A DNA stretch of 64,000 nt from Lotus japonicus. Taxonomy: Eukaryota > Streptophyta > Magnoliopsida > Fabales > Fabaceae. Position 1 is the first letter of the stretch, and every line of letters starts with the position of its first letter. The notes beneath the pieces were generated by a model that searched no databases, was not told the origin of the DNA, and worked only from the letters and a program-made list of their open reading frames with translations. Below are positions 1 through 64,000 of this stretch, piece after piece. The position numbers and the translations under genes are program-made. The DNA lies in contig NC_080046.1 of the NCBI RefSeq assembly GCF_012489685.1, positions 45,657,176-45,721,175 on the forward strand, in the 5' to 3' direction.

Positions 1-1
1 G

Positions 2-121
2 ATCATCTCGACAAAAGAGGTTATCAAGGAATTGGAGATTGATCAGGCTGTGAAGAAGGGTCTCGATGCCAAGATTGCCACCTTTGCTGATTGTTTGAAC
101 TCTTTTAAGACCCTACTGTAG
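2..121 (+). CDS. 3' end of the antisense PMD gene, copy A (partial)
   Basis: The last 39 codons and stop of the plant mobile domain gene that is complete in copy B (13229-16956). They cover the end of its C-terminal coiled coil and finish in KTLL then TAG. The reading frame starts at base 2 because the window cuts a codon. The remainder lies to the left of the window. The sequence equals 16837-16956. Confidence 0.85.
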   Translation: MISTKEVIKELEIDQAVKKGLDAKIATFADCLNSFKTLL

Positions 122-529
122 GACTCTTTTTTTTTTTTAATATGTAATGATGGCACAATTCTAACCATGGCTTTCGATGCCAATTACGTGTAATATTTCG
201 ACACTGGTTTTGGCACCTAAGCCATATAATTTGACGTTTAATTTGCCAAGTCTTTTCAGTTTCCACTACGCATTTATTTTGACGGCTATTCATTTATTGT
301 TGCATCGCTCAAACTTCCTTGCACCCCTTCACACAGTCGTCGCTTTGTTTCTGGGGAATGAACCAATTTATTGCAATCTTATACCACGTTTTCTTGATTC
401 AATGCAAGTCTTTGTTCATTAAAAGCCAAAGCTATTCACGATGGTGGTGGTAATCTGCATGGCCTATAACCGTAAGATGAAGAGTTGGCAACTGATTGCC
501 ACTAATTAATGCATTCCTTGGTTGTTACC

Positions 530-537
530 CTATAAAT
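530..537 (+). promoter_or_regulatory. TATA box of the coiled-coil cargo gene (copy A)
   Basis: CTATAAAT lies 97 bp upstream of the ATG at 634, inside the retroelement and on the strand opposite to gag-pol. It suggests the cargo gene has its own promoter instead of relying on the LTR. The identical site in copy B is at 17365-17372. Confidence 0.55.
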
Positions 538-633
538 GGAGCGTTTTTGGTTACTCCTTTTCAGTAACTTCTCCAAACTCTCCCTTGTTTCTTTTCCAGA
601 ATTCTTTTCCTGCTTTCATAACTCCCCTCAGTC

Positions 634-1119
634 ATGGCTATTCGTCGTGTTCTTAACCAGATCCGGAACTTGGCTTTTGATCAAGACTTATTCTGGGAGT
701 TGCATTCTTTCCTCCCTTTGGCTGAAGAGCTTACGGGGCTTATTAACCAACTCCTTTCGAGGAATATTATTGCCTCGGTAAGAATTCCTCTTCAGGAGTT
801 CTCGGGCCTCCTGCACGAAGCTGTACCTCTATATGAAGAACACCGGGAGCTTACTGCTCGAGTGTTCTTTGCTGAACACCAGATTGATGAGAAGATGGAG
901 GAGTATGAAGAGTTGAAGGCTGCTCTTAGCCAGGCGAAACTCGAGGGGAATGTGGGAGCTCTGAAACCCTTGGTGGACAAGCTTTCTTCTACTGCCCGTG
1001 AAGAGCTGGATATTCGACAGGAGAAATCGCGACTGGAATCCCAACAAGAAGATGTCTTGAGGCGCATGGAGCCTCTTAAGGCCAGATACAATAGTTGTAG
1101 GGCCAACCCTCCTTTTTAA
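634..1119 (+). CDS. 161-residue coiled-coil cargo protein, antisense to pol (copy A)
   Basis: An open frame with an ATG start (634), antisense to the retroelement, lying between the end of pol and the PMD gene. I do not recognise a family. Residues about 70-150 are rich in Glu, Lys, Leu and Arg in heptad-like spacing (for example EEYEELKAALSQAKLEG and REELDIRQEKSRLESQQEDV), which points to a long coiled coil. There is no signal peptide or membrane segment. A TATA box lies 97 bp upstream and an AATAAA at 1157-1162 follows the stop, so this looks like a complete small transcription unit. Its 3' end converges on the pol stop at 1199. The copy at 17469-17954 is identical. The coiled coil resembles in character the C-terminal tail of the neighbouring PMD protein, so a partner or split-off domain is possible (inference). 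Confidence 0.7.
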   Translation: MAIRRVLNQIRNLAFDQDLFWELHSFLPLAEELTGLINQLLSRNIIASVRIPLQEFSGLLHEAVPLYEEHRELTARVFFAEHQIDEKMEEYEELKAALSQAKLEGNVGALKPLVDKLSSTAREELDIRQEKSRLESQQEDVLRRMEPLKARYNSCRANPPF

Positions 1120-1156
1120 AATTTCTTTGCCATAGTTGTAATGCTCTATTCTATTC

Positions 1157-1162
1157 AATAAA
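1157..1162 (+). terminator. Polyadenylation signal of the coiled-coil cargo gene (copy A)
   Basis: AATAAA lies 38 bases after the stop at 1119 and 37 bases before the convergent pol stop at 1199. The transcript end would therefore meet or overlap the 3' end of the pol reading frame. Confidence 0.5.
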
Positions 1163-1198
1163 ACATTCGCATTTGGCAATTGATTCTCTTTTACTTCT

Positions 1199-4100
1199 TT
1201 ATTCGATGTTTATTTCATGCAATGTTGGCTTATACGTTTTTAAATATTTGCCATTTATCGTCATTTGTCGATTACCTCCTAATTCCTTAATCGAATAAGC
1301 GTTGTTTAAAAGCACTTTCTCGACTGAAAAAGGGCCTTCCCAGTTTGGGGACCATTTTCCGTAACGTTTATCTTTTTTATCAATTGGTAAGACGACCTTC
1401 CATACGTAATCACCAAGCATAAAAGATTTAGCTCTAACCTTTTTGTTATAAGCTTTAGCAATGCGATCCTTTTGCCTGGTTAAGGTATCCAACACCAATA
1501 GTCTTTCTTCGTCGAGATTGACTAATTCGTCAAGCATCATACTCCAATAATCTTCACTTGGAATTTCCTCTTGCCTTTGAATTCTGCATGACTGTAAATA
1601 TACTTCTACTGGTAGTACCGCTTCTTGACCATATGCTAGTCGAAAAGGCGTTGCTCCGGTAGACTCCTTAGGTGAATTCCTGTAAGCCCAAAGCACTTGG
1701 CCTAACGTTTGATGCCAGTTTTTAGGTTTTCGACCAATATGTTTTTTAATCAAGGAGATCAACGTTTTGTTGGCCGCTTCGACTTGCCCATTCGCTTGAG
1801 CATAATAGGGGGTCGAGGTTAGGAGTTTTATACCCCAAGATTCTGCGAATGATGCTACCTTTTGGCCTACAAACACTGTGCCTTGGTCTGTAGTAAGTGA
1901 CTCAGGTAGCCCAAAGCGGTACACTATGTGATTCTGAATGAACTCGATCACCGTGTCCTGGGTCACATTTTGTAGAGGAATTGCCTCCACCCACTTGGTA
2001 AAGTAATCTATAGCCACTATGATGTACTTATGCTGCCTAGAAGAACATGGGTTAATTTCACCAATTAGGTCTAAAGCCCAACCCCTGAATGGCCAGGGCT
2101 TAATAATCGAGTGTAGTTCACTTGCTGGCACATGTTGTATCCCCGCGTGTCTCTGACAATCTTGGCACCTCTTGGCATACTCCATACAATCTTTCATAAT
2201 AGTAGGCCAATACATCCCTTGTCGAAATAGGATCCATTTCATCTTGATTCCTGCCTGGTGGGCACCACATAGCCCGTCGTGAACGGCCGAGATCGCTATG
2301 AACGCGTCGTCTTCACTTAAACACTTCAGTAGTGTTCCGTCGACGTTTTTCTTGAATAGCTCGTTTCCCATGATGACATAGCTCATTGCCCTGTATTTTG
2401 TCTTTCTATCTGTAGTACCCACAGGATTTTGCAAGTAATCGACGATTGGCTTTCTCCAATCATTAGGTGCCATATTGTCAATGACCAGGATGTCGAGGTT
2501 AGAGGGGTTCAGTTTTTCTTTGACCTCGATAAGCTCTTTTAACCTACATTTATCGACCATATATCCTGATGCGATTTGTGCCAATTCATTGGCTTCTTGA
2601 TTGTCCACTCTGGAAACGTGACCTAGCCTAGCTTCGTCGAATTTGGCCAATAAATTACTAGCTTTCGTGTAATACCTAGCTAGATTTTCACTAATGCACT
2701 TGTATTCCTTGGTAAGTTGCTTTATTACCAATTCAGAGTCCCCTTTTACGACGACATTCTTTGCCCCGAGGGCTATCAAGATCTCGAGGCCTGATGTTAA
2801 TGCCTCATACTCAGCCTCATTGTTTGAGCAGTTACTCTTAATCTTAAACTTGAATTTTGTGGGGATGCCCCTTGGGGATACGATGAACATCCCGATCCCA
2901 GTGCCATTCTTATGGCTAGAACCATCGAAAAATAGCTTCCAAGGTTGGATGCCTACGTAAGTTATAATTTCTTGAGGCAAAGTATGGTCTGCCAGGAAGT
3001 CAGCAATTGCTTGTCCCTTAACTGCCTTTAGTGGGGCATAAGTTAGTGAATACTCGGTTAGGGCTAAAGCCCATTTACCAATTCGACTATGCAAGATAGG
3101 TTTGGATAACATGTGCTTTATTATATCATAATGAGAAAAAACCATTACATCGATTGGCTTTATATAATATTTCAGCTTTACACAAGAGAAGTACAAGCAT
3201 AAACACAATTTCTCGATCATGGTGTATCGAGTCTCTGCATCATTTAACACCCTGCTTAAGTAAAATATGGCTCTTTCTTTGCTATCTTCATCTTCTTGAG
3301 CCAGCATGCTTCCGATGGTTCCATCCGTGGCAGAGATGTACAGCTTCATTGGCTTTCCTCTTATAGGTGGTGCCATTATAGGTGGGCTAGACAAGTACAC
3401 TCTGAGTTCATCGAACGCTTTTTGATGCTCTGCTTCCCAGCGGAACGCATCTTCTTTTTTAAGTCGAAGAAGTGGGGAAAATGACTTGGTCTTCTCACTG
3501 AGGTTAGCAATGAATCTCCTTAGGAAGTTAATCTTTCCCAATAGTGATTGCAGTTGTTTCTTGCTAGTTGGTGGACTAGTGTCGAGAATGGCTTTAGCTT
3601 TGTTTTTGTTGATCTCGATACCCTTTTTATGCACCACAAAACCCAAAAAATCACCTGCAATAACACCAAAGGCACATTTAAGGGGATTCATCTTCAAGCC
3701 ATATTTTCTCATCCTCTCAAAGGATTTCCTTAGATGCAACAAATGGTCATCCCTTGATGGGGATTTCACCACAATGTCATCAATATAAACCTGCATGAAG
3801 GTTTCTATAAAATCATGAAAAATGGTATTCATTACCCTTTGGTAGGTCGCGCCAGCGTTTTTCAACCCAAATGGCATGACCACCCACTCGTACGTCCCCA
3901 AGGCACCGGGACATCGAAAAGCTGTTTTCGACACGTCCTCTTCTGCTATGAAGATTTGGTTGTAGCCTGAGTAACCATCCAACAAGCTTAAGTATTCATG
4001 ACCTGCAGCTGAATCCACCATCATCTCAGCAATAGGCATGTGATACTCGTCTTTTGGAGTGGCAGCGTTAAGATCTCGGAAATCTATGCAAACTCTCATC

Positions 4101-4831
4101 TTCCCATTCTTCTTGATTACTGGAACCACGTTGGCTAACCAGTCCACATATCGAGCTGTTCTGATAAATTTACACCTGAGGAGTCTTTCGATTTCTTCCT
4201 TGATTTTCACCAACACATCTGGATGGAACCTCCTGGGCAGTTGCTTGACTGGTTTCTTGTTTTCTTTGATGGGTAACTTCAATTCCACCACTTCTCGACT
4301 GAGGCCAGGCATTTCATCGTAATCCCAAGCGAAACAGTCTTTGAATTCCTTGAGTAGTTTCACCATCCTGTCTTTTAGCTCCGGGTCAATGAGAGCACTA
4401 ATATACGTTGGCCTCTTTTCTAAGCCATCACCCAGGTCTATTTCTTCTAAAGGGTCTTGCGCTTCCATTTTCTTGGACAATTCGACCACTGGCTTCTCGA
4501 AGCCTAATGGGCCGTCATCATAGATGCAATCTAGCCTCAGATTGCATAGGTCCTCGAATCCGCATTTCTCAGCACTCTGCTCGTTTATTTCTATGCACGT
4601 GTCATCCTTATTTATTGTTGCCTCCTCCTGAGGTGTTAATTCGACAGGCAGGATTGAGACATTAGCTTCGTCTATAGCCATTTCTTTGGCCATCCTCTCG
4701 GCCTCCAAGGCCGTTCTTATTTTGTTTTCGGCTGCGTAAGCCGAAATTCGAGCCATGCTCGAATTAATCATCTTTATCATTGGCTTGCCACCCATCAGTG
4801 ACATCTTTCTCTTCATCACTGTGCCATCCAC
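1199..4831 (-). CDS. pol: Pol polyprotein, copy A: RT, RNase H, second RNase H, integrase
   Basis: 1210 codons. Reverse transcriptase covers about residues 200-380, with FRDLN near 251 and the catalytic YIDD at 349-352. A first RNase H covers about 495-600. A second RNase H starts at WKLFFDGSS, with acidic residues at D636, E672/E674 and D698; this archaeal-type domain marks Tat elements. Integrase follows: an H2C2 zinc finger (H851, H858, C889, C892) and a catalytic triad D921, D982, E1018 with exactly 35 residues between the last two, as expected for DD35E. The frame overlaps the end of the gag-protease frame by 68 nt but is shifted by one base. In copy C the two frames are continuous at that point, because C has one A fewer in an A run. 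The first in-frame Met is therefore probably not a natural start. Expected role: copying element RNA into DNA and inserting it in the nucleus. Confidence 0.92.
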   Translation of the reverse strand: MDGTVMKRKMSLMGGKPMIKMINSSMARISAYAAENKIRTALEAERMAKEMAIDEANVSILPVELTPQEEATINKDDTCIEINEQSAEKCGFEDLCNLRLDCIYDDGPLGFEKPVVELSKKMEAQDPLEEIDLGDGLEKRPTYISALIDPELKDRMVKLLKEFKDCFAWDYDEMPGLSREVVELKLPIKENKKPVKQLPRRFHPDVLVKIKEEIERLLRCKFIRTARYVDWLANVVPVIKKNGKMRVCIDFRDLNAATPKDEYHMPIAEMMVDSAAGHEYLSLLDGYSGYNQIFIAEEDVSKTAFRCPGALGTYEWVVMPFGLKNAGATYQRVMNTIFHDFIETFMQVYIDDIVVKSPSRDDHLLHLRKSFERMRKYGLKMNPLKCAFGVIAGDFLGFVVHKKGIEINKNKAKAILDTSPPTSKKQLQSLLGKINFLRRFIANLSEKTKSFSPLLRLKKEDAFRWEAEHQKAFDELRVYLSSPPIMAPPIRGKPMKLYISATDGTIGSMLAQEDEDSKERAIFYLSRVLNDAETRYTMIEKLCLCLYFSCVKLKYYIKPIDVMVFSHYDIIKHMLSKPILHSRIGKWALALTEYSLTYAPLKAVKGQAIADFLADHTLPQEIITYVGIQPWKLFFDGSSHKNGTGIGMFIVSPRGIPTKFKFKIKSNCSNNEAEYEALTSGLEILIALGAKNVVVKGDSELVIKQLTKEYKCISENLARYYTKASNLLAKFDEARLGHVSRVDNQEANELAQIASGYMVDKCRLKELIEVKEKLNPSNLDILVIDNMAPNDWRKPIVDYLQNPVGTTDRKTKYRAMSYVIMGNELFKKNVDGTLLKCLSEDDAFIAISAVHDGLCGAHQAGIKMKWILFRQGMYWPTIMKDCMEYAKRCQDCQRHAGIQHVPASELHSIIKPWPFRGWALDLIGEINPCSSRQHKYIIVAIDYFTKWVEAIPLQNVTQDTVIEFIQNHIVYRFGLPESLTTDQGTVFVGQKVASFAESWGIKLLTSTPYYAQANGQVEAANKTLISLIKKHIGRKPKNWHQTLGQVLWAYRNSPKESTGATPFRLAYGQEAVLPVEVYLQSCRIQRQEEIPSEDYWSMMLDELVNLDEERLLVLDTLTRQKDRIAKAYNKKVRAKSFMLGDYVWKVVLPIDKKDKRYGKWSPNWEGPFSVEKVLLNNAYSIKELGGNRQMTINGKYLKTYKPTLHEINIE

Positions 4832-7800
4832 TCATGGCATCAGGTTTACATGCTTCATTGAGGTTTAGGCCCCGGATGGGGTCCAACGTTACTGAGTACT
4901 CTGAGTAGGGGTTGAAGTACTGGCTAGCCACTGTGTCTAAAGGAGCAATTGTGGCTAAACTCTTCTCGAAATTCTTCTTACCAACGTAGCTTGTTTCTGC
5001 TAAATAGTAGCTTTGATCTGCTTGTACATTTTCGACAACTCCATCAGCTTTCCAAATGGATATACGTTGGTGTAAGGTCGAAGGCACTGCCCCCACGCCA
5101 TGAATCCATTCTCTTCCCAGCAGCAAATTGTAATTGGCCTTTGAAGGGACCACGATGAACAATGTGGAACGGGCTACTGTTCCTACGGTTATGTTCAACA
5201 TGATTGCCCCTAGGGAAGAACCTGTCTTTCCTTCATAATCGGAAAGTACCATGTCATGTGAGATTAGATCCGCTTCAGTTTTTCCTAACTTCTTGAGCAT
5301 AAATCCGGGCATGAGGTTAATTGCAGCTCCCCCGTCGACAAGGACTTTGTTAACACCCTTCTCCTCGACTCTGGCCCAAACAAATAGCGGTTTCAAATGG
5401 CTCTTCATTTGCTCGGTTGGCCTTTGGAAGATAGCTCTTTCATCTTCGACGGATCCTCTCTGCATCACATAATAACACAAAGGATTGTCATCTGGTTCGT
5501 CGTCGACATAGTAGTCTTCCTCACTTTCAGTGACCTCTGAGATTCTATCGAATTCTGCAGGTAGGATGGACACGATGCAGATGATGTTGAGCTCTTCTCC
5601 CTCACTGTCGTCGAAATCTTCGAGCATGTCTTCATCCTCATCCTCTACGACATTCTTCCCTTTTTCCTTAGCTGGATTTGATGGTATGGTTGCTCCCTGT
5701 TTGATGGCGTGATCCAGCTGGTTGATAATCGACGCCACATTAGGTTCATTGCGAGAGTTATCTTCTGGCTTTATGTCCCATAGTGAACGGAACTTGCCAC
5801 CTCTTTCCCTCTCAGCTTTCCTTTTCCTCAAAAAACGCCTGAACTGAGTCCTGGTCATCTGTTCAGGGGCATAGTAGTTCTCAGAGCCATAGGAGTAGCT
5901 TCGTGACACACGGGAATTGTTGATGTAAGAGGATCCCTGGCCTAAGTCGATTTTCTGCCACTTAGGGTATGGTTTTGGCCTTGGAGGCATTGGCCTGAAC
6001 CATTGGTTTCTTGGCAATCCAGCATTGGGGAGGTAGGTTTTGTCTTTACTGCTTGTTTTTTGGCCTTTATGGCCATCGAGTTCCTGGTCTCTTTCGACCC
6101 ACTCCTCATGAGGGTACTTCAGTCTCCTGGATACAGGAGCCTTCTTCTGATAATGCCTTTTCATTTCTGAATCTTGATAGGCCTTGGCTGCGGATTTGTC
6201 GAAAACAGCGCTGCATCGAGGGCACAACATAACCTCCCTCTCGCCGTCTTTGCTGCGGGATAGAAACTCGACAAGGGTTTCTCCAGCCTTGGGGTAAGCC
6301 TCTTCCAAGTTCACTTCTTTCACGACGTCTGGTTCTTCGACAGCCATGTTTTCCTCCTTTGCCTCCTCGAGTGTTAGGCCCAGATTCAGCTTCTCGGAAA
6401 TGTCAACCACGCCAATGTAGAAAGGTTCCACGTAGTTGGCTTCAGCTACCTGCAGTGGGTCAGAGTCAATCTTCATTTGACTTTTGGCTTTTTCGTCATA
6501 CTTGAGCCTTCCTGAGTCCAATGCCCCCTGCACGAGGTCCCTGAAACGAACACATTGTGAGGTCCAATGACCAAAAAAGTTATGATATTTGCAATATTTC
6601 TTCCCTTTCCTTTGTTCAGGAGAAGGAAGTTTTTGGTCTTTGGGGACCACAAGCAAACCATCAGACACAAGTATATCATAGATTGCATCACATTTGGCCA
6701 CATCAAAAGTATAAGTTTTTACAGCAGGAATCGTGTTCTTGGGATTTTCCTCCCCAAGCTTGTTTTCTCGTGGTTTCAATGCTTTACACACATAAGGATC
6801 CCCTGGCTGAAGTTCAGCCAGATTGACGTCATTCAAATCGACGTCCGCAGGGACTTCTCGATAAACACATGGATTCTGACCTACTGAATCCGCATCTATG
6901 TACGCTACTTTCTCCTTCTTTGGCCACTTAGTGGTCTTGGCCCTTTCCTCTGACTTTTCGGCCTTTAGCATTTCGATGTGCCTCACTCTATCTGCGAGTA
7001 AAGACATATCTCGAATATACTGAGTGTCGATCTTCTTTCTAATAGAATACTCTAGACCACCAGCGGCTAAGACAACTAGCTCGTGTTCAGGAACATGGGT
7101 GAAGCATCGAGATTTAAGCATCCTAAACCTGTTTAGGTAATCATCAATAGACTCTGCTGGCTTTCTTTTGACACTAGCCAGGTCTTTCAAACTTACTTTG
7201 CACTCTCCCCTAAAGAACTGTTCATGGAAAATTCTTTCCAACTGGGCCCATGTACGGACTGACCTGGGAGCGAGGGTAGTGAACCAGGTAAATGCATTTT
7301 TGGTTAAAGAACTCGGGAAGTACTTCATTTTCAAATTTTCATTGATGGCTAAGTCTCCTGCTTCGATTTGGTACCTGGCTATGTGTTCTACTGTGGACTC
7401 TCCTGAGAACTTAGTGAATTTGGGGACCTTCCAGCCTCGAGGAAGTTCTGATTCGAGAACCTCCTCTGTAAAGGCTGACACAAAATGGGGTCTATTCGCG
7501 AAACCCACGTTGAAACCATGTTGGTTCAACAATTGCTCCACCACAGCAGCAACATTTTGTTGCCCCCCAGCGTTCTGGTGTCGAATTCTTTCTAACACAC
7601 CATCAGCGTGTTCTTCCCTGTTTACCATATACACATTTTGCAATGGTGGCTGCACTGCCTCGTACAAAGGGTTTGCCCTCATCTCTTGGTGTTGCGGCGC
7701 CTGATAGCGCGCCGGGGCAGGGACATGGTTAGGCAACGGGATTTGGTTAATCCCTGGTGCCGGTTGGACTTCGACTGGTGCCCCCAGGGCTGTTGCCAAA

Positions 7801-8384
7801 CGATCCATCTGTCGTGCCAAATGCTGATTATTGGCATTATTATTTTGGAGCACAGGGTTGATTAGCTCACCTATCTGTCGAGATAGCATGTTAACCATTT
7901 CATGGTTACTATCATCTACTTGCTGCCTAATGGCTTGAAGTGAACCATTATTCATACCTGTAGATAAATAAATTTGTGAACTAGATCCAGGAATAGGGGG
8001 ACTAACTCGACTTCCCAAGTTTAACATTGTTCCGTTTACCCCAAAAGGGGGTATGCTGAATGGGGGAACATTTTCAGGGAACGTCGAACACGTGCCTTGT
8101 ATGCTTTGCATCATAGATGCAGGCATACCATAAGGCATGTCCCTCGTAATCGTTGGAACGATTTGTGCCTGTACTGATGTAGATACAGGCATTTCTGCAA
8201 CTGCAGAAATTGCCACATTCTGGGTTGGCATACTGGTGCCATGCCCCATTCCAGTAGACACTTCTTCATTATTATTACCACTACTTCCCCCGGGACTACT
8301 CTGATTACCCACGTTAGATCCTTGAGGGGAGGTTCTTCCTCGATTGCTTGCCATACTTATAGTCTTACCACTTCTCAGGCGCAT
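4764..8384 (-). CDS. gag: Gag-protease polyprotein, copy A
   Basis: 1206 codons from the first true ATG at 8384. The open frame extends 19 codons further up but has only a GTG there. The protein begins MRLRSGK, a common start for plant gypsy gag. A Gln/Asn/Pro-rich N-terminal region (about 1-280) precedes a retrotransposon gag capsid domain at about 300-450. A zinc-knuckle-like motif CKYHNFFGHWTSQC lies at about 598-611, and a further CPRC pair lies near 721-724. A basic and acidic linker follows, with the protease active site VDGGAAINLMP at about 1017. Asp-Gly-Gly replaces the usual DTG or DSG. The frame ends shortly after, in a one-base offset relative to pol. Gag packages the genomic RNA and the protease cuts the polyprotein. 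Confidence 0.9.
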   Translation of the reverse strand: MRLRSGKTISMASNRGRTSPQGSNVGNQSSPGGSSGNNNEEVSTGMGHGTSMPTQNVAISAVAEMPVSTSVQAQIVPTITRDMPYGMPASMMQSIQGTCSTFPENVPPFSIPPFGVNGTMLNLGSRVSPPIPGSSSQIYLSTGMNNGSLQAIRQQVDDSNHEMVNMLSRQIGELINPVLQNNNANNQHLARQMDRLATALGAPVEVQPAPGINQIPLPNHVPAPARYQAPQHQEMRANPLYEAVQPPLQNVYMVNREEHADGVLERIRHQNAGGQQNVAAVVEQLLNQHGFNVGFANRPHFVSAFTEEVLESELPRGWKVPKFTKFSGESTVEHIARYQIEAGDLAINENLKMKYFPSSLTKNAFTWFTTLAPRSVRTWAQLERIFHEQFFRGECKVSLKDLASVKRKPAESIDDYLNRFRMLKSRCFTHVPEHELVVLAAGGLEYSIRKKIDTQYIRDMSLLADRVRHIEMLKAEKSEERAKTTKWPKKEKVAYIDADSVGQNPCVYREVPADVDLNDVNLAELQPGDPYVCKALKPRENKLGEENPKNTIPAVKTYTFDVAKCDAIYDILVSDGLLVVPKDQKLPSPEQRKGKKYCKYHNFFGHWTSQCVRFRDLVQGALDSGRLKYDEKAKSQMKIDSDPLQVAEANYVEPFYIGVVDISEKLNLGLTLEEAKEENMAVEEPDVVKEVNLEEAYPKAGETLVEFLSRSKDGEREVMLCPRCSAVFDKSAAKAYQDSEMKRHYQKKAPVSRRLKYPHEEWVERDQELDGHKGQKTSSKDKTYLPNAGLPRNQWFRPMPPRPKPYPKWQKIDLGQGSSYINNSRVSRSYSYGSENYYAPEQMTRTQFRRFLRKRKAERERGGKFRSLWDIKPEDNSRNEPNVASIINQLDHAIKQGATIPSNPAKEKGKNVVEDEDEDMLEDFDDSEGEELNIICIVSILPAEFDRISEVTESEEDYYVDDEPDDNPLCYYVMQRGSVEDERAIFQRPTEQMKSHLKPLFVWARVEEKGVNKVLVDGGAAINLMPGFMLKKLGKTEADLISHDMVLSDYEGKTGSSLGAIMLNITVGTVARSTLFIVVPSKANYNLLLGREWIHGVGAVPSTLHQRISIWKADGVVENVQADQSYYLAETSYVGKKNFEKSLATIAPLDTVASQYFNPYSEYSVTLDPIRGLNLNEACKPDAMSGWHSDEEKDVTDGWQANDKDD

Positions 8385-8480
8385 ATAAATCACAATCAAG
8401 GCAAGTAGCAAATACCAAATAGCATGCAGCAAACAAAACACACAAAACGCTTCTGTAAAACTTAATCTTCACAAAAACGG

Positions 8481-8497
8481 TCCCACTGGGCGTGCCA
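8481..8497 (-). other. Primer-binding site, E1 copy A
   Basis: On the minus strand TGGCACGCCCAGTGGGA starts three bases inside the LTR edge at 8501. A TGG start at this place is what a tRNA 3' CCA end pairs with. The same 17 bases occur at 25318-25334 (B) and 10058-10074 (LTR2), and with one change at 38008-38024 (C). I cannot assign the tRNA with certainty. Confidence 0.8.
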
Positions 8498-8910
8498 ATT
8501 TGTTTACACGGATTTTTGGTAAACAAATATCCTCTTAGTTCGACTAAAGGAAGTTTAGATTTCAGGGTCCTTTTGAGAAAACGTTTTGCCAAAGTGTAGT
8601 GTGTGGACGGATGTGTTTTCGACAACAATAAACAACTTCAAACGAAACTGGATTTTATTGAATATGAGTCGATTACAAAATAGTCAAGCAAACCAAAATA
8701 ACATGAAAGCAAATTTCGACAAAACAAGCTACACATAAAAACTGGAAATTAACGAACTGAAATGCAAGGAAATTAAAGCGTTGGTTCTGCAACATACTCC
8801 TCCATCATCACGTTCTGCTCTCGAAGTCTCATTGATGCGGACGTTTAGAGCTTTTAGTGAATTTTCAGAGTTTTTCAGTTGGGAACCTCTTCTTCTGCTG
8901 CTGCTTCCTC

Positions 8911-8918
8911 TATTTATA
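8911..8918 (-). promoter_or_regulatory. TATA box of the E1 LTR promoter
   Basis: TATAAATA on the minus strand, about 400 bp into the LTR. Transcription would start some 30 bp further left and run into gag-pol. The LTRs of copies B and C carry the same box or a close match. Confidence 0.6.
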
Positions 8919-9022
8919 TTGTTCTTTCTGCCCATGTTCTTGGCGGTTTTCTTTGGATGCACGATGGCTTCGTGGGTTTTGAATTTTGGCGCCATCCCCA
9001 CGTTTAGCCGATGGTCTTCGCG

Positions 9023-9103
9023 CACGTGACTCTATTGCCACGTGGATGGTTCTGAGTCGTGGGCAACCGTTGCTATTCGTGGCGTCGTGGGTGTACGCAC
9101 GTG
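9023..9103 (-). promoter_or_regulatory. Three G-box motifs (CACGTG) in E1 LTR U3
   Basis: CACGTG occurs at 9023-9028, 9039-9044 and 9098-9103, between 105 and 190 bp upstream of the LTR TATA box. The palindrome is the classic plant bZIP/bHLH site. The same motifs are kept in the other E1 LTRs. Confidence 0.6.
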
Positions 9104-9317
9104 CTTGCAGTTGCTTATTGTTCGGTAACTGCTTCTTCCATTGAGATGATCGAGATTTCTTCATCTTCTGAGTGTGTCGAGTTATGGCTTTTTACTAACT
9201 TGTCTTTGGGGGACATCGTGTGCTGAGTTGCCGGCTTCGCCCAACCCCTTCTGTCGAGAAACCATTTTTTTGTACCATGGTGTCGATAATTGTAATGCTT
9301 CTAATTTTGGCTTAACA

Positions 9318-10077
9318 CCAGTACATTGAACATTATATATACTAACTTTGAGTCAAAATGGATTTTGGATGAGAAAGACCAAAATGTACATTGCAGAGTG
9401 TCTCTTGACTATAACAATATGCTTGAACACCGTTAATATATTCTTCGACCACAAAGGAAAACTTAAATATTAAGGTCGAAATATTAATATTCAACATGAT
9501 TGATCGAATTATAGTGCCTATATTATTGATTTCGGTCACGAAGACCGTTTTCTTTTATTTTCGGCCACATAGGCCGAAATTCAAATCAAGGTGTTCATGC
9601 TTCAACCAATACCTTTTCGTAGAAGTGATACTGGATGTATCATGTATGGAATTCTCAAACTTGAAATCCCAAAACTTGAAGCATTATTATCCATAAAAAC
9701 TAAACTTTTCCAATGCACAAGGCTTACAACAAAGTTGGAAATCACTGAAGTCTTCAATTCGTTATGAGACATTTTCATAAAAACTAAAAATAAAAAATCT
9801 CCTTCTGAATTTGAGATCGAAATGCTTTCTTCCTCCAATTAAAATTGAAAATATATATAGCCTTTTTATCCAACAAACCGTGTCAGATGGAAGAATTGAA
9901 CCAAGACTAGAAATCTAGTCACGAGGCCTTGAATTGAATTCCAGATTCTAAATTCACAATCGTCCAATAATTTAACAAGTTGATTTAATTTCACGAAATC
10001 AAAATCAAATCAACTGTGCATGCGACACTTTGAAAAATTTAGTTTTCACAAAACTTGTCCCACTGGGCGTGCCAATT
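9318..10077 (-). mobile_element. 5' internal part of the LTR2 element (non-coding)
   Basis: AT-rich stretch between CCAGT (9318-9322, target duplication of E1) and LTR2. In minus orientation it follows LTR2 and its primer-binding site (10058-10074), so it is the 5' end of the LTR2 element's internal region. I see no gag or other coding sequence. Confidence 0.7.
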
Positions 10078-11245
10078 TGTTTACACCAAATTTTGGTAAA
10101 ACAAATAGAAAATCCAAGGATCAATCTGGGACTGGATTCGAGTCCTCTTGGGTTCTTTGGTGAAAACGTTTGAGTGTCAATTCCAGTTTTTTTCATGAAG
10201 AACAGGATAAAGTAAAGAAATTGAAACAAGTAAAGAAAAATAAAAGAGAAAAAAGAAGAAAAGATGAAATAGTATGAATTGAAATGCAAAGTAAATGAGA
10301 TTACACCACAATCATGCTCATGATCTCCTAATTGCCATTTGTCTTTGTGATTGACTTGTTGGCTTTCAGAGTCTAGGAGCCTAAATGTGTGAAATCTGAT
10401 TATTTTACAAATAGAAGTTCTATTTATAGAACTTGGAATAAAACTACTATTTTAATCCTACGGATAATACTAAAACAGAAAAGAACTTCCTATATTAAAG
10501 CCATACACTTGGCATATCTACTGTTGTAGTAACTTGCACCACCTTCCAATAACTGCTTCTCTTGTAACCACTTCTTTGCTAGCTGTGAATCTTCATCTCT
10601 TGCTGCTCGGCTTCTTTTCTTTCATTTTGGGTCGAAGAAATAGTTTCAATTGATGTTGAAAATATAGTCGAAATATTAGTAATAAAATGCTTAGTACTTG
10701 GCAAGTTTGGAAATGTCTTCGACCATAATCCTGCCATCAACACGATGCCAAGTTCTACTATTTCTTAATATAAAATGAATCTTGCATGATGCATGGAAAT
10801 GCCTTTATGCACATTGCATATTAAACTTGGATCTATGTGGTGCTTCTCATATATTGAATGGACAATACATATTAGATCAAAGTCATGCTTTTCCCTTTGG
10901 CTTACTATATATCTCGACCCACAGTCCATGTTTCTCGACCTCTTACACTAACCAAGCCAAATTCTAGAATATACTTTTCCTTTGATTTATATACTATTAA
11001 AACTTGGGTCGACTAAATAATCTTTTTACCGGGTCGAAATACTACTCTAGCAACACCATATATAACTTCAATCTTAGCAATGTAAATATATGTCAAACAA
11101 TATTTCAACCCATGCCACCACCATATTTCGACCAATATATGTAAATAATAATAATTTGGCAGCAAAGTATAAACTACACTGACAACATTTACATATTTCA
11201 TATCTCAGTGATTAATTTAACCATTTGGAAATTTTGGTGTTAACA
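10078..11245 (-). repeat. LTR2: 1168-bp LTR flanked by PBS on one side and PPT on the other
   Basis: Begins TGTTTACACC and ends GTTAACA, closely echoing the E1 LTR ends, so the families are related. On the left is the same primer-binding site as E1. On the right (11246-11263) is a polypurine tract on the minus strand, TTTTGGGGGGCCTC. One LTR with internal sequence on both sides is what tandem, recombined or collapsed copies give. Confidence 0.8.
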
Positions 11246-11968
11246 GAGGCCCCCCAAAATGTTGTTTCTCGAAAAAAGTGAGAGGAATAACATTTTGAGT
11301 CATGTCACCAAAATTGATTAAACATTGTATGGCTTTCTTTGAAAACTTAGCCATCTTTTTCTTTACATTTTTTCGACCAAATTCAAACAAGGTAAGGACT
11401 TTGAAACAATTTGAGCCATATAATTATTGACCTTCTTTACTCGACTATTGTCTTCCTGTCTGGGGTCGAAGCAATGATCTAATATTTTTACAAATCTTGG
11501 TCGAAATATACTTGATCGAAGTACAAAAGCTTGGTCGCAATATACTCTAGTTAATTCGACCACTTTTACTAAATTTAAACTTGGTGAGGCTTTTGAGCCT
11601 TCTATAATCACATTTATTGGCTTTTAATCACAACCAATTTCTCTCCCTACTGGCATCGAAGAGTACTGAATTTTCTTCAAGTGATATCCTTGTTTTCGAA
11701 TGCTTTGCATCATCATATTTAACACCTCAACAGCCTTCGACCATGATAGTATACTAACACAACCATTTTATATTAACTATATATGTATCACATTTGAAGC
11801 ACCATAATTCCAAAGCTTCTATAATTTCGACCCCAAGACAATGTCAAAGTTCGACCAAAATGTCAATTTCTAAAATATACTTTCAATGTAATTGACAATA
11901 GTTCAATGTCAATTCCTCGTTGCTTTTCAAAGCCTTAAAATCTTAATAATAAAAGGTCATTGTCCAGT
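11246..11968 (-). mobile_element. 3' internal part of the LTR2 element (non-coding)
   Basis: AT-rich, with many scattered TCGACC motifs. It lies between the LTR2 polypurine tract and the CCAGT (11964-11968) in front of copy B's left LTR. No coding region is recognisable. Together with 9323-10077 it makes a 1.5-kb internal region lacking gag-pol, the size of a small non-autonomous element. Confidence 0.65.
11964..11968. repeat. Target-site duplication CCAGT (left side of copy B)
   Basis: Directly before the TGTT end of the LTR at 11969. Its partner is CCAGT at 9318-9322 after copy A, not the base string after copy B's right LTR (CCTCC at 26153). Confidence 0.75.
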
Positions 11969-12785
11969 TGTTTACACGGATTTTTGGTAAACAAATATCC
12001 TCTTAGTTCGACTAAAGGAAGTTTAGATTTCAGGGTCCTTTTGAGAAAACGTTTTGCCAAAGTGTAGTGTGTGGACGGATGTGTTTTCGACAACAATAAA
12101 CAACTTCAAACGAAACTGGATTTTATTGAATATGAGTCGATTACAAAATAGTCAAGCAAACCAAAATAACATGAAAGCAAATTTCGACAAAACAAGCTAC
12201 ACATAAAAACTGGAAATTAACGAACTGAAATGCAAGGAAATTAAAGCGTTGGTTCTGCAACATACTCCTCCATCATCACGTTCTGCTCTCGAAGTCTCAT
12301 TGATGCGGACGTTTAGAGCTTTTAGTGAATTTTCAGAGTTTTTCAGTTGGGAACCTCTTCTTCTGCTGCTGCTTCCTCTATTTATATTGTTCTTTCTGCC
12401 CATGTTCTTGGCGGTTTTCTTTGGATGCACGATGGCTTCGTGGGTTTTGAATTTTGGCGCCATCCCCACGTTTAGCCGATGGTCTTCGCGCACGTGACTC
12501 TATTGCCACGTGGATGGTTCTGAGTCGTGGGCAACCGTTGCTATTCGTGGCGTCGTGGGTGTACGCACGTGCTTGCAGTTGCTTATTGTTCGGTAACTGC
12601 TTCTTCCATTGAGATGATCGAGATTTCTTCATCTTCTGAGTGTGTCGAGTTATGGCTTTTTACTAACTTGTCTTTGGGGGACATCGTGTGCTGAGTTGCC
12701 GGCTTCGCCCAACCCCTTCTGTCGAGAAACCATTTTTTTGTACCATGGTGTCGATAATTGTAATGCTTCTAATTTTGGCTTAACA
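11969..12785 (-). repeat. 3' LTR of E1 copy B (817 bp)
   Basis: Same ends and length as 8501-9317 and no difference seen. Bases just to the right read as a polypurine tract on the minus strand, which makes this the 3' LTR. Confidence 0.92.
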
Positions 12786-12802
12786 GTTGCCCCCCAAAAA
12801 TG
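12786..12802 (-). other. Polypurine tract of E1 copy B
   Basis: On the minus strand CATTTTTGGGGGGCAAC runs directly into the TGTTAAG start of the 3' LTR. This is the expected plus-strand primer site. Confidence 0.8.
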
Positions 12803-13102
12803 TTGGTTGTCGACTGCTTTAGCTCAAAGACGCCAAGCATTTTTTTTTTTTTATCGCAGCCGTTCAATTCCAACGATTCAAATGCTTTGTGCTCTCGACC
12901 ATTCGATCTTCAAGTCCAATCGGCAGCCATAACGTCTGGTGACTTCTCCACTAGCTGACAGTTATAGCCTTTTTAGGGCCATGATTTCACCTATGCCAAA
13001 AAGCTGAGAGGTGACATGAATTAATTAATAAAATAATCGCTTGGAACCCAAAGTTTTTATAAATTGCTGCTCAATGCGGCTTGGGTTCCGTTTCCCCTTC
13101 CG

Positions 13103-13111
13103 TTTATAAAT
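13103..13111 (+). promoter_or_regulatory. TATA box of the PMD cargo gene
   Basis: TTTATAAAT lies 118 bp upstream of the ATG at 13229. A second TATA-like string lies near 13055. They sit between the 3' LTR and the gene, so the gene can be transcribed against the retroelement. Confidence 0.5.
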
Positions 13112-13228
13112 ACCCTCTTGGTATTCCTTGTTCAAGCTTTACTCTTTCATCCAACCTGCAACTTCTTCTTCCAGACTTCATCACTTCATCTTCTTCCGTC
13201 TTCTTTGAAACACTTGCTGCGTCCTTCA

Positions 13229-16200
13229 ATGGCTTCCAATCCTGAGCAAACCCTTCCGTTGGCCACCGAGCTTAAGCTGGATGAGTCCAAACGCGTGCCA
13301 ATCCCAGAACCTCCCAACGAAGCAGAGAAGAGAGCTATCTGGAAATCCCAGGTACTCATTCCTTTCTCTGTTAATGGTACTTTACGCGCCATTTTGGGCC
13401 CTTTGAAAGTAGTGAAGCATGATAGGCCCAATAGTCTCCCTGAAGAACATGAATCATTTCACCCTAGCGTTAGGGGAGAGGAGCTCATTTTGGCATTTCA
13501 ACCCTCTTACCGTATGCCATTTCTTTCTGACCCGAAACGAGCCTTTCGTTCGGCCCCTCCTAACCCTTCTGCTAACGACAAGGCCTACCTGAAATGGTTA
13601 GATAGGGTTGAGGGAGATAAGAAACAACACTGGAAGGATGTAGGGATTTTCGACTTGATTCAGTTGTCGAGATCTCCAAACTCGTATAACCCTGCTATGC
13701 TGTTGAGTGCACTTTATTTCTGGGAGAGGTCCACTAATTGCCTTCATGTTCCCTTTGGTATGATCACCCCCACTCTTTTGGATGTTGCCGCTATCACCGG
13801 ATTGTGGCCCATTGGTGATGATTATCATTCTGCACCTGCTCCTGTTAAACCCATCTCGATTCCTACTGACAACATTTCGTTTAGTCGATTCATTAAGGAC
13901 CATTATGTCGAGAGTGGTGAGGTGTCTGATGCTGAGCATGTCGCTTTCTTGCTGTATTGGCTGTCTGCTTATGTCTTTTGCACCAAATCTTTGCGCATAC
14001 CCGCCAAGCTTTTGCCTTTAGCCAATCTGCTTCACGAGGGTCGACAACTTGCTATGGCTAGGCTCGTCCTTGGCAACCTGTATCAAATGCTGAATGAGGC
14101 TGTCGAGGATATCCGGAACACCAAGACCGTCTCTCTGAATGCGGCCGGACCACTTTGGCTGTTTCAACTTTGGTTGAATGCGGTCTTCGAATCTCTTCTG
14201 CCGGTACAAGATAATCCTCTAACTGCTTCTAACACCAGGATTGATGCCCATAGGCTCGAGACCCTGACCCCTGCTTATGATGCGTCGAGTTTCGAAGCGG
14301 ACTTCAGGAAGTACTTTACCATGTTTCTCGAGCTGAAACACTACCGTTCCAGTTTCTCTCCTTACAGCAAGGCTATTCGTGGCCCTTTCTGGCTGAGGAA
14401 TTCTTATCCTAATGCCTCTGATTCTGCGTTGCCCAAGGAGCACCACATCACACTTTGGAGGACCCTCTTATCTCCTAGGGTTTTAACTGTGGGTTTTGCT
14501 AGCAGTGACTACACTCTATGTGGCTACAACCCTCAATTGGTTTCTCGACAGTTTGGGCTTAGCCAAGTTCTACCCAACACTTTATTTGACAAGAGTCTAG
14601 TCCTGTACCCCGGAACTATTAAGAGGGTTTCTGTTTTCGACAAGACTGTTCAATTTTATAACAAGAAACTCCTCAACCTGAGCCCCTTCACTTACGCTCC
14701 TTCATATTATGCCACTAATGCTTTCAAAGCCTGGTGGTCTGAGTATTGGGCTCAAATTTCGAAGCCCCTCGTCGATTGTCTGCAATGCATGACAGATGCT
14801 TTTCTTTTGCAGAAGCAGGATCCGAAGAAGACCAAAGGTATGCACCTGGCAGAAATTCGATCTTTTCAAGAGTTCTTCGGTGTGGTATATTACCCAACTC
14901 TTCGCCTTCGAGATACAGTTGCGCAAGCAGCTCAAGTATTAAGGCAAAAATGGGAACTTAAAGCCAAGAAATCCAAGTTAGTGGTTCCTCCTGGTGAGGA
15001 AGGTCTATCTTTTGTTATTCGAAAAACTGGCTTTAGGTTCCCGTCTTTGCCTACGAGTAGGTTTGCATTGGCTTTTCCACCGGTCTTGCCTAAATGGGTT
15101 GACCATATAAACATAAATGTATTGGCCAATCAAGCTCTACCTCCTCGAAAGCGAGTGACTTGGACTAAGTACCACCTGTGGAACTTTCCGTATCATGTGC
15201 CCGTCGAAATCTTCAACCACATATCGCTGAACATGCGTATTGGTCAAGGTAATACTTCGATTTGGCCTTGGTTTTCCTGTTTTACTTCTTAATTTTTCTT
15301 GTTTGCAGCTGAAGTCATTATTCGACCAGCTCCTCAAGTTATTTCCCCAGTGGCTCATTCCTCCAAGGACCACCCGGTCGTGATTGAGGATGATGATGAT
15401 GATGATGAGGATGATGATGTCAGTCTTGCTGACAAGCTCAAGGTACTTTCCTCATGCTCTTACCTTTTCCTTTTCGATTTCCTTGGATTATGGGCTGACG
15501 TATATTTCGACAGAGCCGGAAACGGAAACCTAAACCTGTTGCTTCGGCCAGTCAGAAGAGGGCCAAGGGGGTTGGTGTTTCCACCCCTAGTGAGGCTTCT
15601 AAGTTGGCATCTGATGCTCAAACAGAAGTCGCTGACAAAGAGGGTGGTGGCGGCGCCGCCATTCAGGTATGTTCTCCATTCTCGAGGGTACCTTGTGATA
15701 TTTTTAACCCGTGGTTTCCTAATCTGAGTCATCTCTTGTTTGTTTTGTTTCCTTTAGACTGATGTTCATGAGCACTCTACCTCCAATCCTCCATCCCGTG
15801 AGAATTCCCCAGCTCCCATTCCTGCAAAATCCAAAACTGAAGGTGTCGAGAAACCTCCCAAGGCCGCATCTTCAGCTAAGAAGACCCCCTCATCTGAGGG
15901 AAGGAGGAAGGTCAGGAGCAAATCTCGTCATAAGTCTCCTCGCCGTTCCAGAAGCTCCACCAACTCGAGCCCTTCCAAAGACTCTGCTTGCCAGGTATCT
16001 TTATACTTTTCATGTTTTGCTGACTCCTTTAATATGCGTTTTACTTTATCGAAAGGACATAAAAGGGGTTTTTCTTGCAGGAGACTCAGGGTACAACTTC
16101 TCCCATCCGCGAAGCAGAGCCCCTTCCAGGCAAAGATGACAGCCCTATGCCTCCTCCAAAATCGGCTGCCACTGTGCAACATTCGCCTCAAAACAAAGGT

Positions 16201-16956
16201 GGCTCTTCATCTCATGTGTCTAGTGAAAAGCTCGACACTTTATTTGAGGAGGACCCGCTGGCAGCTTTGGATAGCTTCCTCGATGGCACCTTGGAATGGG
16301 ACTCTCCACCCCGTCAAGTTGATGCTACTGCTGAGACTGCTCAATCAAGTGGGGTAGCCAATTCTCAGCAGATCGAGGAGAGCATGGGTCGGCTGAAGGC
16401 TATTGTCTTCGCCAATGGGTTTCTCGACCAGATCCAAGCTGATCCTCAAGCAAGCCATGCTGCTAAGGAATTGCTTGTCTTCCTTCTTGGCCAAAAACTC
16501 GACGCTCAACAGGCTGCTGCTTTGGCTAACCTTCAATCTTTTTTAGTGGATGCTTCGGCCACCTTTCATCAAATCAAGGACGTTGGTCAAGCTGTCAGCT
16601 TTAAGGAAGCAAAAGTCTCTGCTGGTAAAACTCAAGTTGCAGCAATGAAAGAGGACTTCAAGAAGTTCACTGCTAGGAAGGTTTTGATCGCAGATGAAAT
16701 CTCTGAAGTCGACATCAAACTTGAAGAGCTGCACCGAGAGATTACCAAACTGGAGAAAAAGCGAGCTGATTTGGTCGAGGAAGGCCCTGCTGTGAAGGAT
16801 CAATTGGACGTGCTTACTAAAGATTCCAAGGCTCTGATCATCTCGACAAAAGAGGTTATCAAGGAATTGGAGATTGATCAGGCTGTGAAGAAGGGTCTCG
16901 ATGCCAAGATTGCCACCTTTGCTGATTGTTTGAACTCTTTTAAGACCCTACTGTAG
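13229..16956 (+). CDS. Plant mobile domain (PMD/MAIN-like) protein, five exons, carried antisense in E1
   Basis: Exons by GT-AG signals and frame: 13229-15248, 15309-15442, 15514-15666, 15758-15994, 16081-16956; predicted length 1139 residues. Exon 1 holds the plant mobile domain, with the signature CLHVPFGMITPTLLDVAAIT at about 171-190 followed by GLWPIGD. Exon 2 has a SUMO-interaction-like motif, PVVIEDDDDD (from residue 696). Exons 3-4 are basic (SRKRKPK, then RRKVRSKSRHKSPRRSRSS) and probably direct the protein to the nucleus. Exon 5 ends in a long coiled coil (about 1040-1139). The ATG at 13229 is the first in frame; the frame is open further up but without ATG. Cellular relatives MAIN and MAIL1 act in the nucleus in meristem maintenance and transposon silencing; some PMD genes are known to travel on transposons. 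Introns survive because the element's genomic RNA is the antisense strand. The role in the element is inference. Confidence 0.85.
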
Positions 16957-17468
16957 GACTCTTTTTTTTTTTTAATATGTAATGATGGCACAATTCTAAC
17001 CATGGCTTTCGATGCCAATTACGTGTAATATTTCGACACTGGTTTTGGCACCTAAGCCATATAATTTGACGTTTAATTTGCCAAGTCTTTTCAGTTTCCA
17101 CTACGCATTTATTTTGACGGCTATTCATTTATTGTTGCATCGCTCAAACTTCCTTGCACCCCTTCACACAGTCGTCGCTTTGTTTCTGGGGAATGAACCA
17201 ATTTATTGCAATCTTATACCACGTTTTCTTGATTCAATGCAAGTCTTTGTTCATTAAAAGCCAAAGCTATTCACGATGGTGGTGGTAATCTGCATGGCCT
17301 ATAACCGTAAGATGAAGAGTTGGCAACTGATTGCCACTAATTAATGCATTCCTTGGTTGTTACCCTATAAATGGAGCGTTTTTGGTTACTCCTTTTCAGT
17401 AACTTCTCCAAACTCTCCCTTGTTTCTTTTCCAGAATTCTTTTCCTGCTTTCATAACTCCCCTCAGTC
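16957..17468 (+). promoter_or_regulatory. Spacer between the two cargo genes: 3' end of PMD and promoter of the coiled-coil gene
   Basis: Non-coding. It begins with a 12-T run just after the PMD stop and ends with a TATA box (17365-17372) and pyrimidine-rich leader before the ATG at 17469. It is identical to 122-633. No third gene is seen. Confidence 0.5.
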
Positions 17469-17954
17469 ATGGCTATTCGTCGTGTTCTTAACCAGATCCG
17501 GAACTTGGCTTTTGATCAAGACTTATTCTGGGAGTTGCATTCTTTCCTCCCTTTGGCTGAAGAGCTTACGGGGCTTATTAACCAACTCCTTTCGAGGAAT
17601 ATTATTGCCTCGGTAAGAATTCCTCTTCAGGAGTTCTCGGGCCTCCTGCACGAAGCTGTACCTCTATATGAAGAACACCGGGAGCTTACTGCTCGAGTGT
17701 TCTTTGCTGAACACCAGATTGATGAGAAGATGGAGGAGTATGAAGAGTTGAAGGCTGCTCTTAGCCAGGCGAAACTCGAGGGGAATGTGGGAGCTCTGAA
17801 ACCCTTGGTGGACAAGCTTTCTTCTACTGCCCGTGAAGAGCTGGATATTCGACAGGAGAAATCGCGACTGGAATCCCAACAAGAAGATGTCTTGAGGCGC
17901 ATGGAGCCTCTTAAGGCCAGATACAATAGTTGTAGGGCCAACCCTCCTTTTTAA
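17469..17954 (+). CDS. 161-residue coiled-coil cargo protein, antisense to pol (copy B)
   Basis: Identical to 634-1119. ATG start, TATA box 97 bp upstream and AATAAA 38 bp after the stop. The family is unknown: a predicted N-terminal helical part (residues 1-60), then a Glu/Lys/Leu-rich coiled coil. It is transcribed in the same direction as the PMD gene 512 bp upstream and converges on pol. Both cargo genes keep open frames while the gag of this copy is broken. Because the left part of B may be a recent copy of A, that is weak evidence of selection. Confidence 0.7.
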   Translation: MAIRRVLNQIRNLAFDQDLFWELHSFLPLAEELTGLINQLLSRNIIASVRIPLQEFSGLLHEAVPLYEEHRELTARVFFAEHQIDEKMEEYEELKAALSQAKLEGNVGALKPLVDKLSSTAREELDIRQEKSRLESQQEDVLRRMEPLKARYNSCRANPPF

Positions 17955-18033
17955 AATTTCTTTGCCATAGTTGTAATGCTCTATTCTATTCAATAAAACA
18001 TTCGCATTTGGCAATTGATTCTCTTTTACTTCT

Positions 18034-21000
18034 TTATTCGATGTTTATTTCATGCAATGTTGGCTTATACGTTTTTAAATATTTGCCATTTATCGTCATT
18101 TGTCGATTACCTCCTAATTCCTTAATCGAATAAGCGTTGTTTAAAAGCACTTTCTCGACTGAAAAAGGGCCTTCCCAGTTTGGGGACCATTTTCCGTAAC
18201 GTTTATCTTTTTTATCAATTGGTAAGACGACCTTCCATACGTAATCACCAAGCATAAAAGATTTAGCTCTAACCTTTTTGTTATAAGCTTTAGCAATGCG
18301 ATCCTTTTGCCTGGTTAAGGTATCCAACACCAATAGTCTTTCTTCGTCGAGATTGACTAATTCGTCAAGCATCATACTCCAATAATCTTCACTTGGAATT
18401 TCCTCTTGCCTTTGAATTCTGCATGACTGTAAATATACTTCTACTGGTAGTACCGCTTCTTGACCATATGCTAGTCGAAAAGGCGTTGCTCCGGTAGACT
18501 CCTTAGGTGAATTCCTGTAAGCCCAAAGCACTTGGCCTAACGTTTGATGCCAGTTTTTAGGTTTTCGACCAATATGTTTTTTAATCAAGGAGATCAACGT
18601 TTTGTTGGCCGCTTCGACTTGCCCATTCGCTTGAGCATAATAGGGGGTCGAGGTTAGGAGTTTTATACCCCAAGATTCTGCGAATGATGCTACCTTTTGG
18701 CCTACAAACACTGTGCCTTGGTCTGTAGTAAGTGACTCAGGTAGCCCAAAGCGGTACACTATGTGATTCTGAATGAACTCGATCACCGTGTCCTGGGTCA
18801 CATTTTGTAGAGGAATTGCCTCCACCCACTTGGTAAAGTAATCTATAGCCACTATGATGTACTTATGCTGCCTAGAAGAACATGGGTTAATTTCACCAAT
18901 TAGGTCTAAAGCCCAACCCCTGAATGGCCAGGGCTTAATAATCGAGTGTAGTTCACTTGCTGGCACATGTTGTATCCCCGCGTGTCTCTGACAATCTTGG
19001 CACCTCTTGGCATACTCCATACAATCTTTCATAATAGTAGGCCAATACATCCCTTGTCGAAATAGGATCCATTTCATCTTGATTCCTGCCTGGTGGGCAC
19101 CACATAGCCCGTCGTGAACGGCCGAGATCGCTATGAACGCGTCGTCTTCACTTAAACACTTCAGTAGTGTTCCGTCGACGTTTTTCTTGAATAGCTCGTT
19201 TCCCATGATGACATAGCTCATTGCCCTGTATTTTGTCTTTCTATCTGTAGTACCCACAGGATTTTGCAAGTAATCGACGATTGGCTTTCTCCAATCATTA
19301 GGTGCCATATTGTCAATGACCAGGATGTCGAGGTTAGAGGGGTTCAGTTTTTCTTTGACCTCGATAAGCTCTTTTAACCTACATTTATCGACCATATATC
19401 CTGATGCGATTTGTGCCAATTCATTGGCTTCTTGATTGTCCACTCTGGAAACGTGACCTAGCCTAGCTTCGTCGAATTTGGCCAATAAATTACTAGCTTT
19501 CGTGTAATACCTAGCTAGATTTTCACTAATGCACTTGTATTCCTTGGTAAGTTGCTTTATTACCAATTCAGAGTCCCCTTTTACGACGACATTCTTTGCC
19601 CCGAGGGCTATCAAGATCTCGAGGCCTGATGTTAATGCCTCATACTCAGCCTCATTGTTTGAGCAGTTACTCTTAATCTTAAACTTGAATTTTGTGGGGA
19701 TGCCCCTTGGGGATACGATGAACATCCCGATCCCAGTGCCATTCTTATGGCTAGAACCATCGAAAAATAGCTTCCAAGGTTGGATGCCTACGTAAGTTAT
19801 AATTTCTTGAGGCAAAGTATGGTCTGCCAGGAAGTCAGCAATTGCTTGTCCCTTAACTGCCTTTAGTGGGGCATAAGTTAGTGAATACTCGGTTAGGGCT
19901 AAAGCCCATTTACCAATTCGACTATGCAAGATAGGTTTGGATAACATGTGCTTTATTATATCATAATGAGAAAAAACCATTACATCGATTGGCTTTATAT
20001 AATATTTCAGCTTTACACAAGAGAAGTACAAGCATAAACACAATTTCTCGATCATGGTGTATCGAGTCTCTGCATCATTTAACACCCTGCTTAAGTAAAA
20101 TATGGCTCTTTCTTTGCTATCTTCATCTTCTTGAGCCAGCATGCTTCCGATGGTTCCATCCGTGGCAGAGATGTACAGCTTCATTGGCTTTCCTCTTATA
20201 GGTGGTGCCATTATAGGTGGGCTAGACAAGTACACTCTGAGTTCATCGAACGCTTTTTGATGCTCTGCTTCCCAGCGGAACGCATCTTCTTTTTTAAGTC
20301 GAAGAAGTGGGGAAAATGACTTGGTCTTCTCACTGAGGTTAGCAATGAATCTCCTTAGGAAGTTAATCTTTCCCAATAGTGATTGCAGTTGTTTCTTGCT
20401 AGTTGGTGGACTAGTGTCGAGAATGGCTTTAGCTTTGTTTTTGTTGATCTCGATACCCTTTTTATGCACCACAAAACCCAAAAAATCACCTGCAATAACA
20501 CCAAAGGCACATTTAAGGGGATTCATCTTCAAGCCATATTTTCTCATCCTCTCAAAGGATTTCCTTAGATGCAACAAATGGTCATCCCTTGATGGGGATT
20601 TCACCACAATGTCATCAATATAAACCTGCATGAAGGTTTCTATAAAATCATGAAAAATGGTATTCATTACCCTTTGGTAGGTCGCGCCAGCGTTTTTCAA
20701 CCCAAATGGCATGACCACCCACTCGTACGTCCCCAAGGCACCGGGACATCGAAAAGCTGTTTTCGACACGTCCTCTTCTGCTATGAAGATTTGGTTGTAG
20801 CCTGAGTAACCATCCAACAAGCTTAAGTATTCATGACCTGCAGCTGAATCCACCATCATCTCAGCAATAGGCATGTGATACTCGTCTTTTGGAGTGGCAG
20901 CGTTAAGATCTCGGAAATCTATGCAAACTCTCATCTTCCCATTCTTCTTGATTACTGGAACCACGTTGGCTAACCAGTCCACATATCGAGCTGTTCTGAT

Positions 21001-21303
21001 AAATTTACACCTGAGGAGTCTTTCGATTTCTTCCTTGATTTTCACCAACACATCTGGATGGAACCTCCTGGGCAGTTGCTTGACTGGTTTCTTGTTTTCT
21101 TTGATGGGTAACTTCAATTCCACCACTTCTCGACTGAGGCCAGGCATTTCATCGTAATCCCAAGCGAAACAGTCTTTGAATTCCTTGAGTAGTTTCACCA
21201 TCCTGTCTTTTAGCTCCGGGTCAATGAGAGCACTAATATACGTTGGCCTCTTTTCTAAGCCATCACCCAGGTCTACTTCTTCTAAAGGGTCTTGCGCTTC
21301 CAT
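18034..21303 (-). CDS. pol: Pol polyprotein, copy B (RT to integrase intact, upstream frame broken)
   Basis: 1089 codons with the same RT (YIDD), first and second RNase H and DD35E integrase as copy A; identical apart from one Ile-to-Val change near the start (DLGDG region). The frame cannot be followed upstream: one-base deletions near 21309, 21380 and 21540 break the linker to protease. The Met at 21303 is just the first available one. Enzymatic parts look whole but would need gag-protease from elsewhere. Confidence 0.85.
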   Translation of the reverse strand: MEAQDPLEEVDLGDGLEKRPTYISALIDPELKDRMVKLLKEFKDCFAWDYDEMPGLSREVVELKLPIKENKKPVKQLPRRFHPDVLVKIKEEIERLLRCKFIRTARYVDWLANVVPVIKKNGKMRVCIDFRDLNAATPKDEYHMPIAEMMVDSAAGHEYLSLLDGYSGYNQIFIAEEDVSKTAFRCPGALGTYEWVVMPFGLKNAGATYQRVMNTIFHDFIETFMQVYIDDIVVKSPSRDDHLLHLRKSFERMRKYGLKMNPLKCAFGVIAGDFLGFVVHKKGIEINKNKAKAILDTSPPTSKKQLQSLLGKINFLRRFIANLSEKTKSFSPLLRLKKEDAFRWEAEHQKAFDELRVYLSSPPIMAPPIRGKPMKLYISATDGTIGSMLAQEDEDSKERAIFYLSRVLNDAETRYTMIEKLCLCLYFSCVKLKYYIKPIDVMVFSHYDIIKHMLSKPILHSRIGKWALALTEYSLTYAPLKAVKGQAIADFLADHTLPQEIITYVGIQPWKLFFDGSSHKNGTGIGMFIVSPRGIPTKFKFKIKSNCSNNEAEYEALTSGLEILIALGAKNVVVKGDSELVIKQLTKEYKCISENLARYYTKASNLLAKFDEARLGHVSRVDNQEANELAQIASGYMVDKCRLKELIEVKEKLNPSNLDILVIDNMAPNDWRKPIVDYLQNPVGTTDRKTKYRAMSYVIMGNELFKKNVDGTLLKCLSEDDAFIAISAVHDGLCGAHQAGIKMKWILFRQGMYWPTIMKDCMEYAKRCQDCQRHAGIQHVPASELHSIIKPWPFRGWALDLIGEINPCSSRQHKYIIVAIDYFTKWVEAIPLQNVTQDTVIEFIQNHIVYRFGLPESLTTDQGTVFVGQKVASFAESWGIKLLTSTPYYAQANGQVEAANKTLISLIKKHIGRKPKNWHQTLGQVLWAYRNSPKESTGATPFRLAYGQEAVLPVEVYLQSCRIQRQEEIPSEDYWSMMLDELVNLDEERLLVLDTLTRQKDRIAKAYNKKVRAKSFMLGDYVWKVVLPIDKKDKRYGKWSPNWEGPFSVEKVLLNNAYSIKELGGNRQMTINGKYLKTYKPTLHEINIE

Positions 21304-24300
21304 TTTCTTGGAAATTCGACCACTGGCTTCTCGAAGCCTAATGGGCCGTCATCATAGATGCAATCTAGCCTCAGATTGCAAGGTCCTCGAATCCGCATTT
21401 CTCAGCACTCTGCTCGTTTATTTCTATGCACGTGTCATCCTTATTTATTGTTGCCTCCTCCTGAGGTGTTAATTCGACAGGCAGGATTGAGACATTAGCT
21501 TCGTCTATAGCCATTTCTTTGGCCATCCTCTCGGCCTCCAGGCCGTTCTTATTTTGTTTTCGGCTGCGTAAGCCGAAATTCGAGCCATGCTCGAATTAAT
21601 CATCTTTATCATTGGCTTGCCACCCATCAGTGACATCTTTCTCTTCATCACTGTGCCATCCGCTCATGGCATCAGGTTTACATGCTTCATTGAGGTTTAG
21701 GCCCCGGATGGGATCCAACGTTACTGAATACTCTGAGTAGGGGTTGAAGTATGGCTAGCCACTGTGTCTAAAGGAGCAATTGTGGCTAAACTCTTCTCAA
21801 ATTCTTCTTACCAACGTAGCTTGTTTCTGCTAAATAGTAGCTTTGATCTGCTTGTACATTTTCGACAACTCCATCAGCTTTCCAAATGGATATACGTTGG
21901 TGTAAGGTCGAAGGCACTGCCCCCACGCCATGAATCCATTCTCTTCCCAGCAGCAAATTGTAATTGGCCTTTGAAGGGACCACGATGAACAATGTGGAAC
22001 GGGCTACTGTTCCTACGGTTATGTTCAACATGATTGCCCCTAGGGAAGAACCTGTCTTTCCTTCATAATCGGAAAGTACCATGTCATGTGAGATTAGATC
22101 CGCTTCAGTTTTTCCTAACTTCTTGAGCATAAATCCGGGCATGAGGTTAATTGCAGCTCCCCCGTCGACAAGGACTTTGTTAACACCCTTCTCCTCGACT
22201 CTGGCCCAAACAAATAGCGGTTTCAAATGGCTCTTCATTTGCTCGGTTGGCCTTTGGAAGATAGCTCTTTCATCTTCGACGGATCCTCTCTGCATCACAT
22301 AATAACACAAAGGATTGTCATCTGGTTCGTCGTCGACCTAGTAGTCTTCCTCGCTTTCAGTGACCTCTGAATTCTATCGAATTCTGCAGGTAGGATGGAC
22401 ACGATGCAGATGATGTTGAGCTCTTCTCCCTCACTGTCGTCGAAATCTTCGAGCATGTCTTCATCCTCATCCTCGACGACATCCTTCCCTTTTTCCTTAG
22501 CTGGATTTGGTGGTATGGTTGTTCCCTGTTTGATGGCGTGATCCAGCTGGTTGATAATCGACGCCACACTAGTTCATTGCGAGAGTTGTCTTCTGGCTTT
22601 ATGTCCCATAATGAGCGGAACTTGCCACCTCTTTCCCTCTCAGCTTTCCTTTTCCTCAAAAAACGCCTGAACTGAGTCCTGGTCATCTGTTCAGGAGCAT
22701 AGTAGTTCTCAGAGCCATAGGAGTAGCTTCGTGACACACGGGAATTGTTGATGTAAGAGGATCCCTGGCCTAAGTCGATTTTCTGCCACTTAGGGTATGG
22801 TTTTGGCCTTGGAGGCGTTGGCCTGAACCATTGGTTTCTTGGCAATCCAGCATTGGGGAGGTAAGTTTTGTCTTTACTGCTTGTTTTCTGGCCTTTATGG
22901 CCATCGAGTTCCTGGTCTCTTTCGACCCACTCCTCGTGAGGGTACTTCAGTCTCCTGGATACAGGAGCCTTCCTCTGATAATGCCTTTTCATTTCTGAAT
23001 CTTGATAGGCCTTGGCTGCGGATTTGTCGAAAACAGCGCTGCATCGAGGGCACAGCATAACTTCTTTCTCGCCATCTTTGCTGCGGGATAGAAACTCGAC
23101 AAGGGTTTCTCCAGCCTTGGGGTAAACCTCTTCCAAGTTCACTTCTTTCACGACGTCTGGTTCTTCGACAGCCGTGTTTTCCTCCTTTGCCTCCTCGAGT
23201 GTCAGGCCCAGATTCAGCTTCTCGGAAATGTCAACCATGCCAATGTAGAAAGGTTCCACGTAGTTGGCTTCAGCTACCTGCAGTGGGTCGGAGTCAATCT
23301 TCATTTGACTTTTGGCTTTTTCGTCATACTTGAGCCTTCCTGAGTCCAATGCCCCCTGCACGAGGTCCCTGAAACGAACACATTGTGAGGTCCAATGACC
23401 AAAAAAGTTATGATATTTGCAATATTTCTTCTCTTTCGTTTGTTCAGGAGAGGGAAGTTTTTGGTCTTTGGGGACCACAAGCAAACCATCAGACACAAGT
23501 ATATCATAGATTGCATCACATTTGGCCACATCAAAAGTATAAGTTTTTACAGCAGGAATCGTGTTCTTGGGGTTTTCCTCCCCAAGTTTGTTTTCACGTG
23601 GTTTCAATGCTTTACACACATAAGGATCCCCTGGCTGAAGTTCAGCCAGATTGACGTCATTCAAATCGACGTCCGCAGGGACTTCTCGATAGACACATGG
23701 ACTCTGACCTACTGAATCCGCATCTATGTACGCTACCTTCTCCTTCTTTGGCCACTTAGCAGTCTTGGCCCTTTCCTCTGAATTTTCGGCCTTTAGCAAT
23801 TCGATGTGCCTCACTCTATCTGCGAGCAAAGACATATCTCGAATATACTGAGTGTCGATCTTCTTTCTAATAGAATACTCTAGACCACCAGCGGCTAAGA
23901 CAACTAGCTCGTGTTCAGGAACATGGGTGAAGCATCGAGATTTAAGCATCCTAAACCTGTTTAAGTAATCATCAATAGACTATGCTGGCTTTCTTTTGAC
24001 ACTAGCCAAGTCCTTCAAACTTACTTTGCACTCTCCCCTAAAGAACTGTTCATGGAAAATTCTTTCCAACTGAGCCCATGTATGGACTGACCTAGGAGCG
24101 AGGGTGGTGAACCAGGTAAAGGCATTTTTGGTTAAAGAACTCGGGAAGTACTTCATTTTTAAATTTTCATTGATGGCTAAGTCTCCTGCTTCGATTTGGT
24201 ACCTGGCTATGTGTTCTACCGTGGACTCTCCTGAATCCCCTGAGAACTTAGTGAATTTGGGGACCTTCCAGCCTCGAGGAAGTTCTGATTCGAGAACCTC

Positions 24301-25221
24301 CTCTGTAAAGGCTGACACAAAATGGGGTCTATTCGCGAAACCCACGTTGAAACCATGTTGGTTCAACAATTGCTCCACCACGGCAGCAACATTTTGTTGC
24401 CCCCCAGCGTTCTGGTGTCGAATTCTTTCTAGCACACCATCAGCGTGTTCTTCCCTGTTTACCATATACACATTTTGCAATGGTGGCTGCACTGCCTCGT
24501 ACAAAGGGTTTGCCCTCATCTCTTGGTGTTGCGGCGCTTGATAGCGCACCGGGGCAGGGACATGGTTAGGCAACGGGATTTGGTTAATCCCTGGTGCCGG
24601 TTGGACTTCGACTGGTGCCCCCAGGGCTGTCGCCAAACGATCCATCTGTCGTGCCAAATGCTGATTATTGGCATTATTATTTTGGAGCACAGGGTTGATT
24701 AGCTCACCTATCTGTCGAGATAGCATGTTAACCATTTCATGGTTACTATCATCTACTTGCTGCCTAATGGCTTGAAGTGAACCATTATTCATACCTGTAG
24801 ATAAATAAATTTGTGAACTAGATCCAGGGATAGGGGGACTAACTCGACTTCCCAAGTTTAACATTGTTCCATTTGCCCCAAAAGGGGGTATGCTGAATGG
24901 GGGAACATTTTCAGGGAACGTCGAATACGTGCCTTGTATGCCTTGCATCATAGATGTAGGCATACCATAAGGCATGTCCCTCGTAATCGTTGGAACAATT
25001 TGTGCCTGTACTGATGTAGATACAGGCATTTCTGCAACTGCAGAAATTGCCACGTTCTGGGTTGGCATACTGGTGCCATGCCTCATTCCAGTAGACACTT
25101 CTTCATTATTATTACCACTACTTCCCCCGGGACTACTCTGGTTACCCACGTTAGATCCTTGAGGGGAGGTTCTTCCTCGGTTGCTTGCCATACTCAAAGT
25201 CTTACCACTTCTCAGGTGCAT
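21304..25221 (-). pseudogene. gag: Broken gag-protease of E1 copy B
   Basis: Recognisable by near identity to 4764-8384 but split into at least four frames. From the 5' end: an open stretch from the ATG at 25221 to a nonsense codon at about 23980 (Ser codon to TAG after KRKPA); a stretch from 23949 to about 22370, where a one-base loss shifts the frame; a protease part (22310-21786); then several one-base deletions at 21309-21800. It also has a 6-base insertion (Asp-Ser, near FSGDSGEST) that copy A lacks but copy C has. Most losses are single bases in short runs, so part of the damage could be sequencing error. Confidence 0.85.
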
Positions 25222-25317
25222 ATAAATCACAATCCAGGCCAGTAGCAAATACCAAATAGCATGCAGCAAACAAAACACACAAAACGCTTCTGTAAAACTT
25301 AGTTTTCACAAAAACGG

Positions 25318-25334
25318 TCCCACTGGGCGTGCCA
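25318..25334 (-). other. Primer-binding site, E1 copy B
   Basis: Same 17 bases as 8481-8497, three bases inside the 5' LTR edge at 25338. Confidence 0.8.
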
Positions 25335-25337
25335 ATT

Positions 25338-26152
25338 TGTTTACACGGATTTTTGGTAAACAAATATCCTCTTAGTTCGACTAAAGGAAGTTTAGATTTC
25401 AGGGTCCTTTTGAGAAAACGTTTTGCCAAAGTGTAGTGTGTGGACGGATGTGTTTTCGACAATAATAAACAACTTCAAACGAAACTGGATTTTATTGAAT
25501 ATGAGTCGATTACAAAATAGTTAAGCAAACCAAAATAACTTTAAAGCAAATTTCGACAAAACAAGCTACACATAAGAACTGGGAATTAACAAACTGCAAT
25601 GCAAGGAAATTAAAGCGTTGGTTCTGCAACATACTCCTCCATCATCACGTTCTGCTCTCGAAGTCTCATTGATGCGGACGTTTAGAGCTTTTAGTGAATT
25701 TTCAGAGTTTTTCAGTTGGAACCCTCTCTTCTGCTGCTGCTTCCTTTATTTATATTGTTCTTTCTGCCCATGTTCTTGGCGGTTTTACTTGGATGCACGA
25801 TGGCTTCGTGGGTTTTGAATTTTGGCGCCATACCCCACGTTTAGCCGATGGTCTTCGCGCACGTGACTCTATTGCCACGTGGATGGTTCTGAGTCGTGGG
25901 CAACCGTTGCTATTCGTGGCATCGTGGGTGTACGCACGTGCCTGTAATCGCTTGTTATTCGGTAACTGCCTCTTCCATTAAGGTGATCGAGATTTCTTCA
26001 TCTTCTGAGTGTGTCGAGTTATGGCTTTTACTAACTTGTCCTTGAGGGACATCGTGTGCTGAGTTGCCGGCTTCGCCCAACCCCTTATGTCGAGAAACCA
26101 CTTTTTGTACCATGGTGTCGATAATTGTAATGCTTGTAATTTTGGCTTAACA
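25338..26152 (-). repeat. 5' LTR of E1 copy B (815 bp)
   Basis: Ends TGTT and AACA. Shares variants with the LTR of copy C (for example the CTTGTTATTCGG and TTAAGGTGATCG stretches near 25951-25987) that are absent from the LTRs at 8501 and 11969. The three CACGTG boxes are kept. The right flank is CCTCC, not CCAGT. Confidence 0.92.
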
Positions 26153-26448
26153 CCTCCCAAATCTTATATATAGCTCTTACCACTTGAGTAACCTCAGACA
26201 TGGCATTGCACTGTACTTATTGATTGATTTCTGCTGGGTTCAAATATCACTTTTGCATCATATATTGTTGCCGTTCTAGGAATTCAGAAGACGACATTGA
26301 AAGTACAAATATGTATGGCTATTCACTTATTTGGGGTGCTCGACCAAAGGAGCTAAAATTTAGAAGAAAAATAGACACATGAACTGATGAACATATAGAT
26401 CAAAGAAACGAAACTGTATAATTAAGTTCATCACTTTGCCAGCAGACT
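26153..26448 (-). other. Flank of copy B: likely 3' untranslated region of a host gene
   Basis: Single-copy-looking AT-rich DNA after the LTR. A string like ACTCAAGTGGTAAGAGCT (minus strand, about 26176-26193) resembles the A-box region of plant SINEs. The rest would be the 3' part of the gene whose last exon is at 26449-26557. Confidence 0.35.
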
Positions 26449-26557
26449 TTATGGGCGTGATCCTCTGCTTCCACTTGGTGGCGGCGGAGACTCTATCTTC
26501 TGATCCCATTCACGGCCTTTAGCATGTTCTTCAGGAGGAGGTGCCACTACGGGTTCT
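26449..26557 (-). CDS. Last coding exon of an unidentified host gene (partial)
   Basis: Minus strand: a splice acceptor (ATTATGTGACAG, from 26569 down to 26558) is followed by 35 codons and a TAA at 26449-26451. The peptide reads EPVVAPPPEEHAKGREWDQK and goes on to a Pro-rich SPPPPSGSRGSRP tail. It begins in phase with a split codon. The preceding exon, if present, lies beyond or inside the gap starting at 26689. I do not recognise the gene. Confidence 0.45.
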
Positions 26558-26688
26558 CTGTCACATAATGACATAATATAACAAGCCACCTCGATCATTC
26601 AAAGTTCACTCATTTGAGTGTACATAGATAATACAAATTAGCTAGTGATGCATGTTTAATTAACTAAGAATTGAAATACCTTTCAGCA

Positions 26689-26788
26689 NNNNNNNNNNNN
26701 NNNNNNNNNNNNNNNNNNNNNNNNNNNNNNNNNNNNNNNNNNNNNNNNNNNNNNNNNNNNNNNNNNNNNNNNNNNNNNNNNNNNNNNN
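26689..26788. other. Assembly gap (100 N)
   Basis: Exactly 100 N, the usual placeholder for a gap of unknown length. It separates the host exon from the middle of copy C's pol. Bases right after it (26789-27000) have three single-base losses relative to copy A, as expected near a contig end. Confidence 0.98.
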
Positions 26789-28410
26789 TGCTAGTTGGTG
26801 GACTAGTGTCGAGAATGGCTTTAGCTTTGTTCTTGTTAATCTCGATGCCCTTTTATGCACCACAAAACCCAAAAAATCACCTGCAATAACACCAAAGGCA
26901 CATTTGAGGGATTCATCTTCAAGCCATATTTTCTCATCCTCTCAAAGGATTTCCTTAGATGCAACAAATGGTCATCCCTTGATGGGATTTCACCACAATG
27001 TCATCAATATAAACCTGCATGAAGGTTTCTATAAAATCATGAAAAATGGTATTCATTACCCTTTGGTAGGTCGCGCCAGCGTTTTTCAACCCAAATGGCA
27101 TGACCACCCACTCGTACGTCCCCAAGGCACCGGGGCATCGAAAAGCTGTTTTCGACACGTCCTCTTCTGCTATGAAGATTTGGTTGTAGCCTGAGTAACC
27201 ATCCAACAAGCTTAGGTATTCATGACCTGCAGCTGAATCCACCATCATCTCAGCAATAGGCATGTGATACTCGTCTTTTGGAGTGGCGGCGTTAAGATCT
27301 CGGAAATCTATGCAAACTCTCATCTTTCCATTCTTCTTGATTACTGGAACCACGTTGGCTAACCAGTCCACATATCGAGCTGTTCTGATAAATTTACACC
27401 TGAGGAGTCTTTCGATTTCTTCCTTGATTTTCACCAACACATCTGGATGGAACCTCCTGGGCAGTTGCTTGACTGGTTTCTTGTTTTCTTTGATGGGTAA
27501 CTTCAATTCCACCACTTCTCGACTGAGGCCAGGCATTTCATCGTAATCCCAAGCGAAACAGTCTTTGAATTCCTTGAGTAATTTCACCATCCTGTCTTTT
27601 AGCTCCGGGTCAATGAGAGCACTAATATACGTTGGCCTCTTTTCTAAGCCATCACCCAGGTCTACTTCTTCTAAAGGGTCTTGCGCTTCCATTCTCTTGG
27701 AAAATTCGACCACTGGCTTCTCGAAGCCTAATGGGCTGTCATCATAGATGCAATCTAGCCTCAGATTGCAAAGGTCCTCGAATCCGCATTCCTCAGCACT
27801 CCGCTCGTTTATTTCTATGCACGTGTCATCCTTATTTATTGTTGCCTCCTCCTGAGGTGTCAATTCGACAGGCAGGATTGAGACATTAGCTTCGTCTATA
27901 GCCATTTCTTTGGCTATCCTCTCGGCCTCCAAGGCCGTTCTTATTTTGTTTTCGGCTGCGTAAGCCGAAATTCGAGCCATGCTCGAATTAATCATCTTTA
28001 TCATTGGCTTGCCACCCATCAGTGGCATCTTCTCTTCATCACTGTGCCATCCACTCATGGCATCAGGTTTACATGCTTCATTGAGGTTTAGGCCCCGGAT
28101 GGGATCCAACGTTACTGAGTACTCTGAGTAGGGGTTGAAGTACTGGCTAGCCACTGTGTCTAAAGGAGCAATTGTGGCTAAACTCTTCTCGAAATTCTTC
28201 TTACCAACGTAGCTTGTTTCTGCTAAATAGTAGCTTTGATCTGCTTGTACATTTTCGACAACTCCATCAGCTTTCCAAATGGATATACGTTGGTGTAAGG
28301 TCGAAGGCACTGCCCCCACGCCATGAATCCATTCTCTTCCCAGCAGCAAATTGTAATTGGCCTTTGAAGGGACCACAATGAACAATGTGGAACGGGCTAC
28401 TGTTCCTACG
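26789..28410 (-). pseudogene. pol: Protease-RT part of copy C pol, truncated by the gap
   Basis: Open from 28385 to 26955 and reads from the end of protease directly into the RT domain with YIDD. Unlike in A and B, the gag-protease and pol frames are joined without a shift here (about 28030), because the A run has one base less. Frame is lost at about 26990 (one-base loss) and, upstream, at about 28411, where an extra T shifts protease. Confidence 0.8.
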
Positions 28411-30839
28411 GTTTATGTTCAACATGATTGCCCCTAGGGAAGAACCTGTCTTTCCTTCATAATCGGAAAGCACCATGTCATGTGAGATTAGATCCGCTTC
28501 AGTTTTTCCTAACTTCTTGAGCATAAATCCGGGCATGAGGTTAATCGCAGCTCCCCCGTCGACAAGGACTTTGTTAACACCCTTCTCCTCGACTCTAGCC
28601 CAAACAAATAGCGGTTTCAAATGGCTCTTCATTTGCTCGGTTGGCCTTTGGAAGATAGCTCTTTCATCTTCGACGGATCCTCTCTGCATCACATAATAAC
28701 ACAAAGGATTGTCATCTGGTTCGTCGTCGACATAGTAGTCTTCCTCGCTTTCAGTGACCTCTGAGATTCTATCGAATTCTGCAGGTAGGATGGACACGAT
28801 GCAGATGATGTTGAGCTCTTCTCCCTCACTGTCGTCGAAATCTTCAAGCATGTCTTCATCCTCATCCTCGACGACATCCTTCCCTTTTTCCTTAGCTGGA
28901 TTTGGTGGTATGGTTGTTCCCTGTTTGATGGCGTGATCCAGCTGGTTGATAATCGACGCCACACTAGGTTCATTGCGAGAGTTGTCTTCTGGCTTTATGT
29001 CCCATAGTGAACGGAACTTGCCACCTCTTTCCCTCTCAGCTTTCCTTTTCCTCAAAAAACGCCTGATCTGAGTCCTGGTCATCTGTTCGGGAGCATAGTA
29101 GTTCTCAGAGCCATAGGAGTAGCTTCGTGACACACGGGAATTGTTGATGTAAGAGGATCCCTGGCCTAAGTCGATTTTCTGCCACTTAGGGTATGGTTTT
29201 GGCCTTGGAGGCGTTGGCCTGAACCATTGGTTTCTTGGCAATCCAGCATTGGGGAGGTAAGTTTTGTCTTTACTGCTTGTTTTCTGGCCTTTATGGCCAT
29301 CGAGTTCCTGGTCTCTTTCGACCCACTCCTCGTGAGGGTACTTCAGTCTCCTGGATACAGGAGCCTTCCTCTGATAATGCCTTTTCATTTCTGAATCTTG
29401 ATAGGCCTTGGCTGCGGATTTGTCGAAAACAGCGCTGCATCGAGGGCACAGCATAACTTCTTTCTCGCCATCTTTGCTGCGGGATAGAAACTCGACAAGG
29501 GTTTCTCCAGCCTTGGGGTAAACCTCTTCCAAGTTCACTTCTTTCACGACGTCTGGTTCTTCGACAGCCGTGTTTTCCTCCTTTGCCTCCTCGAGTGTCA
29601 GGCCCAGATTCAGCTTCTCGGAAATGTCAACCATGCCAATGTAGAACGGTTCCACGTAGTTGGCTTCAGCTACCTGCAGTGGGTCGGAGTCAATCTTCAT
29701 TTGACTTTTGGCTTTTTCGTCATACTTGAGCCTTCCTGAGTCCAATGCCCCTTGCACGAGGTCCCTGAAACGAACACATTGTGAGGTCCAATGACCAAAA
29801 AAGTTATGATATTTGCAATACTTCTTCTCTTTCCTTTGTTCAGGAGAAGGAAGTTTTTGGTCTTTGGGGACCACAAGCAAACCATCAGACACAAGTATAT
29901 CATAGATTGCATCACATTTGGCCACATCAAAAGTATAAGTTTTTACAGCAGGAATCGTGTTCTTGGGATTTTCCTCCCCAAGTTTGTTTTCACGTGGTTT
30001 CAATGCTTTACACACATAAGGATCCCCTGGCTGAAGTTCAGCCAGATTGACGTCATTCGAATCGACGTCCGCAGGGACTTCTCGATAGACACATGGACTC
30101 TGACCTACTGAATCCGCATCTATGTACGCTACCTTCTCCTTCTTTGGCCACTTAGTAGTCTTGGCCCTTTCCTCTGACTTTTCGGCCTTTAGCAATTCGA
30201 TGTGCCTCACTCTATCTGCGAGCAAAGACATATCTCGAATATACTGAGTGTCGATCTTCTTTCTAATAGAATACTCTAGACCACCAGCGGCTAAGACAAC
30301 TAGCTCGTGTTCAGGAATATGGGTGAAGCATCGAGATTTAAGCATCCTAAACCTGTTTAGGTAATCATCAATAGACTCTGCTGGCTTTCTTTTGACACTA
30401 GCCAGGTCCTTCAAACTTACTTTGCACTCTCCCCTAAAGAACTGTTCATGAAAAATTCTTTCCAACTGGGCCCATGTATGGACTGACCTAGGAGCGAGGG
30501 TGGTGAACCAAGTAAATGCATTTTTGGTTAGAGAACTCGGGAAGTACTTCATTTTCAAATTCTCATTGATGGCTAAGTCTCCTGCTTCGATTTGGTACCT
30601 GGCTATGTGTTCTACCGTGGACTCTCCGGAATCCCCTGAGAACTTAGTGAATTTGGGGACCTTCCAGCCTCGAGGAAGTTCTGATTCGAGAACCTCCTCT
30701 GTAAAGGCTGACACAAAATGGGGTCTATTCGCGAAACCCACGTTGAAACCATGTTGGTTCAACAATTGCTCCACCACAGCAGCAACATTTTGTTGCCCCC
30801 CAGCGTTCTGGTGTCGAATTCTTTCTAGCACACCATCAG
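28411..30839 (-). pseudogene. gag: Gag-protease of copy C, 3' two thirds
   Basis: Open from 30831 to the extra T near 28411. Contains the gag capsid domain, the CKYHNFFGHWTSQC knuckle and VDGGAAINLMP protease site, as in copy A. Its N-terminal third lies on the other side of element D (37129-37911). Confidence 0.85.
30835..30839. repeat. Target-site duplication ATCAG, left side of D
   Basis: ATCAG directly before the TGTAACACCCC start of D. It is repeated at 37129-37133 right after D. The copy C gag sequence reads through uninterrupted if one copy is removed. Confidence 0.95.
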
Positions 30840-33318
30840 TGTAACACCCCGTTTTTAATTAAAATAATGTCGGTATTTTATTTTAATTAAGATTATATTG
30901 TATGGTGGTTTAATAGGTGATATAATAATACTTTAATGAAATAAAATATTTTTTTTGTGATGCTGGGTGTGTTTTATGAAATGGAAGAGAGCTAGGGGTG
31001 AAAGTTAGGATTAAAAATAGAGACAAGGACTAGGAGAGATTTTAGGATTTTTAGTTTAGCCCTTGAGGAATTAGGTTTAGATGGTTTAATAAGGATGGGG
31101 AAGCAGCTAAAGAAAAAAAAAATAAGAAAGAAGATGACGCGTGAAAGAAGGAGAAAAAAAAAAGAAGAAGGCTGTGCGTGAAGTAGCAGGAAGAGAGGGA
31201 GAGCGGATCGGCTTCGGAGAATTCGATCGGGAACGGGGAGTTGCACTCAATCCAAAGGTAAGGGTGGGATTTTGAGTTTCTAATGGAATTATGGTGAATG
31301 ATATTAGGGATTTGGGAGATGTAGAATTGTTTCTGTTAATGATGTTCTGGAAATCTGATTTGAAATCCATTGATTTTGGGATTTTCTTTTGTGTGATTGA
31401 ACGGGGTGAGGGCAGAACCATAGTATGCTAGGAGTTTTGGGTTGAGGTTCCCTTTTGATTTTCTTTATGATCACGCACATAAGGACTGTTAGGTAGCATG
31501 CTTGTTAGGTTTTGTGTCTTGTTTGATGATAAACAACTTTAATCACTTATTTTGGAACATAAAACGGACTGGTCATTTTCCTGGTATGAACCGTGACTTT
31601 CGAAGCCTTTTAGAGCCTGTTTATAGTTCTCGAATAATGTTGCGTTGAACTGAGAAAGTGTAGGCCTTTGAAAGAGCTTTCTGGAATGATATGGTACATA
31701 ATTTTTGGTTGAGAGACGAGGTCTGTAAGTTCAGTTTAGTAAACCATGTTTTTCTGCGCTCTGTATCTGCTATCTCTGCCAGTGAACTTCAACGTGATTT
31801 TTCACCTTGTTAATGTGCCCAGAAAATTCTTTGATGAACTAGAAAGAGGTGGAGTTTTCTGTTAGCTTTTCAAATTGAGGTCATTTGTAATTTTTGAACA
31901 AGTAACGAATCTTGTAGGTTATCTCTACTGAAATATGTTTCTGCTGTGAGCGTAATTCCTGAACTGCTATATGATTTATGCACGGATTTGATGATGCTGT
32001 GCTGCTGTCCAAAATTTCCTGGGCTGGACAGTACACTTCGAGACCTGTTTTCGCCCAGTTAGAGTGCTCAAATGAGGATGTGATCAACTAAGAAATTGTA
32101 GGACTTTAAGTTAGCTTTCTAGGCATATAAAATACATGATTTTTGGTTCAGTAACGAATTCAGGAGACCGCTTTTAGTGGCTGGTGTTCCTGCTGTTTTT
32201 CCAGATTACGGAAATTATGATTGTTTTGGAAATATAATTAGATTTAGCTTACATGTTGTATGAAAGTTAATGTCTTTATGTGCCATGTATTAGCTATGAG
32301 GATGATGCATGTGGCTGAACACCTTTAGCATGAAATCCATAATTTATTTACCATATGTGATAGCTTCTTCCATGATTGCATGCTTAAGTGAGTTGTTTCA
32401 TTGATTTGGTGCCAAAATTGCCTAAGATGTCAGGGTAATTGTATAGTTGATAAAAATGCATGTGTGCTGAATTGTGTTGTTTTAAGCGATGTTAGTGATG
32501 TAGTGATATAGGCGCAATGCCTCATGTTGAAGTGATGATTATGAGATGTATACGTCCTTTTGAGTCGCATAGCATCTGCATACTCTGTGATGGCCTGTAT
32601 TGGCGATTTGTGATGAAGGCTTATGCCTTGTGCCTCCAATAATTGGCAATTAGTGAGGAGGGCTGAAGCCTTGTTGGTACCACATACATATGCATAGTCA
32701 TTGTTGTGTTCGAATTGTATCCGAGTCGATGACGTTATTTGTGACTGTTTTAGTAACTGAGCTATATGAATATAAAAAGAAGTGGTGTGGCATTAATCTA
32801 GCATATTTATTGTCATTCTTATATTTATGATACTCGATATCTCACCCCTTCTGTTTGAATGTTACCCTTGTTGGTAACGTGCAGGTAATCAGGAGGAGTA
32901 GTCTATAGCCTTTATTTCGAGTTGGAGTCCTTGCTCTGATACGTAGCACTCGGGGGGGGGGGGGGGGGGGGGGGAAATGGACGCTTGTTTTCCTTCTGTT
33001 ATAATTTGAATTAAGTTGTTATTTGAGAAGTTGTTTCTGTTTTAAGTTGTGGGCAAGATACTATGTTTTCTTTAAGTTTTAAAGACATTGGATTCGCTGC
33101 ATAACTATTTGTCAAAGTGAACTAGTTCAAAGACTAATTAACTGTCACAAGAGCATTTAAGTTTATTTATGAGTTCATCTCAAAGTTTATGTGCTATGTA
33201 TCTGTTACAAGAGCATTATGTTAATGTTTTAAGTGATTATGTAATGCCTCATGAGTGTTAAAATTTTTATCACTCTGATATTTGCAATACATATGCCGTT
33301 TAGAATTGGGGTGTTACA
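30840..33318 (+). repeat. 5' LTR of D (2479 bp)
   Basis: TGTAACACCC to GGGTGTTACA. Contains a TATA-like string at about 32770 (AATATAAAAAG) and a run of 23 G at 32952-32974. A long LTR and this TGTAACACCC start are usual for Tekay/Del chromoviruses. Confidence 0.95.
32952..32974 (+). repeat. Poly-G tract (23 G) in the 5' LTR of D
   Basis: Uninterrupted G run about 180 bp downstream of the LTR TATA-like box, so it would be transcribed. The 3' LTR has 15 G at the same place (36771-36785). Run length may be unreliable in any sequencing method. Confidence 0.9.
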
Positions 33319-33322
33319 TTAG

Positions 33323-33334
33323 TGGTATCAGAGC
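33323..33334 (+). other. Primer-binding site of D
   Basis: TGGTATCAGAGC, complementary to the 3' end of initiator methionine tRNA, four bases after the LTR. Confidence 0.9.
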
Positions 33335-33463
33335 AATGGTTGGTCAGAGACCAAGTTTTTAGTATAATATATATTCTAATACTTACTGATACTCGATATG
33401 TGTAAGTAGCACTATCGAGCTGTTGTTTGATAAGAGTTGTTGGCTGTTTGGAGATTCAGGAAA

Positions 33464-34312
33464 ATGGTTGCCGGAAGGAATGATGAAGCTATCGCTGAGG
33501 CATTGGCAATGTTGGCTGGCGCCATTGGGCAAGGTCAGCAAGCGAACCTTGGGAACCATAATCAGGATGAATTCCGTGCTTTGGGAAAGTTTCAGAGGAA
33601 CAATCCGCCAACCTTTGAAGGAGCATACGACCCTGACAAAGCACAGGCATGGCTGAAAGCAATTGAGAAGATCTTTCGAGTCATGAATTGTACTGACGCG
33701 CAGAAGGTGCAGTTTGGCACCCATATGCTTGAGAAAGAAGCTGAAGATTGGTGGGACAACACTGTTCAGAGGTTTGAAGGTGATGGGATGGAGATTACTT
33801 GGGATCTTTTCAAGGGTGCATTTCTGGAGAAGTACTATCCAGAAGATGTGCGTGGAAAGAAGGAAATTGAGTTTCTTGAACTGAAGCAGGGTAATGGAAC
33901 CGTGGCGGAGTATGCTACAAAGTTTGAGGAATTGATTAAGTTTTGTCCCCACTACAATACTGCCGAAGCTGAGAGATCTAAGTGTAACAAGTTTGTGAAT
34001 GGTTTGAGACCTGAGATCAAGAATGCTGTGGGATATCAACAGATTATCCGATTTTCTGACCTGGTTAACAGGAGTAGGATATATGATGAGGATAGCAGGG
34101 AAAGTGCTGCTCACTACAAGTCTTTGAAAGAGAAGAAAGAAAAGGGGCAATTCAGAGGGAAACCGTATGGGAATCCTGCTGATAAGGGTAAACAAGAAGC
34201 TGGTCATGACAAGAAGCCGAGTGGGGGAGGAGCTCCTAATCCGGTTAGGTGCTACAAGTGTGGTGTTGAAGGACATCGTTCTCCTGAATGTCCCAATTCA
34301 GAAGCAACATGA
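33464..34312 (+). pseudogene. gag: Gag of D with early stop codons
   Basis: 282 codons from the first ATG (33464). The frame is open 9 codons earlier but from TTG. Residues about 50-200 are a typical retrotransposon gag domain (NPPTFEGAYDP, AEDWWDN, LEKYYPEDVRGKKEIEFLEL). One CCHC knuckle (CYKCGVEGHRSPEC) lies at the end. A TGA at 34310-34312 replaces the first Cys of a second knuckle, and a TAA at about 34390 cuts a third. Beyond that, a protease-like stretch has lost its catalytic Asp-Thr (the place reads IMGVMHS). So D makes at best a shortened gag and would depend on another element. Confidence 0.85.
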
Positions 34313-34645
34313 TTTAAGTGTGGCAAGCTGGGCCACAAATCCTTTGAGTGCCTAGAAGGTAAAACTGTGGCATGCTACAGATGTGGAGAGTAAGGTCACA
34401 TCAGTACTAATTGTGACAAACCCAAGAAGGATCCTGCAAGGGGGAAGGTGTTTGCTTTATCTGGTGCTGAGACTACTGCTGAGGATAGACTAATTCGAAG
34501 TACGTGCTTTATTAATGGTACATCTTTGATTGCCATTATTATTATGGGTGTGATGCATTCTTTATTTCATTGGAGCTTGAGAGTCAGATGAGGGAGTCCT
34601 ACCCGAATTGTTCGTTTAAGGAAATTTTTGAGGGCGAAAATTCTT
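34313..34645 (+). other. Remnant of D downstream of gag: knuckles and start of protease
   Basis: Still alignable to the usual knuckle-protease order of gypsy elements by eye, but with stops and a lost active site. The rest of pol is missing, and the sequence goes straight to the polypurine tract. Confidence 0.6.
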
Positions 34646-34659
34646 AAGTGGGGGAGAGT
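34646..34659 (+). other. Polypurine tract of D
   Basis: AAGTGGGGGAGAGT directly before the 3' LTR. Confidence 0.85.
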
Positions 34660-37128
34660 TGTAACACCCCGTTTTTAATTAAAATAATGTCGGTATTTTA
34701 TTTTAATTAAGATTATATTGTATGGTGGTTTAATAGGTGATATAATAATACTTTAATGAAATAAAATATTTTTTTTGTGATGCTGGGTGTGTTTTATGAA
34801 ATGGAAGAGAGCTAGGGGTGAAAGTTAGGATTAAAAATAGAGACAAGGACTAGGAGAGATTTTAGGATTTTTAGTTTAGCCCTTGAGGAATTAGGTTTAG
34901 ATGGTTTAATAAGGATGGGGAAGCAGCTAAAGAAAAAAAAATAAGAAAGAAGATGACGCGTGAAAGAAGGAGAAAAAAAAAAGAAGAAGGCTGTGCGTGA
35001 AGTAGCAGGAAGAGAGGGAGAGCGGATCGGCTTCGGAGAATTCGATCGGGAACGGGGAGTTGCACTCAATCCAAAGGTAAGGGTGGGATTTTGAGTTTCT
35101 AATGGAATTATGGTGAATGATATTAGGGATTTGGGAGATGTAGAATTGTTTCTGTTAATGATGTTCTGGAAATCTGATTTGAAATCCATTGATTTTGGGA
35201 TTTTCTTTTGTGTGATTGAACGGGGTGAGGGCAGAACCATAGTATGCTAGGAGTTTTGGGTTGAGGTTCCCTTTTGATTTTCTTTATGATCACGCACATA
35301 AGGACTGTTAGGTAGCATGCTTGTTAGGTTTTGTGTCTTGTTTGATGATAAACAACTTTAATCACTTATTTTGGAACATAAAACGGACTGGTCATTTTCC
35401 TGGTATGAACCGTGACTTTCGAAGCCTTTTAGAGCCTGTTTATAGTTCTCGAATAATGTTGCGTTGAACTGAGAAAGTGTAGGCCTTTGAAAGAGCTTTC
35501 TGGAATGATATGGTACATAATTTTTGGTTGAGAGACGAGGTCTGTAAGTTCAGTTTAGTAAACCATGTTTTTCTGCGCTCTGTATCTGCTATCTCTGCCA
35601 GTGAACTTCAACGTGATTTTTCACCTTGTTAATGTGCCCAGAAAATTCTTTGATGAACTAGAAAGAGGTGGAGTTTTCTGTTAGCTTTTCAAATTGAGGT
35701 CATTTGTAATTTTTGAACAACTAACGAATCTTGTAGGTTATCTCTACTGAAATATGTTTCTGCTGTGAGCGTAATTCCTGAACTGCTATATGATTTATGC
35801 ACGGATTTGATGATGCTGTGCTGCTGTCCAAAATTTCCTGGGCTGGACAGTACACTTCGAGACCTGTTTTCGCCCAGTTAGAGTGCTCAAATGAGGATGT
35901 GATCAACTAAGAAATTGTAGGACTTTAAGTTAGCTTTCTAGGCATATAAAATACATGATTTTTGGTTCAGTAACGAATTCAGGAGACCGCTTTTAGTGGC
36001 TGGTGTTCCTGCTGTTTTTCCAGATTACGGAAATTATGATTGTTTTGGAAATATAATTAGATTTAGCTTACATGTTGTATGAAAGTTAATGTCTTTATGT
36101 GCCATGTATTAGCTATGAGGATGATGCATGTGGCTGAACACCTTTAGCATGAAATCCATAATTTATTTACCATATGTGATAGCTTCTTCCATGATTGCAT
36201 GCTTAAGTGAGTTGTTTCATTGATTTGGTGCCAAAATTGCCTAAGATGTCAGGGTAATTGTATAGTTGATAAAAATGCATGTGTGCTGAATTGTGTTGTT
36301 TTAAGCGATGTTAGTGATGTAGTGATATAGGCGCAATGCCTCATGTTGAAGTGATGATTATGAGATGTATACGTCCTTTTGAGTCGCATAGCATCTGCAT
36401 ACTCTGTGATGGCCTGTATTGGCGATTTGTGATGAAGGCTTATGCCTTGTGCCTCCAATAATTGGCAATTAGTGAGGAGGGCTGAAGCCTTGTTGGTACC
36501 ACATACATATGCATAGTCATTGTTGTGTTCGAATTGTATCCGAGTCGATGACGTTATTTGTGACTGTTTTAGTAACTGAGCTATATGAATATAAAAAGAA
36601 GTGGTGTGGCATTAATCTAGCATATTTATTGTCATTCTTATATTTATGATACTCGATATCTCACCCCTTCTGTTTGAATGTTACCCTTGTTGGTAACGTG
36701 CAGGTAATCAGGAGGAGTAGTCTATAGCCTTTATTTCGAGTTGGAGTCCTTGCTCTGATACGTAGCACTCGGGGGGGGGGGGGGGAATTGACGCTTGTTT
36801 TCCTTCTGTTATAATTTGAATTAAGTTGTTATTTGAGAAGTTGTTTCTGTTTTAAGTTGTGGGCAAGATACTATGTTTTCTTTAAGTTTTAAAGACATTG
36901 GATTCGCTGCATAACTATTTGTCAAAGTGAACTAGTTCAAAGACTAATTAACTGTCACAAGAGCATTTAAGTTTATTTATGAGTTCATCTCAAAGTTTAT
37001 GTGCTATGTATCTGTTACAAGAGCATTATGTTAATGTTTTAAGTGATTATGTAATGCCTCATGAGTGTTAAAATTTTTATCACTCTGATATTTGCAATAC
37101 ATATGCCGTTTAGAATTGGGGTGTTACA
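34660..37128 (+). repeat. 3' LTR of D (2469 bp)
   Basis: Near-identical to 30840-33318. It carries 15 G at 36771-36785 where the 5' LTR has 23. Followed by the target duplication ATCAG (37129-37133). Confidence 0.95.
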
Positions 37129-37911
37129 ATCAGCGTGTTCTTCCCTGTTTACCATATACACATTTTGCAATGGTGGCTGCACTGCCTCGTACAAAGGGTT
37201 TGCCCTCATCTCTTGGTGTTGCGGCGCCTGATAGCGCACCGGGGCAGGGACATGGTTAGGCAACGGGACTTGGTTAATCCCTGGTGCCGGTTGGATTTCG
37301 ACTGGTGCCCCCAGGGCTGTCGCCAAACGATCCATCTGTCGTGCCAAATGCTGATTATTGGCATTATTATTTTGGAGCACAGGGTTGATTAGCTCACCTA
37401 TCTGTCGAGATAGCATGTTAACCATTTCATGGTTACTATCATCTACTTGCTGCCTAATGGCTTGAAGTGAACCATTATTCATACCTGTAGATAAATAAAT
37501 TTGTGAACTAGATCCAGGAATAGGGGGACTAACGCGACTTCCCAGGTTTAACATTGTTCCATTTGCCCCAAAAGGGGGTATGCTGAATGGGGGAACATTT
37601 TCAGGGAACGTCGAATACGTGCCTTGTATGCCTTGCATCATAGATGTAGGCATACCATAAGGCATGTCCCTCGTAATCGTTGGAACAATTTGTGCCTGTA
37701 CTGATGTAGATACAGGCATTTCTGCAACTGCAGAAATTGCCACGTTCTGGGTTGGCATACTGGTGCCATGCCCCATTCCAGTAGACACTTCTTCATTATT
37801 ATTACCACTACTTCCCCCGGGACTACTCTGATTACCCACGTTAGATCCTTGAGGGGAGGTTCTTCCTCGATTGCTTGCCATACTCAAACTCTTACCACTT
37901 CTCAGATGCAT
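37129..37911 (-). pseudogene. gag: N-terminal part of gag, copy C
   Basis: Starts MHLRSGK at 37911 (true ATG; the frame is open for 22 more codons upstream). It covers about 260 residues of the Gln/Asn-rich N-terminal region and is cut by element D at EEHAD. The other part resumes at 30839. Confidence 0.85.
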
Positions 37912-38007
37912 ATAAATCACAATCAAGGCAAGTAGCAAATACCAAATAGCATGCAGCAAACAAAACACACAAAACACTTCTGTAAAACTTAGTTTTCACA
38001 AAAACTG

Positions 38008-38024
38008 TCCCACTGGGTGTGCCA
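38008..38024 (-). other. Primer-binding site, E1 copy C
   Basis: As in the other copies, but with one base change (TGGCACACCCAGTGGGA). Confidence 0.75.
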
Positions 38025-38027
38025 ATT

Positions 38028-38844
38028 TGTTTACACGGATTTTTGGTAAACAAATATCCTCTTAGTTCGACTAAAGGAAGTTTAGATTTCAGGGTCCTTT
38101 TGAGAAAACGTTTTGCCAAAGCGTAGTGTGTGGACGGATGTGTTTTCGACAACAATAAACAACTTCAAACGAAACTGGATTTTATTGAATATGAGTCGAT
38201 TACAAAATAGTTAAGCAAACCAAAATAACATGAAAGCAAATTTCGACAAAACAAGCTACACATAAGAACTGGGAATTAACCAACTGAAATGCAAGGAAAT
38301 TAAAGCGTTGGTTCTGCAACATACTCCTCCATCATCACGTTCTGCTCTCGAAGTCTCATTGATGCGGACGTTTAGAGCTTTTAGTGAGTTTTCAGAGTTT
38401 TCTAGTTGGGAACCTCTTCTTCTGCTGCTGCTTCCTCTATTTATATTGTTCTTTCTGCCCATGTTCTTGGCGGTTTTCCTTGGATGCACGATGGCTTCGT
38501 GGGTTTTGAATTTTGGCGCCATACCCCACGTTTAGCCGATGGTCTTCGCGCACGTGACTCTATTGCCACGTGGGTGGTTCTGAGTCGTGGGCAACCGTTG
38601 CTATTCGTGGCATTGTGGGTGTACGCACGTGCTTGTAATCGCTTGTTATTCGGTAACTGCCTCTTCCATTAAGGTGATCGAGATTTCTTCATCTTCTGAG
38701 TGTGTCGAGTTATGACTTTTACTAACTTGTCCTTGAGGGACATCGTGTGCTGAGTTGCCGGCTTCGCCCAACCCCTTCTGTCGAGAAACCATTTTTTTGT
38801 ACCATGGTGTCGATAATTGTAATGCTTGTAATTTTGGCTTAACA
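38028..38844 (-). repeat. 5' LTR of E1 copy C (817 bp)
   Basis: TGTT to AACA, with the primer-binding site to its left. Close to the LTR at 25338-26152. Flank on the right is GGCAC. Confidence 0.92.
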
Positions 38845-39405
38845 GGCACCAAATTCCATTTTCATATCGATAAATATTGAATTTCAGCTCTTGTTTGCTC
38901 TCTAATTATTTCTCGATTGAGCTGAATAATTTTAACATTGAGAGTTATATACATGTTCTCTGTTTTTCATTTTTCATCTGTACGATGTAACCATTGAATG
39001 CTTTGAATTCAATTATCTAGTTTGGTCACTTGATCAACACAGTTTCTCTATTTTATGCCCTCATTCCTCGTTTCTCATATAATAGACAGGGAAATAGGGA
39101 CATACAATAGGGAAATCACTGTGATAAAGTGGAAAAGTTACATGATAGAATTCAAAACATTCAGAATTCAAAACATTCAATAACAGTGCAAGGTACTTGA
39201 CGACAAACGGAAAACACATACATCTAAATATATTAATGTCAAAGCTATTCAGCTCGAGAAAGAACTAAAAAGAAAACAAGAGACGGAATTAAATGATTAT
39301 CAATCCAAACATGAACTTGATGATGTTATAATGAAAATAATTCATACATATTTATAATAATTAGAAGATATTATAACCAACAACAATAACAATCATAATA
39401 TAATA
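38845..39405. other. AT-rich spacer, nothing recognised
   Basis: Between E1 copy C and the copia element. AT-rich, with stop codons in all frames and no gene, RNA or terminal repeat that I can see. Confidence 0.5.
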
Positions 39406-39410
39406 TTAAT

Positions 39411-39610
39411 TGTTATGAATAAAAACTACACAAGTATGTAAAGAGAGGAAGAGAGATGTATGAGAGATAGAGAAATAGTCTGATGGAGATGCTCTGCTAG
39501 GTGCAAACTTCCTTGTATTTATACTATTAGGTTTAAAGTGTTGAACAAGTATACATGTGGGTCTGGCCCATGGACTCCTAACTCTGATGGGCATCCAAAT
39601 ATTCATAACA
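39411..39610 (-). repeat. 3' LTR of the copia element (200 bp)
   Basis: TGTTATGAAT to TTCATAACA, with imperfect inverted ends. Polypurine tract on its right (minus strand). Confidence 0.9.
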
Positions 39611-39829
39611 CTCCCCCTTGGATGACCATCCCTTAAGAATGTGCCTCATTAAAACCTTACTAGGAAAAAACCCAGTGTGGGATAAAAACCTGGTGAAGGA
39701 AAAAGAGTACATCATTCTATAGTTCGTCTTTATACATTGCCTCATTAAAAACCCTACCATGAAAAACCCAATGGGAAAAAACATGGTTAAGGAAAAAAGA
39801 GTACAATGCATTTTAATTGAGATCTTTGA

Positions 39830-40700
39830 GTCGACGAACTCTCATATTCTGCACAAGCTTTTCAAATGTTGTTGTTGGAAGAGTCTTCGTAAATAAGTCT
39901 GTCAAATTATCACTTGAACGAATTTGTTGGATGTCTATGCCACCGTTCTTTTGTAGATCATGAGTGAAGAAGAACTTCGGTGATATTTGCTTTGTCTCAT
40001 CTCCCTTGATGTATCCTTCTTTTGATTGAGCAGTGCATGTAGTATCATCTTCATATATATAGTTGTTGGCGGCATTTTTCCAGAGGACAAATCACCAATA
40101 TCAAGTACGCATTGAATCACGAATCTCAGTCAAACGTATTCTCGTCTTGCCTCATGTAATGCTAATATTCCTGCATGGTTAGCTGAGGTGGCTATCATAG
40201 TTTGTTTCACAGATCTCCATGAAATGGTTGTTCCTCCACATGTAAACAAGTAACCTGTTTGAAATATTTAGACAAATATCCAGCATTTGCATAACCAATT
40301 AGATCAAGCTTGGACACAGAGGGGAAAAATAAACTCATATCCATTGTGCCTTTAAGATAACGAAAGACTTGTTTTATTCCATTTCAATGTCTTCGTGTAG
40401 GTGAAGAACTATATCTTGCTAATAAGTTAATAGCAAATGATATATCAAGTCGAGTATGACTAGCAAGATACATTAATGCTCTGATAGACTAAGATATGGT
40501 ACTTCAGGACCAAGTAATTCTTCATTCTTTTCTCAAGGTCTAAAAGGATCTTTATTTACACAATGGACATGATTTGTCCATATAGATTCCTTTTAATACC
40601 TTTGCAATATAAGTCCCTTGGTACATAAATACCTCAGCCTTTAGATACTCAATTGATAAGGCTAGACAAAATTTTCATTCTCAACCATTTTATCTCAGAT
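39830..40700 (-). pseudogene. Copia RT/RNase H remnant
   Basis: In pieces on the minus strand: YLKGTMDMSLFFPS, then a segment ending in QIRSSDNLTDLFTK and VRRLKDLN, typical of the end of copia pol. Frames shift at least three times. Not functional. Confidence 0.7.
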
Positions 40701-43700
40701 TCTTTCTTTAGCAAATCTATAGCTTTGGTAGCTCTTCTAGAGTCATAATAAATCATTGTCATTAACATTAATTATGACATAAGCAATCTCACATCTCATC
40801 ATAAATATGCATGAGTTGGTTGGGTCATTTTGTGACCGTCCTTAAGCAAATAATCATCTAGATTGCTTCAATCTAGTAATTTGTTCATTGTTGAGAACAT
40901 GAATTGTGTGCTTTAGGCATCTTACAATCTTCAAGGAGTTTTATAGAGATATCAATCTCAAGTGAGCCATACAAATATGTTGTAACTCCAAGTATCCACC
41001 ACGATTGTCACATGTGTCTTAAATATGACAACATTATTTCATTTTACTACAAAGACTCTTTAAGTCTTATCGTCTTTATACCTTTAGGGTATAGACATGA
41101 GGTCCAAAGACCCTTAAATTCAGCAAATGAATTGCTTCTTTCTATTAATGGCCAATCATACCCATTCATTTTCGGGTTCAAGATTCTTGCACATATTTCT
41201 AATATTGAGCGCTACTTCATCATGTCGACAATTCTTCATATTCTTGGTTTCTTGTTTTAACTTGTAGAGACATAATCATATGAGATCTCTTAAATAAATA
41301 ATTACAGGTACCTGAACCTCTTCAGGAGGAATAAACATTTTTGTAGTCTCTACACTTTTCAAGATAGTTTGCCTCCTCAACAAGACCATCATCCTTCTCT
41401 AGGATATATATTTTTGAACCAAGTTTTAGGCATGCCTTAACCTAATAATAATGACAAATTTTCCAACTAGGATATCAAGTTAGAGAAGGGTATTTGCAGC
41501 ATATAAGGAATTTAATAATTCCTTTTAGGTCAGAGAATGCATCTTTTGAACTTCTGGTTCATAGTTCGAGTATACATATGCATTCTTTACAAATTTTCAG
41601 AGCTGCTTAATTTCCTCTCCCCCCAATGCTGAGAAACAACAAGTAAGAGATAAAATATATATCGGTACTGGCTCAAATTGATTACATAATCTCAGCTTTC
41701 CTTGTGGTCCCACCTTAGTGCGTTGTGGTGGAGCGATTCAAAATATATAACGGACATTGAAAATTCTTAGATGAGAGATATTTGGTTCCTGACCATGAAC
41801 CGATTGCAATGGGGAGAATTCTAATGAATTGTTGGCTTGATGCGTGTCAATGCTGCTAATTGCAATATCACATGTCCATAAATAAGGATATTTGTTCTCA
41901 TATGTAATTGTCTAGCTATAAATATGAGGCATTTAATTAAACAAATCAACTAGATAATTTGAATACGAACATGTGCAACTAGATATTCAAAATCATGTCA
42001 TTTACCAACTTGATCAAGGTTGGAATTTTCACTCTATCAATATTGAGAGTTGATGACATATATTTGGTCATTTAGTCGATGCATCGATAAATTTATGAAA
42101 TACTTAAATGACTCATAAAAAGAGTGAATATGTGCACATGTATCACATCTAATATACTCAAGAGTATGCGGGATTCAAACCCATATATTTTACCAATTAT
42201 TAATTGGTAATGAGAACAAGATATAAGAATTCATTATATTGAAGAATCTTTAGGTTCTTCGATGGGTACTCATATGAATTCATATACTTTCGCATCATAA
42301 GACTCGGGATGGTCTAACCAGTCATGCATGCCAATCACACTCAATTTGTTCCATATATAGAACTTTATCATTCAAAATAATACTTCAATGTTTGAAGTAA
42401 AATTTTCTGGCATTTTAAATACTTCAAGGATTTTGATATTTTCAACCCATAGTTTATCGTTACAACAATTAGATGTAAATAAAGTCCTTCAAGACTTTCA
42501 AATTAATAAGGAATATGTGTACATGACAATTTTGTCACAAGATGAGTATTACGTCTCATAATTTCCTTTAACTCATATCCATCGCATGGAAAACGCAATA
42601 GGTTTGACATATTTACATGTCTGGATTACTACCGATCAAAGCAATATCTAACAATAGTTTTTTATATTGCTCCTTATATTTCTATACTTTGATACCAATT
42701 TAGGGGAAGATAAAGGGAGCAGAAAGCATGAGATCATGCGCCAATGTGAGACTCTAACTCACACTTCAATTCTCAACATTCTCCCCCTAAGTGTGAGTCA
42801 CAATCATATTATTATGCTCCCCCTCAACAAACTATTAGCAGTTGCACTACAATTCGCTTCATCACCGTGTCAATAGGACATGTTGTCTGACCACCACATT
42901 GTGTCAAGAAGACTTTCGATATGAGGAGTCATTATCATGGTCACATCAACCATTAATTCAAATACCATTTTTAAGATTGCAACCGCATCTGGGGTTGTTT
43001 CTTCAAATGAAAATATAAGATTATTGATCAATAGATCTTTTCAAGAGTGTCAATGATCCATTTTAAGATATTGCTTTGAAATTTCATAGGCTTCTTCTAG
43101 AGAGCCACCACAAAAGTTTCATTTCATGAAACAATACCATATATGTCATTGGATGTCTTTCAGGGACATTTAACCATGTGTTGATCTAAATGATCACAAC
43201 TTTTGTCATGTTTGTTGAAATATTCACTTCAGGGAATATCTCAATCCTTCCTTAATATAGCTACTTCTGTAGCTTACATGATAGACACTTGTCTTTCAAT
43301 CAACTTGATCATTTATAATGATAACGATATGTTCTTCAGGAACTATAATGTATTGACAAAAGACTATAGGGTCTTCTTCTTTTGTTTATTTCAAATAGCT
43401 AAGTTTGTTTAAATATTCCTTTATGATAAAAGAAGGAACTCCAGTGATATCTAGAGCCATGAATTCAAGCTTTGCTAGGTTGGACATTTTTAACTATGAA
43501 TAACAAGAAGAAAAAGGAAATTATTATAATGAAAAAAAAAATATATTCAGCATATATTGGAATAAAAAAAAATCTTTCTTTTAATAACTGAAATTGATTT
43601 GTTATTGGTTAGGCACATATATTCCGAAACTGTTTTGATGATAATGATGAAATATATATTCAATTTGTTACTTGGTATCACAATCTAATCATCATGGAAA

Positions 43701-43990
43701 CAATATTTTCAAAGATTGTTACGAAACTGGTTTTTTAATCAATATCCAATTTGCTTCAAATAAATAGCACAATTTTAGAAAAAATTGATTTGCACCACAC
43801 ATATAAAACAACCACACGGTAATCTTTAGAAGAATATATATATGATTGCTTTTTAATTTATTTAATTTGGAAAATAGATAATAAGGTTAATCAATAGGGT
43901 GATTGATTTAGGAAAAGAGCATAAGATAAATAATTATCATGACTTATGACCAATCATCGTAAAAGTGATTTTCTACGTAGGCTTATAATG
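40701..43990 (-). other. Internal region of the copia element, too decayed to read
   Basis: Expected to hold gag, protease, integrase and the start of RT by position, but no conserved motif survives that I can vouch for. AT-rich, with stops in every frame. Confidence 0.4.
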
Positions 43991-44541
43991 ATTTCATTCC
44001 AGTACTTCAGGACTGTATGGTTATGAATCTTCCTGATTCATGCATAAATAATTCAATTACAGTACTTCTGGACTGTAAGCCATGAATCTTCCTGATTCAT
44101 GCATAAATAATTCAATTACAGTGCTTCTGGACTGTAAGGCTATGAATCTTCCTGATTCATGCAAAATAATTCAATTACAGTGCTTCTGGACTGTAAGGCT
44201 ATGAATCTTCTTGATTCATGCAAAATAATTCAATTACAGTGCTTCTGGACTGTAAGTCTATGAATCTTTCTGATTCATGCAAAATAATTCAATTACAGTG
44301 CTTCTGGACTGTAAGGCTATGAATCTTCTTGATTCATGCAAAATAATTCAATTACAGTGCTTCTGGACTGTAAGTCTATGAATCTTTCTGATTCATGCAA
44401 AATAATTCAATTACAGTGCTTCTGGACTGTAAGGCTATGAATCTTTCTGATTCATGCAAAATAATACAGTGCTTCTGGACTGTAAGGCAAAATAATACAG
44501 TGCTTCTGGACTGTAAGGCTATGAATCTTCAGGATTCATGC
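43991..44541. repeat. Ten-copy 59-bp tandem hairpin repeat in the copia leader
   Basis: Units recur at 44001, 44061, 44120, 44179, 44238, 44297, 44356, 44415, 44468 and 44499 (start of AGTRCTTC). Spacing is 59 bp, with the last two units shortened. Each full unit contains two inverted repeats: CAGT-N8-ACTG, and ATGAATC-N5-GATTCAT with 7-bp stems. In element orientation the array lies just after the primer-binding site, in the 5' untranslated leader. Confidence 0.9.
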
Positions 44542-44717
44542 TTATTCTTTTGACTCATAGATAAATGATTCGAAGAAGAAGAAGGAGAAGAAAAAAAAAA
44601 GAGAAAAAATGTAAAATTATAACCTTTCACATGGATGTGGTACTTACTCTGGAAGTGGTACTTACTCTTTCACTTAGGAATTGAGAATTTTATGGAGAGA
44701 CTATCATGCTGATAACG

Positions 44718-44916
44718 TGTTATGAATAAAGAGTACACAAGTATGTAAAGAGAGGAAGAGAGATGTATGAGAGATAGAGAAATAGTCTGATGGGGATGCT
44801 CTGCTAGGTGCAGACTCCCTTATATTTATACTATTAGGTTTAGAGTGTTGAACAAGTATACATGTGGGTCTGGCCATGGACTCCTAACTCTGATGGGCAT
44901 CCAAATATTCATAACA
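44718..44916 (-). repeat. 5' LTR of the copia element (199 bp)
   Basis: About a dozen differences from the left LTR can be seen by eye. Primer-binding site to its left; TTAAT duplication to its right. Confidence 0.9.
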
Positions 44917-45117
44917 TTAATCATTTAATTGGCTTAATGCAAATAGCCAAATACTTTTTTTTTCCAATCACATGGCCCAATACTTTCATTTTCTTTTACA
45001 GCATTTACTTTAAGCTTATGATTCACTTTAATTTTTCCGTCTTCACAATTTGTTTTTCAAGAGCATTAGCAACGTCTTCTCCTTGTCTAATTTGATCCTT
45101 GTTGTTTCTTTTTCTTT

Positions 45118-45230
45118 TGGTACATCGGAAAGATAAATTGCGTCTGACAGAAATCGATCTCTGGACCTCCCCTACCTAACTCATATGTCCCTCAACTCCT
45201 ACCACTTGAGCTATCTTACATGGATGATCC
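45118..45230 (-). mobile_element. tRNA-derived SINE (probable)
   Basis: On the minus strand, GATAGCTCAAGTGGTAGGAG matches a tRNA A-box (TAGCTCAAGTGG). It is followed some 35 bp on by GGTCCAGAGATCGAT, a weak B-box. Legume and other eudicot SINEs have this layout. The tail is not clear. Confidence 0.5.
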
Positions 45231-45600
45231 TTGTTGTTTCTTATTACTCCTTAGCAATAATTTCTTTTTTACCTCATCCATGACTCTGCATTTAATTTAA
45301 GGTATTTTTCCGAGTGTCTTTCTCATGATCTAAGCTACTATAGTAAAAAAATAAAATAAAGCATTGGGAAGAAACCAAAAGCAATCCCTAGAACCCTCAC
45401 TCACAATCATCGAGCAAAAGTTTATATGTCACGAATAAAGGTCTATCACAAATAAAAGTTACATCAAGAATATAGATTGATCATACATTAGATTAAGCTT
45501 TACTGTGAGCTTTTTGTTGACATTCAAAACCTATCAAAATATAATATATCAAAAAAATCAACATGATGTACATGTTGTTAAGAAAAAAATCATTTTATGA

Positions 45601-45696
45601 GACTTCGGAGTAGTCTGACATATATTGTCTAAAAAAAACATTTTAATTCAAATAAATTATGAAAATATACGTCAAGAATACTCCGAAGTGAGTCCT
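45601..45696. repeat. Short inverted repeat (possible tiny MITE)
   Basis: ACTTCGGAGTA at 45602-45612 is mirrored by TACTCCGAAGT at 45679-45689 across about 66 bp of AT-rich DNA. Confidence 0.35.
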
Positions 45697-45758
45697 AGTT
45701 ACAAAAATACTCCTTGGATGCCCGATTCACTAAGCTAAAAAATATCACATTCTCCCTA

Positions 45759-46248
45759 GGAAGGTGTTTGTTTCTCGGATTTGAAAATGATACCCGGGAA
45801 TCTTGTTCCCAGGAATGTTATGATGAGAATGTTATTCCCAGACATCTTTAAAAAATTCGTTTGGTTCACAAAATCAGTTTCTGGGAATCTTTTTTAATAT
45901 TCCTAGGTATAATTATAATATATGTTTGGTTCAAAATGTATATTCCTGGTAATAGATAGTAAAATTCTTAAAATACCCTTCGCGGTAAAAGACATGGGTA
46001 GTGGGTAGTTGGTAGTGGGTAGTGGGTAGTGGCAATTCAGAGATTTCACACCAAAAATCTCATTCCCTTCTATTCAGCCACCTCTCCATCATGAGAATGA
46101 GAAATGCTTATGGATGAGCATATGACTTACCCAGGAATGAAATATACCCGGGAATATTTTTTTCAAATATGCTACCAAACATTGGAATGTAGATTCCGGC
46201 CCAAACATTCCCGGGAATCCTTTTCCAATCCGTGAAACAAACGCCCCC
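45759..46248. mobile_element. MITE-like element with terminal inverted repeats (490 bp)
   Basis: The left end (GGAAGGTGTTTGTTTCTCGG) and the reverse complement of the right end (GGGGGCGTTTGTTTCACGG) match over more than 40 bp, including the CCCGGGAAT core. Both sides are flanked by TA. There is no coding capacity. An internal run of GGGTAGT repeats lies at about 46004-46032. Terminal GTTTGTTT with TA flanks fits a non-autonomous DNA transposon; the superfamily is uncertain. Confidence 0.7.
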
Positions 46249-46862
46249 TAGGCATTCAGCAGTGTAATTTCCCATGGTTATCAAAACTGGGTTGTACTGC
46301 CCGGTTAGTTTGAATCAGGAACCGGGGCCAGCCTGATGCAAGACAGTAAGACACCTACAAAACCATCTAGGTAAAGAACTGGTCGAACCGGCATCAAACC
46401 AGGTGAACCCCCGGTTGGCGGTTTAAGGTTTCTTTTGTATGTTTTTTTTTTTCATTTTTTGGAAGAATGGGCCCGGCCCATGCCAAGCAAGAGGATTCAA
46501 AAAAAAAAACGACGTGAATCAGTTTCCTTCCACCAGCAACATCCAAACCTAAGCCTTCTATCTCCGCCGCTGCTCTCCGTTCGCCGCCGCGCTCCGCCGT
46601 TTTTCTGGTGTGGTCCTATTCTTCCTCTTCTGTTATGTTGTTGTTGTGTATCTGTTTTGACTGAGTGTTTTCATTCCATTTGTTAATTTATTCTATACTC
46701 TGATTTCAATGTTCAGAGTTCATAAAAAAATTAATGAATTATATCTATATACTTTCTTTTTTTGAAACTGAATTATATCTATATACTTGTTTGCAATTGC
46801 TGGGAGCTTTGTGCTAATACAGTAAGTAATACCACAGGAAGGAGATACTACAAATAATTTTG
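46249..46862 (+). promoter_or_regulatory. Upstream region and 5' UTR of PIF1-like gene 1
   Basis: The first part (46270-46440) is a stretch with several CCGGTT/AACCGG motifs, like a common dispersed plant repeat. From about 46480 on it looks like a 5' UTR (pyrimidine-rich, CCGCCG stretch), perhaps with an intron ending in the CAG at about 46836. No other gene is seen. Confidence 0.4.
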
Positions 46863-48341
46863 ATGAGATTCTGTACCAATGTTTCTGTTGCAGCAGCATA
46901 CAAGAGATTATTCAGTACCAAGGTTTCTGAACAATGTAGAACCCCAATTGCTAGGATTGAATGGGGAGATGAGCAAAATCGCGTTCTGGCCGCGATATCT
47001 CAGGGAAAATCTGTGTTCATCACTGGCTCTGCTGGGACTGGAAAGACATTTTTGCTTGCAGAAGTTATTAAATCGCTGAGCAAATTGCATACCCCGTCTA
47101 CGGTTTCTGTCACGGCTTCAACTGGGATTGCGGCGTGTGCTTTAAAGGGGCAAACATTACATTCGTTTGCTGGGATTGGAATATGCAGTTTTGATGATCC
47201 TAAGCGCTTGTTAGATAAGGTTTCGAAGATTAAAAGCGCCGTCACGAGATGGAGAAAGGTTAAGGCTTTGGTTGTTGATGAAATTAGTATGATAAGTGCA
47301 AAATTGTTTGACCATCTTGATTATATTGCAAGAAAGATAAAGGGTGTGGATAAACCCTGGGGTGGGATTCAGATTGTTGTAAGTGGTGATTTTTTCCAAT
47401 TGCCACCAATTGCTGATGACTATGATGAGGCTATGTATGCATTTGATGCTGATTGTTGGAATGACAGCTTTGATTTGCAGGTGGAGCTCACAAGGGTGTT
47501 CAGGCAATCAGATGCTGGGCTTGCCAGGTTGCTTGAGGGTATCAGGAGAGGGGAGAGTGAACAACATGATTTGGAGTTCCTAGAGCAATTTTGCTCAAAG
47601 ACTAAGTGTGATTCTTCTGTTGTGCAGATCTTCCCTCTGAATGAAGATGTTAAGAGAGTGAATGAAGCGAGGCTGAAAAGTTTGAAAAAGGATCTTGTTG
47701 TTTATAAAGCTGTTGATTTTGGTAAGGGGCATTGGAAGTGGATGCTCAATAGTGGCATTGCACCTAAAGAAATTTCTCTTTGTGAAGGTGCAAGAGTTAT
47801 GTTGATTAAGAATATAAATACTGAGAGTGGATTGGTAAATGGAGCTACTGGTACAGTGTTGAGATTTTCACATTCATCTGCTAAGGATCTTGGTCGCATA
47901 TGCCCTGATCAAGTGATGCCAGTAGTGCAATTTGATGCAGGACAATGTATGCCAGTGACACCGGAAAAATGGGAAGTTTTGGATGGAGAAAACGTTGTTG
48001 CTTGCAGGAAGCAGGTTCCTCTTATACTGGCATGGGCTATGAGCATTCACAAGTGCCAAGGGATGACTCTTGAGAGGCTTCACACAGATCTATCCAGAGC
48101 ATTTGGCTGTGGCATGGTGTATGTTGCACTTTCTCGCCTTAGAAGCTTGGAGGGACTTCATTTATCTTCCTTCGATCGATCGAAGATCAAAGCGAACCAA
48201 AAGGTTTCAAGGTTCTACAAGAGTTTGGCTTCTTCTGAACAAAAAAAGGAGGTTATGGTGGTTGGTAGCAACAAGATCATAGATCACCCCAGTGGTGATA
48301 CGGAAATAATTGATTTTGCTGAGAGTGAAAATGCAGTATAG
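46863..48341 (+). CDS. PIF1-like DNA helicase 1
   Basis: 492 residues, single coding exon. The ATG at 46863 is the first in frame (a TTG precedes it). Walker A GSAGTGKT at 55-62, Walker B VVDEIS at about 138-143, VSGDFFQLPP, VELTRVFRQSD, and near the C-terminus LAWAMSIHKCQGMT with FGCGMVYVALSR. These are the PIF1/RRM3 superfamily 1B motifs in order. PIF1 helicases unwind DNA 5' to 3' in nuclear and organelle genome maintenance. The N-terminal 30 residues are rich in Ala, Arg and Ser and poor in acid, so a mitochondrial or plastid presequence is possible (inference). It lacks transposon-Helitron domains and is the normal length for plant stand-alone PIF1-like proteins. The paralogue is 2.5 kb downstream on the same strand. 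Confidence 0.9.
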   Translation: MRFCTNVSVAAAYKRLFSTKVSEQCRTPIARIEWGDEQNRVLAAISQGKSVFITGSAGTGKTFLLAEVIKSLSKLHTPSTVSVTASTGIAACALKGQTLHSFAGIGICSFDDPKRLLDKVSKIKSAVTRWRKVKALVVDEISMISAKLFDHLDYIARKIKGVDKPWGGIQIVVSGDFFQLPPIADDYDEAMYAFDADCWNDSFDLQVELTRVFRQSDAGLARLLEGIRRGESEQHDLEFLEQFCSKTKCDSSVVQIFPLNEDVKRVNEARLKSLKKDLVVYKAVDFGKGHWKWMLNSGIAPKEISLCEGARVMLIKNINTESGLVNGATGTVLRFSHSSAKDLGRICPDQVMPVVQFDAGQCMPVTPEKWEVLDGENVVACRKQVPLILAWAMSIHKCQGMTLERLHTDLSRAFGCGMVYVALSRLRSLEGLHLSSFDRSKIKANQKVSRFYKSLASSEQKKEVMVVGSNKIIDHPSGDTEIIDFAESENAV

Positions 48342-48545
48342 TCTCCATTTCTCTGACTCTGATCCTTGAAATTGTTCATCAATATTGAAGTCTGTGACAA
48401 TGCTGAAGTCTTCAGAATCATTGCTGCATAGAACTTTAGTTTACTAATAGGCTATAGATAATGTTATATTTCATTTCATAGAAGGACAAAATCAGTGTAA
48501 GTGGTAGATAATCATTTAAGTGCACTTTCTGTTTTTCTCATATGC
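48342..48545 (+). other. 3' flank of PIF1-like gene 1
   Basis: AT-rich, likely 3' UTR and end of transcript; nothing else seen before the PP5-derived block starts at 48546. Confidence 0.4.
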
Positions 48546-49610
48546 CTGTCTTTTTATGAATGTTTGTCCATACTTTACAATAAATTATCACTTTTTGTAC
48601 ATATTGTATCATTATAGGAAAGGGCCGCAAATCTTCGGTGCCAACCGAAGTGCCCATAGCAGCAGTGACAGCAGCAGTTATGGCAGTGGTGGTGAACTGG
48701 TGATGTTGTTCAGGACATCAAAGACCACGATAGTAGCTGCAATTGTGGTTGGTTTGCTGTTTCTCCTTGGGGCATATTGGTGGAGTGGTCGCAATACTGG
48801 TACATTTAGATTTAGGAGTCACTTACAGGACCTAGGTCTTAGCTTCAAAATCAATATAGACCTAAACATTGTAAATCATAGGATCGTTGATCCTAATTTT
48901 TGATATATCAAATGGAATTATTATTTAGAATACATTAGGAAATATACTGCTTTATTTATAATGCAACATGATTCTTTAAATTGGCTATTTCTCAGAACTA
49001 GTTAATAATTCTGCACCATAAGAAATGTGTCTCAAAGATATCAGTTCGTTAGAATGTGTTTGTTACCCTTCTTTGGGTTTCTTGGACCAAAGTAGGGGCA
49101 TTCGTTTAGGCATTATTCCTTTGGGATTTCAATTTTTCAATTTTTCAATTTGGTTTATTTTCCAATATGGATAGTGGATCCAATGTATTCTTCACATGGC
49201 GTGGAACTTGGGCCTCCGGAACGTCTTGTGTAAAGTGGACAGTGCTGATCTGGTGAGGTTCCTTTCGAGCTCCAGTAGCTGCCGCTTCCACGTCCATGGG
49301 CTGCTGCTGCACGAGATTCGTGATCTCTTAAACAGATGATGGAGAACGAGACTTGCCTGGATTAGCAAAGAGCAGAACAAGGCAGCAGATTGCCTTGCAA
49401 AGCATGCTTCCTCCTCGCATTCGCTTGGAGTATAAGCTAATTCATATTCGACTGAGGCATTTGATTTCACTCACTGGCATGAACAAATCTTTGTGTTTCA
49501 TTTTAATGCTAGATGATGAGTCACAATATTCTGGAGTAAGAATAGAGGTGGGCGTTGTCACTTTGGATTTTGTAAAGAAAATGATGGATAATTTCAAGAA
49601 TCAGAAGAGC
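48546..49610 (+). pseudogene. Partial duplicate of the PP5 gene (cassette exon to next exon)
   Basis: 48546-49195 matches PP5 60099-60740, and 49431-49610 matches 61166-61345, both at roughly 95 percent by eye. The pseudo cassette exon starts at 48617 and has an 8-bp insertion (GAACTGGT, near 48698) that shifts its frame, so the membrane segment is lost in frame. The second pseudo-exon starts at 49513 ([20 protein letters not shown]) and lacks its splice donor: the duplicated block ends at AGAGC. A LINE piece replaces the intron middle. Lying between two helicase genes, it is a dead fragment of the gene 11 kb to the right. Confidence 0.85.
49196..49430 (+). mobile_element. LINE fragment (RNase H end) inside the PP5 duplicate
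   Basis: Plus-strand translation reads VDSADLVRFLSSSSSCRFHV, then, after a stop, LAWISKEQNKAADCLAKHAS. The EQNKAADCLAK motif is the hallmark of the C-terminal RNase H domain of plant L1-type LINEs. The PP5 similarity stops at its left edge and resumes at its right edge. Confidence 0.7.
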
Positions 49611-50812
49611 AGTGCAATTTCTGTTTTTCTCAATAGAAGCTTAAGTCTTCAACAGGCATAAAGCATATTAAGCAGATAAGCACATCTTGAGCTTACAACA
49701 TTTGATTTGTACTTGGTAGATCATTTGAGAATCATTACTTCTGTCATAAAAACAATATTCTTAAAGTGGCATATACTAATTTTTCTCCGAAAATAAACTT
49801 CATGAAAGGATGTGTTATGTTTGAATTATCCATTCTTATATGTTAAAGTTAAATTCTCATTCTTAAATGTTACAAAATCATATCATACTCTTCTTTCACA
49901 CTAAGCCATGCGTTTAAATTATATCATAAGATTTGTAGAGCCTTACCAAAAACAAAAGGATTTGTAAAGATTTATGTTTCAGCCGATTCAAATGGCCACA
50001 AGATTCAATTGTGCCTTAGATGGCTCAAAGGTCTTGTAACCAATCAAGTATCACGATGGTGGTCGAGGCGACTTAGCTAAAGAAGTCTCATTCTAACGTA
50101 AGCCGGGCTGATCGTTTCGACTCATTAAATAAGACATTACAGGGTTACTCAAATGTAACTATCATCTCGAAAAACATTTAAGACTTCCTAAAGACTTCAG
50201 TACAAAAATATGACGGACATTGAATCTATAAATACATATTTAGTCGTTCATTTACTTAAACATTACTCATTATTAAAATGTTGATTTCTTCTTATGCTTT
50301 GAGATTATCTCTTTGTTCTCTCACCAACTTGAGTGTCAAAATACTTTTTGCAAGTACACCCCCGCCTTTGGCAGATAGTTATTAACCTAATTATGTTGTG
50401 TAATTTTAATTAACATATTTTTAATATGTTAATTAAAATCTAATTTACTTTTTCTAAAAAAAATTAATTATTTCTATTGATTTCACTGCAACGCACCATT
50501 TTGCCTCCTTCCGTCTTTCCCTCGCCCCTCACTCTCAGTCACAGTTCATCAAATTCTGTTCCAATCCTCAGAAGCAAACCATGTAATCCAATCCAAATGC
50601 TGTTCACAAAAGCCTCATCAATTTGGTAATCGAAAAATTTCCATGTATTTATCGTTTTACTTGTTTAAATTTCCTTAAACTTTGTTAACTTCATCGGTTT
50701 TCAATGAAGTTAATGTCACTCTTATGAAAGAAATTCACTTCTGTTTGATTCCCCATGTTTTTCAGCATCAAATTCATGCAATAACCCAGATGGGTATGTG
50801 AGAATAACGAAA
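49611..50812 (+). promoter_or_regulatory. Intergenic region and 5' UTR of PIF1-like gene 2
   Basis: Mostly AT-rich with no gene. From about 50480 it looks like a 5' UTR; a likely intron runs from GT at 50626 to the AG at 50764-50765. A three-codon upstream ORF (ATG 50790, stop 50799-50801) lies just before the main start at 50813 and could dampen translation. Confidence 0.4.
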
Positions 50813-52402
50813 ATGATGAGATTTTTCACCATTGGAATAGCGGTTGGTTCATCATGCAGAAGCTTGAGCACAAAGGGTTGTTCTTCAAAACCCTCATCTG
50901 GGTCTTACATCAAGTACAAGAACAAGGGTAAGACAACAACAACAACAACAGAGAGAAGACAACAACGTGGGAAGCGGATTCAATGGACTGAGGAGCAGAA
51001 GAGTGTGCTGTCTGCTGTGAGTCAGAGGAGTTCTGTGTTTATTACAGGCTCAGCTGGGACTGGAAAGACACAACTGGTCACTGAGGTTGTCAAGTTGTTG
51101 AAGAAATTGCACACCAAGTCTAAGGTTTTTGTCACAGCTTCCACTGGGGTTGCAGCATTTGCTCTCAAGGGTCAAACTTTGCACTCATTTGCCGGGATTC
51201 GTTACCCCGTTGATGATTCTGAACAATTGTTGCGCGTGATTAGGTCTGACAAGAGGGCGTCGAGGAGGTGGCAAAAGGTTGAAGCTTTAGTTATTGATGA
51301 AATTAGCATGGTGGATGGAAGGTTGTTTGATAACCTTCAATTTGTTGCCAAAGAGTTGAAGGGTGTGGATAAAACATGGGGTGGAATTCAGCTGGTTGTG
51401 GTTGGGGATTTCTGTCAGTTACCCCCAATCGCTGATGATGCTTCCAAGGTTGTAAAGTATGCTTTTGAAGCTGATTGTTGGAATGACAGCTTTAGTTTGC
51501 AGGTAGAGCTTACTAGGATCTTCAGGCAGTCTGATCCGCGGTTTATCGAGGTTCTTCAAGGCATAAGGGTGGGGGAAGTTGATCAGGATGACTTGTCATT
51601 CCTAGAGAAATATTGCTCGGAGGCCGAGTGTGATCCCTCTGCAGTGCAGCTCTATCCGTTGAATAGAATCGTTAAGAAAGTGAATGAAGAGAAGCTTAAA
51701 AGCTTGCAAAAGGATGTTGTTTTCTATAGAGCTGTTGATGATGGTTGGAATTCTTGGAAGAAGCTGCTAAGTCAGGGGATAGCGCCCGATGAGATCTCCA
51801 TTTGTTTAGGTGCAAGAGTTATGCTGGTCAAGAATTTAAAAACTTGGAACGGATTAGTGAATGGAGCCACGGGTACGGTTGTGAAATTTGTTAAGGAAGC
51901 GGGCATTGGTGACATCTGCTCCGAAAACCTGCTGCCAGAAGTCAAATTTGATTCGGGGAAAGTTGAGGTGATTGGACCAGAAGAGTGGCATGTAACGGAT
52001 GGAGATGTAGTTGTTGCTAGGAGGAAGCAGATACCACTTATATTGGCATGGGCTCTGAGCATCCACAAGTGCCAGGGAATGAATCTTGACAAAGCTTACA
52101 TCAACTTGTCAGGAGCATTTGGCTGTGGAATGGTCTACACAGCACTTTCTCGTGTTAAAAGCTTGGATGGTCTTCATTTATCTGGTTTTACGCCATCAAG
52201 TATTCGAGCAAATCCTAAGGTTACAAATTTCTATAGGAATTTGGTTTTGCAACGTGATAACAAAGATACTAACAATGGTTGCATTGAGAGAAATCAAATC
52301 TCTAATAGCATTACCAGAGATTCAGAAAAAGCAGGCACTGCAGAAAACAAGTACCTTTTTTCACTCTCTGATTTCCTATCTAGACGCCTGAAAGGATCCT
52401 GA
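50813..52402 (+). CDS. PIF1-like DNA helicase 2
   Basis: 529 residues in one coding exon, starting at the first in-frame ATG (50813); the frame upstream has only GTG. Walker A GSAGTGKT at 79-86, VIDEIS Walker B, VVGDFCQLPP, VELTRIFRQSD, LAWALSIHKCQGMN and FGCGMVYTALSR in family order. A six-Thr run from an ACA repeat (residues 41-46) and a basic RRQQRGKR stretch precede the helicase core; the N-terminus could be an organelle presequence. About 65-70 percent like gene 1 by eye along the core, hence an older tandem duplicate. The C-terminal tails differ. Expected role: 5'-to-3' DNA unwinding in genome maintenance. Confidence 0.9.
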   Translation: MMRFFTIGIAVGSSCRSLSTKGCSSKPSSGSYIKYKNKGKTTTTTTERRQQRGKRIQWTEEQKSVLSAVSQRSSVFITGSAGTGKTQLVTEVVKLLKKLHTKSKVFVTASTGVAAFALKGQTLHSFAGIRYPVDDSEQLLRVIRSDKRASRRWQKVEALVIDEISMVDGRLFDNLQFVAKELKGVDKTWGGIQLVVVGDFCQLPPIADDASKVVKYAFEADCWNDSFSLQVELTRIFRQSDPRFIEVLQGIRVGEVDQDDLSFLEKYCSEAECDPSAVQLYPLNRIVKKVNEEKLKSLQKDVVFYRAVDDGWNSWKKLLSQGIAPDEISICLGARVMLVKNLKTWNGLVNGATGTVVKFVKEAGIGDICSENLLPEVKFDSGKVEVIGPEEWHVTDGDVVVARRKQIPLILAWALSIHKCQGMNLDKAYINLSGAFGCGMVYTALSRVKSLDGLHLSGFTPSSIRANPKVTNFYRNLVLQRDNKDTNNGCIERNQISNSITRDSEKAGTAENKYLFSLSDFLSRRLKGS

Positions 52403-53436
52403 AGATGGCCCTCTTTCTTTATGTCAATATTTACCATGATTTTACTTCTGTGAGTGCCGAATTTTACTTTGGCGTGATTTTTAGGATACACAATTGTTTG
52501 TTTTTTCCCCTTAAAGTGAGGAAGATTTATCAACTAGTTCACTTTGGTCTAGGTTTTGCTTGGCAATGCTGAACTTTTCATTCTTCTTAGGCAAATGAAG
52601 TATATCAGATTAGCTCATCAAGCATGATTCATATCTTCTTTTGTAAATAAAGAAAATGTTTTCCAATTCACTTGCATTTATTTTGATATAATTCCGATTT
52701 TTTTATGCTTAAATTTCTGGTGGTGAAAAAAAAAGATTGAGAATTAAAGTGAACTGGTGATGCTTTTAAGTTTTAAGTGGACATCGATACTATGATGATT
52801 CAATCACCAATATCTAACTTTAAGTGGTAGCTGCAAAATAGTGCCTTGTGTTTAATCAGAACTCTCAATCTAGTCTCTGAGTGGATTAATTTTAGTCTCT
52901 CAATTGATAATTTTGTGCAAATAATGATGTCGCTTCTCTAATGAATTCTTTATTACTTTTTCTTGAACATTGGTCTTATTGACGGATGCTGGTTACATTT
53001 GTATGCCTTGTTGATATATTTCACTATACCATTGTACCATCGTTGCTATGAGAAACAACACATGATATTTGTTGTAGCACTCTCATGGTGGTTAGACCAA
53101 TACAACATTAACTCTTGATATCTGTTTGTGTAATAGACTTCATATCTCATATCCATTACTGGTGAGGCATAGTCATCATTTTACTCATATCAACATGTTT
53201 TTATTGTTGTCCTTATTCACACCAACACTTGGCCAAGGGACGGTAGAGGAACATGTTCTACAATAGCTAATAAGATATCACTATCAACTATGAAGTCATA
53301 CTTGACACCTTATGATATCAAGCATATTGTTTCGAGGACTTTATTAATATTGACTTCAAAAAAAGGGCTTTATTATATTAATTTAATTTCCAAACAAATA
53401 AATAAACAACCAACAAATGAAGAAATGTCCTTTATT
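52403..53436. other. Intergenic region, nothing recognised
   Basis: 3' flank of PIF1-like gene 2, then AT-rich DNA with no coding or RNA gene visible. Confidence 0.45.
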
Positions 53437-54190
53437 GAACTAGTAGGGTGACATGTGCTCCTCTTGTCCAGTGGTGAAAGAGGCCTGGTTGCTGCTGATT
53501 AGGCATGGTGCGACTTCTCCTTTCTTCTCGCAGGCGTTGGAGGACTGGGTGAGGAGTAACGTAGGTGCTGCAGGTTCACGGTTTGGGTTTGACGATTGGA
53601 GCTTGGTTTTTGAGGTGGACTCGATCTGGTGGACGAGGAACATAAGGATTTTTGATGGAGTGAACTCAAGTGCAGCGATGATGTTTAATTTGATCATGGT
53701 GGGGGTGAAGCATTATCAGGAGGCTTTACGAATGTCGTCGGTGACTCGGGTAATCCAGTCCGAGGTGAGTACTCCCCATATTCGCTGGTTCGCGCCGGCG
53801 GAGGGTTGGATTAAGCTGAATTCCTTTGTGGTGTGCAGCTGTTGAAGGAGAGGGGGTTCCCGAGAGTAGTAATTGAGTCAGATTCTTCATGTAGCATTCG
53901 CTTGTTGACGATGGGGTGTGAGGAGTGTCATCCTTGTTCGCCCATTGTCTGTCAGATTCGACGGACTCTGCGGGATTTTGAGCAAGTGGCTTGGGGTCAT
54001 GTATTTCGTGAAACTAACTCGGTTGCGAACGCTCTAGCCAAGTAAGGGATGGGACAAGAGCTCGATCTTCGGATCATTGATTCTCTTCCAAGTTAATGTT
54101 TTGTGCCTTTTATGTCTGATAGTGCCTCTGATGTCTATTATAGAGGCTTGTAGTTCAGGCTGCTAAGCCCACCCAGCCATTGAAAACAAA
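53437..54190 (+). mobile_element. LINE 3' remnant (end of RT region and RNase H)
   Basis: Plus-strand pieces: CSSCPVVKEAWLLL and FDDWSLVFEVDSIWWTRNIR (zinc-binding RT end), HIRWFAPAEGWIKLN (start of RNase H), then, after an internal deletion with frameshift at about 53840, VIESDSSCSIRLLTMG and VFRETNSVANALAK (end of RNase H), then TAA. A 3' UTR with the typical GTTCAGGCTGCTAAGCCC ends in an A-rich tail (about 54180-54193). 5'-truncated, as LINE insertions usually are. Confidence 0.8.
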
Positions 54191-55985
54191 AACTAGTACG
54201 GTGACCTAAGCGATGCAAGCGTAAGATTTAATCGATATAATTTTAACATTTAATGTTATTGAAGCTTTACTCACTGAAAAAGTAACATTTGTAAAAATTC
54301 ATACCAATTTACATACACGTTTGAAATTTGATGTTTTATTTTTGGAAGGCTTGAAATTTGCTGTAAAATGTCTATTGAGAAACTTCACAATTTGGATAAT
54401 ATATCAAATAAAATGTAATTCCTATGGCTTCGATGAAGAAAGTAAATAGTACTAAGACAAGCATAAAAAATACATAGTATGAGTATTTATTCACATAATA
54501 AAATGATGTGCTGTTCAAGTTTAATTTTTTTTAAAGAGAGATATTGATAGTAATGAGTTATGGTGTCAATTTCAATAAATATCTTTAAAAAATATTTGAA
54601 ATGCATTATTTTATTTAGGGTTGAATAAGTTTTTGGCTATCGAAATATACCTCACTTTTGTTTTTAGTTATTGTGAAATTTATTTTTATTTTGAGGTATC
54701 TCCAAAATTACGATTTTTGTCTAAACCGGATTGAAATCCTTGTCAATTGAAGCGAATAATATAATAGAATGCAAGGAAGGGTTCCCCGCATCTCAACAAC
54801 TTCCAAAAGAAGGTTATCGACCGGTAATGCGACTTGTAAAAGACTCCCTACTGCGGAGCAACATTCCAAGTGACCTTTTTATTACATTTTAATGACAATT
54901 GAAGCATGGTCCCACAACACACTCTCTACCATACTCATTCCCCCAACCGCTCCCCCCTCCACAAAACACCCACACCCCCCTTCTCCGACCCTTCCCTCCC
55001 TCATTCCAGTCCATTTTTCCTAACCATGACCAACCCACCAAGCTTGCAATATTCACCACACACCACCAACCAAACCTAATGGTGAAAACCAACCACAACC
55101 ACCACCATTCAAGCATCACATATTCAAACCCACATGTACCCCACATTCAAAACAACCAACCACCACTGCTAACCAGGTCGATGCCACCCTAAGTGGGGGA
55201 GCAACCGGTGTGAGTGAAGGGTGGTGGGGGGATAGTGGAGAGAGTGGTTGTGAAAGAGAAGGTGGTGACAAGGGTGAGGGAGAGAGGAGTGGGTTGAGGC
55301 GAGGGTGTTGGTTGGAGATAAAGGAGGATAGTATGGAAGGGTGAGGGGCGAGAGATTACACATGTAAATTGATGTGTCATGCTCGGGTGTGAAATTGTAG
55401 TCAATAAAAATAATGACACATGTAAAACTAATTACAATTTTCTATCTAAGATTGATAGATAATCTAACACAAGAAAAAAAAGCGAAAAATAGTAATTTAG
55501 GAGGTACTAAAAAACATATAAGGATTAAAAACAACTATTCCACTTTTTTTTTGAAAGTAAAAAAATAAAAAACAAAAAACTTAATTAAGCCTTTTATTTA
55601 TTTATTGAACATCTTTTATTTATTTCAATAAACTGAAATATATCATTGTGAAATAAACTATTTAAACAATGAATAATTTTACTTTGTATATCATGTTCAA
55701 TATATATATATATTTTTTGAAACTAATTTTTTTTTTTTTTACTTTGTATACATAATACATAGCATATATTACTATCCCAACTAAAGGCAAATAAATGTGT
55801 GTATTCAAATTTTCATTTGCTGAGATAATACTATTTAACCACTATATTTGATTAATAGATAATCAATTTTTCTTTTTGAATTCAATTGAAATCAGTTTCA
55901 AAAACAAATTAAGGAAATAAAAAATTGAAAAGTTGAGGTTGGAAGTGAATTATTATTTATTATTTATTTATTTATTATTAGGGTG
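54191..55985. other. Intergenic region with a strand-switching composition block
   Basis: AT-rich except 54890-55370. There the plus strand is C/A-rich (CCACAAAACACCCACACCCC) to about 55190 and then abruptly G-rich (GGGTGGTGGGGGGATAG) to 55370. No gene motif found in the long but low-complexity open frames. TA repeats and T runs lie at 55690-55740. Confidence 0.4.
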
Positions 55986-57014
55986 TCTCTGTCTCCAAAG
56001 TCTCAAAAATCAAAATCCCCTCACTGTTTCAGCCTCCACCGGCCATTGCTGTGAGAGAATCCCTTCTCGTACGTTCTCTCTTTCTCCCTCTTCTCTCACT
56101 CTCTGTGCTTCTTCCTTCTCTTTCACATGTGCAATTCAAGCCAAACCCTGATCTTCTTCTTCTTCACACTGTGATTTTTCTTCAACTACCCATTAGGCTT
56201 CAATTTCAGCTTCTCCCACTGATTTAACACGTTTCACAACTTCTATGATGAAGTTTTCATTATTGCATGTGTAGTTTCTTTGCATTCATGATGAAAAGGA
56301 GAGAACTTGGTTCCCTTTTTGCCATGCCCATGTGTGTTTGTGTGTGTGTTGCTATGCAAAATTTATGGATGCCCTTTTATCAAGTTTTCATCTTTTGCCT
56401 AGAATCTTGTGTGTTCAGAGTTAATTTTTTGTTGGGGTGTGTATTGTGATTTGTGAATGCCCCTTGCATGTAGTAGTTGCTTTTGGATTGGTTTGTGATT
56501 TTGGGAAATGGAGAATGTAAATACTAAATAGACTGACTCTGAGGGTGTTGTGTTTGAAGTGGGAATTGGAGATGCTTTTGCTTGTAATGATAATGATAGT
56601 GATGTGATTAACATTATTAGCTTTTTAATGCTTATATTTGGAGGCACTAAGATGGTGTTGATAGATTCTAGTGTGTGATGGTTTGAATTGGTTTTTAATA
56701 CTATGTGTAACTGTAACATAACCAGAGTTTTGTGCATTCATATAATTTTTGGGTGTATTATTCCATTCTGTTTTCCACTTTTATTAATGTTTGCAATGCT
56801 ACACAGTTATTTGGATTTGGTGATTTGAAGTGAGATGTGTAAAATAGAGGCTTCTTCTGATATAGCTTCTTTACTAGTTAAGTATTACTATGCTGGTTAC
56901 TATTATATTACTAATCTGTTATCTCTGTTTCAGTGTAGCAGGTCAATCATTGTGAAGATTGATTCTGTTATGTTCTAAATTTCTTCACAACATACGTCAA
57001 AAGTGTCAACTGAA
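55986..57014 (+). promoter_or_regulatory. Probable 5' UTR of PP5 with a leader intron
   Basis: A CT-rich start near 55986-56068 is followed by a donor (GT at 56069) and, after 860 bp, an acceptor (CTGTTTCAG ending at 56933). The remaining leader runs to the ATG at 57015. Splicing is inferred from signals only. Confidence 0.45.
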
Positions 57015-60000
57015 ATGGCAACTGAAAATTCTAATGTTTCAAAGGCTGAGGAACTGAAACTCCTTGCGAATGATGCATTCAAAGGTAATTACTAATTAAT
57101 AATGAGATTATTTCTTTGTGATTTGATTCTCACACAATGAGAGCAAATATGTGAAGTGTTTTATGCCGAATTGTTGGTTAACATAGTCATGAACGTTTAC
57201 ATTTCTTTGCTAAGACTTGTTGATCCCGTGGGTTACTTTTTCAGCTCGGAAATATGCCCAAGCTATTGAGCTTTACACAGAAGCAATTGAGCTAGATAGT
57301 CAAAATGCAGTTTACTTGGCTAATCGTGCCTTTGCTCATCTTCGGCTTGAGGAATATGGTAGTGCAATACTAGATGCCACAAAGGCTATTGAAGTTGATC
57401 CTAAATATTCAAAGGTGCTCTGAATCCTTGAACTTCAGGGGCTGTCTTGTATTTTGATTTTTTGAATAAAAATATATTTCCTGATTATGGTTTTTTGTTA
57501 CAGGGTTATTACAGGCGAGGTGCAGCTCATCTTGGGCTGGGAAAGTTCAAGGAAGCACTGAAAGATTTTCAACAGGTAACTAATGCAATTATAAATATCT
57601 GTTTTTTACCAGTCTGGAAATGGTGGAGCCTGGGTTGGGAATAACATGTTCGTATTACTAGATCAGTCATTTTGCAACATTGGAGAACTTTGTTAGGCTA
57701 ATATTCGTAGTTTTTTTACTAATCACGTAAATAAACAATATCAAAGATAATATGGGAGAAGCAAAATCAAATTCACTAACGTTACTCAGTATATTTATTA
57801 AACATTATTGGCCTTAGTACTTTAGAGGAACATATGTGGCAGAATTTGACATTATTCGATAGTAACTGGAACAAGAAATAGGCATTATTCATTAGATATA
57901 TGCACTGTATAGGTTCCTGCTCTTATCAATGTGATATTAGTCCCAAAAATGGTTTACAGCCACTGTAAAAGGAAGGAAAATAAAGAGCAAGTGAAAAAAA
58001 ATAGATAAAGATGTTGCAGGCATTGTGCTCAAGATTGACCTCATCCAACCTAGGATCCGGAGGGGGGTAGCAGACGCATAAAAACTTGAGATGTAACAGG
58101 AATTATGAGATCCTAGTAATATACACAGGTATATTCAAACATATAGGATAAATATAAAACATAAGAAAGCACCTCCGCCCCTGACATTTCTACTTACAGG
58201 CTTACAGCCACACAGAACTGCCAACCATTGAACAAAACAAAGGCAATACAGGGTACTAACACACAAATAAATGCAGCACTCAAACTTCGAGGTTTCTACG
58301 AATATCTGTTCCTTCTCTCGTGCTCTCCTCATTTTTCATGTGGATGTTGAAGCCTTTGCTTTCTTTATGTTGTTCACCTTAATCATGGGAGGGTTCCTAT
58401 CAATATAACTCTAAATAATCCTGCCGTGTGGACATCCTGTACAGCTGTGGGCCTGTGGCATAGAAGTCTAATTTGGAAGTTGGAATCAACTAATGATCAT
58501 TGCAGATATTGTGATACCAAGTACCCGTTTGGGTGCAAACGAAAGAGCACTTATTACAGCTTATTTAGTGCTTTTCCTACTAGATAAGCTCCAATAAGCC
58601 CATATCCAAATGGGCTCAAGTATAACTTGGAAGCAACTATAATGATCATTATAGTTTTACGTAATGAAATATATTAATTGTTGCCTACTTAAATAGGTTA
58701 TCAATATAGGACTAGAGTACTTGCTATAGAAATAAGTAAACAATGTGATAGTCACAGATTTTGTTCTTAAATAACACACTTATTATTTATATTCATAAAT
58801 ATCTAAGAGTTGAATGTCAAGTTAGCCACTGAAAGCATCCATATTGTAGAAAAAAGAAAAAGAAAGTATTGTCTTCTCTGTCATTATGTAATTTACAACT
58901 TATGTTACAAATAGCAAATTAGCAATACGACTATAGCAAATTGTGGTTATGGTTGCAATGTGATTTTGGAAGGCTTATGCAGGCCAATGTGATCTGCAAC
59001 TTCAGCCTAATATGGTTGCAGAGGATGCTGCAACCATGTGAGTTCTTTTTTTGTTTGGAACCATTCGGGCAAAAAGAAGCTGGCCTGTCAACTTACTTTC
59101 TAACTCAAGAAATGAAACTCATTTTTTAAAAAATTTACTTGCTAGTTGCTAATGTTTGTCGAAATTGTTGGAGTCTGAAAATATTTCTTGGCCAGCAACC
59201 TTATTGAAATGTGAGTCAGGCAGTCAGCTGTACTACTGGCTGAAGCAGACAGTTTGTTAACCTTTAACATTGTCATGTGTTCTTGTAACTTTTGTTTCAG
59301 CCATACCTTGTTCCAATATACTGCTTCACTTTAATAGTTCTGCAACATGCACTCCTTTCAATGTGCAAACATGTTTGACTTGGCATACTTATATTGACCA
59401 GGTCAAAAAAATGTGTCCAAATGATCCTGACGCAACAAAGAAATTGAAGGAATGTGAAAAGGCTGTTATGAAACTTAAATTTGAAGAAGCAATTGCTTTA
59501 CCAGAGTCTCAAAGGCGTTCAGTAGCTGAATCCATAGATTTCCATTCAATAGGTACTACTATGAATATGGTTTCTTATGCTAGTATATTTATTTTATCGT
59601 ATTTTCCCTTGCGTACATCTTTTTTTGTCATCTGGTTTTTTGTGTTTTATTATTCATCATGCTGTCATTCTATTAAGGGAACTAATGCAGCTTTAATCTT
59701 GTAAGCTTCGAATAATATCTTGTGCACAACATTCCCTTTAAAGGTGGCTGCAGCTTTGTTTTGATTATTTGAAAGTTTAGTAAGGTGTCTCCTGTTATGA
59801 GTATCTTTTGACCTTGACTGTGTTCTTCGTAAGTAGATGCAAGTTTTTCAAGGATCTTGACATCCTCAATGTGGGGAATGACGCAATCATTTTTGTTATT
59901 TCAATAATTAAGTTATGGATGTGGTTTTCAGTTTTTATCAGATTATTTGACTGAGTGTGGTCCTGTGTCTTCTCCTCATTTAATTGTGTTGTCGATCTAA

Positions 60001-63000
60001 ACTGGTAATTTTCGTGGAGCACATTAGATGGATAAGGTGCCAGTGCCACTCAATACCTAGTTTTTTTTTTTTGAAAGCTTCAATTCACCACCGTATGACT
60101 GTCTTTTTATGAATGTTTGTCATACTTTACAATAAATTATCACTTTTTGTACATATTGTATCATTATAGGAAAGGGCCGCAAATCTGCGGTGCCAACCGA
60201 AGTGGCCATAGCAGCAGTGACAGCAGCAGTTATGGCAGTGGTGGTGATGTTGTTCAGGACATCAAAGACCACGATAGTAGCTGTAATTGTGGTTGGTTTG
60301 CTGTTGCTCCTTGGGGCATATTGGTGGAGTGGTCGCAATACTGGTACATTTAGGAGTCATTTACGGGACCAAGGTCTTAGCTTCAAAATTAATATAGACC
60401 TAAACATTGTAAATCACAGGATCGTTGATCCTAATTAAATTGAGAATTTTGATATAAGTCAAATGGAATCATTATTTAGAATACATTAGAAAATAGACTG
60501 CTTTATTTATAATGCAGCATGATTCTTTAAATTGGCTACTTTTCGGAACTAATTAATAATTCTGCACCATAAGAAATGTCTCTTAAGATATCAGTTCATT
60601 AGAATGTGTTTGTTACCCTTCTTGGGGGTTTCTAGGACCAACGTAGGGCCATTCCTTTAGGCATTATTCCTTTGGGATTTCAAAATTTCAATTTGGTCTA
60701 TTTTCCAATATGGATAGTGGACCCAATGTATTCTTCATTTTGTTTTTAAGAGTATATCTAAACGAGTAAGTGAAGTGCAAGAAAGGTGGATCTGTGCTCC
60801 AGCTAAATAAACTAATAAAGACTAGATATAAATGTCATGTCTATTTCCCACTATTTTCTGTTGCTTGCAAACTTGTTTGAATTCTTTCTACTGGGTTGTT
60901 CAATTGCTACCTGGATTGGCATATCTACAAATTGTAATTTCATATTTGATAAGATTGTTATGCATTTTATAGATATCTTTGGATTCAGTGGAGATAATAT
61001 AATTTTCCTGATCTTAAAACTCTCCTTTTTATTGAATTATTCATTTCAATGAGCATTAACTATTCCTATTATTTTTAATTGTCAGTTATCGTTGTGATTA
61101 GTAACCTTTGTTTTTTTTATCTCTAATCTCTATATTTACTTTTTGATAAGAATCTCTATATTTACTATAAGCTAATTCATGTTCAACCGGGGCATTTGGT
61201 TTCACTCACTGGCATGAACAAATATTTGTGTTTCATTTTAATGCTAGATGTTGAGTCACAATATTCTGGAGCAAGAATAGAGGGGGACGTTGTTACTTTG
61301 GATTTTGTAAAGAAGATGATGGATGATTTCAAGAATCAGAAGAGCTTGCATAAACGGTACTGAAGGAAGAAATTTGATTGCTTTTATGTCTGTTTCTTGA
61401 AGTGTCCCTTGACTTCGGTCCCATTTGAATGTTTTAGGTATGCATTCCAGATTGTATTGCAAACAAGAGAGATATTGCAAGCTTTGCCTTCTCTTGTTGA
61501 TATAACTGTTCCTGATGGCAAACATTTTACTGTTTGTGGCGATGTTCATGGTCAGGTAATTGGTTTATTATTATGTTCTTTGAATTGTTTAGATTAGTTT
61601 GTGTCTCAGAAGTTGGAGTTGAATTTGAATTTAAGCACTGCTAAGTTGATGAGTGACTTCTTAATATATCAAAACAAACTGTTGCTTATATATTCAAGGT
61701 GGCTTTTGCTATTTTTAATATTAAGGGGATAGAATTGTTCCCATAGCCTATATTTGATTTGCCTCCCTAAGTCATAAACTGAGTTTCTGTTACCATTGTG
61801 CATGGACTGGAGAACTATTTTGTGCTGGTGAGCTTGTTCATTAATGTTTTGTGTTTGTTTTATTCGTGGCACATTTGTTAGGGGGGACTGTACTGCCATG
61901 TTGAATTTAAGAATATCTATTGTTATTTTTTAATCTAGTGAATAATAGAATGTTATTAGAAGAGAAAAAACAAAGAAGAACAGAAACATGGGATATGAAA
62001 TTCTTAAAGAGAAGGGAAAAAAAATTCAGTACAGCAAAAGAGAAATCATCCGTTAGAGTTCAAACATTCGACAAAGACATGAACTGAAACAGCTTCCTAA
62101 CTTTATCGACTTAAAACTTTGATAGCAGTCGTGTATTGCTGTGTATGTCTTAATCGTTCCTATTTTAGTCTTAACAGTAAAAAGAGCATCCTGTCTGAGT
62201 TCGGTAGGATAGGGTCATAGGGTGGGTGCTTGTGTGTAATTCACTAATTCTTGATTGGTAAATGAAAGAATTTAGAAAAAGTGTGCCTGTGAGGAAACAG
62301 ACTTAGCCCAATTTTTGCTGAAATAATCAGCCTTAACAATGCTTTGGATTGTGTTTCCTGAGTAACTTGAATTGAATGGTAACAATCATCAAGCCCAATT
62401 TTTCTCCATTTTCATTTCTCTAACATACTTGAATGTGAAAACTTCTTATTAAATTTGCACCATGTTGCTTGGCTTTTGAGTTTTCTTTTGTTTTTCTTTA
62501 ATTCTTAACCATTCAATTTTTTCATGACTCCTGCAGTACTATGATCTATTAAATATTTTTGAGCTCAATGGGCTTCCTTCAGAAGAGAATCCATATCTAT
62601 TTAATGGTGACTTTGTGGATAGAGGATCATTTTCTTTGGAAGTCATCCTCACTTTGTTTGCATTTAAGTGCATGTCTCCATCAGGTGAACCCTAGATCTT
62701 TATTAGTCTGTAAGTTTTGTTACTTTTTTTTTTGTGTACATTATATATTTACTATCTCTGAACTACCCATTAGCTACTTGTGAAGGTCTGTTAGAATAAA
62801 AAATACCTCTTTCTTTCATAACATTATATGTTCAAATTTGTTGCAAATCCTTTTGAAATTGAGGTCATAAATTGCTGTGTTTACTTTTATTGTTTCAAAT
62901 GAGTTGTATGATGCTGTTTGTGTGATGGGATTTTGCATAAATCATTGCTTGCTCCTTTCCCCACTATATCCATATCACTTGTTTAAGGCAATATACTTTC

Positions 63001-63946
63001 TTCTGCCTGGGATATTGTAACTTATTTTGTTGTCGCATAATTTTCAGCCATACATCTAGCTAGGGGAAATCACGAGAGTAAGAGCATGAACAAGATATAT
63101 GGTTTTGAGGGTGAGGTGCGCTCAAAGTTGAATGACACATTTATTGAACTATTTGCGGAAGTCTTCTGCTGTTTACCTTTGGCTCATGTGATAAATGAGA
63201 AAGTTTTCGTAGTCCATGGAGGTCTTTTTAGCGTTGATGGGGTCAAACTCTCTGACATCCGGTCTATTAATCGGTTTTGTGAGCCTCCTGAAGAAGGTTA
63301 GATGCATCCAATTTTTTGTCTTCAATGTTTCTGACAGTTTCCCAGATATTCTTGCACTTCATATTCCTAAGTCCCTTTGCCTTTTCTCTCCCGCGTGGTA
63401 TTGTAATTTTTTGTTTCTATGTGTGTCTGATATGTGTAGGGTTGATGTGTGAATTGCTATGGAGTGATCCGCAGCCTCTCCCTGGAAGAGGTCCAAGCAA
63501 GCGTGGTGTAGGCCTTTCTTTTGGTGGAGATGTGACAAAAAGGTTTTTGCAGGAAAATAATTTAGGTATGTTTTCCATTGGTGTGATACTTTGTTTCTGT
63601 ATTCGTTCTTTAATCAGTGACTTCATACAAAAACCAATTTACAGATTTAGTTGTGCGGTCTCATGAAGTAAAGGATGAGGGTTACGAGATTGAACATAAT
63701 GGTAAACTCATAACTGTGTTTTCTGCTCCAAATTATTGTGACCAGGTAACCAAATCCTTTTTGTTTCTATTTTTAAACAACTTTATGGCATTTACTTAAG
63801 AATCACTTTTGCTCCTATGAAGTACCAGAGTTAAATCCTACACCATGTTGATATTTCATTGTATGCTGCAGATGGGTAACAAAGGTGCCTTTATTCGATT
63901 TAAAGCACCTGATTTGAAACCTGACATTGTTACATTCTCAGCAGTG
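57015..63946 (+). CDS. PP5: Serine/threonine protein phosphatase 5, TPR and PPP domains (last exon outside window)
   Basis: Exons: 57015-57084, 57245-57414, 57504-57575, 59402-59552, optional 60170-60343, 61248-61356, 61438-61555, 62537-62684, 63048-63296, 63440-63565, 63645-63745, 63872-63946; all have GT-AG ends and matching phases. The first three encode three TPR repeats (about residues 10-115), which in this family bind Hsp90 and restrain the enzyme. Then comes a linker and the PPP catalytic core: [36 protein letters not shown] and APNYCD supply the metal and phosphate ligands. The last visible exon ends at VTFSAV, so only the final exon is missing. The start is the first ATG in good order (MATENSN). 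PP5 dephosphorylates Ser/Thr in the cytosol and nucleus. A broken duplicate of its middle lies at 48546-49610. Confidence 0.95.
58519..58622. mobile_element. Possible short MITE in PP5 intron 3
   Basis: AGTACCCGTTTGGGTGCA on the left and, inverted, AGCCCATTTGGATATGG on the right, with AGCTTATTT / AATAAGC pairs between. This is a weak terminal inverted repeat of the hAT or TA-MITE kind. Confidence 0.35.
60170..60343 (+). CDS. PP5: PP5 cassette exon encoding a membrane segment
   Basis: 174 nt (58 codons) between the AG at 60168-60169 and the GT at 60344. Phase 1 at both ends, the same as the flanking exons, so it can be skipped or included without a frame change. It encodes [16 protein letters not shown], a hydrophobic Ala/Val stretch, a short FRTSKTT turn and a second run ([13 protein letters not shown]), then WWSGRNT: one or two transmembrane helices between linker and phosphatase core. 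Plant PP5 genes are known to make a membrane (ER/nuclear envelope) isoform by including such an exon. Inclusion here is by analogy; the sequence shows only that it is possible. Confidence 0.8.
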
Positions 63947-64000
63947 GTTAGTATCTTCTGTATTTTATTGTCTGCTATGGTATCTTATATTGGGAGTTGG

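Follow-up and report, generated by a model that had tools for sequence, protein, structure and literature searches.

A multi-exon plant mobile domain gene lies antisense to gag-pol in an Ogre-type retrotransposon of Lotus japonicus

The literature calls the plant mobile domain (PMD) a domain of unknown function, yet no other extra domain is as prominent in Ogre retrotransposons, and host silencing factors contain it too. According to the accessible parts of the literature, an extra PMD ORF is carried by 57% of Ogre elements (PMC6317226), Gypsy-encoded PMDs occur across angiosperms in PMD-A clades (PMC5418596), and, among the unusual domains of Gypsy elements in one survey, the PMD came first in frequency (PMC9289625); the first report of a PMD in such elements is credited by PMC5418596 to Steinbauerova 2011. 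What would a retrotransposon do with such a protein? The question is raised by a 64,000-nucleotide stretch of the Lotus japonicus genome (NC_080046.1, positions 45,657,176 to 45,721,175; hereafter the window), in a 553.7-Mb assembly with six large contigs, one of which holds it. Here, a PMD gene lies on the plus strand, antisense to the minus-strand element E1, where the original prediction had placed it from the letters alone: opposite gag-pol, between integrase and the 3' LTR. The LTRs, the pol domain profiles and a match to the PMD profile PF10536 bear out this position (Table 1).

Table 1. Features of element E1 and its antisense genes, in window coordinates
Feature	Position	Strand	Remark
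3' LTR of E1 (TG...CA)	11969..12785	-	left flank CCAGT
Promoter/5' UTR of PMD gene	12786..13228	+	TATAAATA starts 124 nt before ATG
PMD exon 1, up to donor of NCBI Lotus models	13229..14837	+	contains PF10536
Alternative coding segment, 137 aa	14838..15248	+	intron in 1002-aa form, exon in 1139-aa form
60-nt intron of earlier model	15249..15308	+	acceptor common to it and 471-nt intron
PMD exon 2	15309..15442	+	splice sites in copies
PMD exon 3	15514..15666	+	splice sites in copies
PMD exon 4, SR-rich low-complexity tail	15758..15994	+	splice sites in copies
PMD exon 5, C-terminal coiled-coil-like tail, to stop TAG	16081..16956	+	splice sites in copies
Second antisense ORF, 161 aa, coiled-coil-like	17469..17954	+	own TATAAAT upstream
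pol ORF of E1: RT, RNase H, RVT_3, integrase	18034..21348	-	domain profiles
5' LTR of E1	25337..26152	-	right flank CCTCC

E1 is an Ogre-type (Tat clade) Ty3/gypsy retrotransposon. Its pol holds a second RNase H-type domain (RVT_3, residues 529-646) between RT_RNaseH and integrase, which is the domain order given for Ogre and Retand in the accessible text of PMC6317226; Ogre elements with PMD ORFs share with E1 both this second domain before integrase and the extra PMD ORF. Gag-pro and pol are separate ORFs in the neighbouring copy E0, as in Ogre (gag 4764-8468 and pol 1199-4831, overlapping in different frames). Beside the 5' LTR stands TTGGCACGCCCAGTGGGAC, which resembles a primer-binding site, a tRNA-Arg site being characteristic of Ogre/Tat. 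The picture of E1 as a clean, intact insertion had to be given up: its LTRs are 96.1% identical, its flanks differ (CCAGT and CCTCC), and its left part is a near-exact copy of E0. The 3' LTR matches both window 8501-9317 and L029:3271-4087 at 817 of 817 positions.

The TATAAATA motif, predicted as the TATA box of the PMD gene, lies 124 nt upstream of the ATG at 13229 in all nine copies compared. PF10536 covers residues 139-503 of the product (E 2.4e-35), at 122.8 bits against a curated cut-off of 34.9 and over profile positions 1-346 of 347. Four GT-AG introns are present and the predicted 1139-aa spliced reading is open, but its first intron fared less well: 15249-15308 is used by none of 96 retrieved proteins. 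Instead, P0001, P0003, P0005, P0006 and P0007, which by name are L. japonicus proteins, join KKT(K/R) directly to AE, a junction that corresponds here to a 471-nt intron (14838-15308) and a product of 1002 aa. Four of these five models bear isoform labels, which hint at transcript support without demonstrating it.

The skipped segment appears as protein in four of the 96 retrieved sequences. These carriers are unspliced ORFs of about 664-687 aa that end soon after the segment, with segment identities of 97% (P0002), 42% (P0004), 34% (P0016) and 32% (P0022) that resemble those of their PMD regions (97, 43, 34 and 33%). Because the segment is kept as protein with an identity matching that of the PMD regions, at least two forms of the product are plausible from these comparisons, PMD with segment and PMD with tail. 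The 1139-aa form, which would join segment and tail, is also conceivable, since both first-intron donors (14838 and 15249) are GT in nine of nine copies.

The second antisense ORF falls within the stretch given in the original prediction but is separate from the PMD gene. It is weakly similar to the C-termini of P0005 and P0006 (21.5% identity, E 6e-9, calculated against 62 matches only) and appears to be a shorter relative of the tail with which PMD proteins like P0005 end. A large-database search with it returned zero homologues at E <= 1e-3.

Is the gene maintained, or merely carried along? A DNA search with the gene as query gave 704 first-look candidates, of which 40 copies were scored, including the window's own and that of its neighbour; copies without the PMD gene could therefore not appear among them. 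All 40 are 97-100% identical to the gene, and 37 cover the full 3728 bases, introns included; two cover 1-3649 and one 1-2758. One copy lacking the gene is E2, the third copy in the window, which starts mid-pol at 26789. Eight of the 38 other copies were fetched (seven at 97-98% identity, one at 99%). All eight retain the start and stop codons together with five donors and four acceptors, and no exon carries an indel; three have one in-frame stop.

The dN/dS between copies is low. An estimate from protein data alone was set aside for a codon-based one, which across nine copies (36 pairs) gave a whole-gene dN/dS of 0.174, with a bootstrap range of 0.13-0.24 that spans codons rather than ancestry because copy pairs share history, and 0.24 when each variable codon is counted once. 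By part, the values are 0.13 for the PMD, 0.22 for exons 2-4, 0.26 for exon 5 and 0.17 (0.05-0.62) for the alternative segment. The introns (window 15249-16080) differ by 1.7% per site between copies, less than dS at 4.9%; scaled to intron divergence, dN would come to roughly half. For the LTR and 5' UTR, identity to the window is 94-97% in seven of the eight fetched copies, lower than that of the gene there (97-98%); in the eighth it is 99.7% against 99.4% for the gene. The PMD coding sequence is thus shown to be under purifying selection in many genomic copies.

This selection contradicts the idea that the gene is a passenger in the manner of a pseudogene, or was recently captured from the host, and does nothing for the element. 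The single stop in three of eight copies would fit it, but same-type relatives in several plant families, including rice proteins labelled Ty3-gypsy, and the published frequency of PMDs in Ogre elements speak against it, and we regard it as hardly credible. Another possibility is that the antisense RNA matters and the protein does not, with dsRNA formed with the genomic RNA feeding siRNAs that limit the element. Such a role has been proposed for antisense ORFs in the accessible text of PMC7264820. It was already weakened by the dN/dS of 0.17, the conserved frame, signals and splice sites and the conservation of the protein in other legumes, and is very improbable here.

The relatives of the protein help to place it. 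Its best matches are L. japonicus proteins at 96-97% identity, and all 62 listed relatives carry PF10536; most come from legumes, others from pineapple, Prunus and rice, and those from rice are partly labelled Ty3-gypsy. No relatives were confirmed in viral contig and genome contig collections. In a 33-row tree, which was built without MAIN/MAIL1 and PMD-C references, the window PMD groups with P0001, P0003 and P0005, and a split with SH-aLRT 100 separates it from eight further PMD loci in this genome, all of which encode the domain in a single open frame. Six single-frame PMDs form a cluster about 0.72-0.84 Mb left of the window (G000:C6:44812874-44936243; L001, L003-L006, L008) and are probably host genes. 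A further set of loci, L009-L028, picked from the PF10536 table as candidate copies, turned out to belong to other families and was kept as comparison only. One Trifolium repens protein named 'serine/threonine-protein phosphatase 7 long form' (P0028) groups with the transposon-type PMDs; to judge by its placement, it and similar T. repens proteins may be misnamed.

This placement bears on whether the gene could act like MAIN and MAIL1, dampening or silencing the element together with its relatives, as self-restraint or to the benefit of the host. MAIN and MAIL1 share the PMD and, according to the accessible parts of PMC5418596 and PMC7156037, silence transposable elements. They are host genes needed for silencing and are not on a mobile element. 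Against this reading, the window PMD falls with transposon-type PMDs, away from the eight same-genome loci, in a tree that holds neither MAIN nor MAIL1. We consider this reading improbable.

A different comparison comes from structure. The predicted PMD structure has the VANC fold, and the sole good structural neighbour found was VANC21 of VANDAL21, a DNA-binding anti-silencing protein of a MULE. A first AlphaFold model (673 aa, 11 rows) was poor, with a pLDDT of 51.5, and was set aside. The two proteins also differ: VANC21 is encoded on a DNA transposon and belongs to DUF1985, while the E1 protein is encoded on an LTR retrotransposon and belongs to PF10536, and their sequence identity is 9%. 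At E <= 5, PF10536 is the one profile that the window PMD matches, and DUF1985 was absent among the 25 of 77 families listed for 55 members. Sequence searches of the PDB with the PMD protein gave no match at E <= 0.1; at E <= 10 there were 62 matches, the best and most others lying in the low-complexity/coiled-coil tail, and no VANC name stood among the 60 listed. A BFVD fold search with the PMD gave no match at E <= 0.001. From the predicted fold, we infer that the PMD could be a VANC-like DNA-binding module.

Our tentatively preferred explanation, to which we give slightly less than an even chance, is that the element has its own antisense unit and that a VANC-like PMD protein counters silencing of the element's DNA. 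The TATA box of this unit and both donors of its first intron are conserved; it has four introns, and its coding sequence is under selection. An Ogre-type element would thereby have, between pol and the 3' LTR, an antisense transcription unit of its own, whose introns would be spared during replication and persist because the genomic RNA of E1 corresponds to the opposite strand. The form of the PMD protein would depend on the tail and the alternative segment; judging from its fold, the protein would work inside the nucleus, on the DNA of the element itself, against silencing. The chief competitor is an accessory factor for retrotransposition, active in nuclear import or in an RNA or particle function and leaving silencing untouched. 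Purifying selection fits any useful function, and GENE23 of Grande is nuclear, with a regulatory or accessory role proposed in the accessible parts of PMC7264820 and PMC11963269; that the one good structural neighbour found binds DNA and acts against silencing argues against it, and we hold it to be rather unlikely.

If the protein is VANC-like, does the element offer it a target? K-mers were counted in search of one, and TCGA stood out: E1 contains 137, against 41.5 in dinucleotide shuffles, or 9.7 per kb compared with 0.8-3.4 in eight control stretches and 1.0-3.2 at 20 other PMD loci. The sites are even across LTRs, exons, introns, gag and pol. VANC motifs occur within noncoding tandem repeats, whereas TCGA in E1 is enriched but evenly dispersed, with no tandem array. 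Within the gene, CpGs in TCGA vary less among nine copies than other CpGs (4/45 against 36/91, p 1.4e-4), also at sites where deamination is synonymous (4/30 against 33/67, p 7e-4). In the LTR and 5' UTR, no such effect was seen (7/15 against 25/54 variable), and comparisons among E0, E1 and E2 were not significant (p 0.07, 0.13 and 0.24). These two results led us to reject TCGA as a general CpG shield, and because of them we report it only as an oddity: real in composition, with its link to the PMD unproven. Regular spacing was also rejected (CV 1.02, as random), and a separate CpG motif for each PMD locus was dropped once CpG 6-mers proved enriched in two of four random controls (L031, L032). 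TCGA-centred sites across the element would be a candidate target. A bolder version of the preferred explanation, which we think unlikely, makes the antisense PMD a VANC-type, sequence-specific anti-silencing protein whose TCGA-centred target is distributed along the entire element and retained there; MAIN/MAIL1 and the MULE VANC proteins would then be offshoots of a single ancient fold for silencing and anti-silencing.

Parts of this architecture are already known. Antisense accessory ORFs (PMC7264820, PMC11963269), PMDs in Ogre and Gypsy PMD-A clades, which share with E1 a PMD on a Gypsy element, are all described in the accessible literature. The antisense ORFs of Grande, RIRE2 and Retand lie, like the E1 gene, on the opposite strand between pol and the 3' LTR, and that of Grande has its own promoter; in the accessible parts of the same two sources no PMD is named for them, and the Retand ORFs mostly carry TRP28. 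The portion of PMC6317226 covered does not state the orientation of the PMD ORF in Ogre and mentions no gene of several exons, no alternative donors for a first intron and no dN/dS. Within the accessible text, our literature search found no earlier spliced antisense architecture with a conserved alternative segment, parts of which may stand in Steinbauerova 2011, and no earlier dN/dS, VANC21 fold link or TCGA pattern for such a PMD. The original prediction was, overall, partly confirmed in what it observed and partly supported in how it read the observation. The preferred explanation would show an LTR retrotransposon keeping a spliced, selected gene by antisense placement. The structural tie to VANC21 offers PMDs a testable biochemical role, and the arms race behind MAIN/MAIL1 would become directly testable.

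The surroundings of E1 also deserve description. Window 10078-22330, which includes the left part of E1 and its flank, is a 99.96% copy of E0, so that a recent duplication or recombination, or an assembly artefact, would account for it. E0 itself (window 8501-9322; L029:1380-9601) seems to be a single element interrupted by a 100-N gap (L029:9602-9701); its LTRs are identical and CCAGT occurs at both L029:3266-3270 and window 9318-9322. Window 10078-11968 is LTR-like with an adjoining Ogre-type primer-binding site, alignable to the E1 LTR only over its first bases, and the stretch 10031-11968, largely this LTR, holds 21 TCGA against 3.5 expected, accounting for 21 of its 29 CpGs. Finally, a young LTR element (window 30840-37128), with LTRs of about 2.48 kb that are 99.5% identical and ATCAG at either side, sits inside the third copy of the Ogre element.
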